A DNA stretch of 64,000 nt from Zygnema cylindricum (Eukaryota; Streptophyta; Zygnematophyceae; Zygnematales; Zygnemataceae): contig JBBHKE010003190.1 of assembly GCA_037447655.1 (NCBI GenBank), positions 613,424-677,423 on the forward strand. The letters run 5' to 3'. Numbering within the stretch: position 1 is the stretch's first letter; each line of letters starts with the position of its first letter. The position numbers were made by a program, and so were the translations under genes. The notes below the pieces were generated by a model. It made no database searches, was not told where the DNA came from, and worked only from the letters and a program-made list of their open reading frames with translations. This document shows, in pieces, positions 1 through 64,000 of the stretch.

Positions 1-32
1 ACATATTCACCAATGTAATCTTTAATGAGTAA
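1..32. other. Flank of gypsy copy G1
   Basis: Short unassigned flank. The four bases next to the element end (GTAA, 29-32) would be one copy of its target duplication. The other copy cannot be seen because the far end of G1 is truncated. Confidence 0.5.
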
Positions 33-330
33 TGTCGAGCGTGCGTGATTAATGTGAGGGAAGGGCCCACGGCTCGGAGTCGTCAGCATTGGAGTTCTGC
101 AAATAAACCTCGAATGCGGATGCTTCCCAAAATGATGATCATGCCCACTGCTGCCCACATCCCTCCCATAGATATGCATGGAAAATATGAGAGATGCTGG
201 TTCATGGAATAGGGAAGAGGGCAGGGGGAAAGCGAAAGTGATCCCCTCCCTCTTTCTCCCCCCCCCCCCCCCCCCCCTTGGCCGGGGAAAGGGATTTGGG
301 TCTCAGTAAGGTGGTTGATATCCCAGTTTC
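33..330 (-). repeat. B terminal repeat of G1
   Basis: About 298 bp following the polypurine tract and ending GCTCGACA in element sense. It matches 5984-6271, 7452-7740 and 45788-46074, including the shared GGGCATGATCAT and GGGCCCTTCCCTCA stretches. It holds a run of about 20 C (258-277) that the other copies lack. Confidence 0.85.
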
Positions 331-341
331 ACCCCCCCCTC
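331..341 (-). other. Polypurine tract of G1
   Basis: In element sense this is a G-rich purine run just before the B repeat and after the integrase stop. It is the expected plus-strand primer. The same position is purine-rich in G2 (7741-7751) and copy B (45777-45787). Confidence 0.65.
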
Positions 342-368
342 TTAGTCAACCTTGACTAAGATATAGAT

Positions 369-1735
369 TCAATTACCGGTGCATTCGCAGTTCCCATTGA
401 ACCAAGTGTGGAAGTGTAAAGGGTGTGGCTCCCAAGTGGAGGGGAGACAGGCTGAATGCCAACACTCACCACAGTGATTGCAAACCAATATGTCGTACAA
501 CTAGGAGGGTTGATTGCAAGCTGATGAACAAGAGGGAGGATCGGCAAAGTCAGTTAAGTGAAAAGTGGGTTCGTCTTCCAATCCCTGAATATGGCAAGGG
601 TCACATTGATCTGATTCTCTTTGATTCGTCGACCATCCTTTCCCTCCAATGTAAGAACCCCTTTGTTGGAAACCTCCACCACTTTCAAAATTACTCTCAC
701 GGCAGATATATCCAGCGTGTCCTTCTTCTGTTGCATCGGATATACAATGTCTCGCGGCATAAATCGTCGCTACCGGGGCAGATAATTCCCGCCTCGGCGT
801 TGAGAATACCACAACTGATCTCGGTGTTGAGCTTCTTGTAAATTGCCCATGAATGGAGGCATTTCTCGGTGGAATATCTTGGCTCTGTCAGCGATTAGTT
901 TTTCGACTGTCCCCTTGTCATCTATCGCAGGTAGGACCACGGCTTGGGCCGATGCGCCTCCAGGCAAGATGGGATGCTGTCCAAATAGAATGAAATAGGG
1001 GCTATAAGAGTGGAGTGAAGCCTGCTTGCTAAATCTGTAACCCATTGCAATCCAAGGCACTTTTCTGTCTCACTCCCCCAAGTCTTATTCCACGACATAT
1101 TTTCATAATGACCGCTTTACTGTCTGTACGCACCTTTCGGCCAAACCGTCGGCCTGAGGGTGGTCACGGCTGGTTAGCCGATAGTCGACTAGGCATTTTT
1201 CCAAGAGGATGGAAAATTCTACGGCAAATTCGAAGCCTTGGTCGGTCAGAACTTCCGCAGGCCCTCCGAATTGGCTAAAACCCTTTGCAAAAAGGCATCT
1301 GCAATTGCCTTGGACTCCTTCCGGGGTAAAAACCACCAACTCGATCCACTTGAAAAAATGTTCTATCATGACCAGCACAAAGCGGTTCCCCCGCCTACTG
1401 GTCGGAAGAGGTCCCAAAAGATCCAACGACCACCGATAAAATATCCCTCGGATAGGAAGCGAATGAAGCTCGGTCCCGCCCTTCTTATCAAAAGCTGCCT
1501 TAACTCGATCGCATGAGGAGCAAGTCTGCACAATTCGGTTGACTTCGGTCTGCAACCCATGCCACCAATAAGAGCCCGTAACCATGGAAGTGGTCTGCTT
1601 TTGCCCAAAGTGTCCACATTGCCGATGGAGATTGGAAATAAGAGTTTCTCGGTCAGAGGGGGGAGGAACCACTTTCCTCGTACCGTCTAACCATTTTCGA
1701 AGGAGAACGCCTCTGTCCCAATCATACACAGTCAT
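369..1735 (-). pseudogene. Gypsy integrase with C-terminal PHD finger (G1)
   Basis: Broken end of pol. The upstream part (1735-1103) has the HHCC zinc domain (HRQCGH then CSSC), the first catalytic Asp in SLDLLGPLP, the second in LTDQGFEF and the Glu in ADGLAERC. Downstream pieces (1060-501) give the integrase C-terminal domain. The tail has a PHD pattern: CSSAC, CNHC, WH, SAC and a final GNC, with the penultimate Cys replaced by Asn (WFNGNC). The frame ends at TGA (369-371). A stop sits between the first two PHD Cys pairs and there are several frameshifts. A PHD finger reads histone tails and would plausibly steer insertion. Confidence 0.85.
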
Positions 1736-1747
1736 CTGGGTCTGTAC

Positions 1748-3428
1748 TCAGGATAATGGAACTCCAGTCAGGTGGGGAAGAGGTGACCCTTGCTGGATAG
1801 ATTGGAGAGCATTGGGGTCGTTCCAAATGTCCTTCCGTCCGGCCCCTATGAGCGCTTGCCCCTCCACATCGGCAGAGAAAATTGACAGTTCCCCCCTTGA
1901 TTGGGGAAGCCAGATGAAAGCGCAGGATGCTTGAATGATTCCCAAGCTGATCTCAGGGTCCTCATAATGCCTAGCCTCGGTAGAATCCATGGTGGAGGGA
2001 TCACGATTCCGGCTAAGTCCATCGGCATTCCCATGGATCTCCTTTGCCCTATGAAAAATATCGAAATCATATTCTTGCAGGATAAAAACCCATCTGGAGA
2101 GTTTGCTGGTCAACTTACTATATTCCATGATCCATTTCAGGGGTTGGTGATCCGTAATTAGTGTGAAATGGACTCCGTACAAATAAGGTCGGAAATGCTC
2201 GATGGCCCAAACCAGTGCGAGTCACTCCCCGTGGTAACTACTTTAATTTCCTTCTGCCCTGTTGTTGCTCTGGCTGGCGTAGGCCACCACATATTCAGCT
2301 ACGACATCATCGACTTGAGCCAAAAAAGCTCCCAATCAAAACCTGCTCTAATCGGTATAAAGGAGGAAAGGTCTGTGGTGATCAGGCATCTGGAGCACGC
2401 GATGCTGTTTCAAAGCATCCTTCAAGAATTGGAAGGAAATCTGTTGTTCTTCCGCCCACTGCCAATCTTGGTCCTTCTGCAATAGCTGGTTAAGGGGCTG
2501 GGCGTGACTACTTAACTCGGGGATAAACTGCCGATAGTAATTAGCCAGACCCAAAAAGGTGCGAAGGGCCGAGATGTCATGTGGAGGGGGAAGAGCGTCA
2601 AGGGCGGCCACCTTGACCATTTAGGGACCCACAGTCCGGGGAGTCACCTCATGTCCGAGGTAAATGATTCTCTGCACCCCAAAAATACCTTTGCCCATTT
2701 GATATTTCAAGCCCGCTGCTTGGAGTGCCCGGAGAACGATTGGGATATGCTCCAGGTGTTCCTCAAAAGTCTTTGAGAATATAATAACATCATCGATGTA
2801 GCACCGGGCACAATTGATTCCTTAGTGCGCTTCGTCCATTGCCCGTTGGAAGTTTGTTAGTGCATTTCTTAAGCCCGAAAGGCATATAAATCCATTCATA
2901 AGGTCTGGAGCCAGCCCAAAATGCAGTTCTCTCCCAGTGCTTTGGTTCCATGGCAATCTGGTGGAAACCATTTTTCATGTCCAGAGTGGAATATATAGTG
3001 GCGCTAGCAAGAGAGTGGAATATCTCTTATAGAGTCAGCATCGGATATAGGTCAAGGATGGTGGCCGTGTTCAGCATGCGATAATTTCCGCACATCCAAA
3101 AATCTACGGTTTTCCCAGATGAGTCCTTTTTGGGAGGGAGGACTGTCGGGGAAGCAAACCCATGAAGTTCGGTGCTTTCCTGAACCAATCTGGCTTCCAC
3201 CAAAGTGTGGACTTTAGCCGTGATAAATTCCTTTTCCTTGAAACTGAGAGGATACTGCTTCTGCCAAACAGTAGCCGTCTTGTCGATCAAATCGATTCGG
3301 AAAGGTGTTCCTTTGTAAATACTAACATCTGTCTCTGACCATGGGAACACATGTTTGTTTTTGGCCAATAGCTCGGAGAGCCGCGCCTCTTGCTGAGGGT
3401 CCAACTGCTCCCCTAAGGTCCAATCCAT
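1748..3428 (-). pseudogene. Gypsy reverse transcriptase and RNase H (G1)
   Basis: Collinear with the same module in G2 and copy B. It starts at MDWTLGEQLDPQQEARL. RT fingers and palm are visible (DMKNGFHQIAMEPKHWER, MPFGLKK), then the thumb/connection (RTFLGLANYYRQFIPE) and RNase H with LITDHQPLKW. The tail continues into the linker before the integrase. Frameshifts near 2790, 2620 and 2348 break the reading. No neighbouring promoter was seen; it would be made as part of the gag-pol polyprotein. Confidence 0.85.
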
Positions 3429-3659
3429 TTTCCCTGTCTCAACGGCAGCCCAAGCTTCCGGCGGTCCACCCCAAAGATATATGTCGAATTCCAGCCCTAC
3501 CGGTGGATCTGCCCCTACCTCTCCAGCTAGGACACTACTGCTGACAACTTCCGATAAGCTGTTGTCGTCTTAGCCGCCGTTCCCCCCCAGTAGGGAAACC
3601 TCGATGGTAAAATGTTAATTTTTGTTTTTCTTCTCCTTCTCCTTTCTCTCCCCCCCTCA

Positions 3660-4830
3660 AGCTGCAAAGTTGCCTGCAGCGCTAACAACTGAGGAGCTTG
3701 AATGTAAATTTCCCTTGATTGCGGGGACGTGAGGTTGGAAAAGGCAAGTGCATGCTTGAGTACCCATGTGACCGAATTCAAATCCATACTTTGCCCCATA
3801 AGGCTGCACCGCTAAAGGTCTGACATACCTGGTGCTGCCGTGGTGCCTTTCTCAAATCCCATTGCCTTTTCCCATTCAGCAATCGTCAGTGTTTCCGAGA
3901 GTCGTGTGTTGTTGTCAAAAATCATTCTTGCCCCTCCTTTCTGATAAGCGTGACAGTGAGGGAAAGAGACAAATGTCGGAGGACTTTTCTTGGGAATCCC
4001 AGTCTGTTGGACCGGAAGAAGGGTTGGCGGTCTGGTTGAGTCACAGGGGTGGCTATTCTACCTCCCTGAAGTATTTGCTGAACTGAATTCTTCGGGTCAG
4101 GGATTTCCTTCTCCAACAGTCTTCGGAGGACTAGAAGCGGGATCATATTGGTCCAATATGCCCTGACTTTGTGTGCCCGGGATCCCATTTGTGCGGCGTC
4201 AAAAACTAAGGGAGCCCTTAAAATTCGGGTTACGTGATTCCAGCTATCCGCAACCTGTTTTCGTTTATCATCTCTCGGGTGGACGTTTTCCAGCACGTAC
4301 CCCACCGGTGTGTCCTCGAGCTGTTGAAGCCACGAGATTAATTAGATCAACCGGAAAAATGTTCCACTTATGTGGTCTTGATGCCCTTTTCCTTATCGAG
4401 CAAGGGAGTATCCCTGACACGTCTAGCCTGCAAACACCAAATCCACTCTTCCCAAACTGGCTAGGTGGGTCTCCATGATGTTTTCTACATTGTGGGGAAG
4501 ACTTCAGTGAGCTTTAGAGAAGGCTGATACTGGAAGCTGTTGAGGATATAGGTGATGGAGTTGTTGGAGGCGATGTTCGCTGACAGCCCGTGCCTCGGGT
4601 GATATGTCCACGGCCGTGTATGACTCCACCAGATATCGTGTTTTCAAAACCGCTTCCAAATCGGAACTAATTCTCGAAAATAGGGATAAAACACGCAGTC
4701 CGGACTCGGAAACTTCTAATGACACCACTTGTTGATTGAACTCCTCGTTATCGGTCTCGAGGTTGGAAGCATTAGACTTTGGTGTAGAAATGGCTTCCTT
4801 TAATGTTAAGGCTGAAAATGATTTATCCAC
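3660..4830 (-). pseudogene. DNMT3/DRM-like cytosine-C5 methyltransferase domain (G1)
   Basis: Lies between protease and RT. Motif I (SAM binding) is LSLFSRISS, with the usual Gly changed to Arg. Motif IV reads stop-TCQGYS, so Trp and Pro are lost but the catalytic Cys remains. Motif VI is YVLENVHP, followed by RAHKVRAYWTNM (motif VIII region). The order of the last blocks (GRIATPVT, then the GF block and a GQS-type motif X) matches the DNMT3/DRM group. The right-hand part is frameshifted. This copy is inactive. Host DNMTs methylate cytosine using SAM; here the domain is embedded in pol. Confidence 0.85.
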
Positions 4831-4905
4831 TCCCCACCGGAGTTTTGCTACCTGCGATAATCTATTGTTATATTCTTTCTCCCACCGCTTGGAAATTGGG
4901 AATTG

Positions 4906-5979
4906 CTAGATTTTTTTGGCGATATCTATAAAACTGCTAAACAGTTCCGTCGGAGATGATGTCATGTACAGCGGGTAGCAACTAGACGCTAGGACATTTG
5001 TTTTTCCCCGGTTCCAAAAATCCAAAGGAACCACCACTATGGTTCCTTCCGGATTTCTGGGGTCCCGGACGGTACATTGTTCCTTCCACACGCTCTAACT
5101 CATATTGAGCCGGGTCCAAGTGGCCATTCCCAACAGAATTTCGAATTGAGTCCCTTCCACCACTAAGAAGGGAAGCTCAATTTTCACCCTCTGGCCTCCG
5201 TCATCAGAAAACTCGATTTCCATGGCCTTGATTATTCCATGGACTCGTTGGCTGTCGTTGCTTACGGTGCTTAAGCCGATGTTGCTTGGGCAGATTTCGA
5301 GCAGGAGTTCCTCGGGCATTTTTAGCAAGGCAGAGATGGTGATGAGGTTGGGGAGGGCTTTGGTGTTGACCACAGCGTCCTGGTATCCCCCGTATCCGTT
5401 GAGCTTGAATTCCCTGTTTGGTTCAGTATACGAGCTACAGATAACGTTTTGTAGTCCCTATCCACTATAGGGGTTTTAGGATCGGTTGACAAAATACTTC
5501 AGTTGGTGGAGTGGTCCTATCTACCCCCCCCTTTCCTGAGTGGATCTCCACTCCCGATGCCTGAATGAGGATCTCTTCGGGCAAGTTGTGGGAGGATGCC
5601 AGAATCTTCACGTGGGTGAGGGCATAGGGCATGAGGTGCCGGACTAGCATGACAGCTGGTTTGGAGGATGGAAGTGTTGCTTTTGGTGAAGATGGGGATG
5701 AGTTCGGTCCCTGCAAATCTGGATTTTGTCCTTCAGTCTCACTCTCGGAGCCGGAATCTGGGATCGGAGGGGTTTGTGGAGTGTCATTATCTGGGCGTTC
5801 TGCCATATATTTCTCAAACCAATCCTGATTCTCCTTTTTTTCTCGTTCTAGGGACTCCTTCTTTTCCTGCTCTTTTTCGTTCGGGTAATTTTCGAATTCG
5901 GGAGGCAGTTTAGGTTTGGGAGGATGAGATGGTGGCTAAAAGGGCTTGATCCCCAAGCCGATGTTGTTGTTTAGCGTTA
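4906..5979 (-). pseudogene. Gypsy protease region and gag-pol linker (G1)
   Basis: Element order: GLGIKPF, a charged Pro/Ser/Glu linker (5806-5465) and the retropepsin-like domain (5373-5095). Where copy B has VVDTGALPNLI, G1 reads VVNTKALPNLI, so the catalytic Asp is Asn and the Gly is Lys; the protease is dead. The C-terminal retropepsin hallmark (FEILLGMATWTRL) is kept. A further conserved stretch (5091-4906) of unknown role precedes the methyltransferase. Confidence 0.8.
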
Positions 5980-5983
5980 CTGC
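5980..5983. repeat. Target site duplication of G2 (left), CTGC
   Basis: CTGC immediately before the TGTCGAGC end of G2, repeated at 22261-22264 immediately after the other end. Removing 5984-22260 plus one copy rejoins the G1 gag-pol text. A 4-bp duplication fits a retroviral-type integrase. Confidence 0.9.
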
Positions 5984-6271
5984 TGTCGAGCGTGCCTGAT
6001 GAACATGAGGGAAGGGCCCAAAGCACGGCGTCGTCGGCATTGGAGTCCTACAAATAAACCCCGAATGCGAATGCTTCCCATAATAATGATCATGCCCACT
6101 GCTGCCCCCATCCCTCCCATAGACATGCATGCACATATAGGAGGAGAAGAAGGACCAAGACTAGGAATGAAGGCATGGGAAGGCGAAAAGATCTCCCCTC
6201 CCCCTTCCTTTCCCCATCAAACCGGGGAAAGGGAGTTGGGTTTTCGGTTTATCGGGTCGGTGCCCCGATTT
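5984..6271 (-). repeat. B2 split repeat of G2
   Basis: 288 bp, the outermost 3' part of G2, ending GCTCGACA. Nearly identical to B1 (7452-7740). It joins A2 directly at 6271/6272 with no polypurine tract between, unlike B1, which is preceded by one. Confidence 0.85.
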
Positions 6272-7449
6272 TGTGCTTTGTCCACTGGAAGTCTATAGCA
6301 TTTGTTCCCTCAAAACCCATTGTTTTAATACAAGGAAGTTGCAGTTTTACTCCGGGAGGTTCACGCCAAAGCAAAAGAAATTACAAAAGAATACACAAAT
6401 GCACTACCATGTTGACATATAGAAATAAATAGGAATGGCTGTTTCAGATTTAACAATATCACCTTGACCATAGAATAAAATATAAGATGGAAGATTTAAA
6501 GATGGCGGAGCAAGCTTAACATACCCCGACAATTTACGATGACAATGAGAAAAGACGATCTCTCTCCCAATGGTTGTGTAAATAGGTATGATACTCCTGC
6601 GACCCTCGGTGTCCGCAACTCGGAACCGACTACACTCTTCTCAGTTTCAAGCAGGGAAAAATCCAAAAATCACCCAAAGGGAAGATAATGCCAATTACCA
6701 GCCCGAACTATGATTCCCACAATGGACAAATCCAAAACAAAGATGGCAATAGAGTCAAAACAAAACAAAGATTCTTCCAAAAGAAGGTTTGTTAGATTTT
6801 TTGAAGGTTTTCACAGGAGACAGTACTGAAAAGCAACCTGTCTCCTTCGACCCCAATTGCCTTATACATCAAAGTTTGTCATCTTGCAAGTCCGAAAGTC
6901 AAAGCTACGCTATTAACCAATGAGCGGCAAGCAAGTGTAAATGAACTGTCACAAGACAAATTTATCCGTATTACACTCGGGGCAAAAAGTTTTGCTCCGG
7001 ACTGCGGCTAGATCCGCAGCCACAAGTATTTATTTGGACCACAATTATAAGACAAAATCCTGAAAATGACACTAACTTGCCAGACTTTGACCTAACGTAA
7101 TAAATGGACGAAAAGTCAGCTGAGACAGAACTAAATTTCTACTGACAAATACCAGCATAATCTAAATGCAAATCCGAAAAGTTACGTGGCAATCCACAAT
7201 GTACTCCCCAAAGGGGCTGGTGGCAAATGGTTCCCTATAACGGATTGTAATCTTTGAGACGGTAGAACTTTGTCATCCGGCCTCCGTTTGGCGCCAAATA
7301 AAGTGCGTTCCGCTCAGTTTAGGAAATACAAGGATTTCGTCCAGCTTGGTGCACTCACTCCTCCGTACTCTGAAGACCGTACAGAGTAAAAAGGGCCCAA
7401 AAATCCTTGGTGTTATAAAGGTATGCCTGAAAAGCACCTGGGCTTGACA
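6272..7449 (-). repeat. A2 split repeat of G2
   Basis: 1178 bp starting TGTCAAGCC in element sense and ending CAAAGCACA. It matches A1 (21082-22260, 1179 bp) along its whole length, at roughly nine bases in ten by eye. A copies also lie at 26371-27417 (G1, truncated) and 28370-29606 (copy B). Confidence 0.88.
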
Positions 7450-7451
7450 CT

Positions 7452-7740
7452 TGTTGAGCGTGCCTGATGAACGTGAGGGAAGGGCCCAAAGCACGGCGTC
7501 GTCGGCATTTTCAGTCCTACAAATAAACCCCGAATGCGAATGCTTCCCATAATAATGATCATGCCCACTGCTGCCCCCATCCCTCCCATAGAGATGCATG
7601 CACAAATAGGAGGGGAAGAAGGACCGGGACTAGGAATGAAGGCATGGGAAGGCGAAAAGATCTCCCCTCCTCCTTCCTTTCCCAATCAAACCGGGGAAAG
7701 GGGGTTGGGTTTTTTGTTTATCGGGTCGGTGCCCCGATTT
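7452..7740 (-). repeat. B1 split repeat of G2
   Basis: 289 bp directly after the polypurine tract, ending GCTCAACA in element sense. Two bases (7450-7451) separate it from the TGTC start of A2. Confidence 0.85.
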
Positions 7741-7751
7741 CCCCCCGTTTT
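7741..7751 (-). other. Polypurine tract of G2
   Basis: Element-sense AAAACGGGGGG directly before B1, at the same place as in G1 and copy B. Confidence 0.65.
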
Positions 7752-7780
7752 AGTCAACTGTGACTAAGAAAAAGAAATAA

Positions 7781-8450
7781 TTACCCGCCCAATTCACAAT
7801 TCCCGCAGAACCATGGACTACGGGATGGAGAACGTGGTTCCCACGAGGAGGGGAGACAAGGTGGGTGCCAACACTGAGTGCACTGATTGCAGACCAAGAT
7901 GTTGTGCTGCGGGGAGGACATGTTGCAGGATGATGAACAGGAAAGAGGATCGGCAAAGTAAGTCAAGTGGAAAGTGGGCTCGTCTTCCAATCCTCGGAGG
8001 TGGCAAGGGGCCACATTGATGTGATTCTCTTTAATTCTCCGACCATCTTTCCCTTCCAAAGTCAGAACTCCCTTGTTTGAAACTTCCACCACTTTCAAAA
8101 TCACCTGCCCGGCAAAAATGTCAAGCGTATCTTTTTTCTGTTGCATTCGATACACAAAGTCTCCCAGAATAAATTGTCGTTGTCGGGGCACATAATCTCC
8201 GCTCCGGCGTTGGGAATGCCACAATTGATCTCGGTGTTGTGTCGCCTGTAAATTCCCCATGGCGAGAGGTATCTCTCGGTGGAAAATTTTGGCACGGTCC
8301 GCAATCAGTTTTTTGACGGTTCCCTTGTCATCCATTTCCAGGAGAACCACCGATTGGGCCGAGGCAGCCCAGGAAGAATGGGATGTCGTCAGAATAAAAT
8401 GAAGTTAGGACTATAGGAGTGGAGAGAAGCCTGTCGGCTGAATCTATAGA
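7781..8450 (-). pseudogene. Integrase C-terminal domain and intact PHD finger (G2)
   Basis: Continuous for about 190 residues from 8350 to its stop. It holds the conserved gypsy-type segment (HRDQLWHSQRR, GDFVYRMQQKKDTLD) followed by a C4HC3 PHD pattern: CSSSC, 11 residues, CNQC, four residues to His (TQCWH), two to Cys (PPC), 16 residues, then CGNC. All eight ligands are present, the best PHD of the three copies. A chromodomain, usual in chromoviruses, is absent. The upstream part is broken by a copia LTR scrap. Histone-tail binding is inferred from the family. Confidence 0.88.
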
Positions 8451-8602
8451 AAGTGTTATTTCACAGGGGTGAATCTATATTGGGGTTCTGACTGTCAAGG
8501 GGTCAGTCACTTGGGTTTATATTAACTTGGAGTCGGCACTATCTAGATTAGCTTCTTTTGGATCTGCATACTCTAAGGGCCAATGGAGGTCTCAGAGTTT
8601 CA
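8451..8602 (+). mobile_element. Copia LTR 3' scrap inside G2 integrase
   Basis: About 150 bp matching (inverted) 14775-14950, ending with the gag start ATGGAGGTCTCAGAGTTTCA also seen at the copia1 LTR end. It replaces integrase text between the FTNLLEKC and SRQASLHSY segments, so insertion was accompanied by deletion of the third catalytic residue region. No target duplication is visible. Confidence 0.75.
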
Positions 8603-9094
8603 GCATTTCTCCAAAAGGTTGGTAAATTCTCTGGCAAATTCCGATCCCTGGTCTGTCAGAACCTCTGCTGGCGCTCTAAATTGTGACAGAATTCTTTGGA
8701 AGAAGGCGTCGGCAATGGACTTGGACTCCTTTCGGGGCAAAACCACAAGCTCTATCCATTTTGAGATATGTTCAATCATGACCAGAACAAAACGATTCCC
8801 ACGTCGGCTTGTCATAAGGTCCCAAAAGATCCAAAGACCACCGATAAAACATTTCCCGGATAGGAAAAGAATGAAGCTCAGTCACGCCCTTTTTGTCAAA
8901 AGATGCCTTAACTCGATCGCCGAAAGAGCAAGTCTGTACAATTCGGTTGACTTGGGCCCACAACGCGTGCCCTCAATAAGAACTTGTAACTAGGGAAGTG
9001 GTCCGCTTCTGTCGGAAGTGTCTGCATTGCTTATGGAGATTGGTAATCAGAGTTTCTCGATCGGATGGAGGAGGAACCACTTTCCTTATATCGT
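8603..9094 (-). pseudogene. Gypsy integrase zinc domain and catalytic core (G2, partial)
   Basis: Shows the second half of the HHCC domain (RIVQTCSFGD, last Cys lost), the first catalytic Asp (RWSLDLLGP) and the second (LTDQGSEFA). It stops at LLEKC where the copia LTR scrap begins, so the Glu-containing segment is missing. One frameshift separates the two blocks. Confidence 0.8.
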
Positions 9095-10773
9095 CTAACC
9101 ATTTCCGGAGGAGAACGCCTTGGTCCCATTCATACGCTTCATCTGGGTCTGAACTCGGGACAGTTGAACTCCACCCAAATAGGGAAGAGGGGATCCCTGC
9201 TGGATGGATTGGAGAGCTTCAAAGTCATTCCAGATGTCTTTCCGTCCAGCTCCTATGGGTGCGTGCCCCTTAACATCTGCTGCAAAGGTTGACAATGCCC
9301 CCCCAAATGGAGGAAGCCAAATTAAGGCGGAGGATGCTCGAATGAGTCCCAAATTGAGTTCCGGGTCTCCGTCATGCCGAGCCTCGGTGGAATCCAGTGT
9401 AGAAGGATCAGGGTTTCGGCTAAGTTCGTTGGCATTCCTATAGATTTCCCCTGCCCGGTGGACAATGCTGAAATCATATTCCTGCAGGATAAGCACCCAT
9501 CTGGCGAGTTTGCCGGTCAACTTACTATTTTCCATGATTCATTTCAGGGGTTCGTGGTCGGTAATCAGTGTGAAATGGACCACGTACAAATAAGGTTTGA
9601 AATGCTGGATGGCCCAAACAGCTGCAAGAAGCTCCCCATGATAACTGCTATAATTCCCCTCAGCTTGGTTGTTGCTCCGGCTGGCGTAAGCCACCACATA
9701 CTCGGCCCCGGCGTTGTCAACTAGAGCCAAAACCGCTCCCAATATAAACCTACTCCAATCAATGTAAAGGAGGAAAAGCCTTTGGTGATCAGGCATCCGG
9801 AGCACTGGGTGCTGTTTCAAGGCATCTTTCAAGAACTGGAAAGATATCTGCTGTTCCTCGGCCCACTGCCATTCTTGATCTTTGTGCAAGAGCTTATTTA
9901 GGGGCTGGGCGTGGCTACTGAACTCGAGAATAAACCTTCGATAGTAGTTAGCTAGGCCGAGAAAGGTGCGCAAGAAAGAATTGTCCTGCGGGAGAGGAAG
10001 AGCGTACAGGGCTGCAACCTTGACCATATGGGGACCCACTGTCCCGGGTGTCACCTCATGTCCGAGGTAAATAATTTTCTGCACACCAAAAATACCCTTG
10101 CCCTGGTGACATTTCAAGCGCGCTGCTTGAAGAACCCGGAGAACGATCTGGATATGCTTGAAGTGTTTTTCAAAGGTCTAGGAGAATATTATCACATCGT
10201 CGATGTAGCACCGGGCACAATTGATTCCTCACAGCGCTTCGTCCATGACCCGTTCGAACTTGGCTGGTGCATTCTTCAGTCCGAAGGGCATGTACATCCA
10301 CTCATAAAGTGTGGATCCTGCCCAGAATGCTATTCTCTCTCGGTGTTTCCGTTCCATGGCAATCTGGTGGAATCCATTCTTCATGTCCAGAGTGGAGAAG
10401 ATAGTGGTTCCAGCAAGAGAGTCGAATATCTCTTCCGTGGTTGGCATTGGATACCGGTCAGCAATGGTGGCGGTGTTCAATATGCGGTAATCCCCACACA
10501 TTCGGAAATCCACAATTTTCCCGGATGAGTCATTCTTAGGAGGGAGAACGTGGGGGAAGCAAACCCATGGAGTCTGGTGCTTTCCTGAACCAACCCGATG
10601 TCCACCAAAGTTTGGAATTTTGCGGTAATAAACTCATTTTCCTTGAAGCTTGAGGGATACTGTTTCTGCCAGACAGTTGTGGTTTTGTCGATCAAGTCAA
10701 TCAAAAAGGGGGTTCCTTTGTAGATTCCGACATTTGTTTCCGACCATGAGAAAACCTGATTGTTTCTGGCCAA
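9095..10773 (-). pseudogene. Gypsy reverse transcriptase and RNase H (G2)
   Basis: The RT palm is readable: MDFRMCGDYRILNTATIADR, DMKNGFHQIAMERKHRER, then CYIDDVIIFS with the YxDD catalytic pair, just beyond a stop. The thumb is RTFLGLANYYRRF. RNase H follows in the same 192-residue frame (10117-9539) with ITDHEPLK; the first RNase H block reads LLYIDWSR. The linker to integrase continues to 9095. Three frame changes separate the blocks. Confidence 0.85.
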
Positions 10774-10781
10774 CTGTTCTG

Positions 10782-11905
10782 TTAGCTGCTCTTTCTGTTG
10801 AGTGTATAGCTACTCCCCCAGAGTCGAGTCCATTTTTCCCGGCTCAACCGCGGCACAAGCTTCCGGTGGTCTCCCCCAGAGGTTGATGTCAATTCTAGCC
10901 CCACCTGTGGATCCACCTCTACTCCTCTGGATAATACTTTACTACTGACAACTTCCGCTAAGCTGTCCCCTTTTGAACTACCGTTCCCCCCCACCGAAAG
11001 AACTTTAGGGTGTAGAATTTTTCTCCTCTTTATCCCCCCCTCAAGCTGCAAAGTTGCTTGCATGGACAACAATGTAGGAGCTAGAAGGTAACTGCTGCGT
11101 GAATCTGGAGAATGGAGATTGGAATAGGCAAAAGAGTGTTTTGTAACCCATATAATGGCATTTAAATCCATGCTCTGCCCTATTAAGCTGCACCTTTGTG
11201 GGTCTGAAATACCTGGTGCGGCCGTGGTTCCCGGATGGTATCCCATGGCTTGTTGTCGTTCCGAAATGGTTGGTGCGGTCCAAATTCTTGCCTTGCTATC
11301 AAAAATCATCCCACTTGCTCTTTTCCCGTAGGCGTGACTGTGGGGAAAAGACACCAACGTAGGGAGGGCTCGGCGTGGATATCCGGGTGTATTGCATCGA
11401 AGAAAGGAATACGATCCGGTTTTGTTACAGGTGTTGCCATTCTCCCTTCCCGAAGTATCTCCTACACTGAAATCTGAGGGTTGGGGGTCTGCTTTTCCAA
11501 CAATTTCCGGAGGATTGGAAGCGGGATCATATTGGTCCAATATGCCCGAAGTCTGTGTGCTCAGGATCCCATCTGAGCAGCGTCAAAAACCAAGGGAGCT
11601 CCTAAAATTTGGGTTACCTGTTTCCAGCTGGCTGCAACCTCTTCCCGTCTGTCATCTCCCGGGTGGACATTCCCCAGGATGTACCCCACTGGTGGGTCCT
11701 CGATCTGCTGGATCCAGGATATTAATGTAATCATCCGATAGAATGTGCCACTCTTGCGGTCCTGATGCCCTTTTCCTTATCTTGCTAGGGAGTATCACTA
11801 ACAAGGCTAACCCGCCACCACCAGATCTACTTTGCCCAGGCTAACTAAATGGGGTGCCATTATGTTATCCACATTCTGGGGAAGACTTTGGTGAACTTGG
11901 GAAAT
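10782..11905 (-). pseudogene. DNMT3/DRM-like methyltransferase, C part (G2)
   Basis: Begins after the break at about 11905 with a conserved segment (QNVDNIMAPH), then LGKVDLVVAG, a stop, and PC for motif IV. Motif VI reads YILGNVHP (Glu to Gly). AHRLRAYWTNMIP and GRMATPVT follow. From 11540 one long frame gives the C-terminal end: TAPTISERQQAMGYHPGTT and LIGQSMDLNAIIW (motifs IX-X region). It then runs into the RT start in a shifted frame. SAM-binding motif I is gone with the missing N part. Confidence 0.82.
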
Positions 11906-12197
11906 GGAGGACGACGTAAATGCAAAGAACCCATGGATGAAAGTGGAGGTCCGAAACCCCAACGATTTTTTTTACGTACATGCTTGTCATTTTCGTACGT
12001 ACATGCGCGTGACGAGCAGGGAAAAAAATAGCTTATACGCTCCCTCGTGCAAAAAATTTCGAAATTTTTGACGTTTCACGCGTGCAATTACGTTTTGCTA
12101 TTCATCAATCGGCTATTACTTCTATAAATCACCTCACGGGGTGATCGATTTTAGTAATTTGTGAAGATGAGCTAGAAGTGGGTCGAAAAGATAATAA
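11906..12197. other. Unassigned DNA, no gene seen
   Basis: Sequence of different base composition between the broken DNMT and the MITE. It has repeated ACGTACATGC-like motifs near 11972-12010 and an 18-bp perfect palindrome (AAAAATTTCGAAATTTTT, about 12050-12067). No coding or element similarity recognised. Confidence 0.5.
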
Positions 12198-12909
12198 GGG
12201 TGAAGTTCCATCATACGTTTTTGTAATTGTACGGCAAACTCTACAGATCGGGTCGATTGAGTCGAAGTTCCATCACGTAGAGTCTATAAGCCACATGTTC
12301 TAAATTGATTGGCACCACGCAAGCTACGATCCGATATTGAATATCTTTTAGATTTTTAGCACCGACAAACTTAACTTCAAATCTTGACTTGCGTACCACG
12401 TACCTGCGTACTAAGTAATCATACGACAAAAAATTTATACTTTTTGCAAACGCCAGTCTGTGCGCCAGCTCATTTTTGAGGGTTTCATTTTTCGAACATA
12501 ACGAAAGTCATTTAAAGTTACCAAAAATAGCATGACGAGGGAATGTTACGAAATTTCGTTTTTATTTTCGGTTGTATTTTGGAAACCGCGTGTCATGTGC
12601 AAATCTTAAGATTTTTCGTTGGTTTTCCATCATGACACGTAGCTTAATCGTCCGGCGTGTCACGATTTTTTTTTTTGTATCTGCCAACCCACCTCCTCGA
12701 AAAAAAATGAAGTTACATAAAAAAATAAAGCGAACTCCTCGTAGATGAACAACCGACGGCAAGTATCACGTCCAAGACCTCGGAGAGTATCGGCAAGATT
12801 CTCTGTAATGTAGTTTTTCGTATAAAAAACAAATAGGCGGTACGATTTGGTACGGAGGGTCACTGATTTATGTAAACTATGCCACTTTTCGGCTGATGGA
12901 ACTTCACCC
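12198..12909. mobile_element. MITE-like element with 16-bp terminal inverted repeats and TAA duplication
   Basis: GGGTGAAGTTCCATCA (12198-12213) is perfectly inverted as TGATGGAACTTCACCC (12894-12909). TAA lies directly outside both ends (12195-12197, 12910-12912). The element is 712 bp, has no convincing coding frame and is AT-rich inside. A 3-bp TAA target and GG-starting ends fit the PIF/Harbinger (Tourist) group, so it is probably a non-autonomous member. A transposase was not found in the window. Confidence 0.75.
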
Positions 12910-13429
12910 TAACGCCAAATTGGAGTACGCTCGAAGTTTCAAAAGGACGTGAAATGTAATTTGGTTTTTGCCCATTATTCGTACGGCGTAAGGTTTTTGT
13001 GAAAACGACGGGAAAAAACCCTTACTTAAATACATGGGCACACCGCCTTTCGCACACAATTAGCCTTCGTTCTGTGAACTAACGTTTCGTAGTTCACAGT
13101 TCAATGCTTGCTGCATTGATAAAGCCGACAGAGACATATTGCTAAGTATGATACCACCATGATGCGGGAGTGTCCGCCCACAAATGTCTAAACTACACAT
13201 CTTAGAGAGGTTTACCATTGGAACACAAATCATTTTTGTTAGGTTGGTCGTACATATTAACTGTATCTTGTCAATTAAGCGTCCTTTGTCGAACATACTA
13301 ACAATATTTAAAAGAATAGTCGCGGGCGACCTGGTGCTTTGCCCTTTGGTTGCCAACGGCCTTTCAATTTTTAACAGTACAGTAAGTACTGTATCTATTA
13401 TGTACGAACATCTTACGTGACGCCATCAC
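12910..13429. other. Unassigned DNA, no gene seen
   Basis: About 520 bp without recognisable protein or repeat. Small open frames on both strands show no family motifs. It may be part of the same insertion that removed the G2 protease and DNMT N part. Confidence 0.4.
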
Positions 13430-14472
13430 TGAAATTATGGTTCTGCACGGTTTGTAGGTTGTCGATTCGCAATCTCGCGTCGACGGTGTTGTTCTACAAC
13501 CACAGTAGCAGGAGGAGAACCAGAAGCAGTAGTAGTGGAAGTAGACATTTAAAGCAGAAGCTAACAAGCACCCTACTCAACAACCAACTTCAAGATATAA
13601 TAGAATGCAACTCCGTGATCTATGCAGACTCAAATTCTGCATAACAGTAGTAAGCACAGTTTAGAATCACCCTACAAAGATTCAACTCAATTGATCTAGC
13701 CAACCATAAGATATTCACACTGTCGATTCACAAAAAACTACCTAAGTAGATTAATATCCCAAGACTTGGATGATCACAATTTGTCTGAGTCCTAAACTAT
13801 ATACTCATAGTGAGTATCTACTGGTCACACTAATTTAAATGACTGTACTACAGTACTGTCCTATGCTACAACAAAGTACTAAAACTGTACTTACTATTCC
13901 AAGAGTACTTCCAAAACCTAATTTTGCCATTTCTTTAAATCTTAATAGTGCGACACTATTTTAAATTAGCTAAACTACAAATCCTTGTTTCCATATATTT
14001 ACACATAAAAAACCGTACATTAAATGTTCCTGGCGCTTAGTCAGCAGTGGTGTATAGCATCCGGCTCACTGTTGTCGTGTAGTACGAAGCACTTGATACC
14101 GTCCAAGTGTGTTTCGTCATTTGTAGTCCCTTTTGAATCGCGTCCATTAATTTGATGTCAATCAACAACCCTTCTTGGCTAACCGTACCATACTTTCCCA
14201 GATATGCAGTTTGTGTTCCGTTCGTCTGATTTTGTTAATCCGTTCGTTATTCTCGTGACAGGTGTAACTGGTCATCAACGTCACTCCATGAAACCTGCAA
14301 CATCCTTTTCCTGCCGACGCGTGTCTAACTGGTCGTACAATACACTCTCTTAATCTTTTATTACTGTAACACTATTTGAGGTAAGTATTTCAAGTTTTCA
14401 TTTCCCAAAATATTCTAAGTCTTTAATTCCTCCTCACGGCTGTGTTTACTGAGTAAAGATTTCCAAATTCAA
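13430..14472 (-). mobile_element. Copia4-like 5' fragment (LTR, leader, start of gag)
   Basis: 13430-13552 matches the copia4 gag start (Ser/Thr-rich MSTSTTTV region at 56932; the ATG is lost here). 13553-13710 matches its leader, including CCATAAGATAT. About 13711-14472 matches the copia4 LTR, with shared GTCGTGTAGTACGAAGCAC and a related end (AAAGATTTCCAAATT). The rest of the element is absent. Divergent and old. Confidence 0.7.
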
Positions 14473-14774
14473 AAGACGGCGCTTATGCGGTTTCCATATG
14501 ATACATACTGTTGGCAGTACGGCGAAATGTATCATTAACGGTAGATTAGAAGTTACACGACGGGTGAGGTCGGCCGTGGGATTTGTTACTACAATTATCG
14601 GTTCGTATGTTGATGCCCACTATGTACAAGCGCCAAATACCCTCCAACACTTAATTGCAACACGTTAACTGTACATGACATCTTTCATAGTTCATACTGC
14701 ATACAAGATACCCCTTAAAAGTTTGCACTGAAAACACTTGTACATGACTTCTGTACATGACCAAGTGTCACTTT
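14473..14774. other. Unassigned DNA, no gene seen
   Basis: About 300 bp between the copia4-like fragment and a copia LTR. It contains several TGTACATGAC repeats (near 14672, 14740, 14752). No gene or known element recognised. Confidence 0.4.
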
Positions 14775-15739
14775 TGAAACCCTATGGGCTCCATTCCCAA
14801 ACACAATTCGCAGATGAAAAGAAGTTAATCTAGGAAGTGCCGACTCCAACTTGATATAAACCCAAATGATTGACCCCTTGACAATCAGAACCCCATTACA
14901 GCTTCACCCTGTGAAATAAGACTTTCTGTGTGCTCAGTTCCACCACAGAATGCAAAGTTAGAATATGAGATTTGGACATATTCACCCACTTTGACTTTCC
15001 CTTAGAAATGCAGCCACCTTGGCAGGCAATAACTCTTACCAACTACACCCTTGTGTAGCCTAGACTCCCTCAAGTCGGCAGCAAAATCAATCACTGAAAA
15101 TGATCAAAATTTTTTTTGTGTAGCGTGGACTCCGCTGAGCTTGCAGCAAAAAAAATCACTGAAAATGGTCAAGTAAATTGATAGTTATGGCTGCCCAAAG
15201 TTAGCCATTTATACAAGGTGCTCTATTGGAGAGAGGGTCCTATCTGTCAATTTTTTCTAAGTCCTATCTCCCTCTAAAACTCTATCTACTGAAGTACGGC
15301 ACCAATTAAAATAATGTGTCGTACAAAAAAGTACAAGTGCCGGTCTACTTTCTGTACGGCCATAGTACGACATGGCCAAAATGTTGACACATGTCATATC
15401 TGGATTCGTTTCTGTAATCCCCGGAGTTGCCGCAATCTAATGTAGCTTTGCCACGTGTCACTCAATGTGGCGGTGATCGCAAACCGCCAAAATCCTACTC
15501 TGCGATCTCGGCATCCTTCGCGGCCGTCCGATCGAAACTGGATTTCAATCGTGGATGTTATAAATACTTGGGCGGTATTCTTTCCGACGTCAAACAAAAT
15601 GCGCGGTATTTATTTTGTAGCCGTACCGTACGTCGTACTTTGCACAACTGTTTCTATGCATTATGTATATAGTTCCCGTTAAATGAATTAGTCAAATTAT
15701 AACTATTTATATAACTATCATACACAATATACTCTATCC

Positions 15740-15834
15740 CATAACCTAGACTATTAGGATAAGGTTACCGGTTACTGAGGGATTGACGCAGGAAGGTACC
15801 AGGATCAAATCCTGGCTCTATGAAACTACCTTTT
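15740..15834 (+). other. tRNA-like unit in copia LTR (antisense to element)
   Basis: A-box-like GATAAGGTTACCGG and B-box-like AGGATCAAATCCT, followed by TTTT at 15830-15833. Same position as the units at 19205, 38886, 44286 and 50862. Confidence 0.55.
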
Positions 15835-15879
15835 AGAAAACCCAATGGAACAACTGCCTATCTCTCTCTAGACAGCACA

Positions 15880-15962
15880 GGCAGCCATGGCTAACTCCTC
15901 CTCTAGTCTTCAGTGACTGCGACAAGTGTGGGGACTTGAGTGAGGAGTTAGAGGCAGGCTGT
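15880..15962. other. Conserved LTR hairpin
   Basis: Arms GGCTAACTCCTC and GAGGAGTTAGAGGC with flanking imperfect pairing; the loop contains CAGTGACTGCGACAAGT. Confidence 0.65.
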
Positions 15963-16026
15963 CAATATCTACTATTTGCTTTTTATTTTGCAATCTCTAG
16001 ACCTAGAAAATACTCGAATTTCAACA

Positions 16027-17401
16027 GTGGTTTTGCGGTTGTGGTCTTTTTGGGTCATTTTATGCCTGTCTCTCCTCTGATGCGAGGTGGAGGAGCGAAG
16101 TTGTTTAAGACCATCTCCCACTCCCACATTCCACGCTTCGTGCCAGAAGCTGCCGGTATGGTGGGCAATTGGGGATCATAAATCCCTGCCTATTAAATCA
16201 GCGTAGTTAGCACCCGTTGTGCTTTCATGTTCAAGCTTTGGTAGTAACTCCTGTGTCTGTCTTTGGAGTTGTTGCATTGCTGTTAGGGCAGCAGGCCAGG
16301 AAGACGATCCCAAACGGAGTGCAGCCAATTCCGCAGCCATGGCGGCCATTTGCTGACTCTGCTGTTGGATTATGATCTCTCGTGTGAGTCTTGCTGGAAC
16401 AACCAATCCGCGTTCTGAGTCTCTGGTGTAGGCAGCACTGGGCGCTCCCAAGGGTAAAGAAGTTGTAGGGGAAGAGGGTTAACGGCAGTTTCTCCTCCCC
16501 CTATGAACAGAGCGAATTGCATCATTTCTTTTGGAATTTTGTTCCTCCGGAAACATTGCCCCTCCTGGTGCCCCATAAAACCACAGGCCTCGCATTTGTG
16601 GCCCTCGTTGGTATACTTGCTCCGGATGTCGTTGGAGATCTAGGCATCGTCAAACTTTGGCAATTTGATTTGCCGCAGTTCAATCTAGGACATTTTCGAA
16701 GTTTCGCTCCGGGGAGTGGGGCGATAATTGTCCTTTGTGACCAGAGTGATCTCCCCCCCCCCTGCTCCTTTGAGCCAGTCTTGCTGCTGCCTCTGGCCTC
16801 TTTCTCAATGCTCTACTTCCCATTCTTTCAGCTTGAGGGCTAGCTCAGATTTGAGTTTCCTGCTGCAGTGTTTCCATCCATGTCCCGGTTGTTAACAATT
16901 TAGGCAATTGTACAGAATTACCCGATCGTCTGCCCCCATTGCAGGTTAGGGCCCACTGTTCGCAGCTTGCTTCCCTTTAAGCTTTCGCAAAGCTTAAAGT
17001 TCCGCTTGTTCTTCCCCACTCAAGGAAGTTTCCTCGGCGAATCCTGCAAATTTCGCTCTGGCCTTGTTAATCACGGCCTTCTCCCTTGCCTCACTGTGAA
17101 CAAAGTGGTCGTATAACTTCATTGCCACTAGTGAGATGTCCTTGGCAAAGAGATTTATGTCTTGGATTGCTTGTCCGGCAATCCAATTGTCCAAGGCAGT
17201 CTGCCTTGTCGGTCCGAAGGTATAATGGACAGCTATAAAATACTTTGTGGCCATTGCAAGAAGGTCAATGGTTGACAGCTTGGTTTTCTGGCAAAGGCTT
17301 AAAAGACGGTTGAAGAGAGTCTGGGGAGTCTCGTTTTTCCAATATCGAAATTCCTTGAATTCCTTGATTGCTGATTAATTCCTCTCGGTGTAGAAGAGTC
17401 T
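16027..17401 (-). pseudogene. Gypsy capsid C part and nucleocapsid (G2)
   Basis: Element order: capsid C-terminal part (17254-16994, MATKYFIAVHY to GEEQAEL), a first zinc knuckle CLNC-stop-QPGHGWKHC near 16900 and frameshifted linker. A second knuckle region (GHQEGQCF at 16576) is followed by a Gln/Ala-rich coiled segment (IIQQQSQQMAAMAAELAALRLGSS, 16451-16176). It ends at the copia LTR at 16026. Knuckles bind the genomic RNA in related elements. Confidence 0.8.
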
Positions 17402-18444
17402 CTAGATATTAAGAAGGGTAGTGCAAGGGTTGGGGTTGGCCACCATGCGAGTTGCTGCCCGGGCTTCTTGGATCGCCTGCAGCTGGTTAACATATGCACT
17501 TCCTTGCGCCTGTAGTTTCATGTCCTGTGTAAATGTAGGAGTCACAGGGGTCGCCGTGGCCACCGCCAAGTCAGCCTCAGCTTGCAAAACAGCGGCATCA
17601 AGGGTTGGATTCGAGATTTTGATGCTAGGAGCCATCAAAAGAGGTTGACGCTCCTTGTAATCCGCCAACGCCCCTCCCGACAGGTAGTTGACCATCATGG
17701 GGAATAGAGTGGTTTCGAAGTCATCGGGAATGGCTCCTCCCCTGTATTTATTGATTTCTGATTGGGTGAACGATTTCCACAACAACTCGAAATCCGAGAA
17801 AGCGATCCCCGAGCTGTCTCCCGTAAAGATTCGGATATCCCCCATCTCTTTTTCTTCCTCTGCAGAGTTCATGAAATGAGAAGAGGAAGGCCGAGTGGGG
17901 CTCACAAACTGAGCGGGTGAGATGACTCTAATATCCTCTTCCTCCGGAACAGAACCAGGTCCTTCTCTGCCAGAGGGTGCGGCTCCCTGTGGCGCGAATC
18001 CCCCTTCCACTAAGGAAGTACCAGCGCCAAAAAAGATGGTGGGCTGGAGGATGTCCCCCACTACTCCTCTATGTCTAGCAAAATATTGTGGATCTCGGAG
18101 AACAGTTGCCCCTGATGGGATGTGGAGACGCGGCTTGTTCATAGGCTTTTGGTGGAGTGCTGGTGGCGAAGTTGGCGAAAGAGATGGAGACGGAGACGGC
18201 CGAGCCCTTGCGGGAAAAGGTGTCTGTCTCCTGTTTCGCCTCCGAGAGGTCTCAGGAGGTGAAGTTCCAAAGCTGGAGGAAGGGGAGCGTCGGTGAGGCT
18301 GGGAATAGGCGGGTACGTCGTATTTGTGAGGTAACACTAACGGACTACCCGACCCACGGACAACTGCAGTAGGAAAAACGGATGGCGAAGAAGAGGGATC
18401 AGGACAGTCACGGGGTGCTGTCGTGGGTTCCGCGGAGTGAGAGG
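17402..18444 (-). CDS. Gypsy gag, proline/serine-rich and capsid part (G2)
   Basis: One open frame up to LLNI-stop at 17402. The first 150 residues are rich in Pro, Ser and Arg with RS-like stretches (RRSPSSS, ETSRRRNRR), probably disordered and basic. The second half is the capsid: DIRIFTGDSSGIAFSDFELL, ALADYKERQPLLMAPS and NPNPCTTLL. Before the solo LTR at 18450 inserted, this frame was continuous with the N part (20958-19499), giving a gag of more than 850 residues. Inactive now. Confidence 0.8.
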
Positions 18445-19204
18445 AATAATGCAATTTTGTGTCCTCCATTGGACTACAAAATACAGGAAGCCTCTAGATA
18501 GTTATTAGCTAACTCACTTTCAATGAAAACCACTGCTACACTAGCAGACAAGAAGACAATCTGACTACACCCTTGTGCAGCCTGGACTCCCTTGAGTCCG
18601 TAGAAAAAGAAATCTCTGAAAACGCCCAACCAGGCGATAAGTTATAGGGTGGCAAAGATGCCAATATAAATAAACTCTCAAAGAGAGAGAGGACTATCTT
18701 CCTGATTTTTCCTAAGTCCTACTTTTTCCTAGTTCCTCTCACAGTCCCTATCTACTGCATGTACGAACCAATCAGAACACTGTACAGTACCAGAAAGTAC
18801 TACTGCCGATGTACTTTCTGTACGGCCTTTGTACGACAAGGCCATTCGGCGGACGCGTGTCCATTTTCTACTCGTCCGCACATTCCTTGAAATTCCTGCG
18901 ACCGAATGTCGTCTCTCCACGTGGCGCCAGGTCATGCAACGTCAATAAATGCCAAAGTGACATTCCGGGATTTTGGCGATGACGTGCGCCGTCAGATTTG
19001 ACGCGAAATGTAATCTCAGCCGTAATAAATACTTGCGCGATATTTGTTTCGATGTCGAAACAAAATGCGCGATATGTGTTTCAATTAGTATAGTACTTCG
19101 TACTTTATCAAACTGTATCTATGCATGCCGTAAAGATTTTTAGTTAAATGATTTCTGTATAGTACAATAGTTTAAATACTAATCAAACCCTATATATCCT
19201 AACG

Positions 19205-19287
19205 GACTTCTACGACAGACTGGTTAGAGCTAACGACTACGCTGCACTCTGCTGGTCAGGGGTTCGAGTCCTTCCGGACTCAACCTT
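19205..19287 (+). other. tRNA-like unit in solo copia LTR
   Basis: ACTGGTTAGAGC resembles a D-arm/A box and GGGGTTCGAGTCC is a near-perfect B box. TTTT follows at 19285-19288. It is antisense to the LTR. Confidence 0.6.
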
Positions 19288-19335
19288 TTGTTGAGAGTGA
19301 CTTAAGTCACTCTTTAGTCCTTCCTATGGAGCTGA

Positions 19336-19420
19336 GGCAGCCATGGCTCCATCGCTCTCTCTCTCATTCAGTGACTACAACAAGTATGGGGGCGAGAGAG
19401 AAGAGATGGAGGCAGGCTAC
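19336..19420. other. Conserved LTR hairpin
   Basis: Arms GGCTCCATCGCTCTCTCTC and GAGAGAGAAGAGATGGAGGC; loop with TCAGTGACTACAACAAGT. Confidence 0.7.
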
Positions 19421-19498
19421 CTACATTTTCTTTGTATGTTTTCCGCTAATTAATTTAGACCTAGAAAATTCAATAAAACTACTTATTTCAACAAATAA

Positions 19499-20958
19499 GG
19501 TGGAGGTGCAGAAAATGAGGGCTCCGGGGATTTTCTAGAAGAAGTGTGAGCAGGTCTAGGAGTCCTCAAGGGGATGTGAATCCTCTCGTCAAGTCGTAAC
19601 TCCACTAAAGCCTCCACAGCAGAAGACACCTCCACCGAGACAAAGGTAGTCTCTTCACGAAGAGCCGAAGCGTTTCCCGAAGGTAGATGTGCACCCAAAC
19701 CCTCCACATTAGGTCTTGTGTTTTCCTCCCCTTTCCGCGGAAGGAGAGGCTGTTGGCTTGGCTCTGAAGAAGGCATTTCAGGCTGAGTGCTTGCGAGAGG
19801 GGAAGTCCCCGCTGCTGATATAAGAGGAATCTTCCCGTTAAGAATCCCACTGGTCCTACGCCGAGCTTCCCTAATGAGCCTCAATTCCTGTTCCCATGCC
19901 ATTCGCCTCTCTTCCTCTAAGGCCTTCTCATTTAGCGTGACAGGTCCGGCCCCCGTTGTAGCCTGTCCTTGGGATTTCAGAACCTCCACTAGTTCTTTGG
20001 CTTTTTCCACTACTTTGGTAAGATCCGCTATCTCGATTCCCGGAATTTCGGGATCATTAGGTTTGGTTACGCCACAATCCTTCAGACAAATCTTCTGGTC
20101 CCGTACCCGGAACCTCGGGATCGGTAGGTCTGGATCTCCAAAGACCTTCGGTAGGGCGGACACGAATGGTGTTGGGAGCATATCTCTCGGTGGAGGGTGG
20201 AATAAGAGTCGGGGACGTCTCCTCTTTGGGAAGCGATGCGAATCTCCCCTTGCTCTCACGGTGGTCAAACCTCTTTCCCCTAAATGGATCTTGTGCTTCC
20301 CTCTCAATACCCCCTTCTCCTCTACGAGGCCGATAAGAGGTACCTTCCCGGGTTGGTCGGCTGTCTGCGGTGTCCTGAGAGGAAGATCGAGGAGGGCGAG
20401 AATGAGAGCTCTCTGGGACCGGTCTTGCACCGACAGGGAAGAGCTGCTCTTCGATGAACTACTCAAAATCTCCACCACCCCCTCAACGGGTCTAACCACT
20501 CTAACTCGATCGGTCCGAGCCACTCTTTGTACTAGCTCCTTCTTCACCTTCAGCTCAAGGAGGTCATGAAGAGCCAGGAGTTCCTTACGACCTGGTCGAC
20601 CTGTGTCCGTCAAAACCGCGGGGTCAATAATCTTGGATCGGGTATGTAGCCCGACCTCGGGAAGAGGGCCCACATGGGGCTCCCTCTGCGCCTGCCTCTT
20701 TGGGCGAGCCCTGGGAAACTCCCTATTCCTCTCTTCAGCATGGACCCTGGCGGCTTTTGCCAAAGAAAGGTAATGTTCGGGAGTTTGAGTGGGTCCTGGA
20801 GGAGGAGGAGAACCAGCAGACGTTTCCTTGGCTGGCGATTCAAAAACAGTCTCCATGGGCTCCGACTCCACGGACCTCAGAGATTTCCCTTCCGGCATGG
20901 GCCTCTCCGGTCGACCTTGCTCTCCAAATCCGTTATCCGGAGTCTCTCCTCCCCCCAT
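19499..20958 (-). CDS. Gypsy gag N-terminal part (G2)
   Basis: Open for about 490 residues from ATG at 20958 (MGGGETPDNG) to the solo LTR. The same MGGG start is seen in copy B (29730), and G1 has a related ATG at 26247, which supports this start over an upstream TTG. The protein is charged, with Pro-rich patches (PPPPGPT) and a likely coiled-coil (DLTKVVEKAKELVEVLKSQG, then EEERRMAWEQELRLIREARR). It has no similarity I recognise beyond this family and may be a matrix-like or capsid-accessory part of gag. Confidence 0.75.
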
Positions 20959-21081
20959 GATGACAGAGGTGTACGGGAAAGAGTGGTGTATAGAACTAAA
21001 GCTTGCTTCCAAAAAGAGGGCTTCCAAAGTGAAAGCTCCTATCCCCTCTAATCCGAGAAGACAGGTGGGGCTTTACAGTAC
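20959..21081 (-). other. Leader between A1 and gag (G2)
   Basis: Short untranslated leader with CCTGTCTTCTCGGATTAGAGG just inside A1, conserved in G1 and copy B. It should hold the primer-binding site. It does not begin with TGG, and I could not assign a tRNA. Confidence 0.45.
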
Positions 21082-22260
21082 TGTGCTTTGTCCACTGGAA
21101 GTCTATAGCATTTATTACCTCAAAACCCACTGTTTCGATACAAGGAAGTTGCAGTTTTACTCCGGGAGGTTCACGCCAAAGAAAAAGAAACTACAAGCGA
21201 ATACACAAATGCCCTACCACGTTGACATATAGAAATAAATAGGAATGGCTGTTTCAGATTTAACAATATAACATTGACCACAAAAATAAAATATAAGATG
21301 GAATATATAAAGATGGCGGAGCAAGCTAAACATACCCCGGCAATTTACTATGACAATGAGAAAAGACGATCTCTCTCCCAATGGTTGTGTAAATAGGTAT
21401 GATACTCCTTCAACCCTCGGTGTCCGCAGCTCGGAACCGACTAGACTCTTCTCAGTTTCAAGCAGCGAAAAATCCAGAATTCACCCAAAGGGAAGATAAT
21501 GCCAATTACTAGCCCGAACTAAGATTCCCACAATGGACGGATCCAAAACAAAGATGGCAATAGAGTTAAAACAAAACAAAGATTCTTCCAAAAGAAGGTT
21601 TGTTGGATTTTGTGAGGGTTTTCACAGGAGACAGTACTGAAAAGATCCCCGCTCCTTTGACCCCAAGTGCCTTATACATCAAAGTTTGTCATCTTGCAAG
21701 TGCGAAAGTCAAAGCTACGCTATTAACCAATGAGCGGCAAGCAAGTGTAAATGAACTGACACAAGACAAATTAATCCGTACTACACTCGGGGCAAAAAGT
21801 TCAGCTCCGGACTGCGGCTAGATCCGCGACTGAAAGTATTTATTCGGTCCACAATAATATGACAAAATCCTGAAAATGACACTAACTTGCCAGACTTTGA
21901 CCTAACGTAATAAATGGAAGAAAAGTCAGCTGAGACTGAACTAAATTTCTACTGACGGCTACCAGCATAATCTAAATGCAAATCCGAAAAGTTACGTGGC
22001 AATCCACAATGTACCCCCCAAAGGGGCTGGTGGCAAATGGTTCCCTGTAACGGAATTGCAATCTTTGAGACGGTATGACTTTGTCATCCGGCCTCCGTTT
22101 GGCGCCAAATAAAGTGCGTTCTGCTCAGTTTAGGAAATAAAAGGATTTCGTCCGGCTTGGTGCACTCACTCCTCCGTACTCTGAAGATCGTACAGAGTAA
22201 AAAGGGCTCGGAAATCCTTGGTGATATAAAGGTATGCTTGAAAAGCACCTCGGCTTGACA
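21082..22260 (-). repeat. A1 split repeat of G2
   Basis: 1179 bp from TGTCAAGCC (22260) to CAAAGCACA (21082). It has TTTATATCACC close to the start, a possible TATA-like motif. Full-length match to A2 (6272-7449). Confidence 0.88.
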
Positions 22261-22264
22261 CTGC

Positions 22265-22950
22265 CCTTGGGGTAAATGACAAAGGCCCTGTAGCTTTCCG
22301 GTTGTGATATTGTGACCCATTTTCTGCCTGTCCTGTCTTTGCATCGAGGTGGAATTGGGGAGTTGGCGGGGGCTGTCTCCTACCCCAACATTCCAAGCTC
22401 TTGACACGAAGGTTCGGGCATGGTGGGCATTTGGGGTTTCCAAATCCCTGCCCAATAAGTTGTCATCGTTGGCACCCGCTCTGCCTTGAAGCTCAAGCTC
22501 CGCGTTCTTTTGTAACAACTCCTGTCTTTTCTTTTGGAGTCGTTGGGCTGATGTAAGAGGAGCTGGCCGGGAAGAAGATCCCAGGCGAAGGGCAGCCAAC
22601 TCTGCAGCCATCGTAGCCAGCTGGTGACTTTGTTGCTGTATGATGATATCCGGCGTAAGCTTTGCCGGAGCAGCCGAAGCTCGCTCAGGTCTCTCCGGCG
22701 TGGGCAAAAGTGGGCGCCCCCACGGGTAAAGAAGTTGGAGGGGGAGAGGGTTAACAGCTGTTTCTCCTTCTCTAGTAAACAAAGCAAATTGCATCATTTC
22801 CTTGGGTACTCCATTTTTCCGGAAACATTGCCTCTCCTTGTGTCCTAGAAATCCACAAGCTTTGCACTTTTCGCCCTCGGTGGTATATTTACTCCGGGTT
22901 TCGTTGGAGATTTGGGCGTCATCAAACTTTATAAGTTTGATTTGCCGCAA
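22265..22950 (-). pseudogene. Gypsy nucleocapsid and gag C part (G1)
   Basis: Open from 22950 to the G2 insertion. It begins with QIKLIKFDDAQISNET, then a CCHC knuckle CKACGFLGHKERQC, a leucine-rich stretch (NPLPLQLLYPWGR), Gln/Ala/Leu coiled segments (IIQQQSHQLATMAAEL, RQELLQKNAELELQG) and WNVGVGDSPRQL. Text continues at 5983 (GLGIKP) across G2. The open frame runs a few residues into G2, an accident of insertion. Confidence 0.8.
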
Positions 22951-23099
22951 CTAAAATTGGGACATCTTAGAGGTTTCGCTCCGTGGAGTTGGCTGGTAAG
23001 TATCCTCGGTTACCGGTGTTTTGTCCTCTCCCTTCCCTCCCTTGAGCCTTCTTGCTGTTTCAAGGTCTTTTCTGCCCGTTCTTTCTCCCATTCTTTCAG

Positions 23100-24122
23100 T
23101 TTTTCAAAGCAAGCTCTGGTTTAAGTTTCCTGGTGCAGTACTTCCACCCATGACCCGGTTGCTGACAATTCATGGAATTATATAGAAATACTCGCTCATC
23201 TGCTCACATAGCCGGCCCTGACACGCTGTCAACCACTTGTTTCCCTTTAAGCTTCCGAAGAGCTTAAAGTTCAGCTTGTTCCTCCATATTCAAAGAGGTT
23301 TCCTCCGCAGATCGTGCCAAATTTGCTCGGGCTTTGCCGGTTACGGCCTTCTCCCTTGCCTCATTGTGGACGAAGTGGCCATATAATTTCATCGCCACCA
23401 GTGAGATTTCCTTTGCGGAGGGATTGATGTCCTGAATCGCCTGTCCGGCAATATAGTTATCTAGAGCAGTTTGTCTTGTCGGTCGAGATGAATTGCGGAC
23501 AGCGATAAAGTATTTAGTTGCCATTGCCGGAAGATCAATCATGGACAGTTTTGTTTTGACAAAGGCTTGAGAGTCGGTTGAAGAGAGTCTGGGGAGTCTC
23601 ATTCTTCAAGCATCGCAATTCCGTGAATTCCTTAATTGGTGACTCTTTCCTCTTTGTGTAGAGGAGTCTCGAGATGTTCAACAGAGTGGTACAAGGGTTG
23701 GGATTAGCAACCATGCGAATTGTTACTAGGACTGCCTCAATGGCTTGCAGCCGGTTAACATAGGCACTTCCTTGTGCTTGCAGTTTCATGTCCTGGGTGA
23801 AGGTAGCGGTTACAGGTAGCGGTTACACGGGTGGCTGCTGTTGCTACTAAGTCAGCCTCCGCTTGCAAGACAGCCACATCAAGAGTCGGATCTGAGATCT
23901 TGATGCTAAGAGCCATCAAAAGAGGTTGACGCTCCTTCTAATCTGCCAACGCCTATCGAGAAAGGTAGTTAACCATCCTTGGGAAGAGGGTTGTCTCGAA
24001 GTCATCCGGAATAGCTCCTCCCCGGTACTTTTGATTTGAGATTGGGTGAAATATTTCCACAACAACTCGAAATCAGAAAAAGGAATTCCCAAGCTATCCC
24101 TGTAAAGATCCGGATATCCCAC
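23100..24122 (-). pseudogene. Gypsy capsid and first zinc knuckle (G1)
   Basis: Frameshifted capsid: DLYRDSLGIPFSDFELLWK (24122), QGSAYVNRLQAI and NPNPCTTLLNI (23789), then MATKYFIAVRN to MEEQAEL (23602-23264). A knuckle of the CQQPGHGWKYC type lies near 23160. A short ACAGGTAGCGGTT duplication near 23815 shifts the frame. Inactive. Confidence 0.8.
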
Positions 24123-24415
24123 ATTTCCTTTTCTTCCTCTGCATAGTTGGTGAAATTGGAAGAGGAAGGCCCGGTGGGGCTGACAAACTGAGCAGGCGAG
24201 ATGACTCTCGTATCCTCTTCCTCGAGATCAGAACCGGTTCCTTCTCTGCTAGAAGGTGCAGCCCCCTAGGTGTGGATCCCCCCCCAAAGAGGAAGTACCA
24301 GCGCCGGAAGAGATGGTTGGAGGTAGGATGTTTCCCACTATTCCTCTATATCCAGAAGAATATTGTGGATCCTTGAGAACAATCGCCACCGATAGAATGT
24401 GGAGACCCAGCTTGT

Positions 24416-26247
24416 TCACACGCTTTTGGGGGATTTCCGGTGGTGGGGACGGCGAAAGAGAGGGAGAAGGAGACGGCTGAGCCTTTGCGGTGAAAGGTGT
24501 CTTTCTCCTGGTTCGCCTCCTAGAGGTCTCGGGAGAAGGAGTTCCGAAGTTGGAGGCAGTGGAGGGTCGGTGAGGAGGAGAATAGGCGGGTACGACGTAT
24601 TTGTGGGGTAATACTGGCGGATCAGGCGACCCACGGATAGCGGCAGCAGGAGAAACGGATGGCGAAAAAGAGGGCTTTGGACAGTTCCGGGGCTCTGTAG
24701 TGGGTTCCTGGGAGTGAGAGGAATAAGGTGGAGGAGCAGAAGATGGGGCTCTAGGGATTTTTTGGGAGAAGTGGGAGGAGGTGTTGGAGTCCTAAAGGGG
24801 ATGTGAATCCTCTCGTCAGGTCGTAACTCCACTAAAGCCTCAAATGCAGTAGACACCTCCACCGAGACAAATGTAGTCTCTCCCGGAGGAGCCGAAGCGT
24901 TTCCGAAAGGTAGATCTGCACCCAAACCCTCCACATTAGGTCATGTGTTTTCCTTCCCTTTCCACTGAAAGAGAGGCTCTTGGCTTGGCTTCGAAGAGGG
25001 AATTTCAAGCTGAGTGCTTTCGAGAGGGGAAGTCCCCGCAGCTGGGGCTTCTTAATGCGGCACTATCTTTGGTGTAGTAGGAATCTTCCCGCTAAGAATC
25101 CCACTGGTCCTACACCGAGATTCCCTTATAAGCGTCAATTCTTGTTCCCATGCCTTTCGCCTTTCTTCCTCTAAGGCCTCCCAATCTACCGTGGCGGGTT
25201 AGGCCCCCGCCGTAGCTTGTCCTTGGGATTTTAAAACCTCCACTAGTTCCTTGGCTTTTTCGACAACCTTAGTGAGATCCGGTATCCCTACCCCCGGAAT
25301 TTCGCGATCATACGGTCAGGTCCGCTACCATCCCTCGGTCAAATCTTCTAGTCCTGTATCGGAACCTCTGGATCAGCTGGTTCGGATCGCTAGAGCCCTC
25401 CAGAAGGGCGGTCACGAGGTGGTGCAGGAACTGGTTTCTCGGTTGATACGGACACGAAGTTGGGGACGTCTCCTCCTTGGGAAGCGATGCGAATCTCCCC
25501 TTGCTCTCACGCTAGTCAAACCTCTTTCCCCTCAATGGATCTTGTGCTTCCCTCTCGATACCCCCTTCTCCTCTACGAGACCGCGAAGAGGTACGCCGCC
25601 GGGAGGGTCTGCTGGCTGCGGTGTCCTGAGAGGAAGATAGAGGAGGGCGAGAATACGTAGCTCTCTAAGACCGGTCATGCACCGACTATGAACAGCTGCT
25701 CTCTGAAGAACTGCTCGAATTCTCCACCACCCCTCCCACGGGTCTAACCACTCTGACTCGATCTATGCGAGCCACTCATTGTACCAACTCCTTCTTCACC
25801 TTGAGCTCATGGAGGTTGTGAAGGGCAAGGAGTTCCTTACGACCAGGGCGACTTGGATCCTTCAAAACCGCAGGGTCAATCTGGATCTCGGCCCGGGGGA
25901 TTCTAGATCTGGTGTGAAGCGCGACCTCTGGAAGAGGACCCACATGGGGCTCTCATTTGTGCCTGACGCTTTAGCCGGGCCTTGGGAGACACTCGGTTCC
26001 TTTTTTGGGCCTGAGCCCGGGCTTCTTTCCGTTCCTCAGCATAGACCCTAGCGGCCTCCGCCAAGGAAGGCTAATGTTCGGGAGGATGAGGAGGAGAAGA
26101 AGCACCAGCCGTTTCTTTGGCCGGAGAATTAAAGACAATCTCCATGGGTTCAGATTCCTCAGACCTTTGAGACTGTCTCTCCGGTACCGCCCTCTCTTGT
26201 CAACCCTGCTGTCCAGATCCATTATCCGGAGTCTCTCCTCCCACCAT
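24416..26247 (-). pseudogene. Gypsy gag N-terminal part (G1)
   Basis: Homologous to 19499-20958, with start ATG at 26247 (MVGGETPDNG). The coding text is broken by stops and frame changes. Recognisable parts are EPHVGPLPEVALHTRSR, RPGRKELLALH, LGADLPFGNAS and the Pro/Ser-rich stretch at 24700-24450. Confidence 0.78.
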
Positions 26248-26370
26248 GATGACAAAGGGAAAAAGAGAAATAATGTGGAATATCACTAAAACTCACTTCC
26301 AAAAAGAGAGCTTCCAAAGTTAAAGCTCCTATCCCCTCTAATCTGAGAAGACAAGGGTGCTTTTCAGTAG

Positions 26371-27417
26371 TGTGCTTTGTCTACGGGAAGTCTATTGCAT
26401 TTGTTCCCTCAAAACCCACTGTCCTGATCCAGGAGGTTTCAACTTACTCAGGAAAAGGAACTCCAAAGAAAAGAGAACTCCAGATGAAGACACAAATGCA
26501 CTACCACGTAGATATATATATAAATAAATAGGATTGGCTTTCCAGATTTAACAATATCACCTTGCCCCAGAAAAAGAGAATAAAAGATAGAAAATGTGAA
26601 ATGTAGCAAAGCGAGCTCAACTTTCCCAAGAAATCAACGATGAAAATTAGAAAAAGACGACCCCTCTCCCGATAACATCGTCAAAAAGGTATGGTACTCC
26701 TGCAATCGTTGGTGTCCGCAGCTCAAAACTGACCAGAACTTTCTCGTTTCCAAACAGCAAAAAGTCCAAAATCACCTTAAAAGGAAGATAGTGCCAACAA
26801 CCCGCCCGGATTGTGATTTCCACAAAAGACAGATCCAAAACCAAGATGGCAATCTTGTCGATACATCAACAAAAAGATTCTCCAAAAGAAGGGTTGTTGG
26901 AATTTCTGAGGGTTTTCACAAAAGACAGTACTGAAAAGCAACCTGTCTCCCTCAATCCCAAGTGCCTTATACATCAAAGTTTGTCAAATTGAAAGTCCAA
27001 AAGTCAAAGCTACGCTAATAATCTATGAGCGGCAAGCAAGTGTATTTGAGCTGACACAAGACAAAATAATCAGTACTACACTCGGGGCAAAAAGTTCTGC
27101 TCCGGACTGCAGCTAGATCCGCGGCCGGAAGTAATTATTTGTTCCACTGTTATAAGACAAAGTCTTGAAAACGACACTAACTTGCCAAACTTAGACCTAA
27201 GGTAATTAATTGAACACAAGTCGGCCGAGCCTGAACTAAATTCCTATTGACGGCTAACAGCATAATCTAAAAGAACATCGGAAAAGTTACGTGGCAATCC
27301 ACAATGTATCCCCCACAGGGGCTGGTGGCAAATGTTTCCATGTAACCTGATTGTAATCTTTGAGACGGTATAACTTGGTCGTTCGGCCTCCGTTAGGCGC
27401 GAAACAAAATGCGTTTC
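26371..27417 (-). repeat. A repeat of G1, truncated
   Basis: Ends CAAAGCACA like the other A repeats. It lacks about the first 160 bp and meets copia2 sequence at about 27417. Inside, it matches 6272-7449 at lower similarity, suggesting a different age. Confidence 0.8.
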
Positions 27418-28369
27418 CTCCACAAACCCCTCCGCTTGCTTCATGAAATTATTTTCCTCTTATTCTCCATAGACGAAGGCTATTTTGATATCCATCTGTT
27501 GTATCTCTATATTTTCTGCTGCCGCCAAACTGAGCAGAATTTTGACCAAAGGAAATTTGACCAACCCTCTTTCTGAGTATATCCTTCTGCCACTAATCTG
27601 GCCTTATACCTCTGAAGTATTGAGTTTCAGTTTGAAGACCCACTTACATCCGATTGGTTTTTTGTCTGGTGGGCAATCCACTAGCCCCCATGTGTTTGAA
27701 TTGTTAATCGCTTCTGGGTATGTTTGCGGCTCGTTAGGGTGAGACAACTCTTTTTGAGCTCTCTTTCTTGAATCCTGTTGCTACTCCTTCTACCTCCCTC
27801 AAAATCTGTAGCCGGTATAGAGGGCATCCTTGAATTTCTTATTTCCTTCCCTTTTTCTCCCCTATCGGTGGGAGCTATATGTTTTTCTCTTTCATCTCCT
27901 ATTTCTGTTTCTGTCATAAAAACATCTTCAGAAATCTGTATTTTTTCTTTTGAAGTCTCAAGTGAATCTGGTTTTCCTTGTTGAACTGTCTCCAGAGAGG
28001 AGTAGTTTCTGTATCATTTTCTAGATCACCTATAATTCCGATTTTTTTCACTTTGGTATATTTGAAGGGATCTACAGATTTTACCTCATCCATCACTAGA
28101 AGGTGCTTTACCATAATGATGTCTTTTTTCTCAACATTATATACTTTATACTCCTTTACATCATCGTTATATCCTATTAGATATACGGGCTTCCCTCTTG
28201 TATCTAGTTTTTTGTTTGCATTGTCATTATTTAGACTATACACTTGACTACCAAATACCTTTAAATGAGATCTGGTTTTTTACCCGTTTATCTCTCATAT
28301 GGTGTCTGGTTTTTGACAGTTGGTGTCAAAACTCTCTTTTTGAGATACTTTCCACAATTAATAGCTTCA
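27418..28369 (-). pseudogene. Copia2 integrase end to RT start (part split off by gypsy B)
   Basis: Continuation of the decayed copia2 whose gag-integrase lies at 46079-48401. Recognisable: INCGKYLKKRVLTP, YSLNNDNANKKLDTRGKPVY, IIMVKHLLVMDEVKSVDPFK (integrase C-terminal region), ATDFEGGRRSSNR (linker), then the RT start MKQAEGFVEE. All match copia1 in order. It stops at 27418 against the truncated G1 A repeat, so a deletion or rearrangement lies there. Confidence 0.82.
28366..28369. repeat. Target duplication of gypsy B (left), TTCA
   Basis: TTCA here and at 46075-46078 flank gypsy B. Removing B and one TTCA restores copia2 integrase text, apart from a 2-base frame offset. Confidence 0.85.
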
Positions 28370-29606
28370 TGTCAAGCTATGTGCTTTTCAGGCATGCCTT
28401 TATATCACCAAAAATTTCCGGGGCCCTTATTCACTGTACGGTCCTCAGAGTACAGATGAGTGAGTGCACCAAGCCGGACGAGATCCTTGTATTTTTTAAA
28501 CTGAGCGGAACGCACTTTATTTGGCGCCAAACGGAGGCCGGATGACAAAGTTCTACCGTCTCAAAAATTGCAATTCCGTTACAGGGAGCCATTTTCCACC
28601 AGCCCCCGTGGGGGGTACATTGTGGATGGTCACGTAACTTTTCGGATTTGCATTTAGATTATACTGGTAGCCGTCAGTAGAAATTTAGTTCAGTCTCAGC
28701 TGACTTTTTGTCCATTTATTACGTTAGGTCAAAGTCTGGCAAGTTAGTGTCATTTTCACGATTTAGTCTTATAATTGTGGACCAAATAAATACTTCCGGC
28801 CGCGGATCTAGCCGTAGTCCGGAGTATAACTTTTTGCCCCGAGTGTAGTACAAATTAATTTGTCTTGTGTCAGTTCAATTACACTTACTTGCCGCTCAAT
28901 GGTTAATAGCGTAGCTTTGACTTTTGGACTCGCAATTTGACAAACTTTGATGTATAAGGCACTTGGGGTCGAAGGAGACAGGTTGCTTTTTCAGTATTGT
29001 CTCCTGTGAAAACCCTCAGAAATTCCAACAAACCTTCTTTTGGAGAATCTTTGTGTTGTTTCGACTCTATTGCCATCTTGGTTTTGGATCTGTCTTTTGG
29101 GGAAATCACAGTCCGGTCGAGTAGTTGGCATTATCTTCCTTTTTGGGTGATTTTGGACTTTTTGCTGTTTAGAATCGAGAAGAGTCTGGTCAGTTCCGAG
29201 CTGCGAACACCGAAGGTTGGTAGAGTACCATACCTTTTGACAAAACTCTCGGGAGACGGGTCGCCTTTTTCTCATTTTCATCGTTGATTGTTGGGGTATG
29301 TTGAACTCGTTTCGCTACATTTCACATTTTATATCTTTTATTCTCTTTTCTGGGGCAAGGTGATATTGTCAAAAGTCTAATAATGACATGAACCAAAACA
29401 CAAAATAAAACCAAAAAACAAACTAAACAACCGCGCGTCAATTGCGCAACGACCGATTACAAATTTGATTCTAACAAGAAATTATTATGGCTAACCGTTT
29501 GTATCACTGTTAGTTTGAGAGTAACAAAATCACAGTTTTACTAAAACATTGAAACTAGTGGGTTTTGAGGGAACAAATGCGTTAGACTTCCCATCGACAA
29601 AGCACA
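28370..29606 (+). repeat. A repeat of gypsy B
   Basis: 1237 bp, TGTCAAGC to CAAAGCACA. It matches A1 of G2 except for about 29371-29560, where an A-rich, unrelated segment (AAACCAAAAAACAAACTAAAC) replaces the usual text. Confidence 0.85.
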
Positions 29607-29729
29607 GTACTAAAAAAACCACCTGTCTTCTCGGATTAAAGGGGATAGGAGCTTTCACTCTGGAAGCCCTCTTTTTGGAAGAGAGCTTTAGTTCTATTCA
29701 CCACTCTTTCCCCCTACACCTCTGTCATC

Positions 29730-31018
29730 ATGGGGGGAGGCAAGACTCTCGATAACGGATCCGGAGAGCAAGGTCGACCGGAGAGGCCCATGCATGAAGG
29801 GGAATCTTTGAGGTCCGAGGAGTCGGAGCCCATGGAGACTGTTTTTAGATCGCCAGCCAAGGAACCGTCTGGTGGTTCTCCTTCTCCTCCACCTCCCGGT
29901 CTGACTCCCAAACATTACCCTTCTTTGGCAGAAGCCGCTAAGGTCCATGCTGAGGAGAGGAATAGGGAGTTTCCCAGGGCTAGGCCAAAGAGGCAAGCGC
30001 AGAGGGAGCCCCATGTGGGCCCCCTTCCCGAGGTCGGGCTACATACCCGATCCAAGATTCCGAGGGCCGAGATCCAGATTGACCCCGCTGTTTTGACGGT
30101 CACCCGTTGACCAGGGCGTAAGGAACTCCTTGCCCTTCACGACCTCCATGAGCTCAAGGTGAAGAAGGAGTTGGTACAGAGAGTGGCGCGGAAAGATCGA
30201 GTCAGAGTGGTTAGACCCGTCGGAGGGGTGGTGGAGATTTTGAGCAGTTCTTCGGAGAGCAGCTATTCACAGTCGGTGCCAGACTGGTCCCAGAGGGCTC
30301 CCTATTCTCGCCCTCCCCCATCTTCCTTTCGAACACCGAAGCTTGCCGACCCACCCGAGAAGGTTTCTCTTCTCGGCCTTGTAGAGGAGAAGGGGGTATC
30401 AAGAGGGACGCACCAGATCCAGTGAGGGGAAAGAGGTTTGACCACCGTGAGAGCAAGGGAAGATTTGCACCTTTCCTCATGGAGGAGAAATTCCCGACTC
30501 CCATTTCACCCTCCACCGAGAGACCTGCTCCCAACACAACTCGTGTCTGCCATGCCGAAGGGCTCTGGAGATCCAGGCCTACCGATCCCCTGGTTTTGGG
30601 TACGGAACCAGCAGATTTGTCCGAGGGATGGTGGCGGACCAGACCTAATGATCCCGAATTTCCGGGCACCGAGATAGCGGATATTACCAAAGTAGTGGAA
30701 AAAGCCAAGGAACTAGTGGAGGTTCTGAAATCCCAGGGACAGGCTACGGCGGGGGCCGGACCCGTCACGGTAGATTGGGAGGCCTTAGAGGAAGAGAGGC
30801 GAAAGGTATAGGAACAGGAATTGATGCTCATTAGGGAAGCTCGGCGTAGGAGAAGTGGGATTCTTAGCCGGAAGATTCCTCCTACCTCACAGATAGGGCC
30901 GCATTCAGAAGCTCCAACAGTGGGGACTTTTCCTCTCGCCAAATCCCAGCCTGAAGGCCTTTTGCGGAGCCAAGCCAAGAGCTTCCCCTTCCGCGGAGAG
31001 GGGAGGAAATCATAGGAC
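29730..31018 (+). pseudogene. Gypsy gag N-terminal part (B)
   Basis: Starts at ATG 29730 (MGGGKTLDNGSGEQGRPERP), conserved in G2. A TGA after VLTVTR, a stop near 30422 and several frame changes break it. The coiled-coil block DITKVVEKAKELVEVLKSQG is readable at about 30676-30735. Unknown function; probably the N part of the gag polyprotein. Confidence 0.78.
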
Positions 31019-31023
31019 CTAAT

Positions 31024-32689
31024 GTGGAGGGTTTGGGTGCAGATCTACCTTCTGGAAACACTTCTGCTCATCGGGAAGAGACCACCTTTGTCACGGTAGA
31101 GGTGTCTACTGCTGTGGAGGCTTTAGAGGAGTTACGGCCTGACGAAAGGATTCACATCCCTTTGAGGGCTCCGACACCCCCTCTCTCTTCTCCTATAAAA
31201 TCCCCGGAACCCCCATCTTCTGCTCCCCCACCTTATTCCTCTCACTCCCCGGAACACGCCACTAGTCCTCGGGACTGTCCAGATCCCTCTCCTTCGCCAT
31301 CCGTTTCTCCCGCTGCAGCTGTCCGTGGGTCGCCTGGTCCGTCTGTGTTGCTCTACAAATACAACGTTCCTGCCTATTCACCTCCTCATCGACGCTCTCC
31401 TTCCTCCAGCTCCAGAACTTCCCCTCCTGAGACCTCTAGGAGGCGAACCAGGAGACATACACCTTTACCCGCAAGGGCATCGCTCTCTCATTCTAAATCC
31501 CCTTCTCCGTCTCCGCCACCAGCCATTCCTCAAAGGCCCGGGAAGAAGCCGCGCCTCCACATCCCATCGGTGGCAACTGTCCTCCAGGATCCACAATATT
31601 TTGCTGGATATAGAGGAGTAGTGGGAGACATCCTACCTCCAACCATCTTCTCCGGCTCTGGTACTTCCTCATTGGGAGGGGGATCCACACCACAGGGGGC
31701 CGCACCTTCTAGCAGGGAAGGACCCGGTTATGATCCCGAGGAAGAGGATACGAAAGTCATCTCACCCGCACAGTTTGTCAGTCCCACCCGGCCTTCCTCT
31801 TCTTATTTCACCAACTCTGCAGAGGAGGAAAAGGAAATGGGGGATATTCGGATCTTTACCGGAGATAGCTTGGGGAATGCATTCTCAGATTTCGAGTTGC
31901 TCTGGAAATCTTTCACCCAATTTGAGATAAACAAGTACCGGGGGGGGAGCCATTCCGGATGACTTCGAAACCACCCTCTTCCCTATGATGGTAAACTACT
32001 TGTCGAGAGGGGCGTTGGTAGATTACAAGGAGCGTCAACTTCTTTTGATGGCTCCTAGCATTAATATCTCTTATCCAACCTTTGATGCCGCCGTTTTCCA
32101 AGCAGAGGCTGACTTGGCCGCGGCTCCGGCGACCCCTGTGACTTCTACCTTTACACAGGGCATGAAATTACAGGCGCAAAGAAGTGCTTATGTTAACCAG
32201 CTGCAGGCGATCCAGGAAGCCCAAGCAGCAACTCGCATGGTGGCCAACCCAAACCCTTGTACCACCTTGCTGAATATTTGGAGACTCCTCTACACAGAGA
32301 GAAACGAGTCCGCGATCAACGAATTCACGGAATTTCGATGTTTGAAAAACGAGACTCCCCTGACTCTTTTTAACCGACTCTTCAGTCTTTGTCAAAAGAC
32401 AAAGCTGTCCACGATTGATCTTCCGGCCATGGCCACAAATTATTTCATCGTCGTCTATAATTTCTTCGGGCCGACAGGGCAGACTGCAGTGGATAATTGG
32501 ATTGCCGGACAGGCAATTCAGGACATTTATCCCTCCGCCAACGACATTTCTTTGGTGGCCATGAAGTTGTATGACCACTTCGTCCATAGTGAGGCAAGGG
32601 AGAAGGCCGTGACTGGCAAGGCCCAAGCAAATTTGGCACGATCCGCCGGGGAGACCTCTTTGAATGAGGAGGAACAGGCTGAACTATAA
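31024..32689 (+). pseudogene. Gypsy gag, Pro/Ser-rich part and capsid (B)
   Basis: The open first part (31024-31962) has the LGADLPSGN start, RS-like basic stretches (RRSPSSSSRTSPPETSRRR) and the capsid start DIRIFTGDSLGNAFSDFELL. A run of G near 31938 shifts the frame. The capsid continues (31985-32689) with YKERQLLLMAPS, NPNPCTTLLNIWRLL, AMATNYFIVVYNFF and ends EEEQAEL-stop. One base of slippage separates the two halves. Confidence 0.82.
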
Positions 32690-32699
32690 GCTCTTCGAA

Positions 32700-33412
32700 A
32701 GCTTAAATGGAAGCAAGTGGCTGACAGCGGGTCAAAGCCAGCTATGGGAGCAGATGAGCGAGTATTTCTCTATAATTGCCTGAATTGTCAGCAACCAGGT
32801 CATGGGTGGAAACATTGCACCAGAAAACTTAAACCGGAGCTGGCTTTGAAACTTAAAGAATGGGAGAAAGAACGCGCAGAAAGAACCTTGAAACAGCAAG
32901 AAAGGCTCAAGGGGGGGAGGGGAGAGGATAAGACATCAGTAACCAAAAAAACTTACCGTCCAACTCCACGGAGCGAAACCTCTAAGATGTCCCAATCTTA
33001 GTTGCGGCAGATCAAACTTCCGAAGTTTGATGACGCCCAAATCTCCAATTAAATCCGGAGTAAATATACTATCGAGGGGGCCAAGTGCGAAGCTTGTGGA
33101 TTTCTGGGGCATAAGGAAGGGCAATGTTTCTGGAAAAATGGAAAACCCAAGGAAATGATGCTGTTTGCTTTGTTTACTGGGGAAGGGGAAACCGCGGTTA
33201 ACCCTCTACCCCTCCAACTCCTTTACCCGTGGGGGCGCCAAATTATGCCAACACAGGAACGACCTGAGCGAGTTCTGGCTGCTCCGGCAAAGTTTACGCC
33301 GGAGATCATTATACAACAACAAAGTCAGCAGTTGGCCGCGATGGCTGTAGAGTTAGCTGCCCTACGCTTGGGATCTTCTTCGCGGCCTGCACCTCTTATA
33401 GCAGCCAAATGA
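32700..33412 (+). pseudogene. Gypsy nucleocapsid with two CCHC knuckles (B)
   Basis: The first knuckle CLNCQQPGHGWKHC (about 32778-32819) and the second CEACGFLGHKEGQC (about 33088-33129) are both exact C-x2-C-x4-H-x4-C. Between them lies a Lys/Glu helix (ELALKLKEWEKERAERTLKQ). After the second comes the leucine-rich and Gln/Ala-rich segment also found in G1 and G2. Stops after MSQS and before KSRVN break the frame. Confidence 0.85.
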
Positions 33413-33433
33413 CTCCAAAGGCAAAGACAAGAG

Positions 33434-34660
33434 TTGCTACAGAAGCTCGCGGAGCTTGAGCTTGAAAGCACAGTGGGTGCAAATGATGACGACTTATTGG
33501 GCTGGGATTTGGAACCTCCAAATGCCCACCATGCCCAAAGCTTCCCGTCCGGAGCTTGGAATGTTGGGGTAGGAGACAGTCGTCGCCAACTCCGCAACTC
33601 CACCACAATGCAAAGACACGACCGGCAGAAAATGGGTCAGAGGGATCACAACCGGAAAGCTACAGGGACTTTGTCATTCACTCCCCGAGCCGTAATGCTG
33701 AAGAGCGACATCGGCTTAGGAATCAAGCCCACTCACCAGCCATCTCTTCCTCCCAAACCTAAATTGCCTCCCGGTTTTGAAAATTACAAGAACAAGAAAC
33801 AACTGCGAGAGAAGGAGGCACTAGAACAAGAGAAAAAAGAAAATCAGAATTGGTTTGAGAAATATATGGCTGAATGCCCAGAGAATGGTGCTCCCCAAAC
33901 ACCTCCTATTCGAGATTCTGGCTCAGAGAGTGAGCAAGAAGGACAAGGTCAGGATAAGCAGGAGCCGAACTCATCTCCATCTTCACCAAAAGCAACACTT
34001 CCCTCCTCCAAGCCGGTTGTCATGCTAGTCCGGCACCTCATGCCCTATGCTCTCACACACGTGAAGACTCTAGACTCGTCCCACAACCTGCCCAAAGAAA
34101 TCCTCATTCAGGCATTTGGAGAGGAGATCCACTTTGGAAAGGGGGGGGTAGACAAGACCACTCCCCCAACCGCATTATTTTTTTCCACGGATCGTAAAAC
34201 CCCTATAGTGGATAACGACTACAAAGCCTTATCCGTGGCTCTCATACTGAACAGAACCAGGAACTTCAAGCTCAACGGATACGGGGGATACCAGGACGCT
34301 GTGGTCGACACCGGAGCTCTCCCCAACCTCATTACCACCTCCGCTTTGCAGAAGATGCCCGAGGAACTCCGACCCGAAATTGCCCAAGCAACATCTGTTT
34401 AAGCAGTGTAAGAAGCGGCAGTCAACCAGTCCATGGGATAATCAAGGCCATGGATATTGAGTTTTCAGATGACGGAGGCCAACGGGTGAAAATAAAGCTC
34501 CCCTTCTTAGTTGTGGAAAGGACTCAATTCGAAATTCTGTTGGGAATGGCCACTTGGACCCGGCTCAATATGAGTTTGAGCGTGTGGAAAGAACAATGTA
34601 CCGTCAAAGACCCCAAAAATCCGGAAGGAACCAAAGTGGTGGTTCCTCTGGATTTATAGA
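33434..34660 (+). pseudogene. Gypsy aspartic protease with long linker (B)
   Basis: Open for 322 residues (33434-34402): coiled segment, WNVGVGDSRRQL, GLGIKPTHQPSLPP, an acidic/Pro-rich linker and the retropepsin with VVDTGALPNLIT (catalytic DTG intact). The C-terminal half (34450-34659) follows after a frame break, with FEILLGMATWTRLNMS. The protease would cleave the gag-pol polyprotein. G1 carries NTK instead of DTG. Confidence 0.83.
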
Positions 34661-34842
34661 ACCGGGGGAAGGCAAATGTCCTTGTGTCTAGATGCTTCTC
34701 GGTGTACACAACATCATCTCCGACGGAACTGTTTGGCAGTTCCACCGATATCGCCAAAGAAATCTAGCAATTCCCAATTTCCAGGCGGTGGGAAGAGGAA
34801 TATCAGAATAGATTATTACAGGTAGCAAAACTCCGGTGGGGA

Positions 34843-36060
34843 GTGGATCAGGCATTTTCAGCCTTGACGTTGAAGGAAGATACCTCACCGTCTAATGCTT
34901 CCAAACCCAAGAGCAGTAACAAAGAATTCAATCGACAAGTGGTGTCATTGGCAGTTCCCGATTCGGGACTGCGTATTTTATCCCTATTTTCAGGAATTAG
35001 TTCTGATTTCGAAGCCGTCTTGAAAACATGATATCTGGTGGAGTCATACACAGCCGTGGAAGTATCTCCCGAGGCTAGGGCGGTCAGGGAACATCGCCCC
35101 CACCAACTTCATCACCTATATCCTCAACAACTTCCAGTATCAGCCATCTTTAATGCTCAACGTAGTCTTCCCCACAATGTAGAAAACATCATGGCGACCC
35201 ACATGGCCAGTTTGGGAAAAGTGGATTTGGTGTTGGCAGGCTGGCCTTGTCAAGGATACTCCCTAGCACGACAAGGAAAAGGGCGCCAGGACTGCAGAAG
35301 TGGAACCTTTTTCGGTTGATCGAGTTAATCTCGTGGCTTCAACAGCTCCAGGAAACGCCAGTGGGGTACGTTCTGGAAAATGTCCACCCGGCAGATGATA
35401 AACGAAAATAGGTTGCGAACAGCTAGAATCACGTTACCCAGATTTTAGGGGCTCCATTAGTTTTCGACGCTGCAAAGCTGGGATCCCTGGCACACCGAGT
35501 CAGGGCATATTGGACCAACATGATCCCGATTCCAGTCCTCCGACAACTGTTGGAGAAGGAAATCCCCGACCCGAAAAATTCCATCCAGCAAATACTTGGG
35601 GAAGGTAGAATAGCCACACTTGTGACTCGACCCGACCGCCCACCTTTCTTCCAGTGCAACAGACCGGGATTCCCAAGGAAAGCCCTCCGGACATTGGTCT
35701 TTTTCCCTCACACTCAGGCATATCGGTATGGAGCGGCGGGAATGATTTTTGACACCAAAGCTGGACTCTGGACAACACCGACAATTGCCGAACGAGAAGA
35801 AGCAATGGGATTTCAGAAAGGAACAACGGCAGCACCAAGTATGTCAGACCTTCAGCGGTGCAGCCTTATAGGGCAAAGTATAGATTTGAATTCGGTCACC
35901 TGGGTACTCAAGCATGCACTCGCCTTTTCCAGTTTCACCTCCTCGGAATCGAGAGCTATTTACCTTCAAGCTCCTCAGTTATTAGCGGTGCAGGCAACTT
36001 TGCAGCTTGAGGGGGGGAGAGAAAGGAGAAGAAAAGCCAAACTTCACATTTTACTGCCGC
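34843..36060 (+). pseudogene. DNMT3/DRM-like cytosine-C5 methyltransferase domain (B)
   Basis: Best copy of the domain, about 400 residues between protease and RT. Motif I LSLFSGISS (SAM binding), acidic helix region YTAVEVSPEAR, motif IV VDLVLAGWPCQGYS with the catalytic Cys, motif VI YVLENVHP, motif VIII region AHRVRAYWTNMIP, then GRIATLVTRPDR. The terminal blocks are TTPTIAEREEAMGFQKGTT and CSLIGQSIDLNSVTW (motifs IX-X). Order and wording resemble DNMT3/DRM rather than DNMT1 or DNMT2. A CGA-to-TGA stop (VLKT-stop-YLVE), a frameshift near 35316 and two stops near 35410-35425 disable it. Confidence 0.88.
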
Positions 36061-36234
36061 ATGTTTTCCTAGTGGGGGGGGGACAGCGGCTCCGATGGTG
36101 ACAGCTTAGCCGAAGTTTTCAGCAGCAATGTACTAGCCGGAGAGATAGGGGCAGATCCATCAATAAGGTTGGAATTCGACATTAACCTCTGGGGTAGACC
36201 GCCGGAAGCTTAGGCTGCTGTTGAGCCGGGGAAA

Positions 36235-37600
36235 ATGGATTGGACCCTAGGGGAGCAGTGGGACCATTAGCAGAAGGCGCGACTCTCGGAGCTGTTGGCC
36301 GAAAACAAACAAGTGTTCTCATGGCCAGAAACAGACGTCGGTATCTACAAAGGAACACCCTTCCGAATTGATTTAATCGACGAGACGGCTACTGTTTGGC
36401 AGAAGCAGTATCCTCTCAGTTTCAAGGAAAAAGAATTCATCACGGCTAAAGTCTAGACCTTGGTGGAAGCCAGATTGGTTCAGGAAAGTACCGGACTTCA
36501 TGGGTTTGCTTCCCTGACAGTCCTCCCTCCCAAAAAGGACTCGTCCAGGAAAACTGTAGATTTGCGGAATTGTGGAGACTATCGCATGCTGAACACGGCC
36601 ACCATCTCTGACTGATATCCAATGCCGACTCCGGAAGAGATATTCGACTCTCTTACAGGCGCCACTATATATTCCACTGTGGACATGAAGAATGGTTTCC
36701 ACCAGATTGCAATGGAACCAAAGCACCGGGAGAGAACTGCATTTTGGGCGGGTTCCAGACTTTATGAATGGATTTACATGCCCTTCGGGCTTAACAATGC
36801 ACCGGCAAAATTCCAACGGGCCCTCGACAAAGCACTCTGAGGAATCGAGTGTGCCCGGTGCTATATTGATGATGTTATTATATTCTCAAAGACTTTTGAT
36901 GAACACCTGGAGCATATCCAGATTGTTCTCCGGGCACTCCGAGCAGCGGGCTTGAAATGTCACCCGGGCAAAGGCATTTTCGGGGTGCAAAAAATCATTT
37001 ACTTAGAACATGAGGTGACACCCAGGATTGTGGGTCCCCACATGGTCAAGGTGGCAGCCCTTGACGCTCTTCCCCCACCACAGGACATCTCGGCCCTTCG
37101 CACTTTTCTGGGTTTTGCCAATTACTATCGTCGCTTTATCCCAGAGTTCAGTAGTCACGCCCAGCCCCTTAACCAGCTACTGCGAAAGGACGAAGAGTGG
37201 CAGAGGGCCAAGGAACAACAGATCTCTTTCTAGATCTTGAAGGATGCTCTGAAGCAGCACCCCGTGCTCCGGATGCCTGATCACCAGAGACCTATCCTCC
37301 TTTACACTGATTGGAGCAGGTTTGGATAGGGAGCGATTCTAGCTCATGTCGATGATGCCGGAGCTGAATATGTGGTGGCCTACGCCAGCCGGAGTAACAA
37401 CAGGGCTAAGGGGAATTATAGCAGTTACCACGGAGAGTTACTCGTAGCTGTTTGGGCCATTCAGCATTTCCGACCTTATTTGTACAGAGTCCATTTCACA
37501 CTGATTACGGATCACCAACCCTTGAAATGGATCATGGAAAATAGTAAGTTGACCGGCAAACTCGCCAGATGGGTTTCTTATCCTGCAAGAATATGATTTC
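36235..37600 (+). pseudogene. Gypsy reverse transcriptase and RNase H (B)
   Basis: Starts at ATG 36235 (MDWTLGEQ). RT blocks: GIYKGTPFRIDLID, RTAFWAGSRLYEWIYMPFGL and CYIDDVIIFS with the catalytic Asp pair (about 36865-36890), then RTFLGFANYYRRFIPEF. RNase H: LLYTDWSRFG, GELLVAVWAIQHF and LITDHQPLKW. Five to six in-frame stops (several Q- or W-type codons changed by C-to-T or G-to-A) lie in an otherwise continuous frame; a frameshift occurs near 37580. Confidence 0.88.
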
Positions 37601-38131
37601 GACATTGTTCATAGGGCATGGGAGATCCATTAGAATGCCGACGGACTTAGCCGGAATCATGATCCCTCCACCATGGATTCTACTGGGGCTCGGCATGATG
37701 AGGACCGTAAGATCAGCTTGGGAATCATTTGAGCCTCCTCCATTTTCATCTGGCTTCCCCAATCTGGGGGGGAACTGTCAACTTTCTCTGCCCATGTGGA
37801 GGGGCAGGCGCGAATAGGGGCCGGAGGGAAGGACAACTGGAACGACCCCGATGCTCTCCAAGTTATCCAGCAGGGGTCCCCTCTTTCTCACTTGACGTTA
37901 GTTCCCTTATCCCGGGTACAGACCCGGATGGCTGCTTATGATTGGGACAAAGGCGTTCTCCTTCGGAAATGGTCAGACAGTACGAGAAAGTGGTTCCTCC
38001 CCCCTTTGACCGAGAAACTCTGATTTCTAATCTCCATCGGCAATGTGGACACTTCCGGCAAAAGCGGACCACTTCCCTGGTTTTGGGCTCTTATTGGTGG
38101 CATGGGTTGCGGATCCAAGTCAACCGAATTG
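37601..38131 (+). pseudogene. Gypsy integrase N-terminal zinc domain (B, 5' part)
   Basis: Linker (GQARIGAGGKDNWNDPDALQ, 37796 onward) and first part of the HHCC domain, LISNLHRQCGHFRQKRTT and YWWHGL. The text stops at NRIV where copia1 starts and resumes at 44588. AATTG (38127-38131) is the left copy of the copia1 duplication. Confidence 0.83.
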
Positions 38132-38714
38132 TGAAACTCTGAGACCTCCATAAGTCCTCAGAGTAGACAGCTTCCAAGAAGCCTCTAGGATAATCCTGAC
38201 CCCTTTATGTTCCAGCAAAAATAACTGCCACCCTGGCAGACAAAAAACCTGACCACCTCCACCCTTGTAAAGGCAAGACTCCCCTGAGTCGGTAGCAAAA
38301 AGAATCTCTGAATTTGCTCCCCTGAGCAGTAAGTTATGGAGGGTCAAAGTTGACCTGTTGTACAGAAGCTCTCTGGGAGAGGGGGTCCTATCTTCTAATT
38401 TTTCTAAGTCCTATCTCTCTCACAGACTCTATCTACTGATGTACGGAACCAATCAGAATTGAGTTCCGTACGCAAAAGTACAGCTGCCGGTGTACTTTAT
38501 GTACGGACATTGTACGACATGGCCAAAATGTCGACACATGTCAAATCCGGATTCGGTGCCATAATCTCCGGAGATTCCACAATCCAACGGAATTTCGCCA
38601 CGCCTCATCCGATGTGGCGATGGCCACAAACCGCCGAAATCTTCCTCCGCGATCTCGGCGCTAATCCCGGCCGTCCGATTAAATTCGGCTTTAATCGTAG
38701 CCGTAATAAATACA

Positions 38715-38760
38715 TGCGCGGTATTTGTTTCATTTATGAAACAAATGCGCGGTACTGATT
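38715..38760 (-). promoter_or_regulatory. Palindrome and TATA-like motif in copia1 LTR
   Basis: ATTTGTTTCAT-TT-ATGAAACAAAT is a perfect inverted repeat bracketed by direct GCGCGGT copies. In element sense TATTTATTA lies just downstream. Repeated at 44118-44160; diverged forms occur at 19030-19075 and 15570-15610. The arrangement suggests a U3 promoter with a dimeric factor site; this is inferred. Confidence 0.45.
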
Positions 38761-38885
38761 TGTGTCCGTACCGTAAGTCGTACATTTATATATTACTGGA
38801 TCTATGTATCCCGTAATTCATTTCAGTTAAATGGTTTATCGCACGTATACATATTTAAATAAATATCAAACTATATGCTACGTAA

Positions 38886-38982
38886 CACTACCGCTAGACT
38901 TAACGGCTAAGGCTACCGGCTATTTCCTGTCTGCCGGCCGGTAGGTACAAGGATCAAATCCTGCCGCCGGCACATATCTTTT
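38886..38982 (+). other. tRNA-like unit in copia1 3' LTR
   Basis: A-box-like TAGACTTAACGG, B-box-like AAGGATCAAATCCT, GC-rich closing stem (GCCGGC) and TTTT terminator at 38979-38982. Antisense to copia1. Confidence 0.55.
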
Positions 38983-39035
38983 AATTAAATAAATAAACCC
39001 TAATATAAAATTCCTGTAAACCTCAGGATAGCCAA

Positions 39036-39122
39036 GGTAGCCATGGCTCTAGCTTCCTCTCCATTTTCTCAGTGACTGCGACAAGTTTGAGAGTTGGAGA
39101 GAGAAGTTAGAGACAGACTGCC
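39036..39122. other. Conserved LTR hairpin (copia1)
   Basis: The 5' arm GGTAGCCATGGCTCTAGC and following bases pairs with 39094-39122 (GGAGAGAGAAGTTAGAG); loop TCAGTGACTGCGACAAGT. Confidence 0.65.
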
Positions 39123-39181
39123 TCGACTTCTATATTTCTTTTCAGACCTAGAAAATACTAATAAAACCATTAGTTTATACA

Positions 39182-39196
39182 CTCCCCTTATTTTCT
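39182..39196 (-). other. Polypurine tract of copia1
   Basis: Element-sense AAAATAAGGGGAG directly before the 3' LTR. The same string precedes the copia3 LTR at 50651. Confidence 0.8.
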
Positions 39197-41756
39197 AGTC
39201 AATCTTTAATTTCAGACCACACTTCTCCCTGCAGAAAATTAGCTTAGGGGAAGGCATAGGTTTGGTCATCATATCTGCTACCATCTCACTATATGGTCTG
39301 TACTCCAAACTGATTATTTTGTTTTCTACTTTCTCTCTAACAAAGCTGAGTCTGATGTCCATGTGTTTGGCTTTAAAATGGTGTTTAGGATTGGCAGAAA
39401 TAGCGATTGCTGCCTGATTATCACAAAATATTTTCTGCACACCACTCTTAAGGTGACCAAGCTCACCAAGCAAAGACTTGACCCACATCAATTCTTTTAC
39501 AGCAGAGCAAGAGGCCATATACTCAGCCTCCATGGTGGACTGAGCAATAACCTTTTGCTGTTTGCTACTCCAACAGCAAGCTCCATCACCCACATATAAT
39601 ACATATCCAGAAGTACATCTCCTCATCGGAGCATCACCATAACTGGCATCACTCCAAGTAGTGATGTTAGTATTCTCCCCACCCAAATGCAACCATAGAT
39701 CTCTAGTTTCTACCAAGTATCTAAGGACTCTCTTAGCTGCCTCCCAATCCTTCTTAGTGGGAGCATTTAGACTTCTACTCAGCACTCCTACAGCTGCAGC
39801 TAAATCCGGCCGGGTACAATTCATAAAATATATTAGACTTCCCACTACTTGCCTGTAAGGAATATTCTGCATGAACTTCTGTTCATCAGGAGATAATTCC
39901 TCGTCTAAGACTATGACTCCTTCTTCCTCACTCCCCTCACTTCCCTTCTTCAACTCCATTGGAGTTGTACAACTATTAGCTTTATCCATTTGAAATCTTT
40001 CAAGCATGTTCCCTATTGCTTCCTTTTGAGTCAATCTTATAATTTTCCTTTTTCGGTCTCTCTCTACTTGAATTCCCAAAATATATTTTGCTTCCCCCAT
40101 ATCCTTCATTTCAAATCTCCCCTTAAGATCGGTTTTCAGTTTATTAATTTTTTCCATTGATTTACTTAAAACAAGCAAATCATCAACATAAATTGCAATA
40201 AATATAAAACCTTCCTCATCTTCGAAAACATAGATTGAGTGATCTGAGCTGATCCGAATATATCCTAGACCGGTAAGAAACTCATCAAGCTTCTTATTCC
40301 ACTTTCGAGGCGCTTGTTTCAAACCATAAAGAGATTTAATCAGCCGGCATACCTTACTCTCCTCTCCTTCTTCCACAAACCCTTCGGGTTGTCGCATGAA
40401 GATCTCCTCTTCCAATTCTCCATGCAAAAAGGTTGTTTTGATGTCCATCTGGTGCACTTCCATGTCTTCCGCCGCTGCTAAACTGAGAAGTATGCGGACG
40501 GAGGGAAATCTGACCACCAGGGCAAAGGTTTCCTCGTAGTCAATTCCTTCCTTTTGTGTAAATCCCTTTGCCACTAATCTGGCCTTGTAGCGCTCGATTG
40601 TGTTATCTGGGTTCAGTTTTAGTTTGAAAACCCACTTACAACCGATTGGTTTTCGGTTAGGTGGACAGTCCACCAGCTCCCAAGTATCGGCTGCCATGAT
40701 TGAAGCCATCTCCTCATTGATGGTTGTCTTCCACCGGTTTCTTTCTGGACAAGTCATCGCCTCTCCATAAGTTTGAGGTTCATCTTGATGAGATAGTTTA
40801 GTTACCTTGTTATTAACCTGTTTTTCTTGCAGTCTTTTGCTACTTCTCCTCCCCCCCTTAAAATCTGAGGCCGGAATAGATGGTTCTCGTGGATTCTTTC
40901 GAACAAACTCGGCTTCTCCCCTATCCCTTGATTCCGAATCAATTTCCACCACGTCTTCCGCTTCGAGTAGAGTTGTCACTGGAGTTTCCACAGCCAAGTC
41001 CTTTTTGGTCTGATTTGTTCCTGCAAGAATGTCATCTTCTCTAAAACCTGGATAGTTAGGAAGCTCAAAGTCATCGGAATTTTCTGACTCAAATCTGATT
41101 TTTACCGACTTCGTATATTTGAAGGGATCCACAGACTTTCCTTCATCCATAACTATTAGATGCTTTACTAAGATTATATCTTCCCTTTTTAGATCATAAA
41201 CTCTATATCCTTTAACATCTTTATCATATCCTAATAAGTATCCTGGTTTTCCTTTAGGATCTAGCTTCCAATTGGACCGATCAGTATCTAGACTGAACAC
41301 TTGACTGCCGAAAACCTTTAAGTGAGATATGTCTGGTTTCCGGCCTCTCCATCTCTCATAAGGTGTTTGATCTCTTATAGCTGAAGTAAGAACTCTATTC
41401 TTGAGGTAATTAGCACAGTTCATTGCTTCTGCCCAAAACCTTTTCCCTATCTTTTTATCTGACAACATACTTCTAGCACTATCACTTAGTGTTCTATTTA
41501 ACCTTTCAGCTACCCCATTCTGTTCAGGATTTTCTAGAATTGTCTTTTGGTGTTGAACCCCATCTTCCCTCAGAAAATCCTCAAACTGGTTAGAAGTATA
41601 CTCTCCACCATTGTCACTCCTTACTCTTTTGATTGGAGTTTCATGGAGTTTTTCGCTCAATGCTTTATATTGTCTAAAACAATCCTCAGCTTCAGACTTG
41701 TTTTTCAAAAAATATACCCGGTAATACCGAGACCAATCATCAGTTATAGTCATCAT
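39195..41756 (-). CDS. Copia1 pol: integrase core end, reverse transcriptase, RNase H
   Basis: 853 residues. It begins inside the integrase core (MMTITDDWSRYY) with the second catalytic Asp (RVRSDNGGEYTS) and the Glu (NGVAERLNRTLSDSARS). A linker with RSSKRLQEKQ follows. The RT starts at WELVDCPPNRKPIGCKWVFK, with YVDDLLVLS (catalytic pair) at about residue 520. RNase H follows with TWSDASYGD, MEAEYMASC and HIDIR-type end (KHMDIRLSF). All catalytic residues are present. In the usual copia plan this is one polyprotein with the upstream frame; here a 1-base shift in a run of nine G (41766-41774) separates them. Confidence 0.93.
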   Translation of the reverse strand: MMTITDDWSRYYRVYFLKNKSEAEDCFRQYKALSEKLHETPIKRVRSDNGGEYTSNQFEDFLREDGVQHQKTILENPEQNGVAERLNRTLSDSARSMLSDKKIGKRFWAEAMNCANYLKNRVLTSAIRDQTPYERWRGRKPDISHLKVFGSQVFSLDTDRSNWKLDPKGKPGYLLGYDKDVKGYRVYDLKREDIILVKHLIVMDEGKSVDPFKYTKSVKIRFESENSDDFELPNYPGFREDDILAGTNQTKKDLAVETPVTTLLEAEDVVEIDSESRDRGEAEFVRKNPREPSIPASDFKGGRRSSKRLQEKQVNNKVTKLSHQDEPQTYGEAMTCPERNRWKTTINEEMASIMAADTWELVDCPPNRKPIGCKWVFKLKLNPDNTIERYKARLVAKGFTQKEGIDYEETFALVVRFPSVRILLSLAAAEDMEVHQMDIKTTFLHGELEEEIFMRQPEGFVEEGEESKVCRLIKSLYGLKQAPRKWNKKLDEFLTGLGYIRISSDHSIYVFEDEEGFIFIAIYVDDLLVLSKSMEKINKLKTDLKGRFEMKDMGEAKYILGIQVERDRKRKIIRLTQKEAIGNMLERFQMDKANSCTTPMELKKGSEGSEEEGVIVLDEELSPDEQKFMQNIPYRQVVGSLIYFMNCTRPDLAAAVGVLSRSLNAPTKKDWEAAKRVLRYLVETRDLWLHLGGENTNITTWSDASYGDAPMRRCTSGYVLYVGDGACCWSSKQQKVIAQSTMEAEYMASCSAVKELMWVKSLLGELGHLKSGVQKIFCDNQAAIAISANPKHHFKAKHMDIRLSFVREKVENKIISLEYRPYSEMVADMMTKPMPSPKLIFCREKCGLKLKID

Positions 41757-43554
41757 AAATCTCTTCCCCCCCCCATGAGGGCACTTTAGCCGGTCCCCAA
41801 ATATCTGTGTGTACTAGATCTAGAATTTTTTCTCCCTTATAGGTGGCTGACTTAGGAAAGGGTAATCTGTGTGCTTTACCTTGAGCACATCCACTACAAT
41901 CACTTATATCATCACTCTCACTGAACTGAATCCCTTCCACCACTCCCATCTTTTTCATCTCTCTTAACTTATCTAGATTCACATGCCCAAGCCTCTTATG
42001 CCACATCATAATATCATGTACACCAGCATAATAAAGTTTCTTCTTTTCATTACTTAAGATCAGCCTAAACATCCCATGGCTACCTTTCTCAGCAATGAAA
42101 TAGACATCATCCTCAAAACTAGCAGTAAAGACTCCTTCCCTAGTGTTAGTAAAAAAACCCTTATCATCTAATACTGATGTAGAGATAAGATTTTTGTTCA
42201 GCTCCGGAATAAACAATAGATCGGAGAATGTTAATATGGATGCCTTTCCTTCTACTAACACTTTTAGATCTACCGATCCTACAAGAGTAGTGGTGACTAT
42301 CCTCCCATCCCCGTACTCTATCTCTACGGTGGGAATCTTTCTTATCTTAGTGAACAGGTGTCTATCCTTACACATGTGCATGGAGGCACCTGAATCTACA
42401 ATCCAGCCTGCTTCACCTTTCAATCCACCGTAGACACATTTCTGCCTTCGTGGAATTTCGACCTCATTTTTCGCCTCCAACTCCTCATCCAAAAGGAGCT
42501 CATCGTCCTCTTCCTCGGATTCAGCCTCAAGTACCTGTGTGACAAGGGCCTTTTTCTTTCCTCTCGCGGTGCCACTGGTCTGCCCTTCCTTTAACCGAAG
42601 CTCGGTTAGCTTAGTGCACTCTGCCATATAGTGCCCCGGTTTCTTACAAAAGTGACATAGTCCTTTGGGAGCCCTTGGTTCGAACTCATCAGCCTGTTTT
42701 TTCTGCTCCCTACCCCCATAGTTTCCGACCGGTTTTCGTGAATCCCTGATCCTCCAATCAGTCGCTGTTGCCAAGGCTTGGCCACTCTTTCCTCCCCTTC
42801 GGATCTCAATTGTATTCTCTTGAACGAGAATCATCCCTACCACTGAGTTCCATATCCACCTTGAGTCAGGCAAGTCATGCACACGGTAAACTATGTTCAC
42901 GAACTCATCAGGTAACTTCATCAGTAAACAGTTAACCTTTTCTTTTTCACTAAAATCTTTTCCCGCACTCTGTAGCTCCATGAAGAGTGTAGCAAGCTCA
43001 TTGCAAAAATCCAACATATTTCCCCCTTTGTATACATACTCCTTAACTTTCTGATCAGCCAACTGTTGTTGCTGAATCGTACCACTTCGGTACATCTCTA
43101 TGAGAGCCATCCAAAGATCGGATGCTCTTTCTACCTGCAAATGAGGACATGCAAGTCCTTGAGTGAGATGGCGTAGGATGAAGTGCTTTGCCGCCATATT
43201 GTTGAAGTCCCAGGTTTCAGTATCATTCTCCTCATTCCTCGGAATAGGTGACATGAATGTCGAACCAGTTCCTATTGGTGTGGTCGTCTCCTTCTCCTTT
43301 CCTTTGTCCACCACCTCTCCTTCTTTTGTTTCCTCCGTTGAAGGTGGGTCCTCTTTCCTGGTGAATCTGGTTCCTCCAAACCCTGGAGGAATTCCAAGAC
43401 ATGATGGACGCCCCAACCGTCCACTCACTATCCCCCAAAACCTTTTTTCGCATAGAGCTCCTATCATCATACTTTCCCAGTATATGAAGCCAGTTCCATT
43501 GAAGATTGGTACCCTAGAGGGTGGGCCTATAACCTGAAACTCTGAGACCTCCAT
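41740..43554 (-). CDS. Copia1 gag, protease and integrase N part
   Basis: 604 residues. The ATG at 43554 lies 20 nt inside the 5' LTR, and the frame reads through the primer-binding site (MEVSEFQVIGPPS). The gag_UBN2-like part has MAAKHFILRHLTQG and ERASDLWMALIEMY. The CCHC knuckle is CHFCKKPGHYMAEC, the protease AGWIVDSGASMHMC (DSG), the integrase HHCC WHKRLGH with CSGCAQGK, and the first core Asp VHTDIWGPA. The frame ends 16 nt past the next start after the G run. Related gags give capsid, NC and protease. Confidence 0.93.
   Translation of the reverse strand: MEVSEFQVIGPPSRVPIFNGTGFIYWESMMIGALCEKRFWGIVSGRLGRPSCLGIPPGFGGTRFTRKEDPPSTEETKEGEVVDKGKEKETTTPIGTGSTFMSPIPRNEENDTETWDFNNMAAKHFILRHLTQGLACPHLQVERASDLWMALIEMYRSGTIQQQQLADQKVKEYVYKGGNMLDFCNELATLFMELQSAGKDFSEKEKVNCLLMKLPDEFVNIVYRVHDLPDSRWIWNSVVGMILVQENTIEIRRGGKSGQALATATDWRIRDSRKPVGNYGGREQKKQADEFEPRAPKGLCHFCKKPGHYMAECTKLTELRLKEGQTSGTARGKKKALVTQVLEAESEEEDDELLLDEELEAKNEVEIPRRQKCVYGGLKGEAGWIVDSGASMHMCKDRHLFTKIRKIPTVEIEYGDGRIVTTTLVGSVDLKVLVEGKASILTFSDLLFIPELNKNLISTSVLDDKGFFTNTREGVFTASFEDDVYFIAEKGSHGMFRLILSNEKKKLYYAGVHDIMMWHKRLGHVNLDKLREMKKMGVVEGIQFSESDDISDCSGCAQGKAHRLPFPKSATYKGEKILDLVHTDIWGPAKVPSWGGEEIYDDYN
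43521..43534 (-). other. Copia1 primer-binding site (half initiator tRNA-Met)
   Basis: The plus strand here (GTGGGCCTATAACC) equals 13 of 14 bases of the anticodon-arm region of plant initiator tRNA-Met (GTGGGCCCATAACC, recalled), so the element RNA can pair with it. It is directly next to the 5' LTR. Priming from an internal tRNA fragment is known for Drosophila copia and Ty5-type elements. Confidence 0.72.
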
Positions 43555-44582
43555 AATTCCTCAGAGTAGACAGCTTCCTAGAAGCCTCTAGGATAATCCT
43601 GACCCCTTTATGTTCCAGCAAAAATAACTGCCACCCTGGCAGACAAAAACCCTGACCACCTCCACCCTTGTAAAGCCAAGACTCCCTTGAGTCGGTAGCA
43701 AAAAGAATCTCTGAATTTGCTCCCCTGAGCAGTAAGTTATGGAGGGTCAAAGTTGACCTTTTGTACAGAAGCTCTCTGGGAGAGGGGGTCCTATCTTCTA
43801 ATTTTTCTAAGTCCTATCTCTCTCACAAACTCTATCTACTGATGTACGGAACCAATCAGAATTGAGTTCCGTACGCAAAAATACAGCTTCCGGTGTACTT
43901 TAGGTACGGACATTGTACGACATGGCCAAAATGTCGACACATGTCAAATCCGGATTCGGTGCCATAATCTCCGGAGATTCCACAATCCAACGGAATTTCG
44001 CCACGCGTCATCCGATGTGGCGATGGCCACAAACCGCCGAAATCTTCCTCCGCGATCTCGGCGCTAATCCCGGCCGTCCGATTAAATTCGGCTTTAATCG
44101 TAGCCGTAATAAATACATGCGCGGTATTTGTTTCATTTACGAAACAAATGCGCGGTACTGATTTTTGTCCGTACCGTAAGTCGTACATTATATATTACTG
44201 GATCTATGTATCCCGTAATTCATTTCAGTTAAATGGTTTATCGCACGTATACATATTTAAATAATATTAAACTATATGCTACGTAACACTACCGCTAGAC
44301 TTAACGGCTAAGGCTACCGGCTATTTCCTGTCTGCCGGCCGGTAGGTACAAGGATCAAATCCTGCCGCCGGCACATATCTGTTAATTAAATAAATAAACC
44401 CTAATATAAAATTCCCGTAAACCTCAGGATAGCCAAGGTAGCCATGGCTCTAGCTTCCTCTCCATTTTCTCAGTGACTGCGACAAGTTTGAGAGTTGGAG
44501 AGAGAAGTTAGAGATAGACTGCCTCGACTTCTATATTTCTTTTCAGACCTAGAAAATACTAATAAAACTATTAGTTTCTACA
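43535..44582 (-). repeat. Copia1 5' LTR
   Basis: 1048 bp, TGAAACTCTGAG to TTTCTACA on the plus strand. Same internal features as the 3' LTR: palindrome 44118-44160, tRNA-like unit 44286-44382, hairpin 44437-44522. The gag ATG is at its element-sense end. Confidence 0.95.
44286..44382 (+). other. tRNA-like unit in copia1 5' LTR
   Basis: Copy of 38886-38982. The T run after the B box is interrupted (TCTGTT instead of TCTTTT). Confidence 0.5.
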
Positions 44583-44587
44583 AATTG

Positions 44588-45747
44588 TGCAAACTTGCTC
44601 CTCATGCGATCGCGTTAAGGCAGCTTTTGACAAAAAGGGCTGGACTGAGCTTCACTCACTGCCTATCCGAGGGATGTTTTATCGGTGGTCGTTGGATCTT
44701 TTGGGACCCCTTCCGACCAGTAGGCGGGGGAACCGCTTTGTGTTGGTTATGATAGAACATTTTTCCAAGTGGATCGAGTTGGTGGTTTTGCCCCGGAAGG
44801 AGTCTAAGGCAATTGCCGATGCCTTTTTGCAACGGGTGCTGGCCCAATTCGGAGCGCCGGCGGAAGTTATGACTGACCAAGTCTCCGAATTTGCCGGAGA
44901 ATTTTCCAACCTCTTGGAAAAATGCTTGGTCGACCATCGGCTAACCAGCCGTGACCACCCTCAAGCCGACGGTTTAGCCGAAAGGTGCGTACAGACAGTG
45001 AAGCGGTCACTACAAAAATATGCCGTGGAAGAAGATTTGGGGGAGTGGGACAGAAAAGTACCTTGGATTGCTATGGGTTACAGATTTATCAGGCAGGCTT
45101 CTCTCCACTCTTATAGCTCTTATTTCATTCTATTTGGACGACATCCCATCTTGCCCGAAGCTGCATCGGCCCAATCGGTGGTCCTACCGGAGATGGATGA
45201 CAAGGGGACAGTCGAAAAACTGATCGCCGACAGGGCCAAGGTATTCCACCGAGAGATTCCTCTCGCCATGGGCAATTTGCAGGCGGCTCAACACCGAGAT
45301 CAATTGTGGTATTCTCAGCGCCGGAGTGGGAATTATGTGCTTCGGCACCGACGATTTATGCCGGGAGACTTTGTATATCGAATGCAACAGAAGAAGGACA
45401 CGCTGGATATTTCTGCCGGGAGGGTAATATTGAAAGTGGTCGAGGTGTCCAACAAAGGGGTTCTTACATTGGAGGGGAAAGATGGTCGACGAATTAAAGA
45501 GAATCAGATCAATGTGGCCTCCTGCCATGTTCGGGGATTGGAAGACGAACCAACTTTCCACTTAACTTACTGTGCCGATCCTCCCTCCTGTTCCTCAGCT
45601 TGCAACCAGTCTTCCCAGCTGCACCACCTATTGGTTTGCAATCAGTGTAGTCAATGTTGGCATTCAGCCTATCTCCCCCCCTCTTGGGAGCCACACCATA
45701 TACCCTCCAGCATCTGGTTCTTCGGGAACTGCGAATGGAGTGGGTAA
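44588..45747 (+). pseudogene. Gypsy integrase core, C-terminal domain and PHD finger (B, 3' part)
   Basis: Open for 386 residues after copia1 and its duplication. HHCC second half TCSSCDRVK, catalytic Asp RWSLDLLGPLP, Asp MTDQVSEFAG (usual Gly replaced by Val) and Glu HPQADGLAERC. The C-terminal domain has SQRRSGNYVLRHRRFMPGDF. The PHD-like tail is CSSAC, CNQC, CWH and a final GNC; two ligand positions are changed (SAY for SAC, WFFGNC for WFCGNC). It ends at TAA (45745-45747). The long open frame suggests B was recently functional here. Confidence 0.87.
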
Positions 45748-45776
45748 TTGTTTTCATATCTTAGTCACGGTTGACT

Positions 45777-45787
45777 AAGAGGGGGGG
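45777..45787 (+). other. Polypurine tract of gypsy B
   Basis: AAGAGGGGGGG just before the B repeat. Confidence 0.65.
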
Positions 45788-46074
45788 AAATTGGGGATAT
45801 TGGCCCAATTGCCGAGACCCTAATTCCTTCCCCCGGTCAAGGGGGGGAGGAAGGAGGAGGGGATAACTTTCACCTTCCCCTTTGCCCTCATCCCCATTCC
45901 CTGCTCATGCCTCTCTCCTATTTTTGCATGCATATCCATGGGAGGGATGCGGGCAGCAGTGGGCATGATCAATATTTTGGGAAGCCCTCGCATTCCGGGT
46001 TTATTTGCAGGACTCCAATGCTGACGACTCTAGGCTGTGGGCCCTTCCCTCACGTTAATCATGCACGCTCGACA
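45788..46074 (+). repeat. B terminal repeat of gypsy B
   Basis: 287 bp ending GCTCGACA, matching the B repeats of G1 and G2. Next to TTCA (46075-46078). Confidence 0.85.
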
Positions 46075-46713
46075 TTCAACCCACAAGCGTTTTGCTATCT
46101 TTTTATCATTTAGCATACATCTTGCACTATCACCAAGTGTTCTATTTAACCTTTCAACCACTCCATTTGTTTCGGGTTATTTGGAAGAGTTTTTGGGTGT
46201 TGAACTCCTTCTGTTTTCAAATATTTCTTAAACTGATTTGAGGTATATTCTTCTCCATTATCACTTCTTATTCTCTTTATAGGGGTTCCGTGTAATTTTT
46301 CACTCTATGCGTTATAGTCTATAAATCGATTTGCAACCTCAAATTTATGTGTAATAAAGTGTACTCTAGAATATGTGGACCAATCATCTGTAATAGCCAA
46401 CTTATATCTTTTCCATCCAGGTGATGGAACTCTAGCTGGCCCCCATATGTGAGTGTGAACTAAGTCTATTACATTTTCTCCCCTATAAGTGGCATATTTA
46501 GGAAAAGGTAGTTTGTGTATATTTTCTTGGGCATATTAGATATAATCACCAAGAATTTCATCATCCCCAAACTTCATTCCCTCTATCACTCCTTTCCTTT
46601 TCATTTCCTTTAATCTTTCTAAATTTACATGCCCAAGTCTTTTATGCCATATTATCATTTCATTTGCAAAAGCTTACAAAAGCCCTTTCTTTCCATTACT
46701 CAAGCTCTGTCTA

Positions 46714-47060
46714 AACATTCCCTAACTTCCCTTCACAACTGTAAAATAGACAATATTATCAAAGCTAGTTGTAAAGACTCCCTTTTTGGTGTTTGTCTCA
46801 AAACCTTTATGATCTAGTGCAAAGGTGGATATTAGATTTTTCTTAAACGGAGGTATGTAGAGGACATCTATAGGTGGATAATAGATTTTTGTTAAACGAA
46901 CATTCCCTGACTTCCCTTCACAACTGTAAAATAGACAATACTATCAAAGCTAGCTGTAAAGACTCCCTTTTTGGTGTTTTTCTCAAAACCTTTATGATCC
47001 TGTACAAAGGTAGATATTAGATTTTTCTTAAACGGAGGTATATAGAGGACATCTATAGAC
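46714..47060. repeat. 185-bp tandem duplication in copia2
   Basis: AACATTCCC at 46714 and again at 46899. The two units share long identical stretches (for example AAGACTCCCTTTTTGGTGTTT). Confidence 0.85.
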
Positions 47061-48361
47061 ACTTATCCCTCTACTTGAACTTTTAGATATCAAGATCTCA
47101 CTAAGTTAGTGGTCACAACTCTCCCATCCCCATACTCTATCTCAACTAATAGGATCTTCTTAAGTTTGGCAAATTATCTCTTCTCTTTGCACATATGCAT
47201 GAAAGCACTAGAATCTATAATCTAACCATCTTGGTGAGACTCTTTCATACCTCCGAAGGCATATTTTTGCCTTATTGGAATCTTAGATTTTGTCTCTTTT
47301 TTCTCCAATTGTTCGTTTAGGAGAATATCTCCGACGTCCTCATCGAGCTCCTCCATCTCATCCTCTTGCACTTGTGTTGCTCCAAGAGTCTTCTTATTTC
47401 CTTAGGGGTTTAAATTTCCTAGACCATCTTTCTTTCATAGCTATGCGAATCGGTTGCAGTTAGCCATATAATGTCCATGTTTTTTGCAGAAATGACAAAC
47501 TCTTTTGGGAGGACCCTTTGCAGATCAATCAGTCTGAGCCCCACGGTCTCCTCCCCCGAAATTTTTGTATGGTTTCTTGGAGTCCGAGTTCCTTGAATCT
47601 TCCCCTACTACAAAGGCTTGAATACCTTTCCCTCCCCTCCGGATCTCCATTATTTTCTCACGTACTAGGATCATTCGTACAACTGAGTTCCAGATTTATT
47701 GGTCATGTGGCAGATCCTGAACTTTGTTCACAATATTCTCATACTCGTCTGACAGTTTAATTATCAGAGTATTCACCTTCTCCTTCTCAATTTCCTCCTT
47801 TCGTGCACTTTCAAGCTCTATTAACAGCCCAACCACGTCATTTCAAAAGTCTAACATATTTCCTCCTTTATACCCATAAGCTTTAAGCTTTTGATATGCT
47901 CCTAAATGGTTCCATTTATGTATATTTTGACAAGAGTGTCCCAAAGATCCGTTGATCTAGTGACATTGAGGAGGGGGGGTGCAATTTGTTAAGTGATATG
48001 TTGGAGATTGAAATGTTTTGCAACCGTATTTCTTAGTCTTAAGTGTTACCATCATTTTCTTCTGTTTTTTGTTGGGTTGATGTAAACATAGGTGTTGTAG
48101 CTATTTGTGTAGACTTCTCTTTTACTTTTTCTACGACGACAATTTCCCCATCATCATCTTTCTCCTCCCTGGTTACTTTAGTTGTTCTTCATCATTCTGG
48201 AAAACGAATTCCTCCAAAACTTGGTGGCATTCCTAATCCTGATGACGGACGCCTCACATGTCCACATACAATCCCCCATAAGTGTTTCTTGAACAGAGCT
48301 CTTGGCATCATTGTCTTCCAGTAGATGAACCTTCTTCCACCGAAAATTGGCATCCTAGAAG

Positions 48362-48375
48362 GTGGGCATATAACT
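48362..48375 (-). other. Copia2 primer-binding site
   Basis: GTGGGCATATAACT, matching 11 of 14 bases of the same initiator tRNA-Met anticodon region as copia1. Directly next to the LTR start at 48376. Confidence 0.6.
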
Positions 48376-49070
48376 TGTAACACTATGGCTTCCATTAGCA
48401 CTTGATGTTTGCAGCTTACTACTAGCCTCTAAGATAATATTTTCCCTTTTCTATTCCTTGCTGAATAAGTGCCACCCTGACACACAAATATTTTGACCAC
48501 CCTCCCCCTTGTGTGGGCCCAACTCCCGTGAGCCGAACGCAAAAATAATTGTTGAATTTGCTCCCATGAGCACTTTATTATTGTTGGCCAAAGGTGGACT
48601 ATTTATACCGAAAGTCTCTTAGAGAGAGGCGCCTCAAAAAACACTAAGTCCCTAATGTTCCTACTCATAGCTACCTACTACTAAACCGTAGACCAATAAG
48701 ATGACTGTACAGTTCAATAAGGTACACTGGTCGATGTACTTCTTGTACGGTCATTGTACAGTATGGCCTTCCACGTGACCAGTGTTTGCTCGGGAGCCAC
48801 GGTTCCACCTCCCATCTTCTCCGGTGTCCAAATATATGGTGCCACGTGGCATCGCGTGAGGTTGTCTCCAAAAACCGCCTAAATTCCATTCCGGGTTGGA
48901 GGCTGCAATCACAACCGTTCGATCAATCTATTCAAGTGGTTCAATTTGCATCCGTGCATTCCATCGATTAACATGTGCGTCTTCGCCAAATTCTTTAGTT
49001 AAATGAATTAGCTGCCGCGTTAATGTTTAAATACGTATCACACCCTATATATTTAACAATTCTTCTACAA
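48376..49070 (-). repeat. Copia2 5' LTR, truncated
   Basis: Begins TGTAACACTATGG on the plus strand and follows the copia LTR pattern (TGTACTTCTTGTACGG, CTATATATTTAAC). It stops at about 49070 just before the place of the tRNA-like unit, where copia3 sequence begins. Confidence 0.8.
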
Positions 49071-49084
49071 TTGGGGGGATAAGG

Positions 49085-50637
49085 CGGACAAAGATGGATT
49101 AGAGCCATAAATGATGAGATGGCTTTTATCATGGAAGCAAATACTTGGGAACTAGCGGATTGCCCTCCAGACAGAAAAACCTATTGGGTGTAAATGGGTA
49201 TTTAAACTAAAACTGAACCCAAATAACACCATTGAGAGATATAAGGCTCGATTGGTAGCGAAGGGGTTCACCCAAAAGGAGGGGATTGACTATGAGGAGA
49301 CCTTTGCTCCAGTTGTTCGGTTCCCCTCAGTAAGGATTCTCGTCAGTGTGGGACCAGCGGAAGACATGGAAATTCACCAGATGGACATTAAGATTGCTTT
49401 TCTTAATGGTGAGTTAGAGGAGGAAATTTTTATGAGACAACCTGAGGGGTTCGTGGAAGAAGGAGAAGAGAGCAAAGTTTGTAGACTCATAAAGTCCTTA
49501 TATGGACTGAAGCAGGCTCCCTGAAAGTGGAATAAGAAACTAGATGAGTTTCTTAGAGGTCTGGGATATATCCGTATCAGCTCTCACCATTCTATCTATA
49601 TGTGTGAAGATGAGAATGGTGTAATTTTTATTACAATTTAGGTGGATGATTTGCTTCTGTTGAGTAAATCTTTGGAAAAAATCGATAAGTTAAAGAAAGA
49701 TCTTGGAAGCAGATTTGATATGAAGGATTTAGGGGAGGCAAGATATATTTTGGGGATTTAGATGGAGAGAGATAGGGGGAAAAAGATTATCAGACTCACT
49801 CAGAAGGAAGCAATAGGTAATATGCTTGAGAAATTCCAGATGGAAAATGCTAACAGTTGTACCACTCCCATGGACTTGAAAAAATAAGTGATGGGAGTGT
49901 AGTAGGAGGAGTGATGATCTTAGATGATCAGATGAGTCCAGAAGAGAGAGAATTTATAAAGTCTATCCCTTATAGACAGGTCATAGGAAGTTTAATCTAT
50001 TTTATGAATTGTACCAGACGGAACATAGCGGCAACAGTTGGTGTACTCAGTAGGAGTCTTAACGTTCCTAGGAAGAGAGACTCGGAGGCAGCCAAGAGAG
50101 TCATGAGATATCTGGTAGGAACCACAGAGTTATGGTTGCATTTAGGAGGGGAGCACACTGATATCACCACTTGGAGTGATGCCAGTTATGGGGATGCACC
50201 TATGAGAAGATGCACTTCAGGGTATGTGTTATATGTTATGGAAGGTGCATGTTGTTGTAGCAGTAAGCAACAAAAGGTGGTTGCTCAGTCCACTATGGAG
50301 GCTGAGTACACGGCCTCTTGTTCTGCTGTGAAAGAGTTGATGTGGGTCAAGTCCTTGCTGCAAGAACTGGGGTATATGATGGAGGGAGTGCATGAAGTGT
50401 TTTTTGATAATCAAACTGCCATTGCAATTGGAGCTAATCCAAAACATCATTTTAAGGCTAAACATATGGACATAAGATTAAGTTTTGTAAGAGAAAAAGT
50501 TGAGAAAAAATCGTGAATCTTGTATATAGATCTGATGAGGAAATGGTAGCTGATATGATGACAAAACCGGTGCCTTCTCCCAAGTTAAAATATTGCAAGG
50601 AAAAGAGTGGATTAAAACTGAAATTTAAATTAGACTA
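49085..50637 (+). pseudogene. Copia3 reverse transcriptase and RNase H
   Basis: 3' half of a copia pol close to copia1. MEANTWELADCPPDRK, then a frameshift to GCKWVFKLKLNPNNTIERYK. The RT palm catalytic block reads stop-VDDLLLLSKS (Tyr codon lost). A frameshift near 49886 is followed by an open RNase H frame to 50516 (TTWSDASYGDAPMRR, MEAEYTASCSAVKEL). Its 5' end abuts the truncated copia2 LTR, so gag and integrase are missing. Confidence 0.87.
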
Positions 50638-50651
50638 GAAAATAAGGGGAG
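50637..50651 (+). other. Polypurine tract of copia3
   Basis: AAAATAAGGGGAG directly before the LTR start TGTTGAAATTAG. Confidence 0.8.
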
Positions 50652-50731
50652 TGTTGAAATTAGTAGTTTTATTTGGTATTTTCTAGGTTTGAATTTAGTA
50701 CAAATAAGAAAAAAAAAAAAAAAAAACGAAC

Positions 50732-50812
50732 AGCCTACCTCCGCCTCCTCTCCCTTCCCACCATACTTGTCGTAGTCACTGAGGGATAGAGAGGGTGGCT
50801 GAGCCATGGCTG
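50732..50812. other. Conserved LTR hairpin (copia3)
   Basis: Arms CAGCCTACCTCCGCCTCC and GAGAGGGTGGCTGAG with their flanks; loop ACTTGTCGTAGTCACTGA, the reverse complement of the loop seen in minus-strand copies. Confidence 0.6.
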
Positions 50813-50861
50813 TCCTAGCTTAAGCAGGCAGGGCTAAAGAGTGACTTATGTCACTCGCAAC

Positions 50862-50950
50862 AAAAGGTTGAGTCGGCAGGATTCGAAACTCAGACCGGCA
50901 GAGCACAGCTTAGCCGTTAGCTCTAACCAATCTGTCATAGGAGTCCGTTG
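50862..50950 (-). other. tRNA-like unit in copia3 LTR
   Basis: Minus strand: GATTGGTTAGAGCTAACGG (A-box side), GAGTTTCGAATCCTG (B-box side), then CTCAACCTTTT. Antisense to copia3. Confidence 0.58.
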
Positions 50951-51667
50951 AGATACATTAGGTTTGATTATTATTTATACAATGTTACGTGTATGAATTC
51001 AATTAACGGAATTACAAACGGACGAACATGGAACCAAGTATTATATAGTGCGAATATTATCTCGCACGAAAACAAATGAATCGGACATTTGTTTTGACAG
51101 CGGACATTTAATATTGAATCTGATCCGATGGCGTACATCAATGCTGCGATAGCGGATTGGCCACTTTTGGCGTTTATGGACGTGGCGTGACGTGGCGCCA
51201 CGCGGAGGGATGACATTTGGTCGCAGGAATTCCTGCGAACATAAGGACAAGTGAAAAGTGGACACGCGTCCACTTAATGGCGTTGCCGTACATGGGCCGT
51301 ACAGAAAGTACATCAGCCATAGTACTTGTTTGTACCCTACAGTGATCTAATTCGTTCGTACTTTAATAGATAGGGGTTGTGAGAGGGATTTAGGACTTAG
51401 AAAATATTGGTAGATAGGAACCTCTCTCCCTTTAAGAGTTAGTATAAACTTGGCATTTTTGCTGACTCCTAACTTATCAGTTGGTTGGCCGTTTTCAGTG
51501 ACTCTTTTTGCTACAGACTCAGGGGAGTCCACGTTGCACAGAGGTGCAGTCAAATTGTCAGTGTGACTTTTTGGGCAGCAGTGGTTGTGGCTTGAAGTGG
51601 GTTAGTTAAATACTATCTAGAGGCTTCGTGTATTCTGTAGTCCAATGGAGGACACAGAATTGCAATA

Positions 51668-52800
51668 TGATGTCTGGAAGTTTCCCAAAAATTGCCTTTA
51701 GAAAATCATATTCCCAAAACTGGATACTACAAAATTGGCTAAGTCCTAAGTTATATACTAATAGTGTCTATCTACTGATCTACACTAATTTGGGTAACCG
51801 TTACTTCGGTTATTATCTTGACTAACGACAAAGCATCTTACCTGTACGTCACTGTACCTCTAAACCCGAATTATTATTTTCTAAAAACCTAATGTCAGCG
51901 GTCCGATTAGAGGATTTGGCACCGTAGAATTGACTTCACGAAGTCCAGTGGTCCTTTCGAATTTCCGTACGTCCACGGAGGACATACTCACGCATTCTCC
52001 CAAGTGACGACACGTGTCCGAAGTGTGAATGAACCGTGAACTCCCAACTTCACTGTCACACTAATTTCGGTAAGTACTGAACCGAACTCAACCAAAAATA
52101 GCTTAAGTCCCGAACAGCTCTCTCTCACAGCTAAGGCATAAAGAGGACTAAAGCTTTCTAAAAAACAACACTTCCGGTCCCATGTGAATCGCATCCGTCG
52201 ACGTCTTTCAAAATCAATATCATAATTCACTTTCGAAATATCCGAACGTTTCTATTAAATGATCATAAAAATATTCCGTACCATATAATTCTTAAATATT
52301 TGTATGACTCCAAAAATAGCCGTACCATATATTTTTCGATATACCCGGATCAGATTCCGTCCGTCTGATCTGGCGATTCCAATTGCCTGTTGCGTGACGC
52401 GTGTCGACGTCACTCCGTAAAACCTGCAGAGGTACAATACACTCTATTGTACTTTGCCTACTGTAACACTAATAAAGGTAAGTCTTATATACCACTTTTT
52501 AGTTAGCGGGACTGGAGAATTTCTTCCCCCTCATAATCATGCGTGGTATTTTGAACCGGGGGAAGAGGTGTATGGCAAAGTTGATTTGGGAACACTGAAT
52601 TGGGGTTGCAGAATGCCTTGAGGAGGGACATATGAAAGACATCATGTATTTTCCATGCCGAACGAATGTCGAGTTTGTAAGCAACCGCATTTACTTTGGA
52701 TAGTATAGTAAATGGCCTTGTAAATCTCGGTGCCAATTTTGTAGAGAGAGCATATTCTAAGTCTACTCTATTTACTAACTAAAGATTTCAAATCTCAACA
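51668..52800 (-). repeat. Copia4 3' LTR with a foreign insert
   Basis: 1133 bp. Ends match the right LTR (TGATGTCTGGAAG start, AAATCTCAACA end). About 51890-52165 is unlike the right LTR, and 52500-52756 is a captured chromovirus fragment. Confidence 0.83.
52500..52756 (-). mobile_element. Chromovirus (gypsy) integrase C-terminal fragment
   Basis: Minus-strand frame of 77 residues: APRFTRPFTILSKVNAVAYKL, then KIHDVFHMSLLK, then DYEGEEIL. This is the GPY/F module of chromovirus integrases followed by the start of a chromodomain-like segment. It belongs to a gypsy lineage different from G1/G2/B, which end in a PHD. It lies inside the copia4 LTR and is absent from the right LTR. Confidence 0.8.
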
Positions 52801-52815
52801 CTCCCCTAAATCTTT
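52801..52815 (-). other. Polypurine tract of copia4
   Basis: Element-sense AAAGATTTAGGGGAG before the 3' LTR. Confidence 0.7.
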
Positions 52816-52823
52816 AGACTCAG

Positions 52824-53552
52824 TTACTCACTTAGTCTAACAGCTTCTCTGCAAAACTGTAACTTAGGAGCAGCAAGGGCTTTTGTTAACATATCAGCCA
52901 CCATCTTCTCATCCGGTAAATAACACAACTTAACGACTTTTGCAAGTACTTTTTCCCTGACAAAATGAAGTCTAACATCCATGTGTTTACTTTTAAAATG
53001 ATGGCTGGGGTTAGAAGCAATGGGAAAGGCTGCCTGGTTCTCACACCAAATAGACTGAGGACATGTTTGCATGTATCCAAGTTCTTGTAAAATAGACTTG
53101 ACCCATAGGAGCTCCTTGAGGGCCAAAGTTGCAGCCATATATTCATACGTCATTGTGGATTGAGCTGTAATCTTTTGTAATTTGCTACTCCAGCAGCAAG
53201 TTCTATCTCCAATCTTAAGTACAAAACCAGTTGTAGATTTCTGGCTTGGCATGTCCCCACGGCTGGCATCGCTCCACGTCTGTATTTTCACCTCTCTTCC
53301 TCCCAGTACAAGCTTGAGATTTTGAGTTCCTACAAGATATCTCAACACCCTTTTCGCTGCTTCCCAATCTGCCCTTTTAGGATTCTGTAGACTTCTACTC
53401 AAGACTCCCATAGCTGCTGCAATGTCGGGTCTCGTACAATTTATAAAATATATAAGACTCCTGACTACTTTTCTATATGGCTTTGAAGCCATAAACTCTT
53501 CCTCCCCTGTCTCTAGACTCCCACCAACTATTATACCTGAATGTGTATCAAT
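52824..53552 (-). pseudogene. Copia4 RNase H and pol C-terminus
   Basis: 222-residue frame (53492-52824): YRKVVRSLIYFINCTRPDI, WSDASRGDMPSQKSTTGFVL, then TMTYEYMAATLALKELLWVK (MEAEY of the family changed to MTYEY, losing the usual Glu) and KHMDVRLHFVREKVL. It is separated from the RT by a stop or frameshift near 53550. Confidence 0.83.
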
Positions 53553-54721
53553 TCATTCTAATTTCTGCCTGAATTCCATAGGAGTTACGAATCCTTTTAT
53601 ATCTCTCATTTCAAATCTTTCCAGCATGTTATCTATTGCTTCTTCCTGAGTCAACATAATCAGCCTCTTGTTTCTGTCTCTTTCTACCTGTACTCGTAAG
53701 ATGTATTTGGCCTCACCGAGGTCCTTCATCTCGAACCTTGACCTTAAAGCCATTTTAATGCGGTTTATTTCATCCATTGACTTACTTATTAATAATAGAT
53801 CATCCACATATACAGCAATGTAAATTACCCCGTCCTCTCCTTGTAGAACATATACAGAATGATCATAGCTAATTCTCTTAAAACCTAGCCTAGTCAAAAA
53901 CTCATCTAACTTCAAATTCCACTGACGCGGGGCTTTTTTTAGCCCATACAAAGATTTCATCAATTTACACACTAATTCTTCTTTTCCTTTTCAACGTATA
54001 TTTCAGGTTGTTTCATATAAATGGTTTCTTCTAACTCTCCATGCAAAAAGGCAGTTTTAACATCCATTTGTTGTATTTCCATATTCTCTATAGCTGCTAG
54101 ACTTAGCAAAATTTTGACAGTGGGAAATCTAACAACAAGAGATAAGATTTTCTCAAAGTGAATACTTTTTTTTTTATTATACCCTTTGGCCACTAGTCTG
54201 GCCTTATACCTTTCGATAGTGTTGTGCGGGTTCAGCTTCACCTTGAATACCCATTTGCTGCCGATGGCTTTTCTGCCTGGAGGAAGATCCACCAGCTCCC
54301 ATGTCTGTGCCTCCATAATAGACTTCATTTCATCATTTGCCGCCTTGATCCATTGATTTCTCTCAGGTGATGAGAAGGCCTCCTGGATCGTTAAAGGCTC
54401 CTCTGTAGCTGAAGAAAAAGCAAAGTGAGAGCTTGCTTGCATACGGCTGCTAGATCTCTTTCCCCTTGGAAATTCTGAGGCTGAGATCGTCAACAACCTC
54501 TGATTTTTCTGTTTAGTGTCAACGGTAACTTGATCTGGTACAGAGTCTGTAGTAGTTCCTTCCACCTGAGGCGTAGCTTGTGGTGAAGCATCCTGTAAAG
54601 GCACCAAAAGAACTGAATGAAGAGGTGTCCCACTTGCCGGTGGAAAGTAGACTCGCGGCGTATGATGAAAAATGACATATTCTTGCTTTTCCTTTGCCAG
54701 TTGATCTGGCACTTTAAACAC
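53553..54721 (-). pseudogene. Copia4 reverse transcriptase with linker
   Basis: Linker and RT N part in one 249-residue frame (54721-53972): RGKRSSSRMQASSH, WELVDLPPGRKAIGSKWVFK, MDVKTAFLHGELEETIYMKQ. After a stop at 53972 the frame continues (to 53553) with SLYGLKKAPRQWNLKLDEFL and AVYVDDLLLISKS, where the catalytic YVDD is intact. Confidence 0.85.
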
Positions 54722-54841
54722 GTCAACCGAATCCTGTTCATCTTTAATCTAGATATTTCTAGAAATAATCACTTTCTGTTTCTCAAGTACAAAAACTCTA
54801 TATCCTTTCGCATTATCATCATACCCCATGAAAATCCCAGG

Positions 54842-55657
54842 TTAGCCTTTAGGCTCCATTTTCCGTCTATCATGTGAAGTATCTAAAATAAAACACTTGC
54901 TACTAAAGATCTTAAAGTAACTAACATCAGGTTTTTCCCCTCTCCAAAGCTCATAAGGTGTAGTGCTAACAGACCTAGAAGCAATTCTATTTTTAATATA
55001 AACAACACAGTTAAGTGCTTCAGCCCAGAATTTCAAATCTAGCCCTTTATCTGCAAGCATGGACCGGGCACTCTTTGTCACTGTCCTATTTAATCTCTCA
55101 GACACACCATTTTGTTTCGGTGTATATAGAAATGTAAGATTGTGACTGATACCTTCCTGAAGGAGAAATTCTTCGAATTCCTTCGATGTGTATTTTCCCC
55201 CGTTGTTCGATCTTAGCGCCAATATTGGAACTCCATTAAGCTTTTCCGCCCACGCTTTGTAGTGTTTAAAGTGAGTAAACACTTCACTTTTATGTTGCAT
55301 GAAGTAAACTTTGATGTACCTCGAGTAGTCATCTGTAAATGTGACCATATAGTGGACCCATCCAACCAAAGCCACTTGCGAAGGACCAAGAATATCAGAA
55401 TGGATGAGTTGCAGAACTTTTTCCGATCTATGGTCTGTTTCCTGTGGAAATGGCAATTTGTGGATGTTGCCAAGTGAACAACCATCACAAGTTTTTATAG
55501 GATGAGATGTGAGAGAAACTCCATCAATTTTTCCCGAATTCACCATTTTCTTTAGACTACCATAATTCATGTGTCCTAATCTCTTATGCCACAACTCATT
55601 ATCATATTCGACACTGGAGTAGAGAACATCATTTTCTTTATATTCAGCCATTTCCAT
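54842..55657 (-). pseudogene. Copia4 integrase
   Basis: 271 residues with HHCC (LWHKRLGHMN, CDGCSLGN), first core Asp IHSDILGPS, second block LRSNNGGKYTSKEF, where the catalytic Asp is Asn, and Glu NGVSERLNRTVTKSARS. It ends METPKG-like at a stop. The Asp-to-Asn change would abolish catalysis. Confidence 0.86.
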
Positions 55658-55660
55658 CCG

Positions 55661-56452
55661 CTACATTTTGCTAGCATCTCTAGTTGCTATTACCGCGACT
55701 TTCCTTTTCTTGCTAACAACCTGTCTCCCTCCTTTCAAAACAACTTCAAAGCCTTTGCTCTCCACTAATGATGTAGAAAAAAGATTTTTCTTAAAATCTG
55801 GAACATACAAAACATTGTGAAGGGTTCGCTCTACCGACTTCCCCCCCACACCTACCAGTAATGATACATCACTTTGAGCTGAGGTTTGAACACTCATGCC
55901 GCAAGCATAGTAGATACTATTTGAAGATGTTTGTTGCAGATTTATAAAAGCCGCCTTGTTCCAACACATGTGGGCAGACGCTCCAGTGTCCATGATCCAT
56001 CCTGCATCCTTTGGACCCTCCATGGCAGCCGCCATAGCAAATAGTTCCGCCTCCTCTTGCTCATTGAAGTTGAGAGACTCATCTGTATCAGTTGTAGAAG
56101 CTGAAAAAAGAGCATTTCCACGAGAAGGATTTCCAAAAAAACCTTTATGATACTTGCTTTGTTGCCAACCTGGCCTGTATAAACCTGTCTTATTAGAACA
56201 ATAGAAACAAGTAGTAGTAGATGGCCTATTCTGCCTTTGATTAAATTGATTTTGATTCTGATTAAACTGATATCTTTTGTCAAAGTCTATTGCAAATGCT
56301 TCAACCTTTCCTTCTCCCTCAAGGAGTTTAGTATTTGTTTCTTCCTCCAATATAAGATTATACACTAACTGAAATGACCAGCTAGCTTTATCATGACTCT
56401 TTAGTTGAACAGACACACCCTTCATGCTACTAGGGAGACCTCTAATAAGCAA
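55661..56452 (-). pseudogene. Copia4 gag C part and protease
   Basis: 263 residues: gag helices, a Gln/Asn-rich stretch, a damaged knuckle (CFYCSNKTGLYRPGW; His and last Cys lost), the protease AGWIMDTGASAHMCWN (DTG intact) and the retropepsin tail LHNVLYVPDFKKNLFST. A stop separates it from the integrase frame. Confidence 0.83.
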
Positions 56453-56458
56453 AGCGGC

Positions 56459-56932
56459 CTATTGAAACTCAGGAAATGACACCCCAGCAGAAGAGTGAGC
56501 ATCAATGAGAGCGCGAAAATTGTCACAATACTCAACCATAGTTCCCCCCGTGTATTTGTATCCCCAAATTTTTCTAGCCACCAAGAGCTCCTCTTGAACA
56601 TTCGCTTTCTCAAAAGCCGATTTGAGGGATGTCCAAATCTCCCTCGCCTTCTTCATTTTCACTCGAGACATGACCAAATTTTCTGAAATAGAAAGAATTA
56701 GATTGTTTGTTGCCATCGAATTCTTTTTCGCACAAATTGGATTTGTTTCATCAAGAGAGCCATCCAAGACCCCCAATAAGTCAGCAATTTCAAACGACGA
56801 TTCAACCATCGCCGCCCAGTACGCATACTTTTGGCCATTGAACATATGAATTCTTGACGAAAGGCCCATAACTTGTTGTTCTACAACCACCGATGCAGGC
56901 GGAGAACCAACAGTAGTAGTGGAAGTAGACAT
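56459..56932 (-). CDS. Copia4 gag N part
   Basis: 157 residues from ATG 56932 (MSTSTTTVGSPPAS). Gag_UBN2-like: SRIHMFNGQKYAYWAAMVES, MATNNLILSISENLV and KKAREIWTSLKSAFEKAN. It ends at a stop just before the next gag frame (56452). Unlike copia1 and copia5, this gag starts downstream of the LTR, about 170 bp away. Confidence 0.82.
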   Translation of the reverse strand: MSTSTTTVGSPPASVVVEQQVMGLSSRIHMFNGQKYAYWAAMVESSFEIADLLGVLDGSLDETNPICAKKNSMATNNLILSISENLVMSRVKMKKAREIWTSLKSAFEKANVQEELLVARKIWGYKYTGGTMVEYCDNFRALIDAHSSAGVSFPEFQ

Positions 56933-57100
56933 GAAAAACAGCAGAAACTTTCAAAGTACCTACTCAACAGCCAACTTAGAACTGACACAAAATATGACTT
57001 AGAAAACCAATAAGCTTCAAATTCGCCACAATGATACAAAATACAGTAAACTGACAATTCCCAAATTTCTAGCCCAAATGACTTAGTAAACCATAAGATA

Positions 57101-57957
57101 TGATGTCTGGAAGTTTCCCAAAAATTGCCCTTAGAAAATCATATTCCCAAAACTGGATACTACAAAATTGGCTAAGTCCTAAGTTATATACTCATAGTGT
57201 CTATCTACTGATCTACACTAATTTGGGTAACCGTTACTTCGGTTATTATCTTGACTAACGACAAAGCATCTTACCTGTACGTCACTGTACCTCTAAACCC
57301 GAATTATTATTTTCTAAAAACCTGATTAATGGAACACTATTTTTTATCACACTAAAATACAAACTAATGTTATTCAGATATTTACAGAAATTGAACCATA
57401 CACAAACCGTTCTAACCATACAAAAAACGTTCCAAATGCTTAGTCAGCGGTAGCCGCTAAAGTCCAGCCGAATGTGGTCGTGTAGTACGAAGCACCTGAG
57501 TGCTTCGTCACTTGTGGTCCCACGTGAATCACGCCTCGTCACTTTTTGGTCCCACGTAAATCTCGCCTCGTCACTTCCGGTCCCATGTGAATCGCGTCCG
57601 TCGACGTCTCTCAAAATCAATATCATAATTCACTTCCAAAATATCCGAACGTTTCTATTAAATGATTGTAAAAATATTCCGTACCATATAATTCTTAAAT
57701 ATTTGTATGACTCCAAAAATAGCCATACCATATATTTTTCGATATACCCGGATCAGATTCCGTCCGTCTGATTTGGCGATTCCAATTGCCTGTTGCGTGA
57801 CGCGTGTCGACGTCACTCCGTAAAACCTGCAGAGGTACAATACACTCTATTGTATTTTGCCTACTGTAACACTAATAAAGGTAAGTCTTATATACCACTT
57901 TTTAGAAACTATTCTAAGTCTACTCTATTTACTAACTAAAGATTTCAAATCTTAACA
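57101..57957 (-). repeat. Copia4 5' LTR
   Basis: 857 bp, TGATGTCTGGAAG to CTTAACA on the plus strand. It contains a tandem repeat of a CCCACGTGAATC-type unit (GGTCCCACGTGAATC, GGTCCCACGTAAATC, GGTCCCATGTGAATC, about 57510-57595). Confidence 0.85.
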
Positions 57958-58553
57958 CTAAACACATGACAACTAAACACAACGAATCTTAACGTGTTGG
58001 AACCACTAAGTAGAATGCAATGGGAGAGGCATAAACACAAACCAATATATTAGGCAATTGTAGGAAGCTTAAGGAATGTAGTTATAGTCAAAGGGCCACA
58101 AGCTGAAGTGAGCCCCGATTTGAATACAAATTGTTCCTACAAACTAACTCAAATAAAGTTCCAATCTCCTTCTATATTCTTTGATAAGATCCTATAGAAG
58201 AAATGTACAATGAAAGTTCTAATCAAATAAAGTTGATGTTTTTTGTGAATTTTGAGATAGTCAAAAAGTTCAGATCAAATAAAGTTGATGCTTCGCTAAA
58301 TTCTGAGATAGTCCGAGAGAGTGATCTGCATGATATTTCCATGAGATAATGTTCTAAAATGCCTTAATGCATTTTTTTTTCTGTGTGTCATCTTGTGAAT
58401 CCTGTGATGAAATGACTAAACGAGGGCGCAATGAGAGGTTGATGTTTTGTCGTTTTCCACCACAAGCTGCTGCTTCTCGATTTGGACACATTCGGACGCA
58501 CAAAAAAGGTTGGCGGAATCGCCATCAGATTTCGTACGTTTCAATTCATCTCA
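57958..58553. other. Unassigned DNA
   Basis: No gene seen. Contains a local duplication: ATCAAATAAAGTTGATG with GAGATAGTC at about 58215-58262 and again at about 58273-58313. Confidence 0.4.
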
Positions 58554-59438
58554 TCACGTCATGTTAAAAATATCTGAATCGGTTAAGTGTGCCGGTACAA
58601 ATGAATTGCCAAATATCTCACAAAAATAACATTCCCACTCGATGTTTTGGCGATGCATTTGGTACAAAATCATCTTCAGTGACTTTTCATCATACTTGAA
58701 AAAATTCTTGCTCGAAATTCCCCTATAATATTTCAGTTGACCGTTGTAAATGCGGGTTGATACGAAGGTGATACAATTTGTAGCTTTCGTCAATTCAGAA
58801 TGGTACTCGTTCTATTCGATATATGATTACGTGGGGACCACGTGACGTCCAATGATGTCCTACAAAAAGTTTATGACCAATTAGAGCTTCTCTAGCGCCT
58901 TGAATTACTACGTCGCTGGCGTTCTTTTTTGGTGCCAACGGTTGAAACTTGGGACCATTTGAGGTGTCCTCTATCCTCTTTGTACGAGGAGCAAAATCAA
59001 TCCTCAAGATTGAAATTTAGATATGACCGTCAATTTGAATGTCTGCCTGACATCTTGTTGGGATAGCATATGCTGTCGCATAGTCATGTGTTGTCTTTCG
59101 AACAACTTCCAAAGTTCTACCCGTCCGATTGTTTTGTTCACGGTGGCGATGGAATTTTGGTAATTCGTTATCTGCGACTCCAAACTTTGTTCGCGCCTAC
59201 GTCGCACGATATCAAAGGTACAACCAGTATTTTTGTCACACATATAATAGTAAGTATTTCCATGTACAGATTTACTTTGTCCTTTGACAATTTGTTGTCT
59301 AAATCCTCCTTCTTTTAAGGTTTCTTCTAACTCCACCTTTCTCCTCAGACTACCATATTCTAGCATGCCTTTTTGAATTCTAAGGCTTTGGTTCTTTTGC
59401 ATGGCCTTTGGTATTCGTCTTTTCTTCCGCCCAGTCAC
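58554..59438 (-). pseudogene. Hypothetical coding-like region, family not recognised
   Basis: Three minus-strand frames in succession look protein-like. 59438-59004 (144 residues) is basic at the start (TGRKKRRIPKAMQK), has YYYMCDKNTGCTFDIVRRRR and a long helical stretch. 59007-58795 contains KKNASDVVIQGAREALIGHK. 58793-58554 has KYYRGISSKNFFKYDEKSLK and ends HLTDSDIFNMT. They may be pieces of one decayed gene or exons; no splice sites were assigned. No known domain was recognised, so no function is given. Confidence 0.3.
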
Positions 59439-59884
59439 AGCTTGCGCTTCTTACCTAGCGTGGGATTTTCGAACCTGTAAATGTCCATGATGTTCCTCAC
59501 GAATTTTGTGAGGTGAGAATCTCCTTGCCTCCTCAACTCGAACAATCAGACATGTGTTTGAATTTATTTTGTACTCCTTTCTGGCAGCTCTATTCTTAGG
59601 TGACCTTGTGGCAGCTCTATTCTTAGGTGACCTTGTGCCTCCTATTTTCTTTTTGACTGCTTTTATAAATGTTAATATAAAAAGTTCATTTATGTCTCTC
59701 TTATCTTAAAACTCTTTTGAACTTCAGATTTTGACTAGTGTCTCCATGTTTATTGTTGAGTTTGAGCTTCCACTTTTCCATTCTATGAAGTTGAAACTTG
59801 ACCTAACTTTGACATTAGAACTTGGGAATTTGAAACTAATTATTTTGTCTTTTCCCATCTTCTTTCTATTGTGCTTAGCATTTT
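59439..59884. other. Unassigned AT-rich flank of copia5
   Basis: No gene recognised. A 26-bp tandem duplication lies near 59583-59634 (GGCAGCTCTATTCTTAGGTGACC twice). The last bases ATTTT (59880-59884) would be the left target duplication of copia5; the right one is outside the window. Confidence 0.4.
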
Positions 59885-60466
59885 TGTTGAGATTCAGAAA
59901 AAGTGGCCATATGATCAATCAATTATAAGACAGGAAGCTAAGGAAAACAATTCTCTATATGAGAAAGCAAAGCTTAATTACTGCACATGGAAGAAGATAG
60001 ATTAATTCCACGACAAGATAAGCACTCAGTGCAAAAATAGCAGCAGTGAAAAAATTCGAGTGAATCATTCGGTAGATTGATGATTGATTTTCAATGTCCA
60101 CCATGAGTACATTTTATATATGTGAATGATGTAGGTACTACGCTACTTGTGTTCCACGTAAAGGAATAGAATCTTAACTTATGACCTACGTAATCAAATC
60201 AACGACCATGGTTTACTACGTGACATTCACTCAAAATGTGCGACGACTTAACTTGCCGTACAATACAAGTAGACAACTACGTTTCATCAAAACTTGACGT
60301 CTACGCAAAGTATGGTTGACTTTTAAACAAATTTAACTTGACGTCCATGCAAATGTATCTTCACGCCTAATCAATCGTATAGGACTCCGGTTGATTTTTT
60401 TTCACGTCACGTTGACTAATTTTGACTTTCTGGTCCTTAGAAGACAATGGACGCAGAATTCTAACA
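59885..60466 (-). repeat. Copia5 3' LTR
   Basis: 582 bp, TGTTGAGATTC to ATTCTAACA on the plus strand, closely matching 63730-64000 over the part visible. The element-sense end has ATG GCC in frame with gag. Confidence 0.9.
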
Positions 60467-60480
60467 CCCCCACTCTGGGT
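60467..60480 (-). other. Polypurine tract of copia5
   Basis: Element-sense CAGAGTGGGGG directly before the LTR start. Confidence 0.65.
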
Positions 60481-60519
60481 CATTTTCTGCATACTATCAA
60501 GTGTCCACACTAAAAAGGA

Positions 60520-61617
60520 TCAGCTCCGTGAGCTGATTACAAAAAAACAAATTTTAAACCTTTCTTTCCAATTTGTTCTCTGCAACCGACAAATCTTTTT
60601 CAACATATATAAAATCCAACCGGTAGTGCTCCTCTTTCTTTCGAGGTTGTCGTTTACATGACATCTCTCAAAGGCCTCTTCTCTCATTTTGGTGTCAAGT
60701 TTCATCTTCCGACACCTAGGACTTTGTTTTAGACCGTATATTGATTTGTGTAGTTTGCACACCATGTGTTCTTTTCCTGGTTCTATCATGCCCTCTGGTT
60801 GTTCCATGTAGAATTTTTCCTCTAAATCCCCATTTATGAATGCAGTTTTGATATCTAGTTGATGCATTTGCATACCTTCTACTGCCCCTAAGGCTATTAA
60901 ACTTCTGAGACTATTAAATTTCACTACTGGTGAGAAACTCTCAGTATAATCAACCCCCTCTTCTTGGAAATATCCCTTAGCTACCAACCTCGCTTTATAT
61001 CTTTCCACTGACCCATCTGATTTCCTCTTAATCTTAAAAAACCATTTACACCCCACAATGTTTTTCTCTTTTGGGCGTTCTACAAAGGTCCAAGTTTTGT
61101 TTTTGATCAGTGATTCATATTCTAATTCTATTGCCTCTTTCCATTTTTGAGAATTAGAACTCTCCAAAGCTTCATAAAATGTTTGTGGTTCCCCCTCTGC
61201 CGCCATAAAACAATAAGCTAATCCCACATCTCTCGTTTTTTCAATAAGTCGTTTTCGTTTAACACGTATCCGATTAAAAACTCTTTGAGGAGTTAGCTTC
61301 AATTTCAGTTGTTGAATCGGATTTGGAGAGGTTGTAATTTGTGAAGGTTGTGCTGCCGCTAACTTCTGCACTGGTAAGGGTTGAAAGGTTGATGTTCTGC
61401 GGGGGATGATAGAAGTCTGAATTGGAATGGAAATTAGCGTGGATGACGAAGGCTCCACTTCATGTTCTCTGCTTGGAGTACTTGGCGTCTGTGGAGATCC
61501 ACTTTCCAATTCTTCTTGATTGTTAAAGGGAACAGTGACAGTCTCTGGTTCTTTATACCAAGGGTCAAAATTATGTGTCACGTCTGAATTACTTTCTTTC
61601 CCTTCATCCACATTCAC
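60520..61617 (-). pseudogene. Copia5 linker and deleted reverse transcriptase/RNase H
   Basis: 365-residue frame. Linker rich in Pro/Ser/Thr, then RT N part (WTFVERPKEKNIVGCKWFFK, MHQLDIKTAFINGDLEEKFY, LHKSIYGLKQSPR). Immediately after KQSPR the text jumps to an RNase H-like DNLERKRSTTGWIL, so the YVDD palm, thumb and most of RNase H are gone. The frame stays open across the deletion, which shows the element cannot reverse-transcribe itself but might be mobilised in trans. Confidence 0.85.
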
Positions 61618-62819
61618 ATCTCGGCTAATAGGAACTTTCTGTGTAACTGGGTCATAAATTCTGTAAGCTTTTCTATTTATATCATAACCTACAAAGACAC
61701 CACTCCAACTCTTCTTGTCAAATTTCTTTCTATTTTTGCTGGGATGTGAACAACAGTTTTTCTTCCAAAAACTCTAAAATGTTTAACATTTGGTTCAAAG
61801 CCTGACCAAGCTTCTTCGTGTGTAATATCTTTCAGAAAAGTACTACGAGTAAAGATAGCTTAAGCCCATAGGTTTTGATTCAGATTTGCACTATGTACTA
61901 AATAACGTGCAATTTCAACCAAAGTTCGGTTAAGTCTTTCAGATACTCCTTTTTGTTGCGGACTATGAGCTACTGTAAATTCTTGCTGTATCCCCCAAGT
62001 TTTGCAGTTTTCCTTAAAATCATTGAAGGTATATTCCCCCCCATTATCCAACCTTAAAATCTGGAACGGCTCTCCAGCATGATTTTCTACCATGGTTTTA
62101 AACTCTCTGAATTTCTCAAAGGCTTCTCCCTTAGATTTCATAAAATACACCCATACTTTTCTAGTGCACTCATCGGTAAACGTGATGAAAAATCTAGAAC
62201 CTCCAAGACTTAAGATGTGAGGACCGTTCAAGTCACAATGAATAAGCTCCAGCTTTGTTCTATGTTTGGGTGCATCGTCTTTATGAAAAGAAAGCCTTCT
62301 TTGCTTACCTTGAGCACATCCTTCACACACCTTAAGGTTGTCTTTATCGTCGACGTCTTCAAGTCCTTTCACCATCTTCTTTTCGATGATTTGATTAAGA
62401 TTTTGCTCTCCCGGATGAGCATATCGTTGATGCCATAGCTCCAAAGTTTGTGCTTCTTTGCTGAAATTCATCTGCGCATCTTTATTTTCCAAACGTAGAG
62501 CAAAAATATTCCCTTCCGAATATCCAAGAGAGATTAGTTTTCCCTCACTTTTGATTTCACAACGTTCGTTTTTCTTTTTCTCAAATTTGACTTTTAGTCC
62601 ACTCCTCACAGCATGCATAACACTGAAAAGGTTATGCTTTAAACCTTGTAAGTATAACACTTCTTTTAGATGCCCTTCATGGCTACCAGTATCACAGTAT
62701 AACTGTAACTTAACCTCGCCCATTAGACAAGTCTCTAGAATCTTATCATCTACCAGTACAATCTGTCGAGGACTTTGTAAAGCTGTGAGAGAAGAAAAAA
62801 TGGACTTATCATTACACAT
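61618..62819 (-). pseudogene. Copia5 integrase
   Basis: The main frame 62819-61860 contains a capsid/protease tail, HHCC (WHQRYAHPGEQN, CEGCAQGKQRR) and core residues Asp (LIHCDLNGPHIL), Asp (LRLDNGGEYTFNDF) and Glu (GVSERLNRTLVEIAR). It stops after NLWA at 61859 (TAA) and continues with damaged C-terminal text to 61618 (EAWSGFEPNVKHFRVFG). The protease motif just upstream reads WIIDSRGSYHM, so the usual DSG is DSR. Confidence 0.87.
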
Positions 62820-62897
62820 ATGATAAGACCCTCTAGAGTCTATAATCCATTTGTTTTTTTGAGCATTAGACTGTGTGAGAAAAAGTTGGGTCTCATC

Positions 62898-63755
62898 CTA
62901 AATGTTCATGGCAAAAGACAATTTGTTCTGTTTGTTTTTGTTTTTACTACGACAAATTGAAGACTTATAACCTGGTTTTCCACAACTGTAACAAATAATT
63001 TTTTTTTTAATGTTTTCAGTCTCCTTTTTTTTAAATCTACAGTTAGCAGTCTGATGATTGGTTTTCCCACATATAGCACAAACAGTTACTAACTCAGTAT
63101 GTTTTACTGACTGTTTGCCTTTGGCATAAAGAGCTACAACTAACTCTTTTTCCTCCTTTTTTTTAATTTCAACTTCTTCGTGAATGAAATGCTGACATAC
63201 TGCATCAAATTTTACCGTCGATTGACTTTTCAAAGCCGTGATCATCTTAGCATAATGTGATGGTAATGACCTAAATAGTGTGAGGATCAAATCATCATCA
63301 TTCAGTTTTGTGCCGATTGCGGCTAACTGTAATTTAAGCTCTTTCAGTCTATTGATATCGGTTTCCATAGTATCTCCACTCTCCATACTAAAGTCAAGCA
63401 AATTGTTCTTTAATTGCATAATATTGGAGGGAATATTACGCTCATGTACAGTTTTTAGTTTATCCCACATAGCCTTAGGTCTATCCAACTCAACTATGTG
63501 TAAAAGTTGACTGTCTTCGACTGCTAGAAAAATTAATTTCGCTGCCTCTTCTTCCCTTCTTTCATATCCTGCTGCATTTTGGGCTTCAATAGGTTTTTGT
63601 TCACTGCCTGCAACCATACCCCAATAATTCTTAAATTTTAGAATTCGGGTCATCTTACCTTTCCATAGTAAATAATTACTACCATTAAATTTTTGGATGT
63701 CTGTAATTTTACCTAAAGCTCCGATACCATGTTGAGATTCAAAAAAAATGGCCAT
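62898..63755 (-). CDS. Copia5 gag with two zinc knuckles
   Basis: 286 residues. The ATG at 63755 is inside the 5' LTR, and the frame runs through the primer site (MAIFFESQHGIGALGKITDI). The copia gag domain shows KFNGSNYLLWKGKMTRIL, MWDKLKTVHE and LTLFRSLPSHYAKMITAL. Knuckle 1 CAICGKTNHQTANC is complete; knuckle 2 CYSCGKPGYKSSIC has Tyr for His. It stops before the protease, so protease-integrase would need another frame or readthrough; the stop may be a mutation. An upstream in-frame ATG exists at 63767. Confidence 0.85.
   Translation of the reverse strand: MAIFFESQHGIGALGKITDIQKFNGSNYLLWKGKMTRILKFKNYWGMVAGSEQKPIEAQNAAGYERREEEAAKLIFLAVEDSQLLHIVELDRPKAMWDKLKTVHERNIPSNIMQLKNNLLDFSMESGDTMETDINRLKELKLQLAAIGTKLNDDDLILTLFRSLPSHYAKMITALKSQSTVKFDAVCQHFIHEEVEIKKKEEKELVVALYAKGKQSVKHTELVTVCAICGKTNHQTANCRFKKKETENIKKKIICYSCGKPGYKSSICRSKNKNKQNKLSFAMNI
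63718..63729 (-). other. Copia5 primer-binding site (tRNA-Met 3' end)
   Basis: Element-sense TGGTATCGGAGC, one base from the standard plant TGGTATCAGAGC complementary to initiator tRNA-Met. Directly next to the LTR. Contrasts with the half-tRNA site of copia1 and copia2. Confidence 0.85.
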
Positions 63756-64000
63756 TGGATCAATCAATTATAAGACAGGAAGCTAAAGAAAACAATTATA
63801 TATATGAGAAAGCAAAGCTTAATTACTGAACAAGGAAGAAGATAGATTAATTCCACGACAAGATAAGCACTCAGTGCAAAAATAGCAGTAGGGAAAAAAT
63901 TGGAGAGAATCATTGAGTAGATTGATGGTTGATTTTCATTGTCCAGCATTAGTGCATTTTATATATGTGAATGATGTAGGTACTACGCTACTTGTGTTCC
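63730..64000 (-). repeat. Copia5 5' LTR, partial
   Basis: First 271 bp (plus-strand order) matching 59885-60155; continues beyond the window. Confidence 0.9.

Follow-up and report, generated by a model that had tools for sequence, protein, structure and literature searches.

In the standard account, LTR retrotransposons and retroviruses integrate linear DNA by its free ends, and circles in which these ends have been joined are side products. The element G2, which lies in the 64,000-nucleotide stretch of Zygnema cylindricum DNA analysed here (the window), raises the question of how a Ty3/gypsy element comes to be inserted with a target duplication while its outer ends are not those of long terminal repeats (LTRs).

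Layout of G2 and its neighbours

G2 lies on the minus strand, and self-comparison together with boundary reading gave the order A1-coding-B1-AG-A2-B2, reproducing the order and coordinates of the initial annotation. A1 (21082–22260) starts TGTCAAGC and contains a TATA box (21676–21668) and a likely RNA 5′ end at about 21645. A putative self-priming primer-binding site (21070–21081; GTACTGTAAAGC, 10 of 12 positions paired) directly follows A1 and is succeeded by the leader and the first part of a gag-like region (19494–21069), where a 529-amino-acid frame (19483–21072) has no Pfam match. The coding sequence continues with a gag region (16032–18449) and a further part (8602–11898), with reverse transcriptase (10229–10633), RNase H (9539–10177) and integrase core (8600–8881) matches, and ends in the integrase C-terminal part (7781–8404), in which a PHD finger match falls under the Pfam cut-off. 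Self-comparison showed this coding part to be broken by other sequence at about 11899–16031, 18450–19493 and 8449–8601; the second of these resembles 50652–51668 and is by inference a lone LTR. A polypurine tract core, GGGGGG (7741–7746), stands directly before B1 (7452–7740), and the 2-bp spacer AG (7450–7451) of the B|A integrase joint leads into A2 (6272–7449; TATA box at 6866–6858, likely RNA start motif GCTTTTCAGTAC at 6834–6823). A2 is fused exactly, at 6272/6271, to B2 (5984–6271), which ends GCTCGACA; this junction is where the cDNA ends are proposed to have been joined, leaving a scar.

The perfect CTGC duplication claimed for G2 was found at 22261–22264 and 5980–5983 (GCAG on the element strand). 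G2 is nested in a second family member, G1, and the uninterrupted site is present in a third, copy B, around 33684–33688. Alignment of A1 with A2 and of B1 with B2 gave identities of 93.3% and 94.8%, compared with about 80–86% against the repeats of G1 and copy B; lower values from one alignment reflect extra bases taken in from outside the repeats. Because the members of each pair are closer to one another than to the G1 and copy B repeats, both pairs were very probably identical when G2 inserted.

As the initial annotation had it, G1 and copy B have the one-unit form A-coding-B, which is thus found in two of the three window copies. G1 (33–27415, minus strand) consists of a 5′-truncated A (27415–26371), coding sequence at about 26370–22265 and 5983–264, and B at about 263–33; its target duplication is unreadable because the first ~140 bp of its A are missing. 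Copy B (28370–46074, plus strand), interrupted by a copia element (38132–44582), is flanked by a 4-bp duplication, TTCA (28366–28369 and 46075–46078), and the matching empty site lies in the copia element near 41429–41432. It carries, on the plus strand, a C5 DNA methylase match (PF00145; 35032–35319) and a 390-amino-acid integrase frame (44575–45747) with an rve match and D, D and E recognized by eye. No further A-B copies were found within 100 kb to the left and 53 kb to the right of the window, these flanks yielding only matches of 188 bp and 80 bp to a separate repeat inside A of copy B. The window contains no tRNA gene detected by ARAGORN and no Rfam match.

Coding content and recurrence of the layout

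Pfam matches of the family comprise reverse transcriptase, RNase H, rve integrase, PHD finger and DNA methylase, and the reverse transcriptase–RNase H–integrase order and Ty3-like reverse transcriptase are those of Ty3/gypsy elements. For a distant relative, L001, the best PDB matches, from a search with that relative, were Ty3 Gag-Pol and reverse transcriptase, with PFV integrase for the integrase part. Neither a tyrosine recombinase nor a chromodomain is among the listed Pfam matches, the former in the frames scanned, which cover part of those of the window copies. The PF00145 match of copy B, tentatively judged by eye to be a Dnmt3-type methylase, has no counterpart in the scanned G2 frames, where part of 8602–11898 aligns to the methylase region of G1 without a Pfam match, and a protein search with the methylase C-terminal piece returned no match. 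Integrase proteins matched Klebsormidium nitens, Calypogeia and Riccia, the best named match being a K. nitens protein (45% identity); scans of IMG/VR for relatives yielded none that was confirmed. The family combines split direct repeats like those of DIRS, PAT and Ngaro elements with a gypsy-type integrase and a short target duplication of 4 bp, as had been claimed for G2, and its outer ends are the start of A and the end of B rather than identical LTRs. The tyrosine-recombinase elements of the DIRS, PAT and Ngaro groups are not known to make a target duplication, and in this respect the Zygnema family differs from them.

The split layout is not peculiar to G2 and recurs across the genome. 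B|A joints numbered 222 + 253, about 475, in 352.8 Mb, compared with 9 + 7 = 16 for a reversed control. In samples drawn from exact-match listings, 16 of 20 joints run on into A2 and then a second B, and the other 4 could not be read through; a gag leader after A2 was detected in none of the 20 stretches, and coding sequence after the joint (the order A-B-A-coding-B) in none of the 16 readable ones. Standard LTRs, which the initial annotation had named as a contrary outcome, were thus not encountered in this sample. The spacer at the joint is GC in 67 of 100 joints listed (hand count). Both ends were located in 13 of the 15 split elements examined. Seven of these have perfect 4-bp duplications (G2, C746, C644, C1856, C2610, C254 and C1508), as does the one-unit copy B; two match at 3 of 4 positions (C665 and C902), and four show no match (C1156, C370, C1390 and C2303, of which C1390 and C2303 have a degenerate B2 end). 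Two empty sites were found, those for G2 and copy B. In the 5′ samples, A was identified in 3 of 32 stretches. Taken together, A1-coding-B1-A2-B2 looks like the usual integrated form of the family.

Putative reverse-transcription signals, joint and scar

A G run lies directly before B1, and a run of at least 6 G is present upstream in 17 of 20 sampled copies. At the other end of the coding part, A1 and the primer site read AAGCACA|GTACTGAAAAGC in C746 and C902, and the site is complementary at 12 of 12 positions to GCTTTTCAGTAC. In 18 of 20 copies this motif occurs near A615 at 9 of 12 positions or better and is preceded, 32–34 nt away, by a TATA box. Among 2,000 shuffles of A2, pairing at 12 of 12 was obtained in none and at 11 of 12 in 10; pairing in the window copies reaches only 10, 11 and 9 of 12, and the A1 end of C665 lacks the primer site. 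An ordinary tRNA primer site was set aside, there being by eye no conserved TGG directly after A. These signals suggest an RNA start near position 615 of A1, some 32 bp past the TATA box, and an RNA end that very probably lies within A2. A self-priming, Tf1-like site and a G-run tract would together define the LTR of reverse transcription as B-A, in line with the logic of the initial annotation; the definition of the LTR by these two signals appears to be new here.

The integrase joint itself can be read directly as a palindrome, GACA-NN-TGTC, between B and A. The form GACA-GC-TGTC was found in relatives L001–L003, 52–104 nt after a G run, and the distance from the joint to the inferred left DNA end is 288 bp in the window family and 108, 56 and 57 bp in L001–L003; L002 and L003 have 4 and 12 G runs, and the nearest upstream run was taken as the tract. 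A palindromic integrase joint inside the LTR thus appears to be common to distant relatives, a feature new here. No convincing self-priming pair was recognized in L002 (no pair of at least 11 nt) or L003 (one 12-nt pair, with no TATA box upstream). In L001, a second hairpin (about 7232–7252) was set aside as a less likely candidate for the joint because it overlaps the likely RNA start; the closed 9,158-bp path of L001, in which the first 127 nt equal the last 127 nt, was not taken as evidence of a circle, since collapsed repeats give the same result. L004 and L005 are 99% alike and neither reaches a joint, their GACANNTGTC matches falling inside the coding frame. L006 and L007 of the seven loci were left out as distant, and L031–L033 are further distant matches.

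The A2|B2 seam varies from copy to copy. Scoring by eye of 17 seams (16 sampled and G2) gave 4 that fit exact fusion (G2, L041, L042 and L051), 5 with a G at the seam and 8 with losses or filler; where the seam carries a G, a substitution may be the cause, and changes may postdate insertion. Direct readings of the end of A itself are limited to G2, G1, copy B, C746, C902 and C370, and in the last three the copy's own A1 end differs from its A2|B2 junction, though C370 is without a target duplication. Fused ends with variable loss or gain are what a two-LTR junction displays, the cDNA ends here being placed from the primer site and the G-run tract. Variation of the A2|B2 scar, with the other boundaries constant, is a further feature that appears to be new here.

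Possible routes to the integrated form

The explanation that we consider probable is that the cDNA ends are joined and that integrase acts at the internal B|A joint. Minus-strand DNA would be primed by the first ~12 nt of the RNA, annealed to the site that follows A1, and plus strands would begin at the G-run tract that borders B1 upstream; from the positions of these two signals, the product would be linear B-A-coding-B-A DNA. Its two ends, the end of A and the start of B, would be joined with small losses or additions, giving the A|B scar. Integrase would then cut the palindromic GACA-NN-TGTC between B and A rather than use the DNA ends, and insertion at this joint with a 4-bp target duplication would yield A1-coding-B1-A2-scar-B2. 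The joined-end, two-LTR-type circle, its cutting by integrase and the RNA ends are inferred from genomic copies. The earlier suggestion that a circle opens where B meets A gains support from the variable scar, but in its simple symmetric form it predicts A-B-A-coding-B from half of the openings, against the one-sided order found.

That one-sidedness would be accounted for if cutting came first and joining later, with integrase acting on linear B-A-coding-B-A and cutting just one B|A joint, the one nearest the left end. The short B piece would be kept bound until its free end was ligated to that of A, giving the same product with no closed circle as an obligatory intermediate. In each relative the joint does lie a short way from the inferred left DNA end. 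However, the cut-off B piece would have to be held until repair, of which the sequence bears no sign, and we regard this order of events as unlikely. Less likely still is templating of the DIRS or PAT kind, in which contiguous B1A2 bridges the RNA or cDNA ends and a split-repeat circle is formed by copying, without end joining. The repeat layout is that of PAT and Ngaro elements (PMC4157794, PMC5890265), but templating predicts a copied and constant A2|B2, whereas this junction varies among insertions, and the primer site and G-run tract occupy the positions required for ordinary LTR reverse transcription.

We give almost no credence to the view that A2-B2 is a solo unit which inserted separately, at a later time, beside a one-unit A-coding-B element. 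One-unit copies such as G1 and copy B do exist; however, B1|A2 holds a 2-bp spacer and no 4-bp duplication, most of the joints sampled are followed by A2 and B2, the single duplication, where found, embraces the whole element, and A1/A2 and B1/B2 are sisters in G2, so that the recurring layout and the lack of a duplication at B1|A2 refute it as a general explanation. An ordinary LTR retrotransposon in a rearranged or misassembled copy is just as implausible and is refuted by hundreds of joints and by several contigs on which ends and duplications are precise, together with the lack, in the copies read, of a TG immediately following the G-run tract, even though L001 and L003 by themselves are compatible with ordinary LTRs collapsed by assembly.

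A split-repeat Gypsy layout is already in print. KnitGypsy-Dnmt3 of K. nitens (de Mendoza 2018, PMC5890265) is described as having Gypsy domains, a DNA methyltransferase and A-coding-B-A-B repeats as in DIRS; the comparison made here is with that description and with the K. nitens protein matched by the integrase. The passages on the element in PMC5890265 are silent on its mechanism and on any target duplication, primer site, joint or scar, and no explanation of the odd layout was found in the literature searched. PAT and Ngaro elements, as described in PMC4157794, share the split direct repeats A1-coding-B1A2-B2 but carry a tyrosine recombinase, whereas the Zygnema family has an rve integrase and 4-bp duplications, with a Ty3-like reverse transcriptase in L001. 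In the self-primed chromoviruses Tf1/Sushi and Tcn1, as outlined in PMC6317226, the primer site is complementary to the 5′ end of the RNA, as it would be here; the Zygnema family differs from them in its PHD finger and in integrase ends that lie away from those defined by primer site and tract. HIV-1 and PFV integrases are reported to cut a palindromic two-LTR junction (PMC1905944). Retroviral two-LTR circles resemble the proposed intermediate in end joining and in a palindromic junction cleavable by integrase (PMC1905944, PMC4372172, PMC5314604), but in these accounts they are a side product or reserve cut at the end junction, whereas in the Zygnema family insertion would proceed mainly through the joined form and the palindrome is internal to the repeat.

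On balance we lean slightly towards a broader reading. In a Ty3/gypsy lineage of streptophytes and of the sources of the contaminant contigs L002–L005, the integrase sites may have moved from the cDNA ends to an internal palindrome, so that these ends would have to be joined before or during insertion; this would be obligatory circle-junction integration, independent of tyrosine-recombinase elements with the same layout. Judging from the genomic copies, a DDE integrase may routinely act at a joint inside repeats, together with end joining, and split direct repeats may reflect a way of inserting permuted cDNA and need not signal a tyrosine recombinase. As each insertion keeps its own scar, genomes would record the end-joining step, which makes the model testable by counting.

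Repeat layout of G2, G1 and copy B

The window consists of retroelements stacked in one another, with the Gypsy element G2 (5984–22260, minus strand) lying inside G1. Self-comparison and boundary reading placed four repeat parts in G2, all on the minus strand: A1 (22260–21082), B1 (7740–7452), A2 (7449–6272) and B2 (6271–5984). On that strand the order is A1, coding region, B1, the dinucleotide AG, A2 and B2, reproducing at the same coordinates the split layout with a 2-bp gap described in the initial annotation. The alignment proposed there gave 93.3% identity for A1/A2 and 94.8% for B1/B2, and the A and B of G2 are ~80–86% identical to those of G1 and of copy B, a third family member. Both G2 flanks read GCAG on the element strand, and the corresponding G1-type coding sequence is unbroken in copy B (by-eye comparison), providing an empty site for the previously reported target duplication. 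Copy B and G1 have the A–coding–B form ascribed to them earlier, the A of G1 being truncated. Copy B carries TTCA at either side, and its empty site (TTCA) is present in a copia element nested within it (38132–44582), whose two LTRs share 98% identity and whose 872- and 606-aa ORFs carry copia domains. The A of copy B also holds a ~190-bp repeat (29370–29557), probably a small mobile element, which recurs on the same contig at C2393:591341–591528 (188 bp, 99%) and 697433–697512 (80 bp, 92.5%).

A split-repeat Gypsy layout is already known. KnitGypsy-Dnmt3, published in 2018, has repeats arranged as in a DIRS element together with Gypsy domains, as in the window family, according to the portion of the source cited (PMC5890265). 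No second such element was recognised among the literature matches listed, which covered few subscription journals. What is added here is the target duplications, the likely self-priming, the B–A joint, the A2–B2 scar and a broader distribution.

The joint and target duplications across the genome

The genome (352,776,454 bp) was searched for the B–A joint as GCACGCTCGACA-NN-TGTCAAGC with up to three mismatches. The pattern occurred at 222 + 253 places and its reversed control at 9 + 7; among 100 matches listed, the spacer was GC in 67, GT or AC in 26 and other dinucleotides in 7. For the 20 plus-strand joints listed first beyond 11 kb (L034–L053), we compared the surrounding 2.1 kb. The B upstream of the joint reappears after A2 in 16 of these, so that they run into A2 and a second B instead of the standard LTRs that the initial annotation had set against its layout. 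CTCGACA ends the second B in 15/16, followed by flanks unlike one another between loci; in L048 the end is degenerate and B1 unclear, and B2 is only partial in L045 and L050. The other four joints (L034, L038, L044 and L052) are interrupted or not readable in order. A gag leader was found after A2 in none of the 20 stretches, using a G2 query that diverged leaders could escape. Diverged subfamilies, with B aligned over ~200–210 bp (L036, L037, L041–L043 and L051) or 280–306 bp (L035, L040, L046, L047 and L049), have in common the joint and the TATA-to-RNA-start spacing.

Target duplications were tabulated over copies, as had also been proposed. A starts of one subfamily occur at 182 + 208 places (control, 0). 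Among 100 A-start matches listed, same-strand pairs 10–17 kb apart defined 12 elements (C665, C644, C746, C902, C1390, C1856, C2303, C2610, C2623, C174, C254 and C1508), to which were added C1156 (a joint match plus an A-start match), C370 and G2. Both ends were located in 13 of these 15; in C174 and C2623 no B2 end was found within the stretch retrieved. Seven of the 13 have a perfect 4-bp duplication (G2 GCAG, C746 TCCT, C644 AAGA, C1856 TGTT, C2610 CTTT, C254 AATC and C1508 GGGC), well above expectation given a chance match of 1/256. Two match at 3/4 bp (C665 TCGT/TTGT and C902 ATGA/AGGA), and four have no duplication: C1156 (CGTG/TATT), C370 (AGTA/CGGT), and C1390 and C2303, both with degenerate B2 ends.

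Probable reverse-transcription ends and a proposed route of insertion

A G run directly precedes B1, and at least six G lie upstream of the joint in 17/20 sampled joints. Past A1, C746 and C902 read AAGCACA followed directly by GTACTGAAAAGC, which is complementary throughout to GCTTTTCAGTAC. The latter motif stands near A615, the inferred RNA start at about position 615 in A, with TATA 32–34 nt upstream; it matches at least 9/12 positions in 18/20 copies and 12/12 in 6/20. Primer-site pairing is 10/12 in G2, 11/12 in G1 and 9/12 in copy B. In 2,000 dinucleotide shuffles of A2, 0 gave 12/12 and 10 gave 11/12. The site is absent from the fetched A1 end of C665. This pairing resembles Tf1-like self-priming as presented in the cited part of PMC6317226. 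With a primer site after A1 and a G-run tract before B1 setting its ends, the linear cDNA should be B–A–coding–B–A.

The outer ends of integrated copies, an A start (TGTCAAGC type) and a B end (GCTCGACA), correspond instead to the halves that meet at the internal B–A joint. Joining of the cDNA ends would create the A2–B2 junction as a scar, and insertion would proceed through the internal joint. By-eye scoring of 17 junctions (16 sampled plus G2) showed that exact fusion fits four. Five carry a G at the seam (L036, L039, L040, L043 and L053; in two of them three bases of the A repeat are also missing), which is either a retained tract base or a substituted A. Eight have losses or filler (L035, L037 and L045–L050), the loss ranging from one base (L035) to ~230 bases from B (L050). 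An A2–B2 junction copied every round would be expected to be as constant as the other boundaries, yet the junctions vary. In C746, C902 and C370, A1's own end is intact in the same copy whose A2–B2 differs, so the difference dates from insertion or later, although C370, lacking a duplication, may not be one single insertion. Heavy decay is unlikely in C746 because its repeats remain so similar (first 471 bp of the A pair, 96.6%; B pair, 98.2%). Judged from sequence, the variable scar is what joined cDNA ends would look like. In the passages cited, retroviral two-LTR circles arise by end joining (PMC4372172, PMC5314604), and a palindromic two-LTR junction is cut by HIV-1 and PFV integrases (PMC1905944).

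The circle opened at the B–A joint, as suggested in the initial annotation, is thus favoured by the scar but sits less well with element order. The two joints of a two-LTR circle are equivalent, and opening the other would give A–B–A–coding–B, an order seen in 0/16 joints with readable order. Only one joint therefore seems to be opened: either the cut is made first near the left DNA end, or some mark distinguishes the joint. The one-unit A–coding–B copies may derive from a double cut, from a one-LTR circle, or from recombination between B1 and B2 at a later time.

Encoded proteins and distant relatives

Frames of the three window copies match Pfam reverse transcriptase, RNase H, H2C2, rve integrase and C5 DNA methylase, plus a PHD finger below threshold. 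No tyrosine recombinase is among the Pfam matches listed for the frames scanned. A search with copy B's integrase frame (390 aa) gave 199 protein relatives at E ≤ 0.001; among the best 120, the best named is from Klebsormidium nitens (45%), liverwort proteins from Calypogeia fissa and Riccia sorocarpa are also named, and 42 have a PHD finger.

Distant relatives L001–L005 are eukaryotic-type retroelement contigs in bins with cyanobacterial, haloarchaeal, Mollicutes and Halanaerobiaceae titles, and are contamination of those prokaryote assemblies. L002 and L005 come from bins named Sed10 and have an integrase with a PHD finger. Among solved structures, the L001 reverse transcriptase is closest to Ty3, and its integrase part matches PFV integrase. 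The L001 methylase region (L001:3–3491) retrieved 38 proteins (P0121–P0158), including ones from Marchantia polymorpha and Calypogeia fissa, which extend past the published Klebsormidium case, and a weak Closterium match. Taken together, the protein relatives make a streptophyte the probable source of the window. A DNA methylase match is absent from the 2,152-aa frame of L005 (L005:2–6460), so the joint lineage and the methylase may be separable; L005 ends short of the joint.

Integrase identity is 48, 40 and 42% for L001, L002 and L003, respectively. GACA-NN-TGTC occurs exactly once in each, with a GC spacer in all three, 52–104 nt past a G run; its perfect arms are 4, 9 and 7 bp, respectively. 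The tract is not unique in L002 and L003, which have four and 12 runs of at least six G, and TG immediately past the tract was found in 0/3. In shuffles of 300 nt past the G run, GACANNTGTC arose in 54, 37 and 18 of 5,000 (L001–L003), and in three bins (5.7 Mb) the joints of L002 and L003 are the sole places where GTGACAGCTGTCAC occurs with at most one mismatch. The self-priming design was not found in L002 or L003. L001 has TATA at 7210, ATCTTTGTCAAGT at 7239 and the complement of ATCTTTGTCAAGT at 7415; shuffles gave a 13-nt pair in 46/3,000, with TATA also in place in three. By these motifs, L001 appears to show the same self-priming design as the window family. A possible intron in its leader (L001:7298–8282, GTAAGT ... 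TTTGCAG, by eye) would contain the self-priming site, leaving spliced RNA unable to prime.
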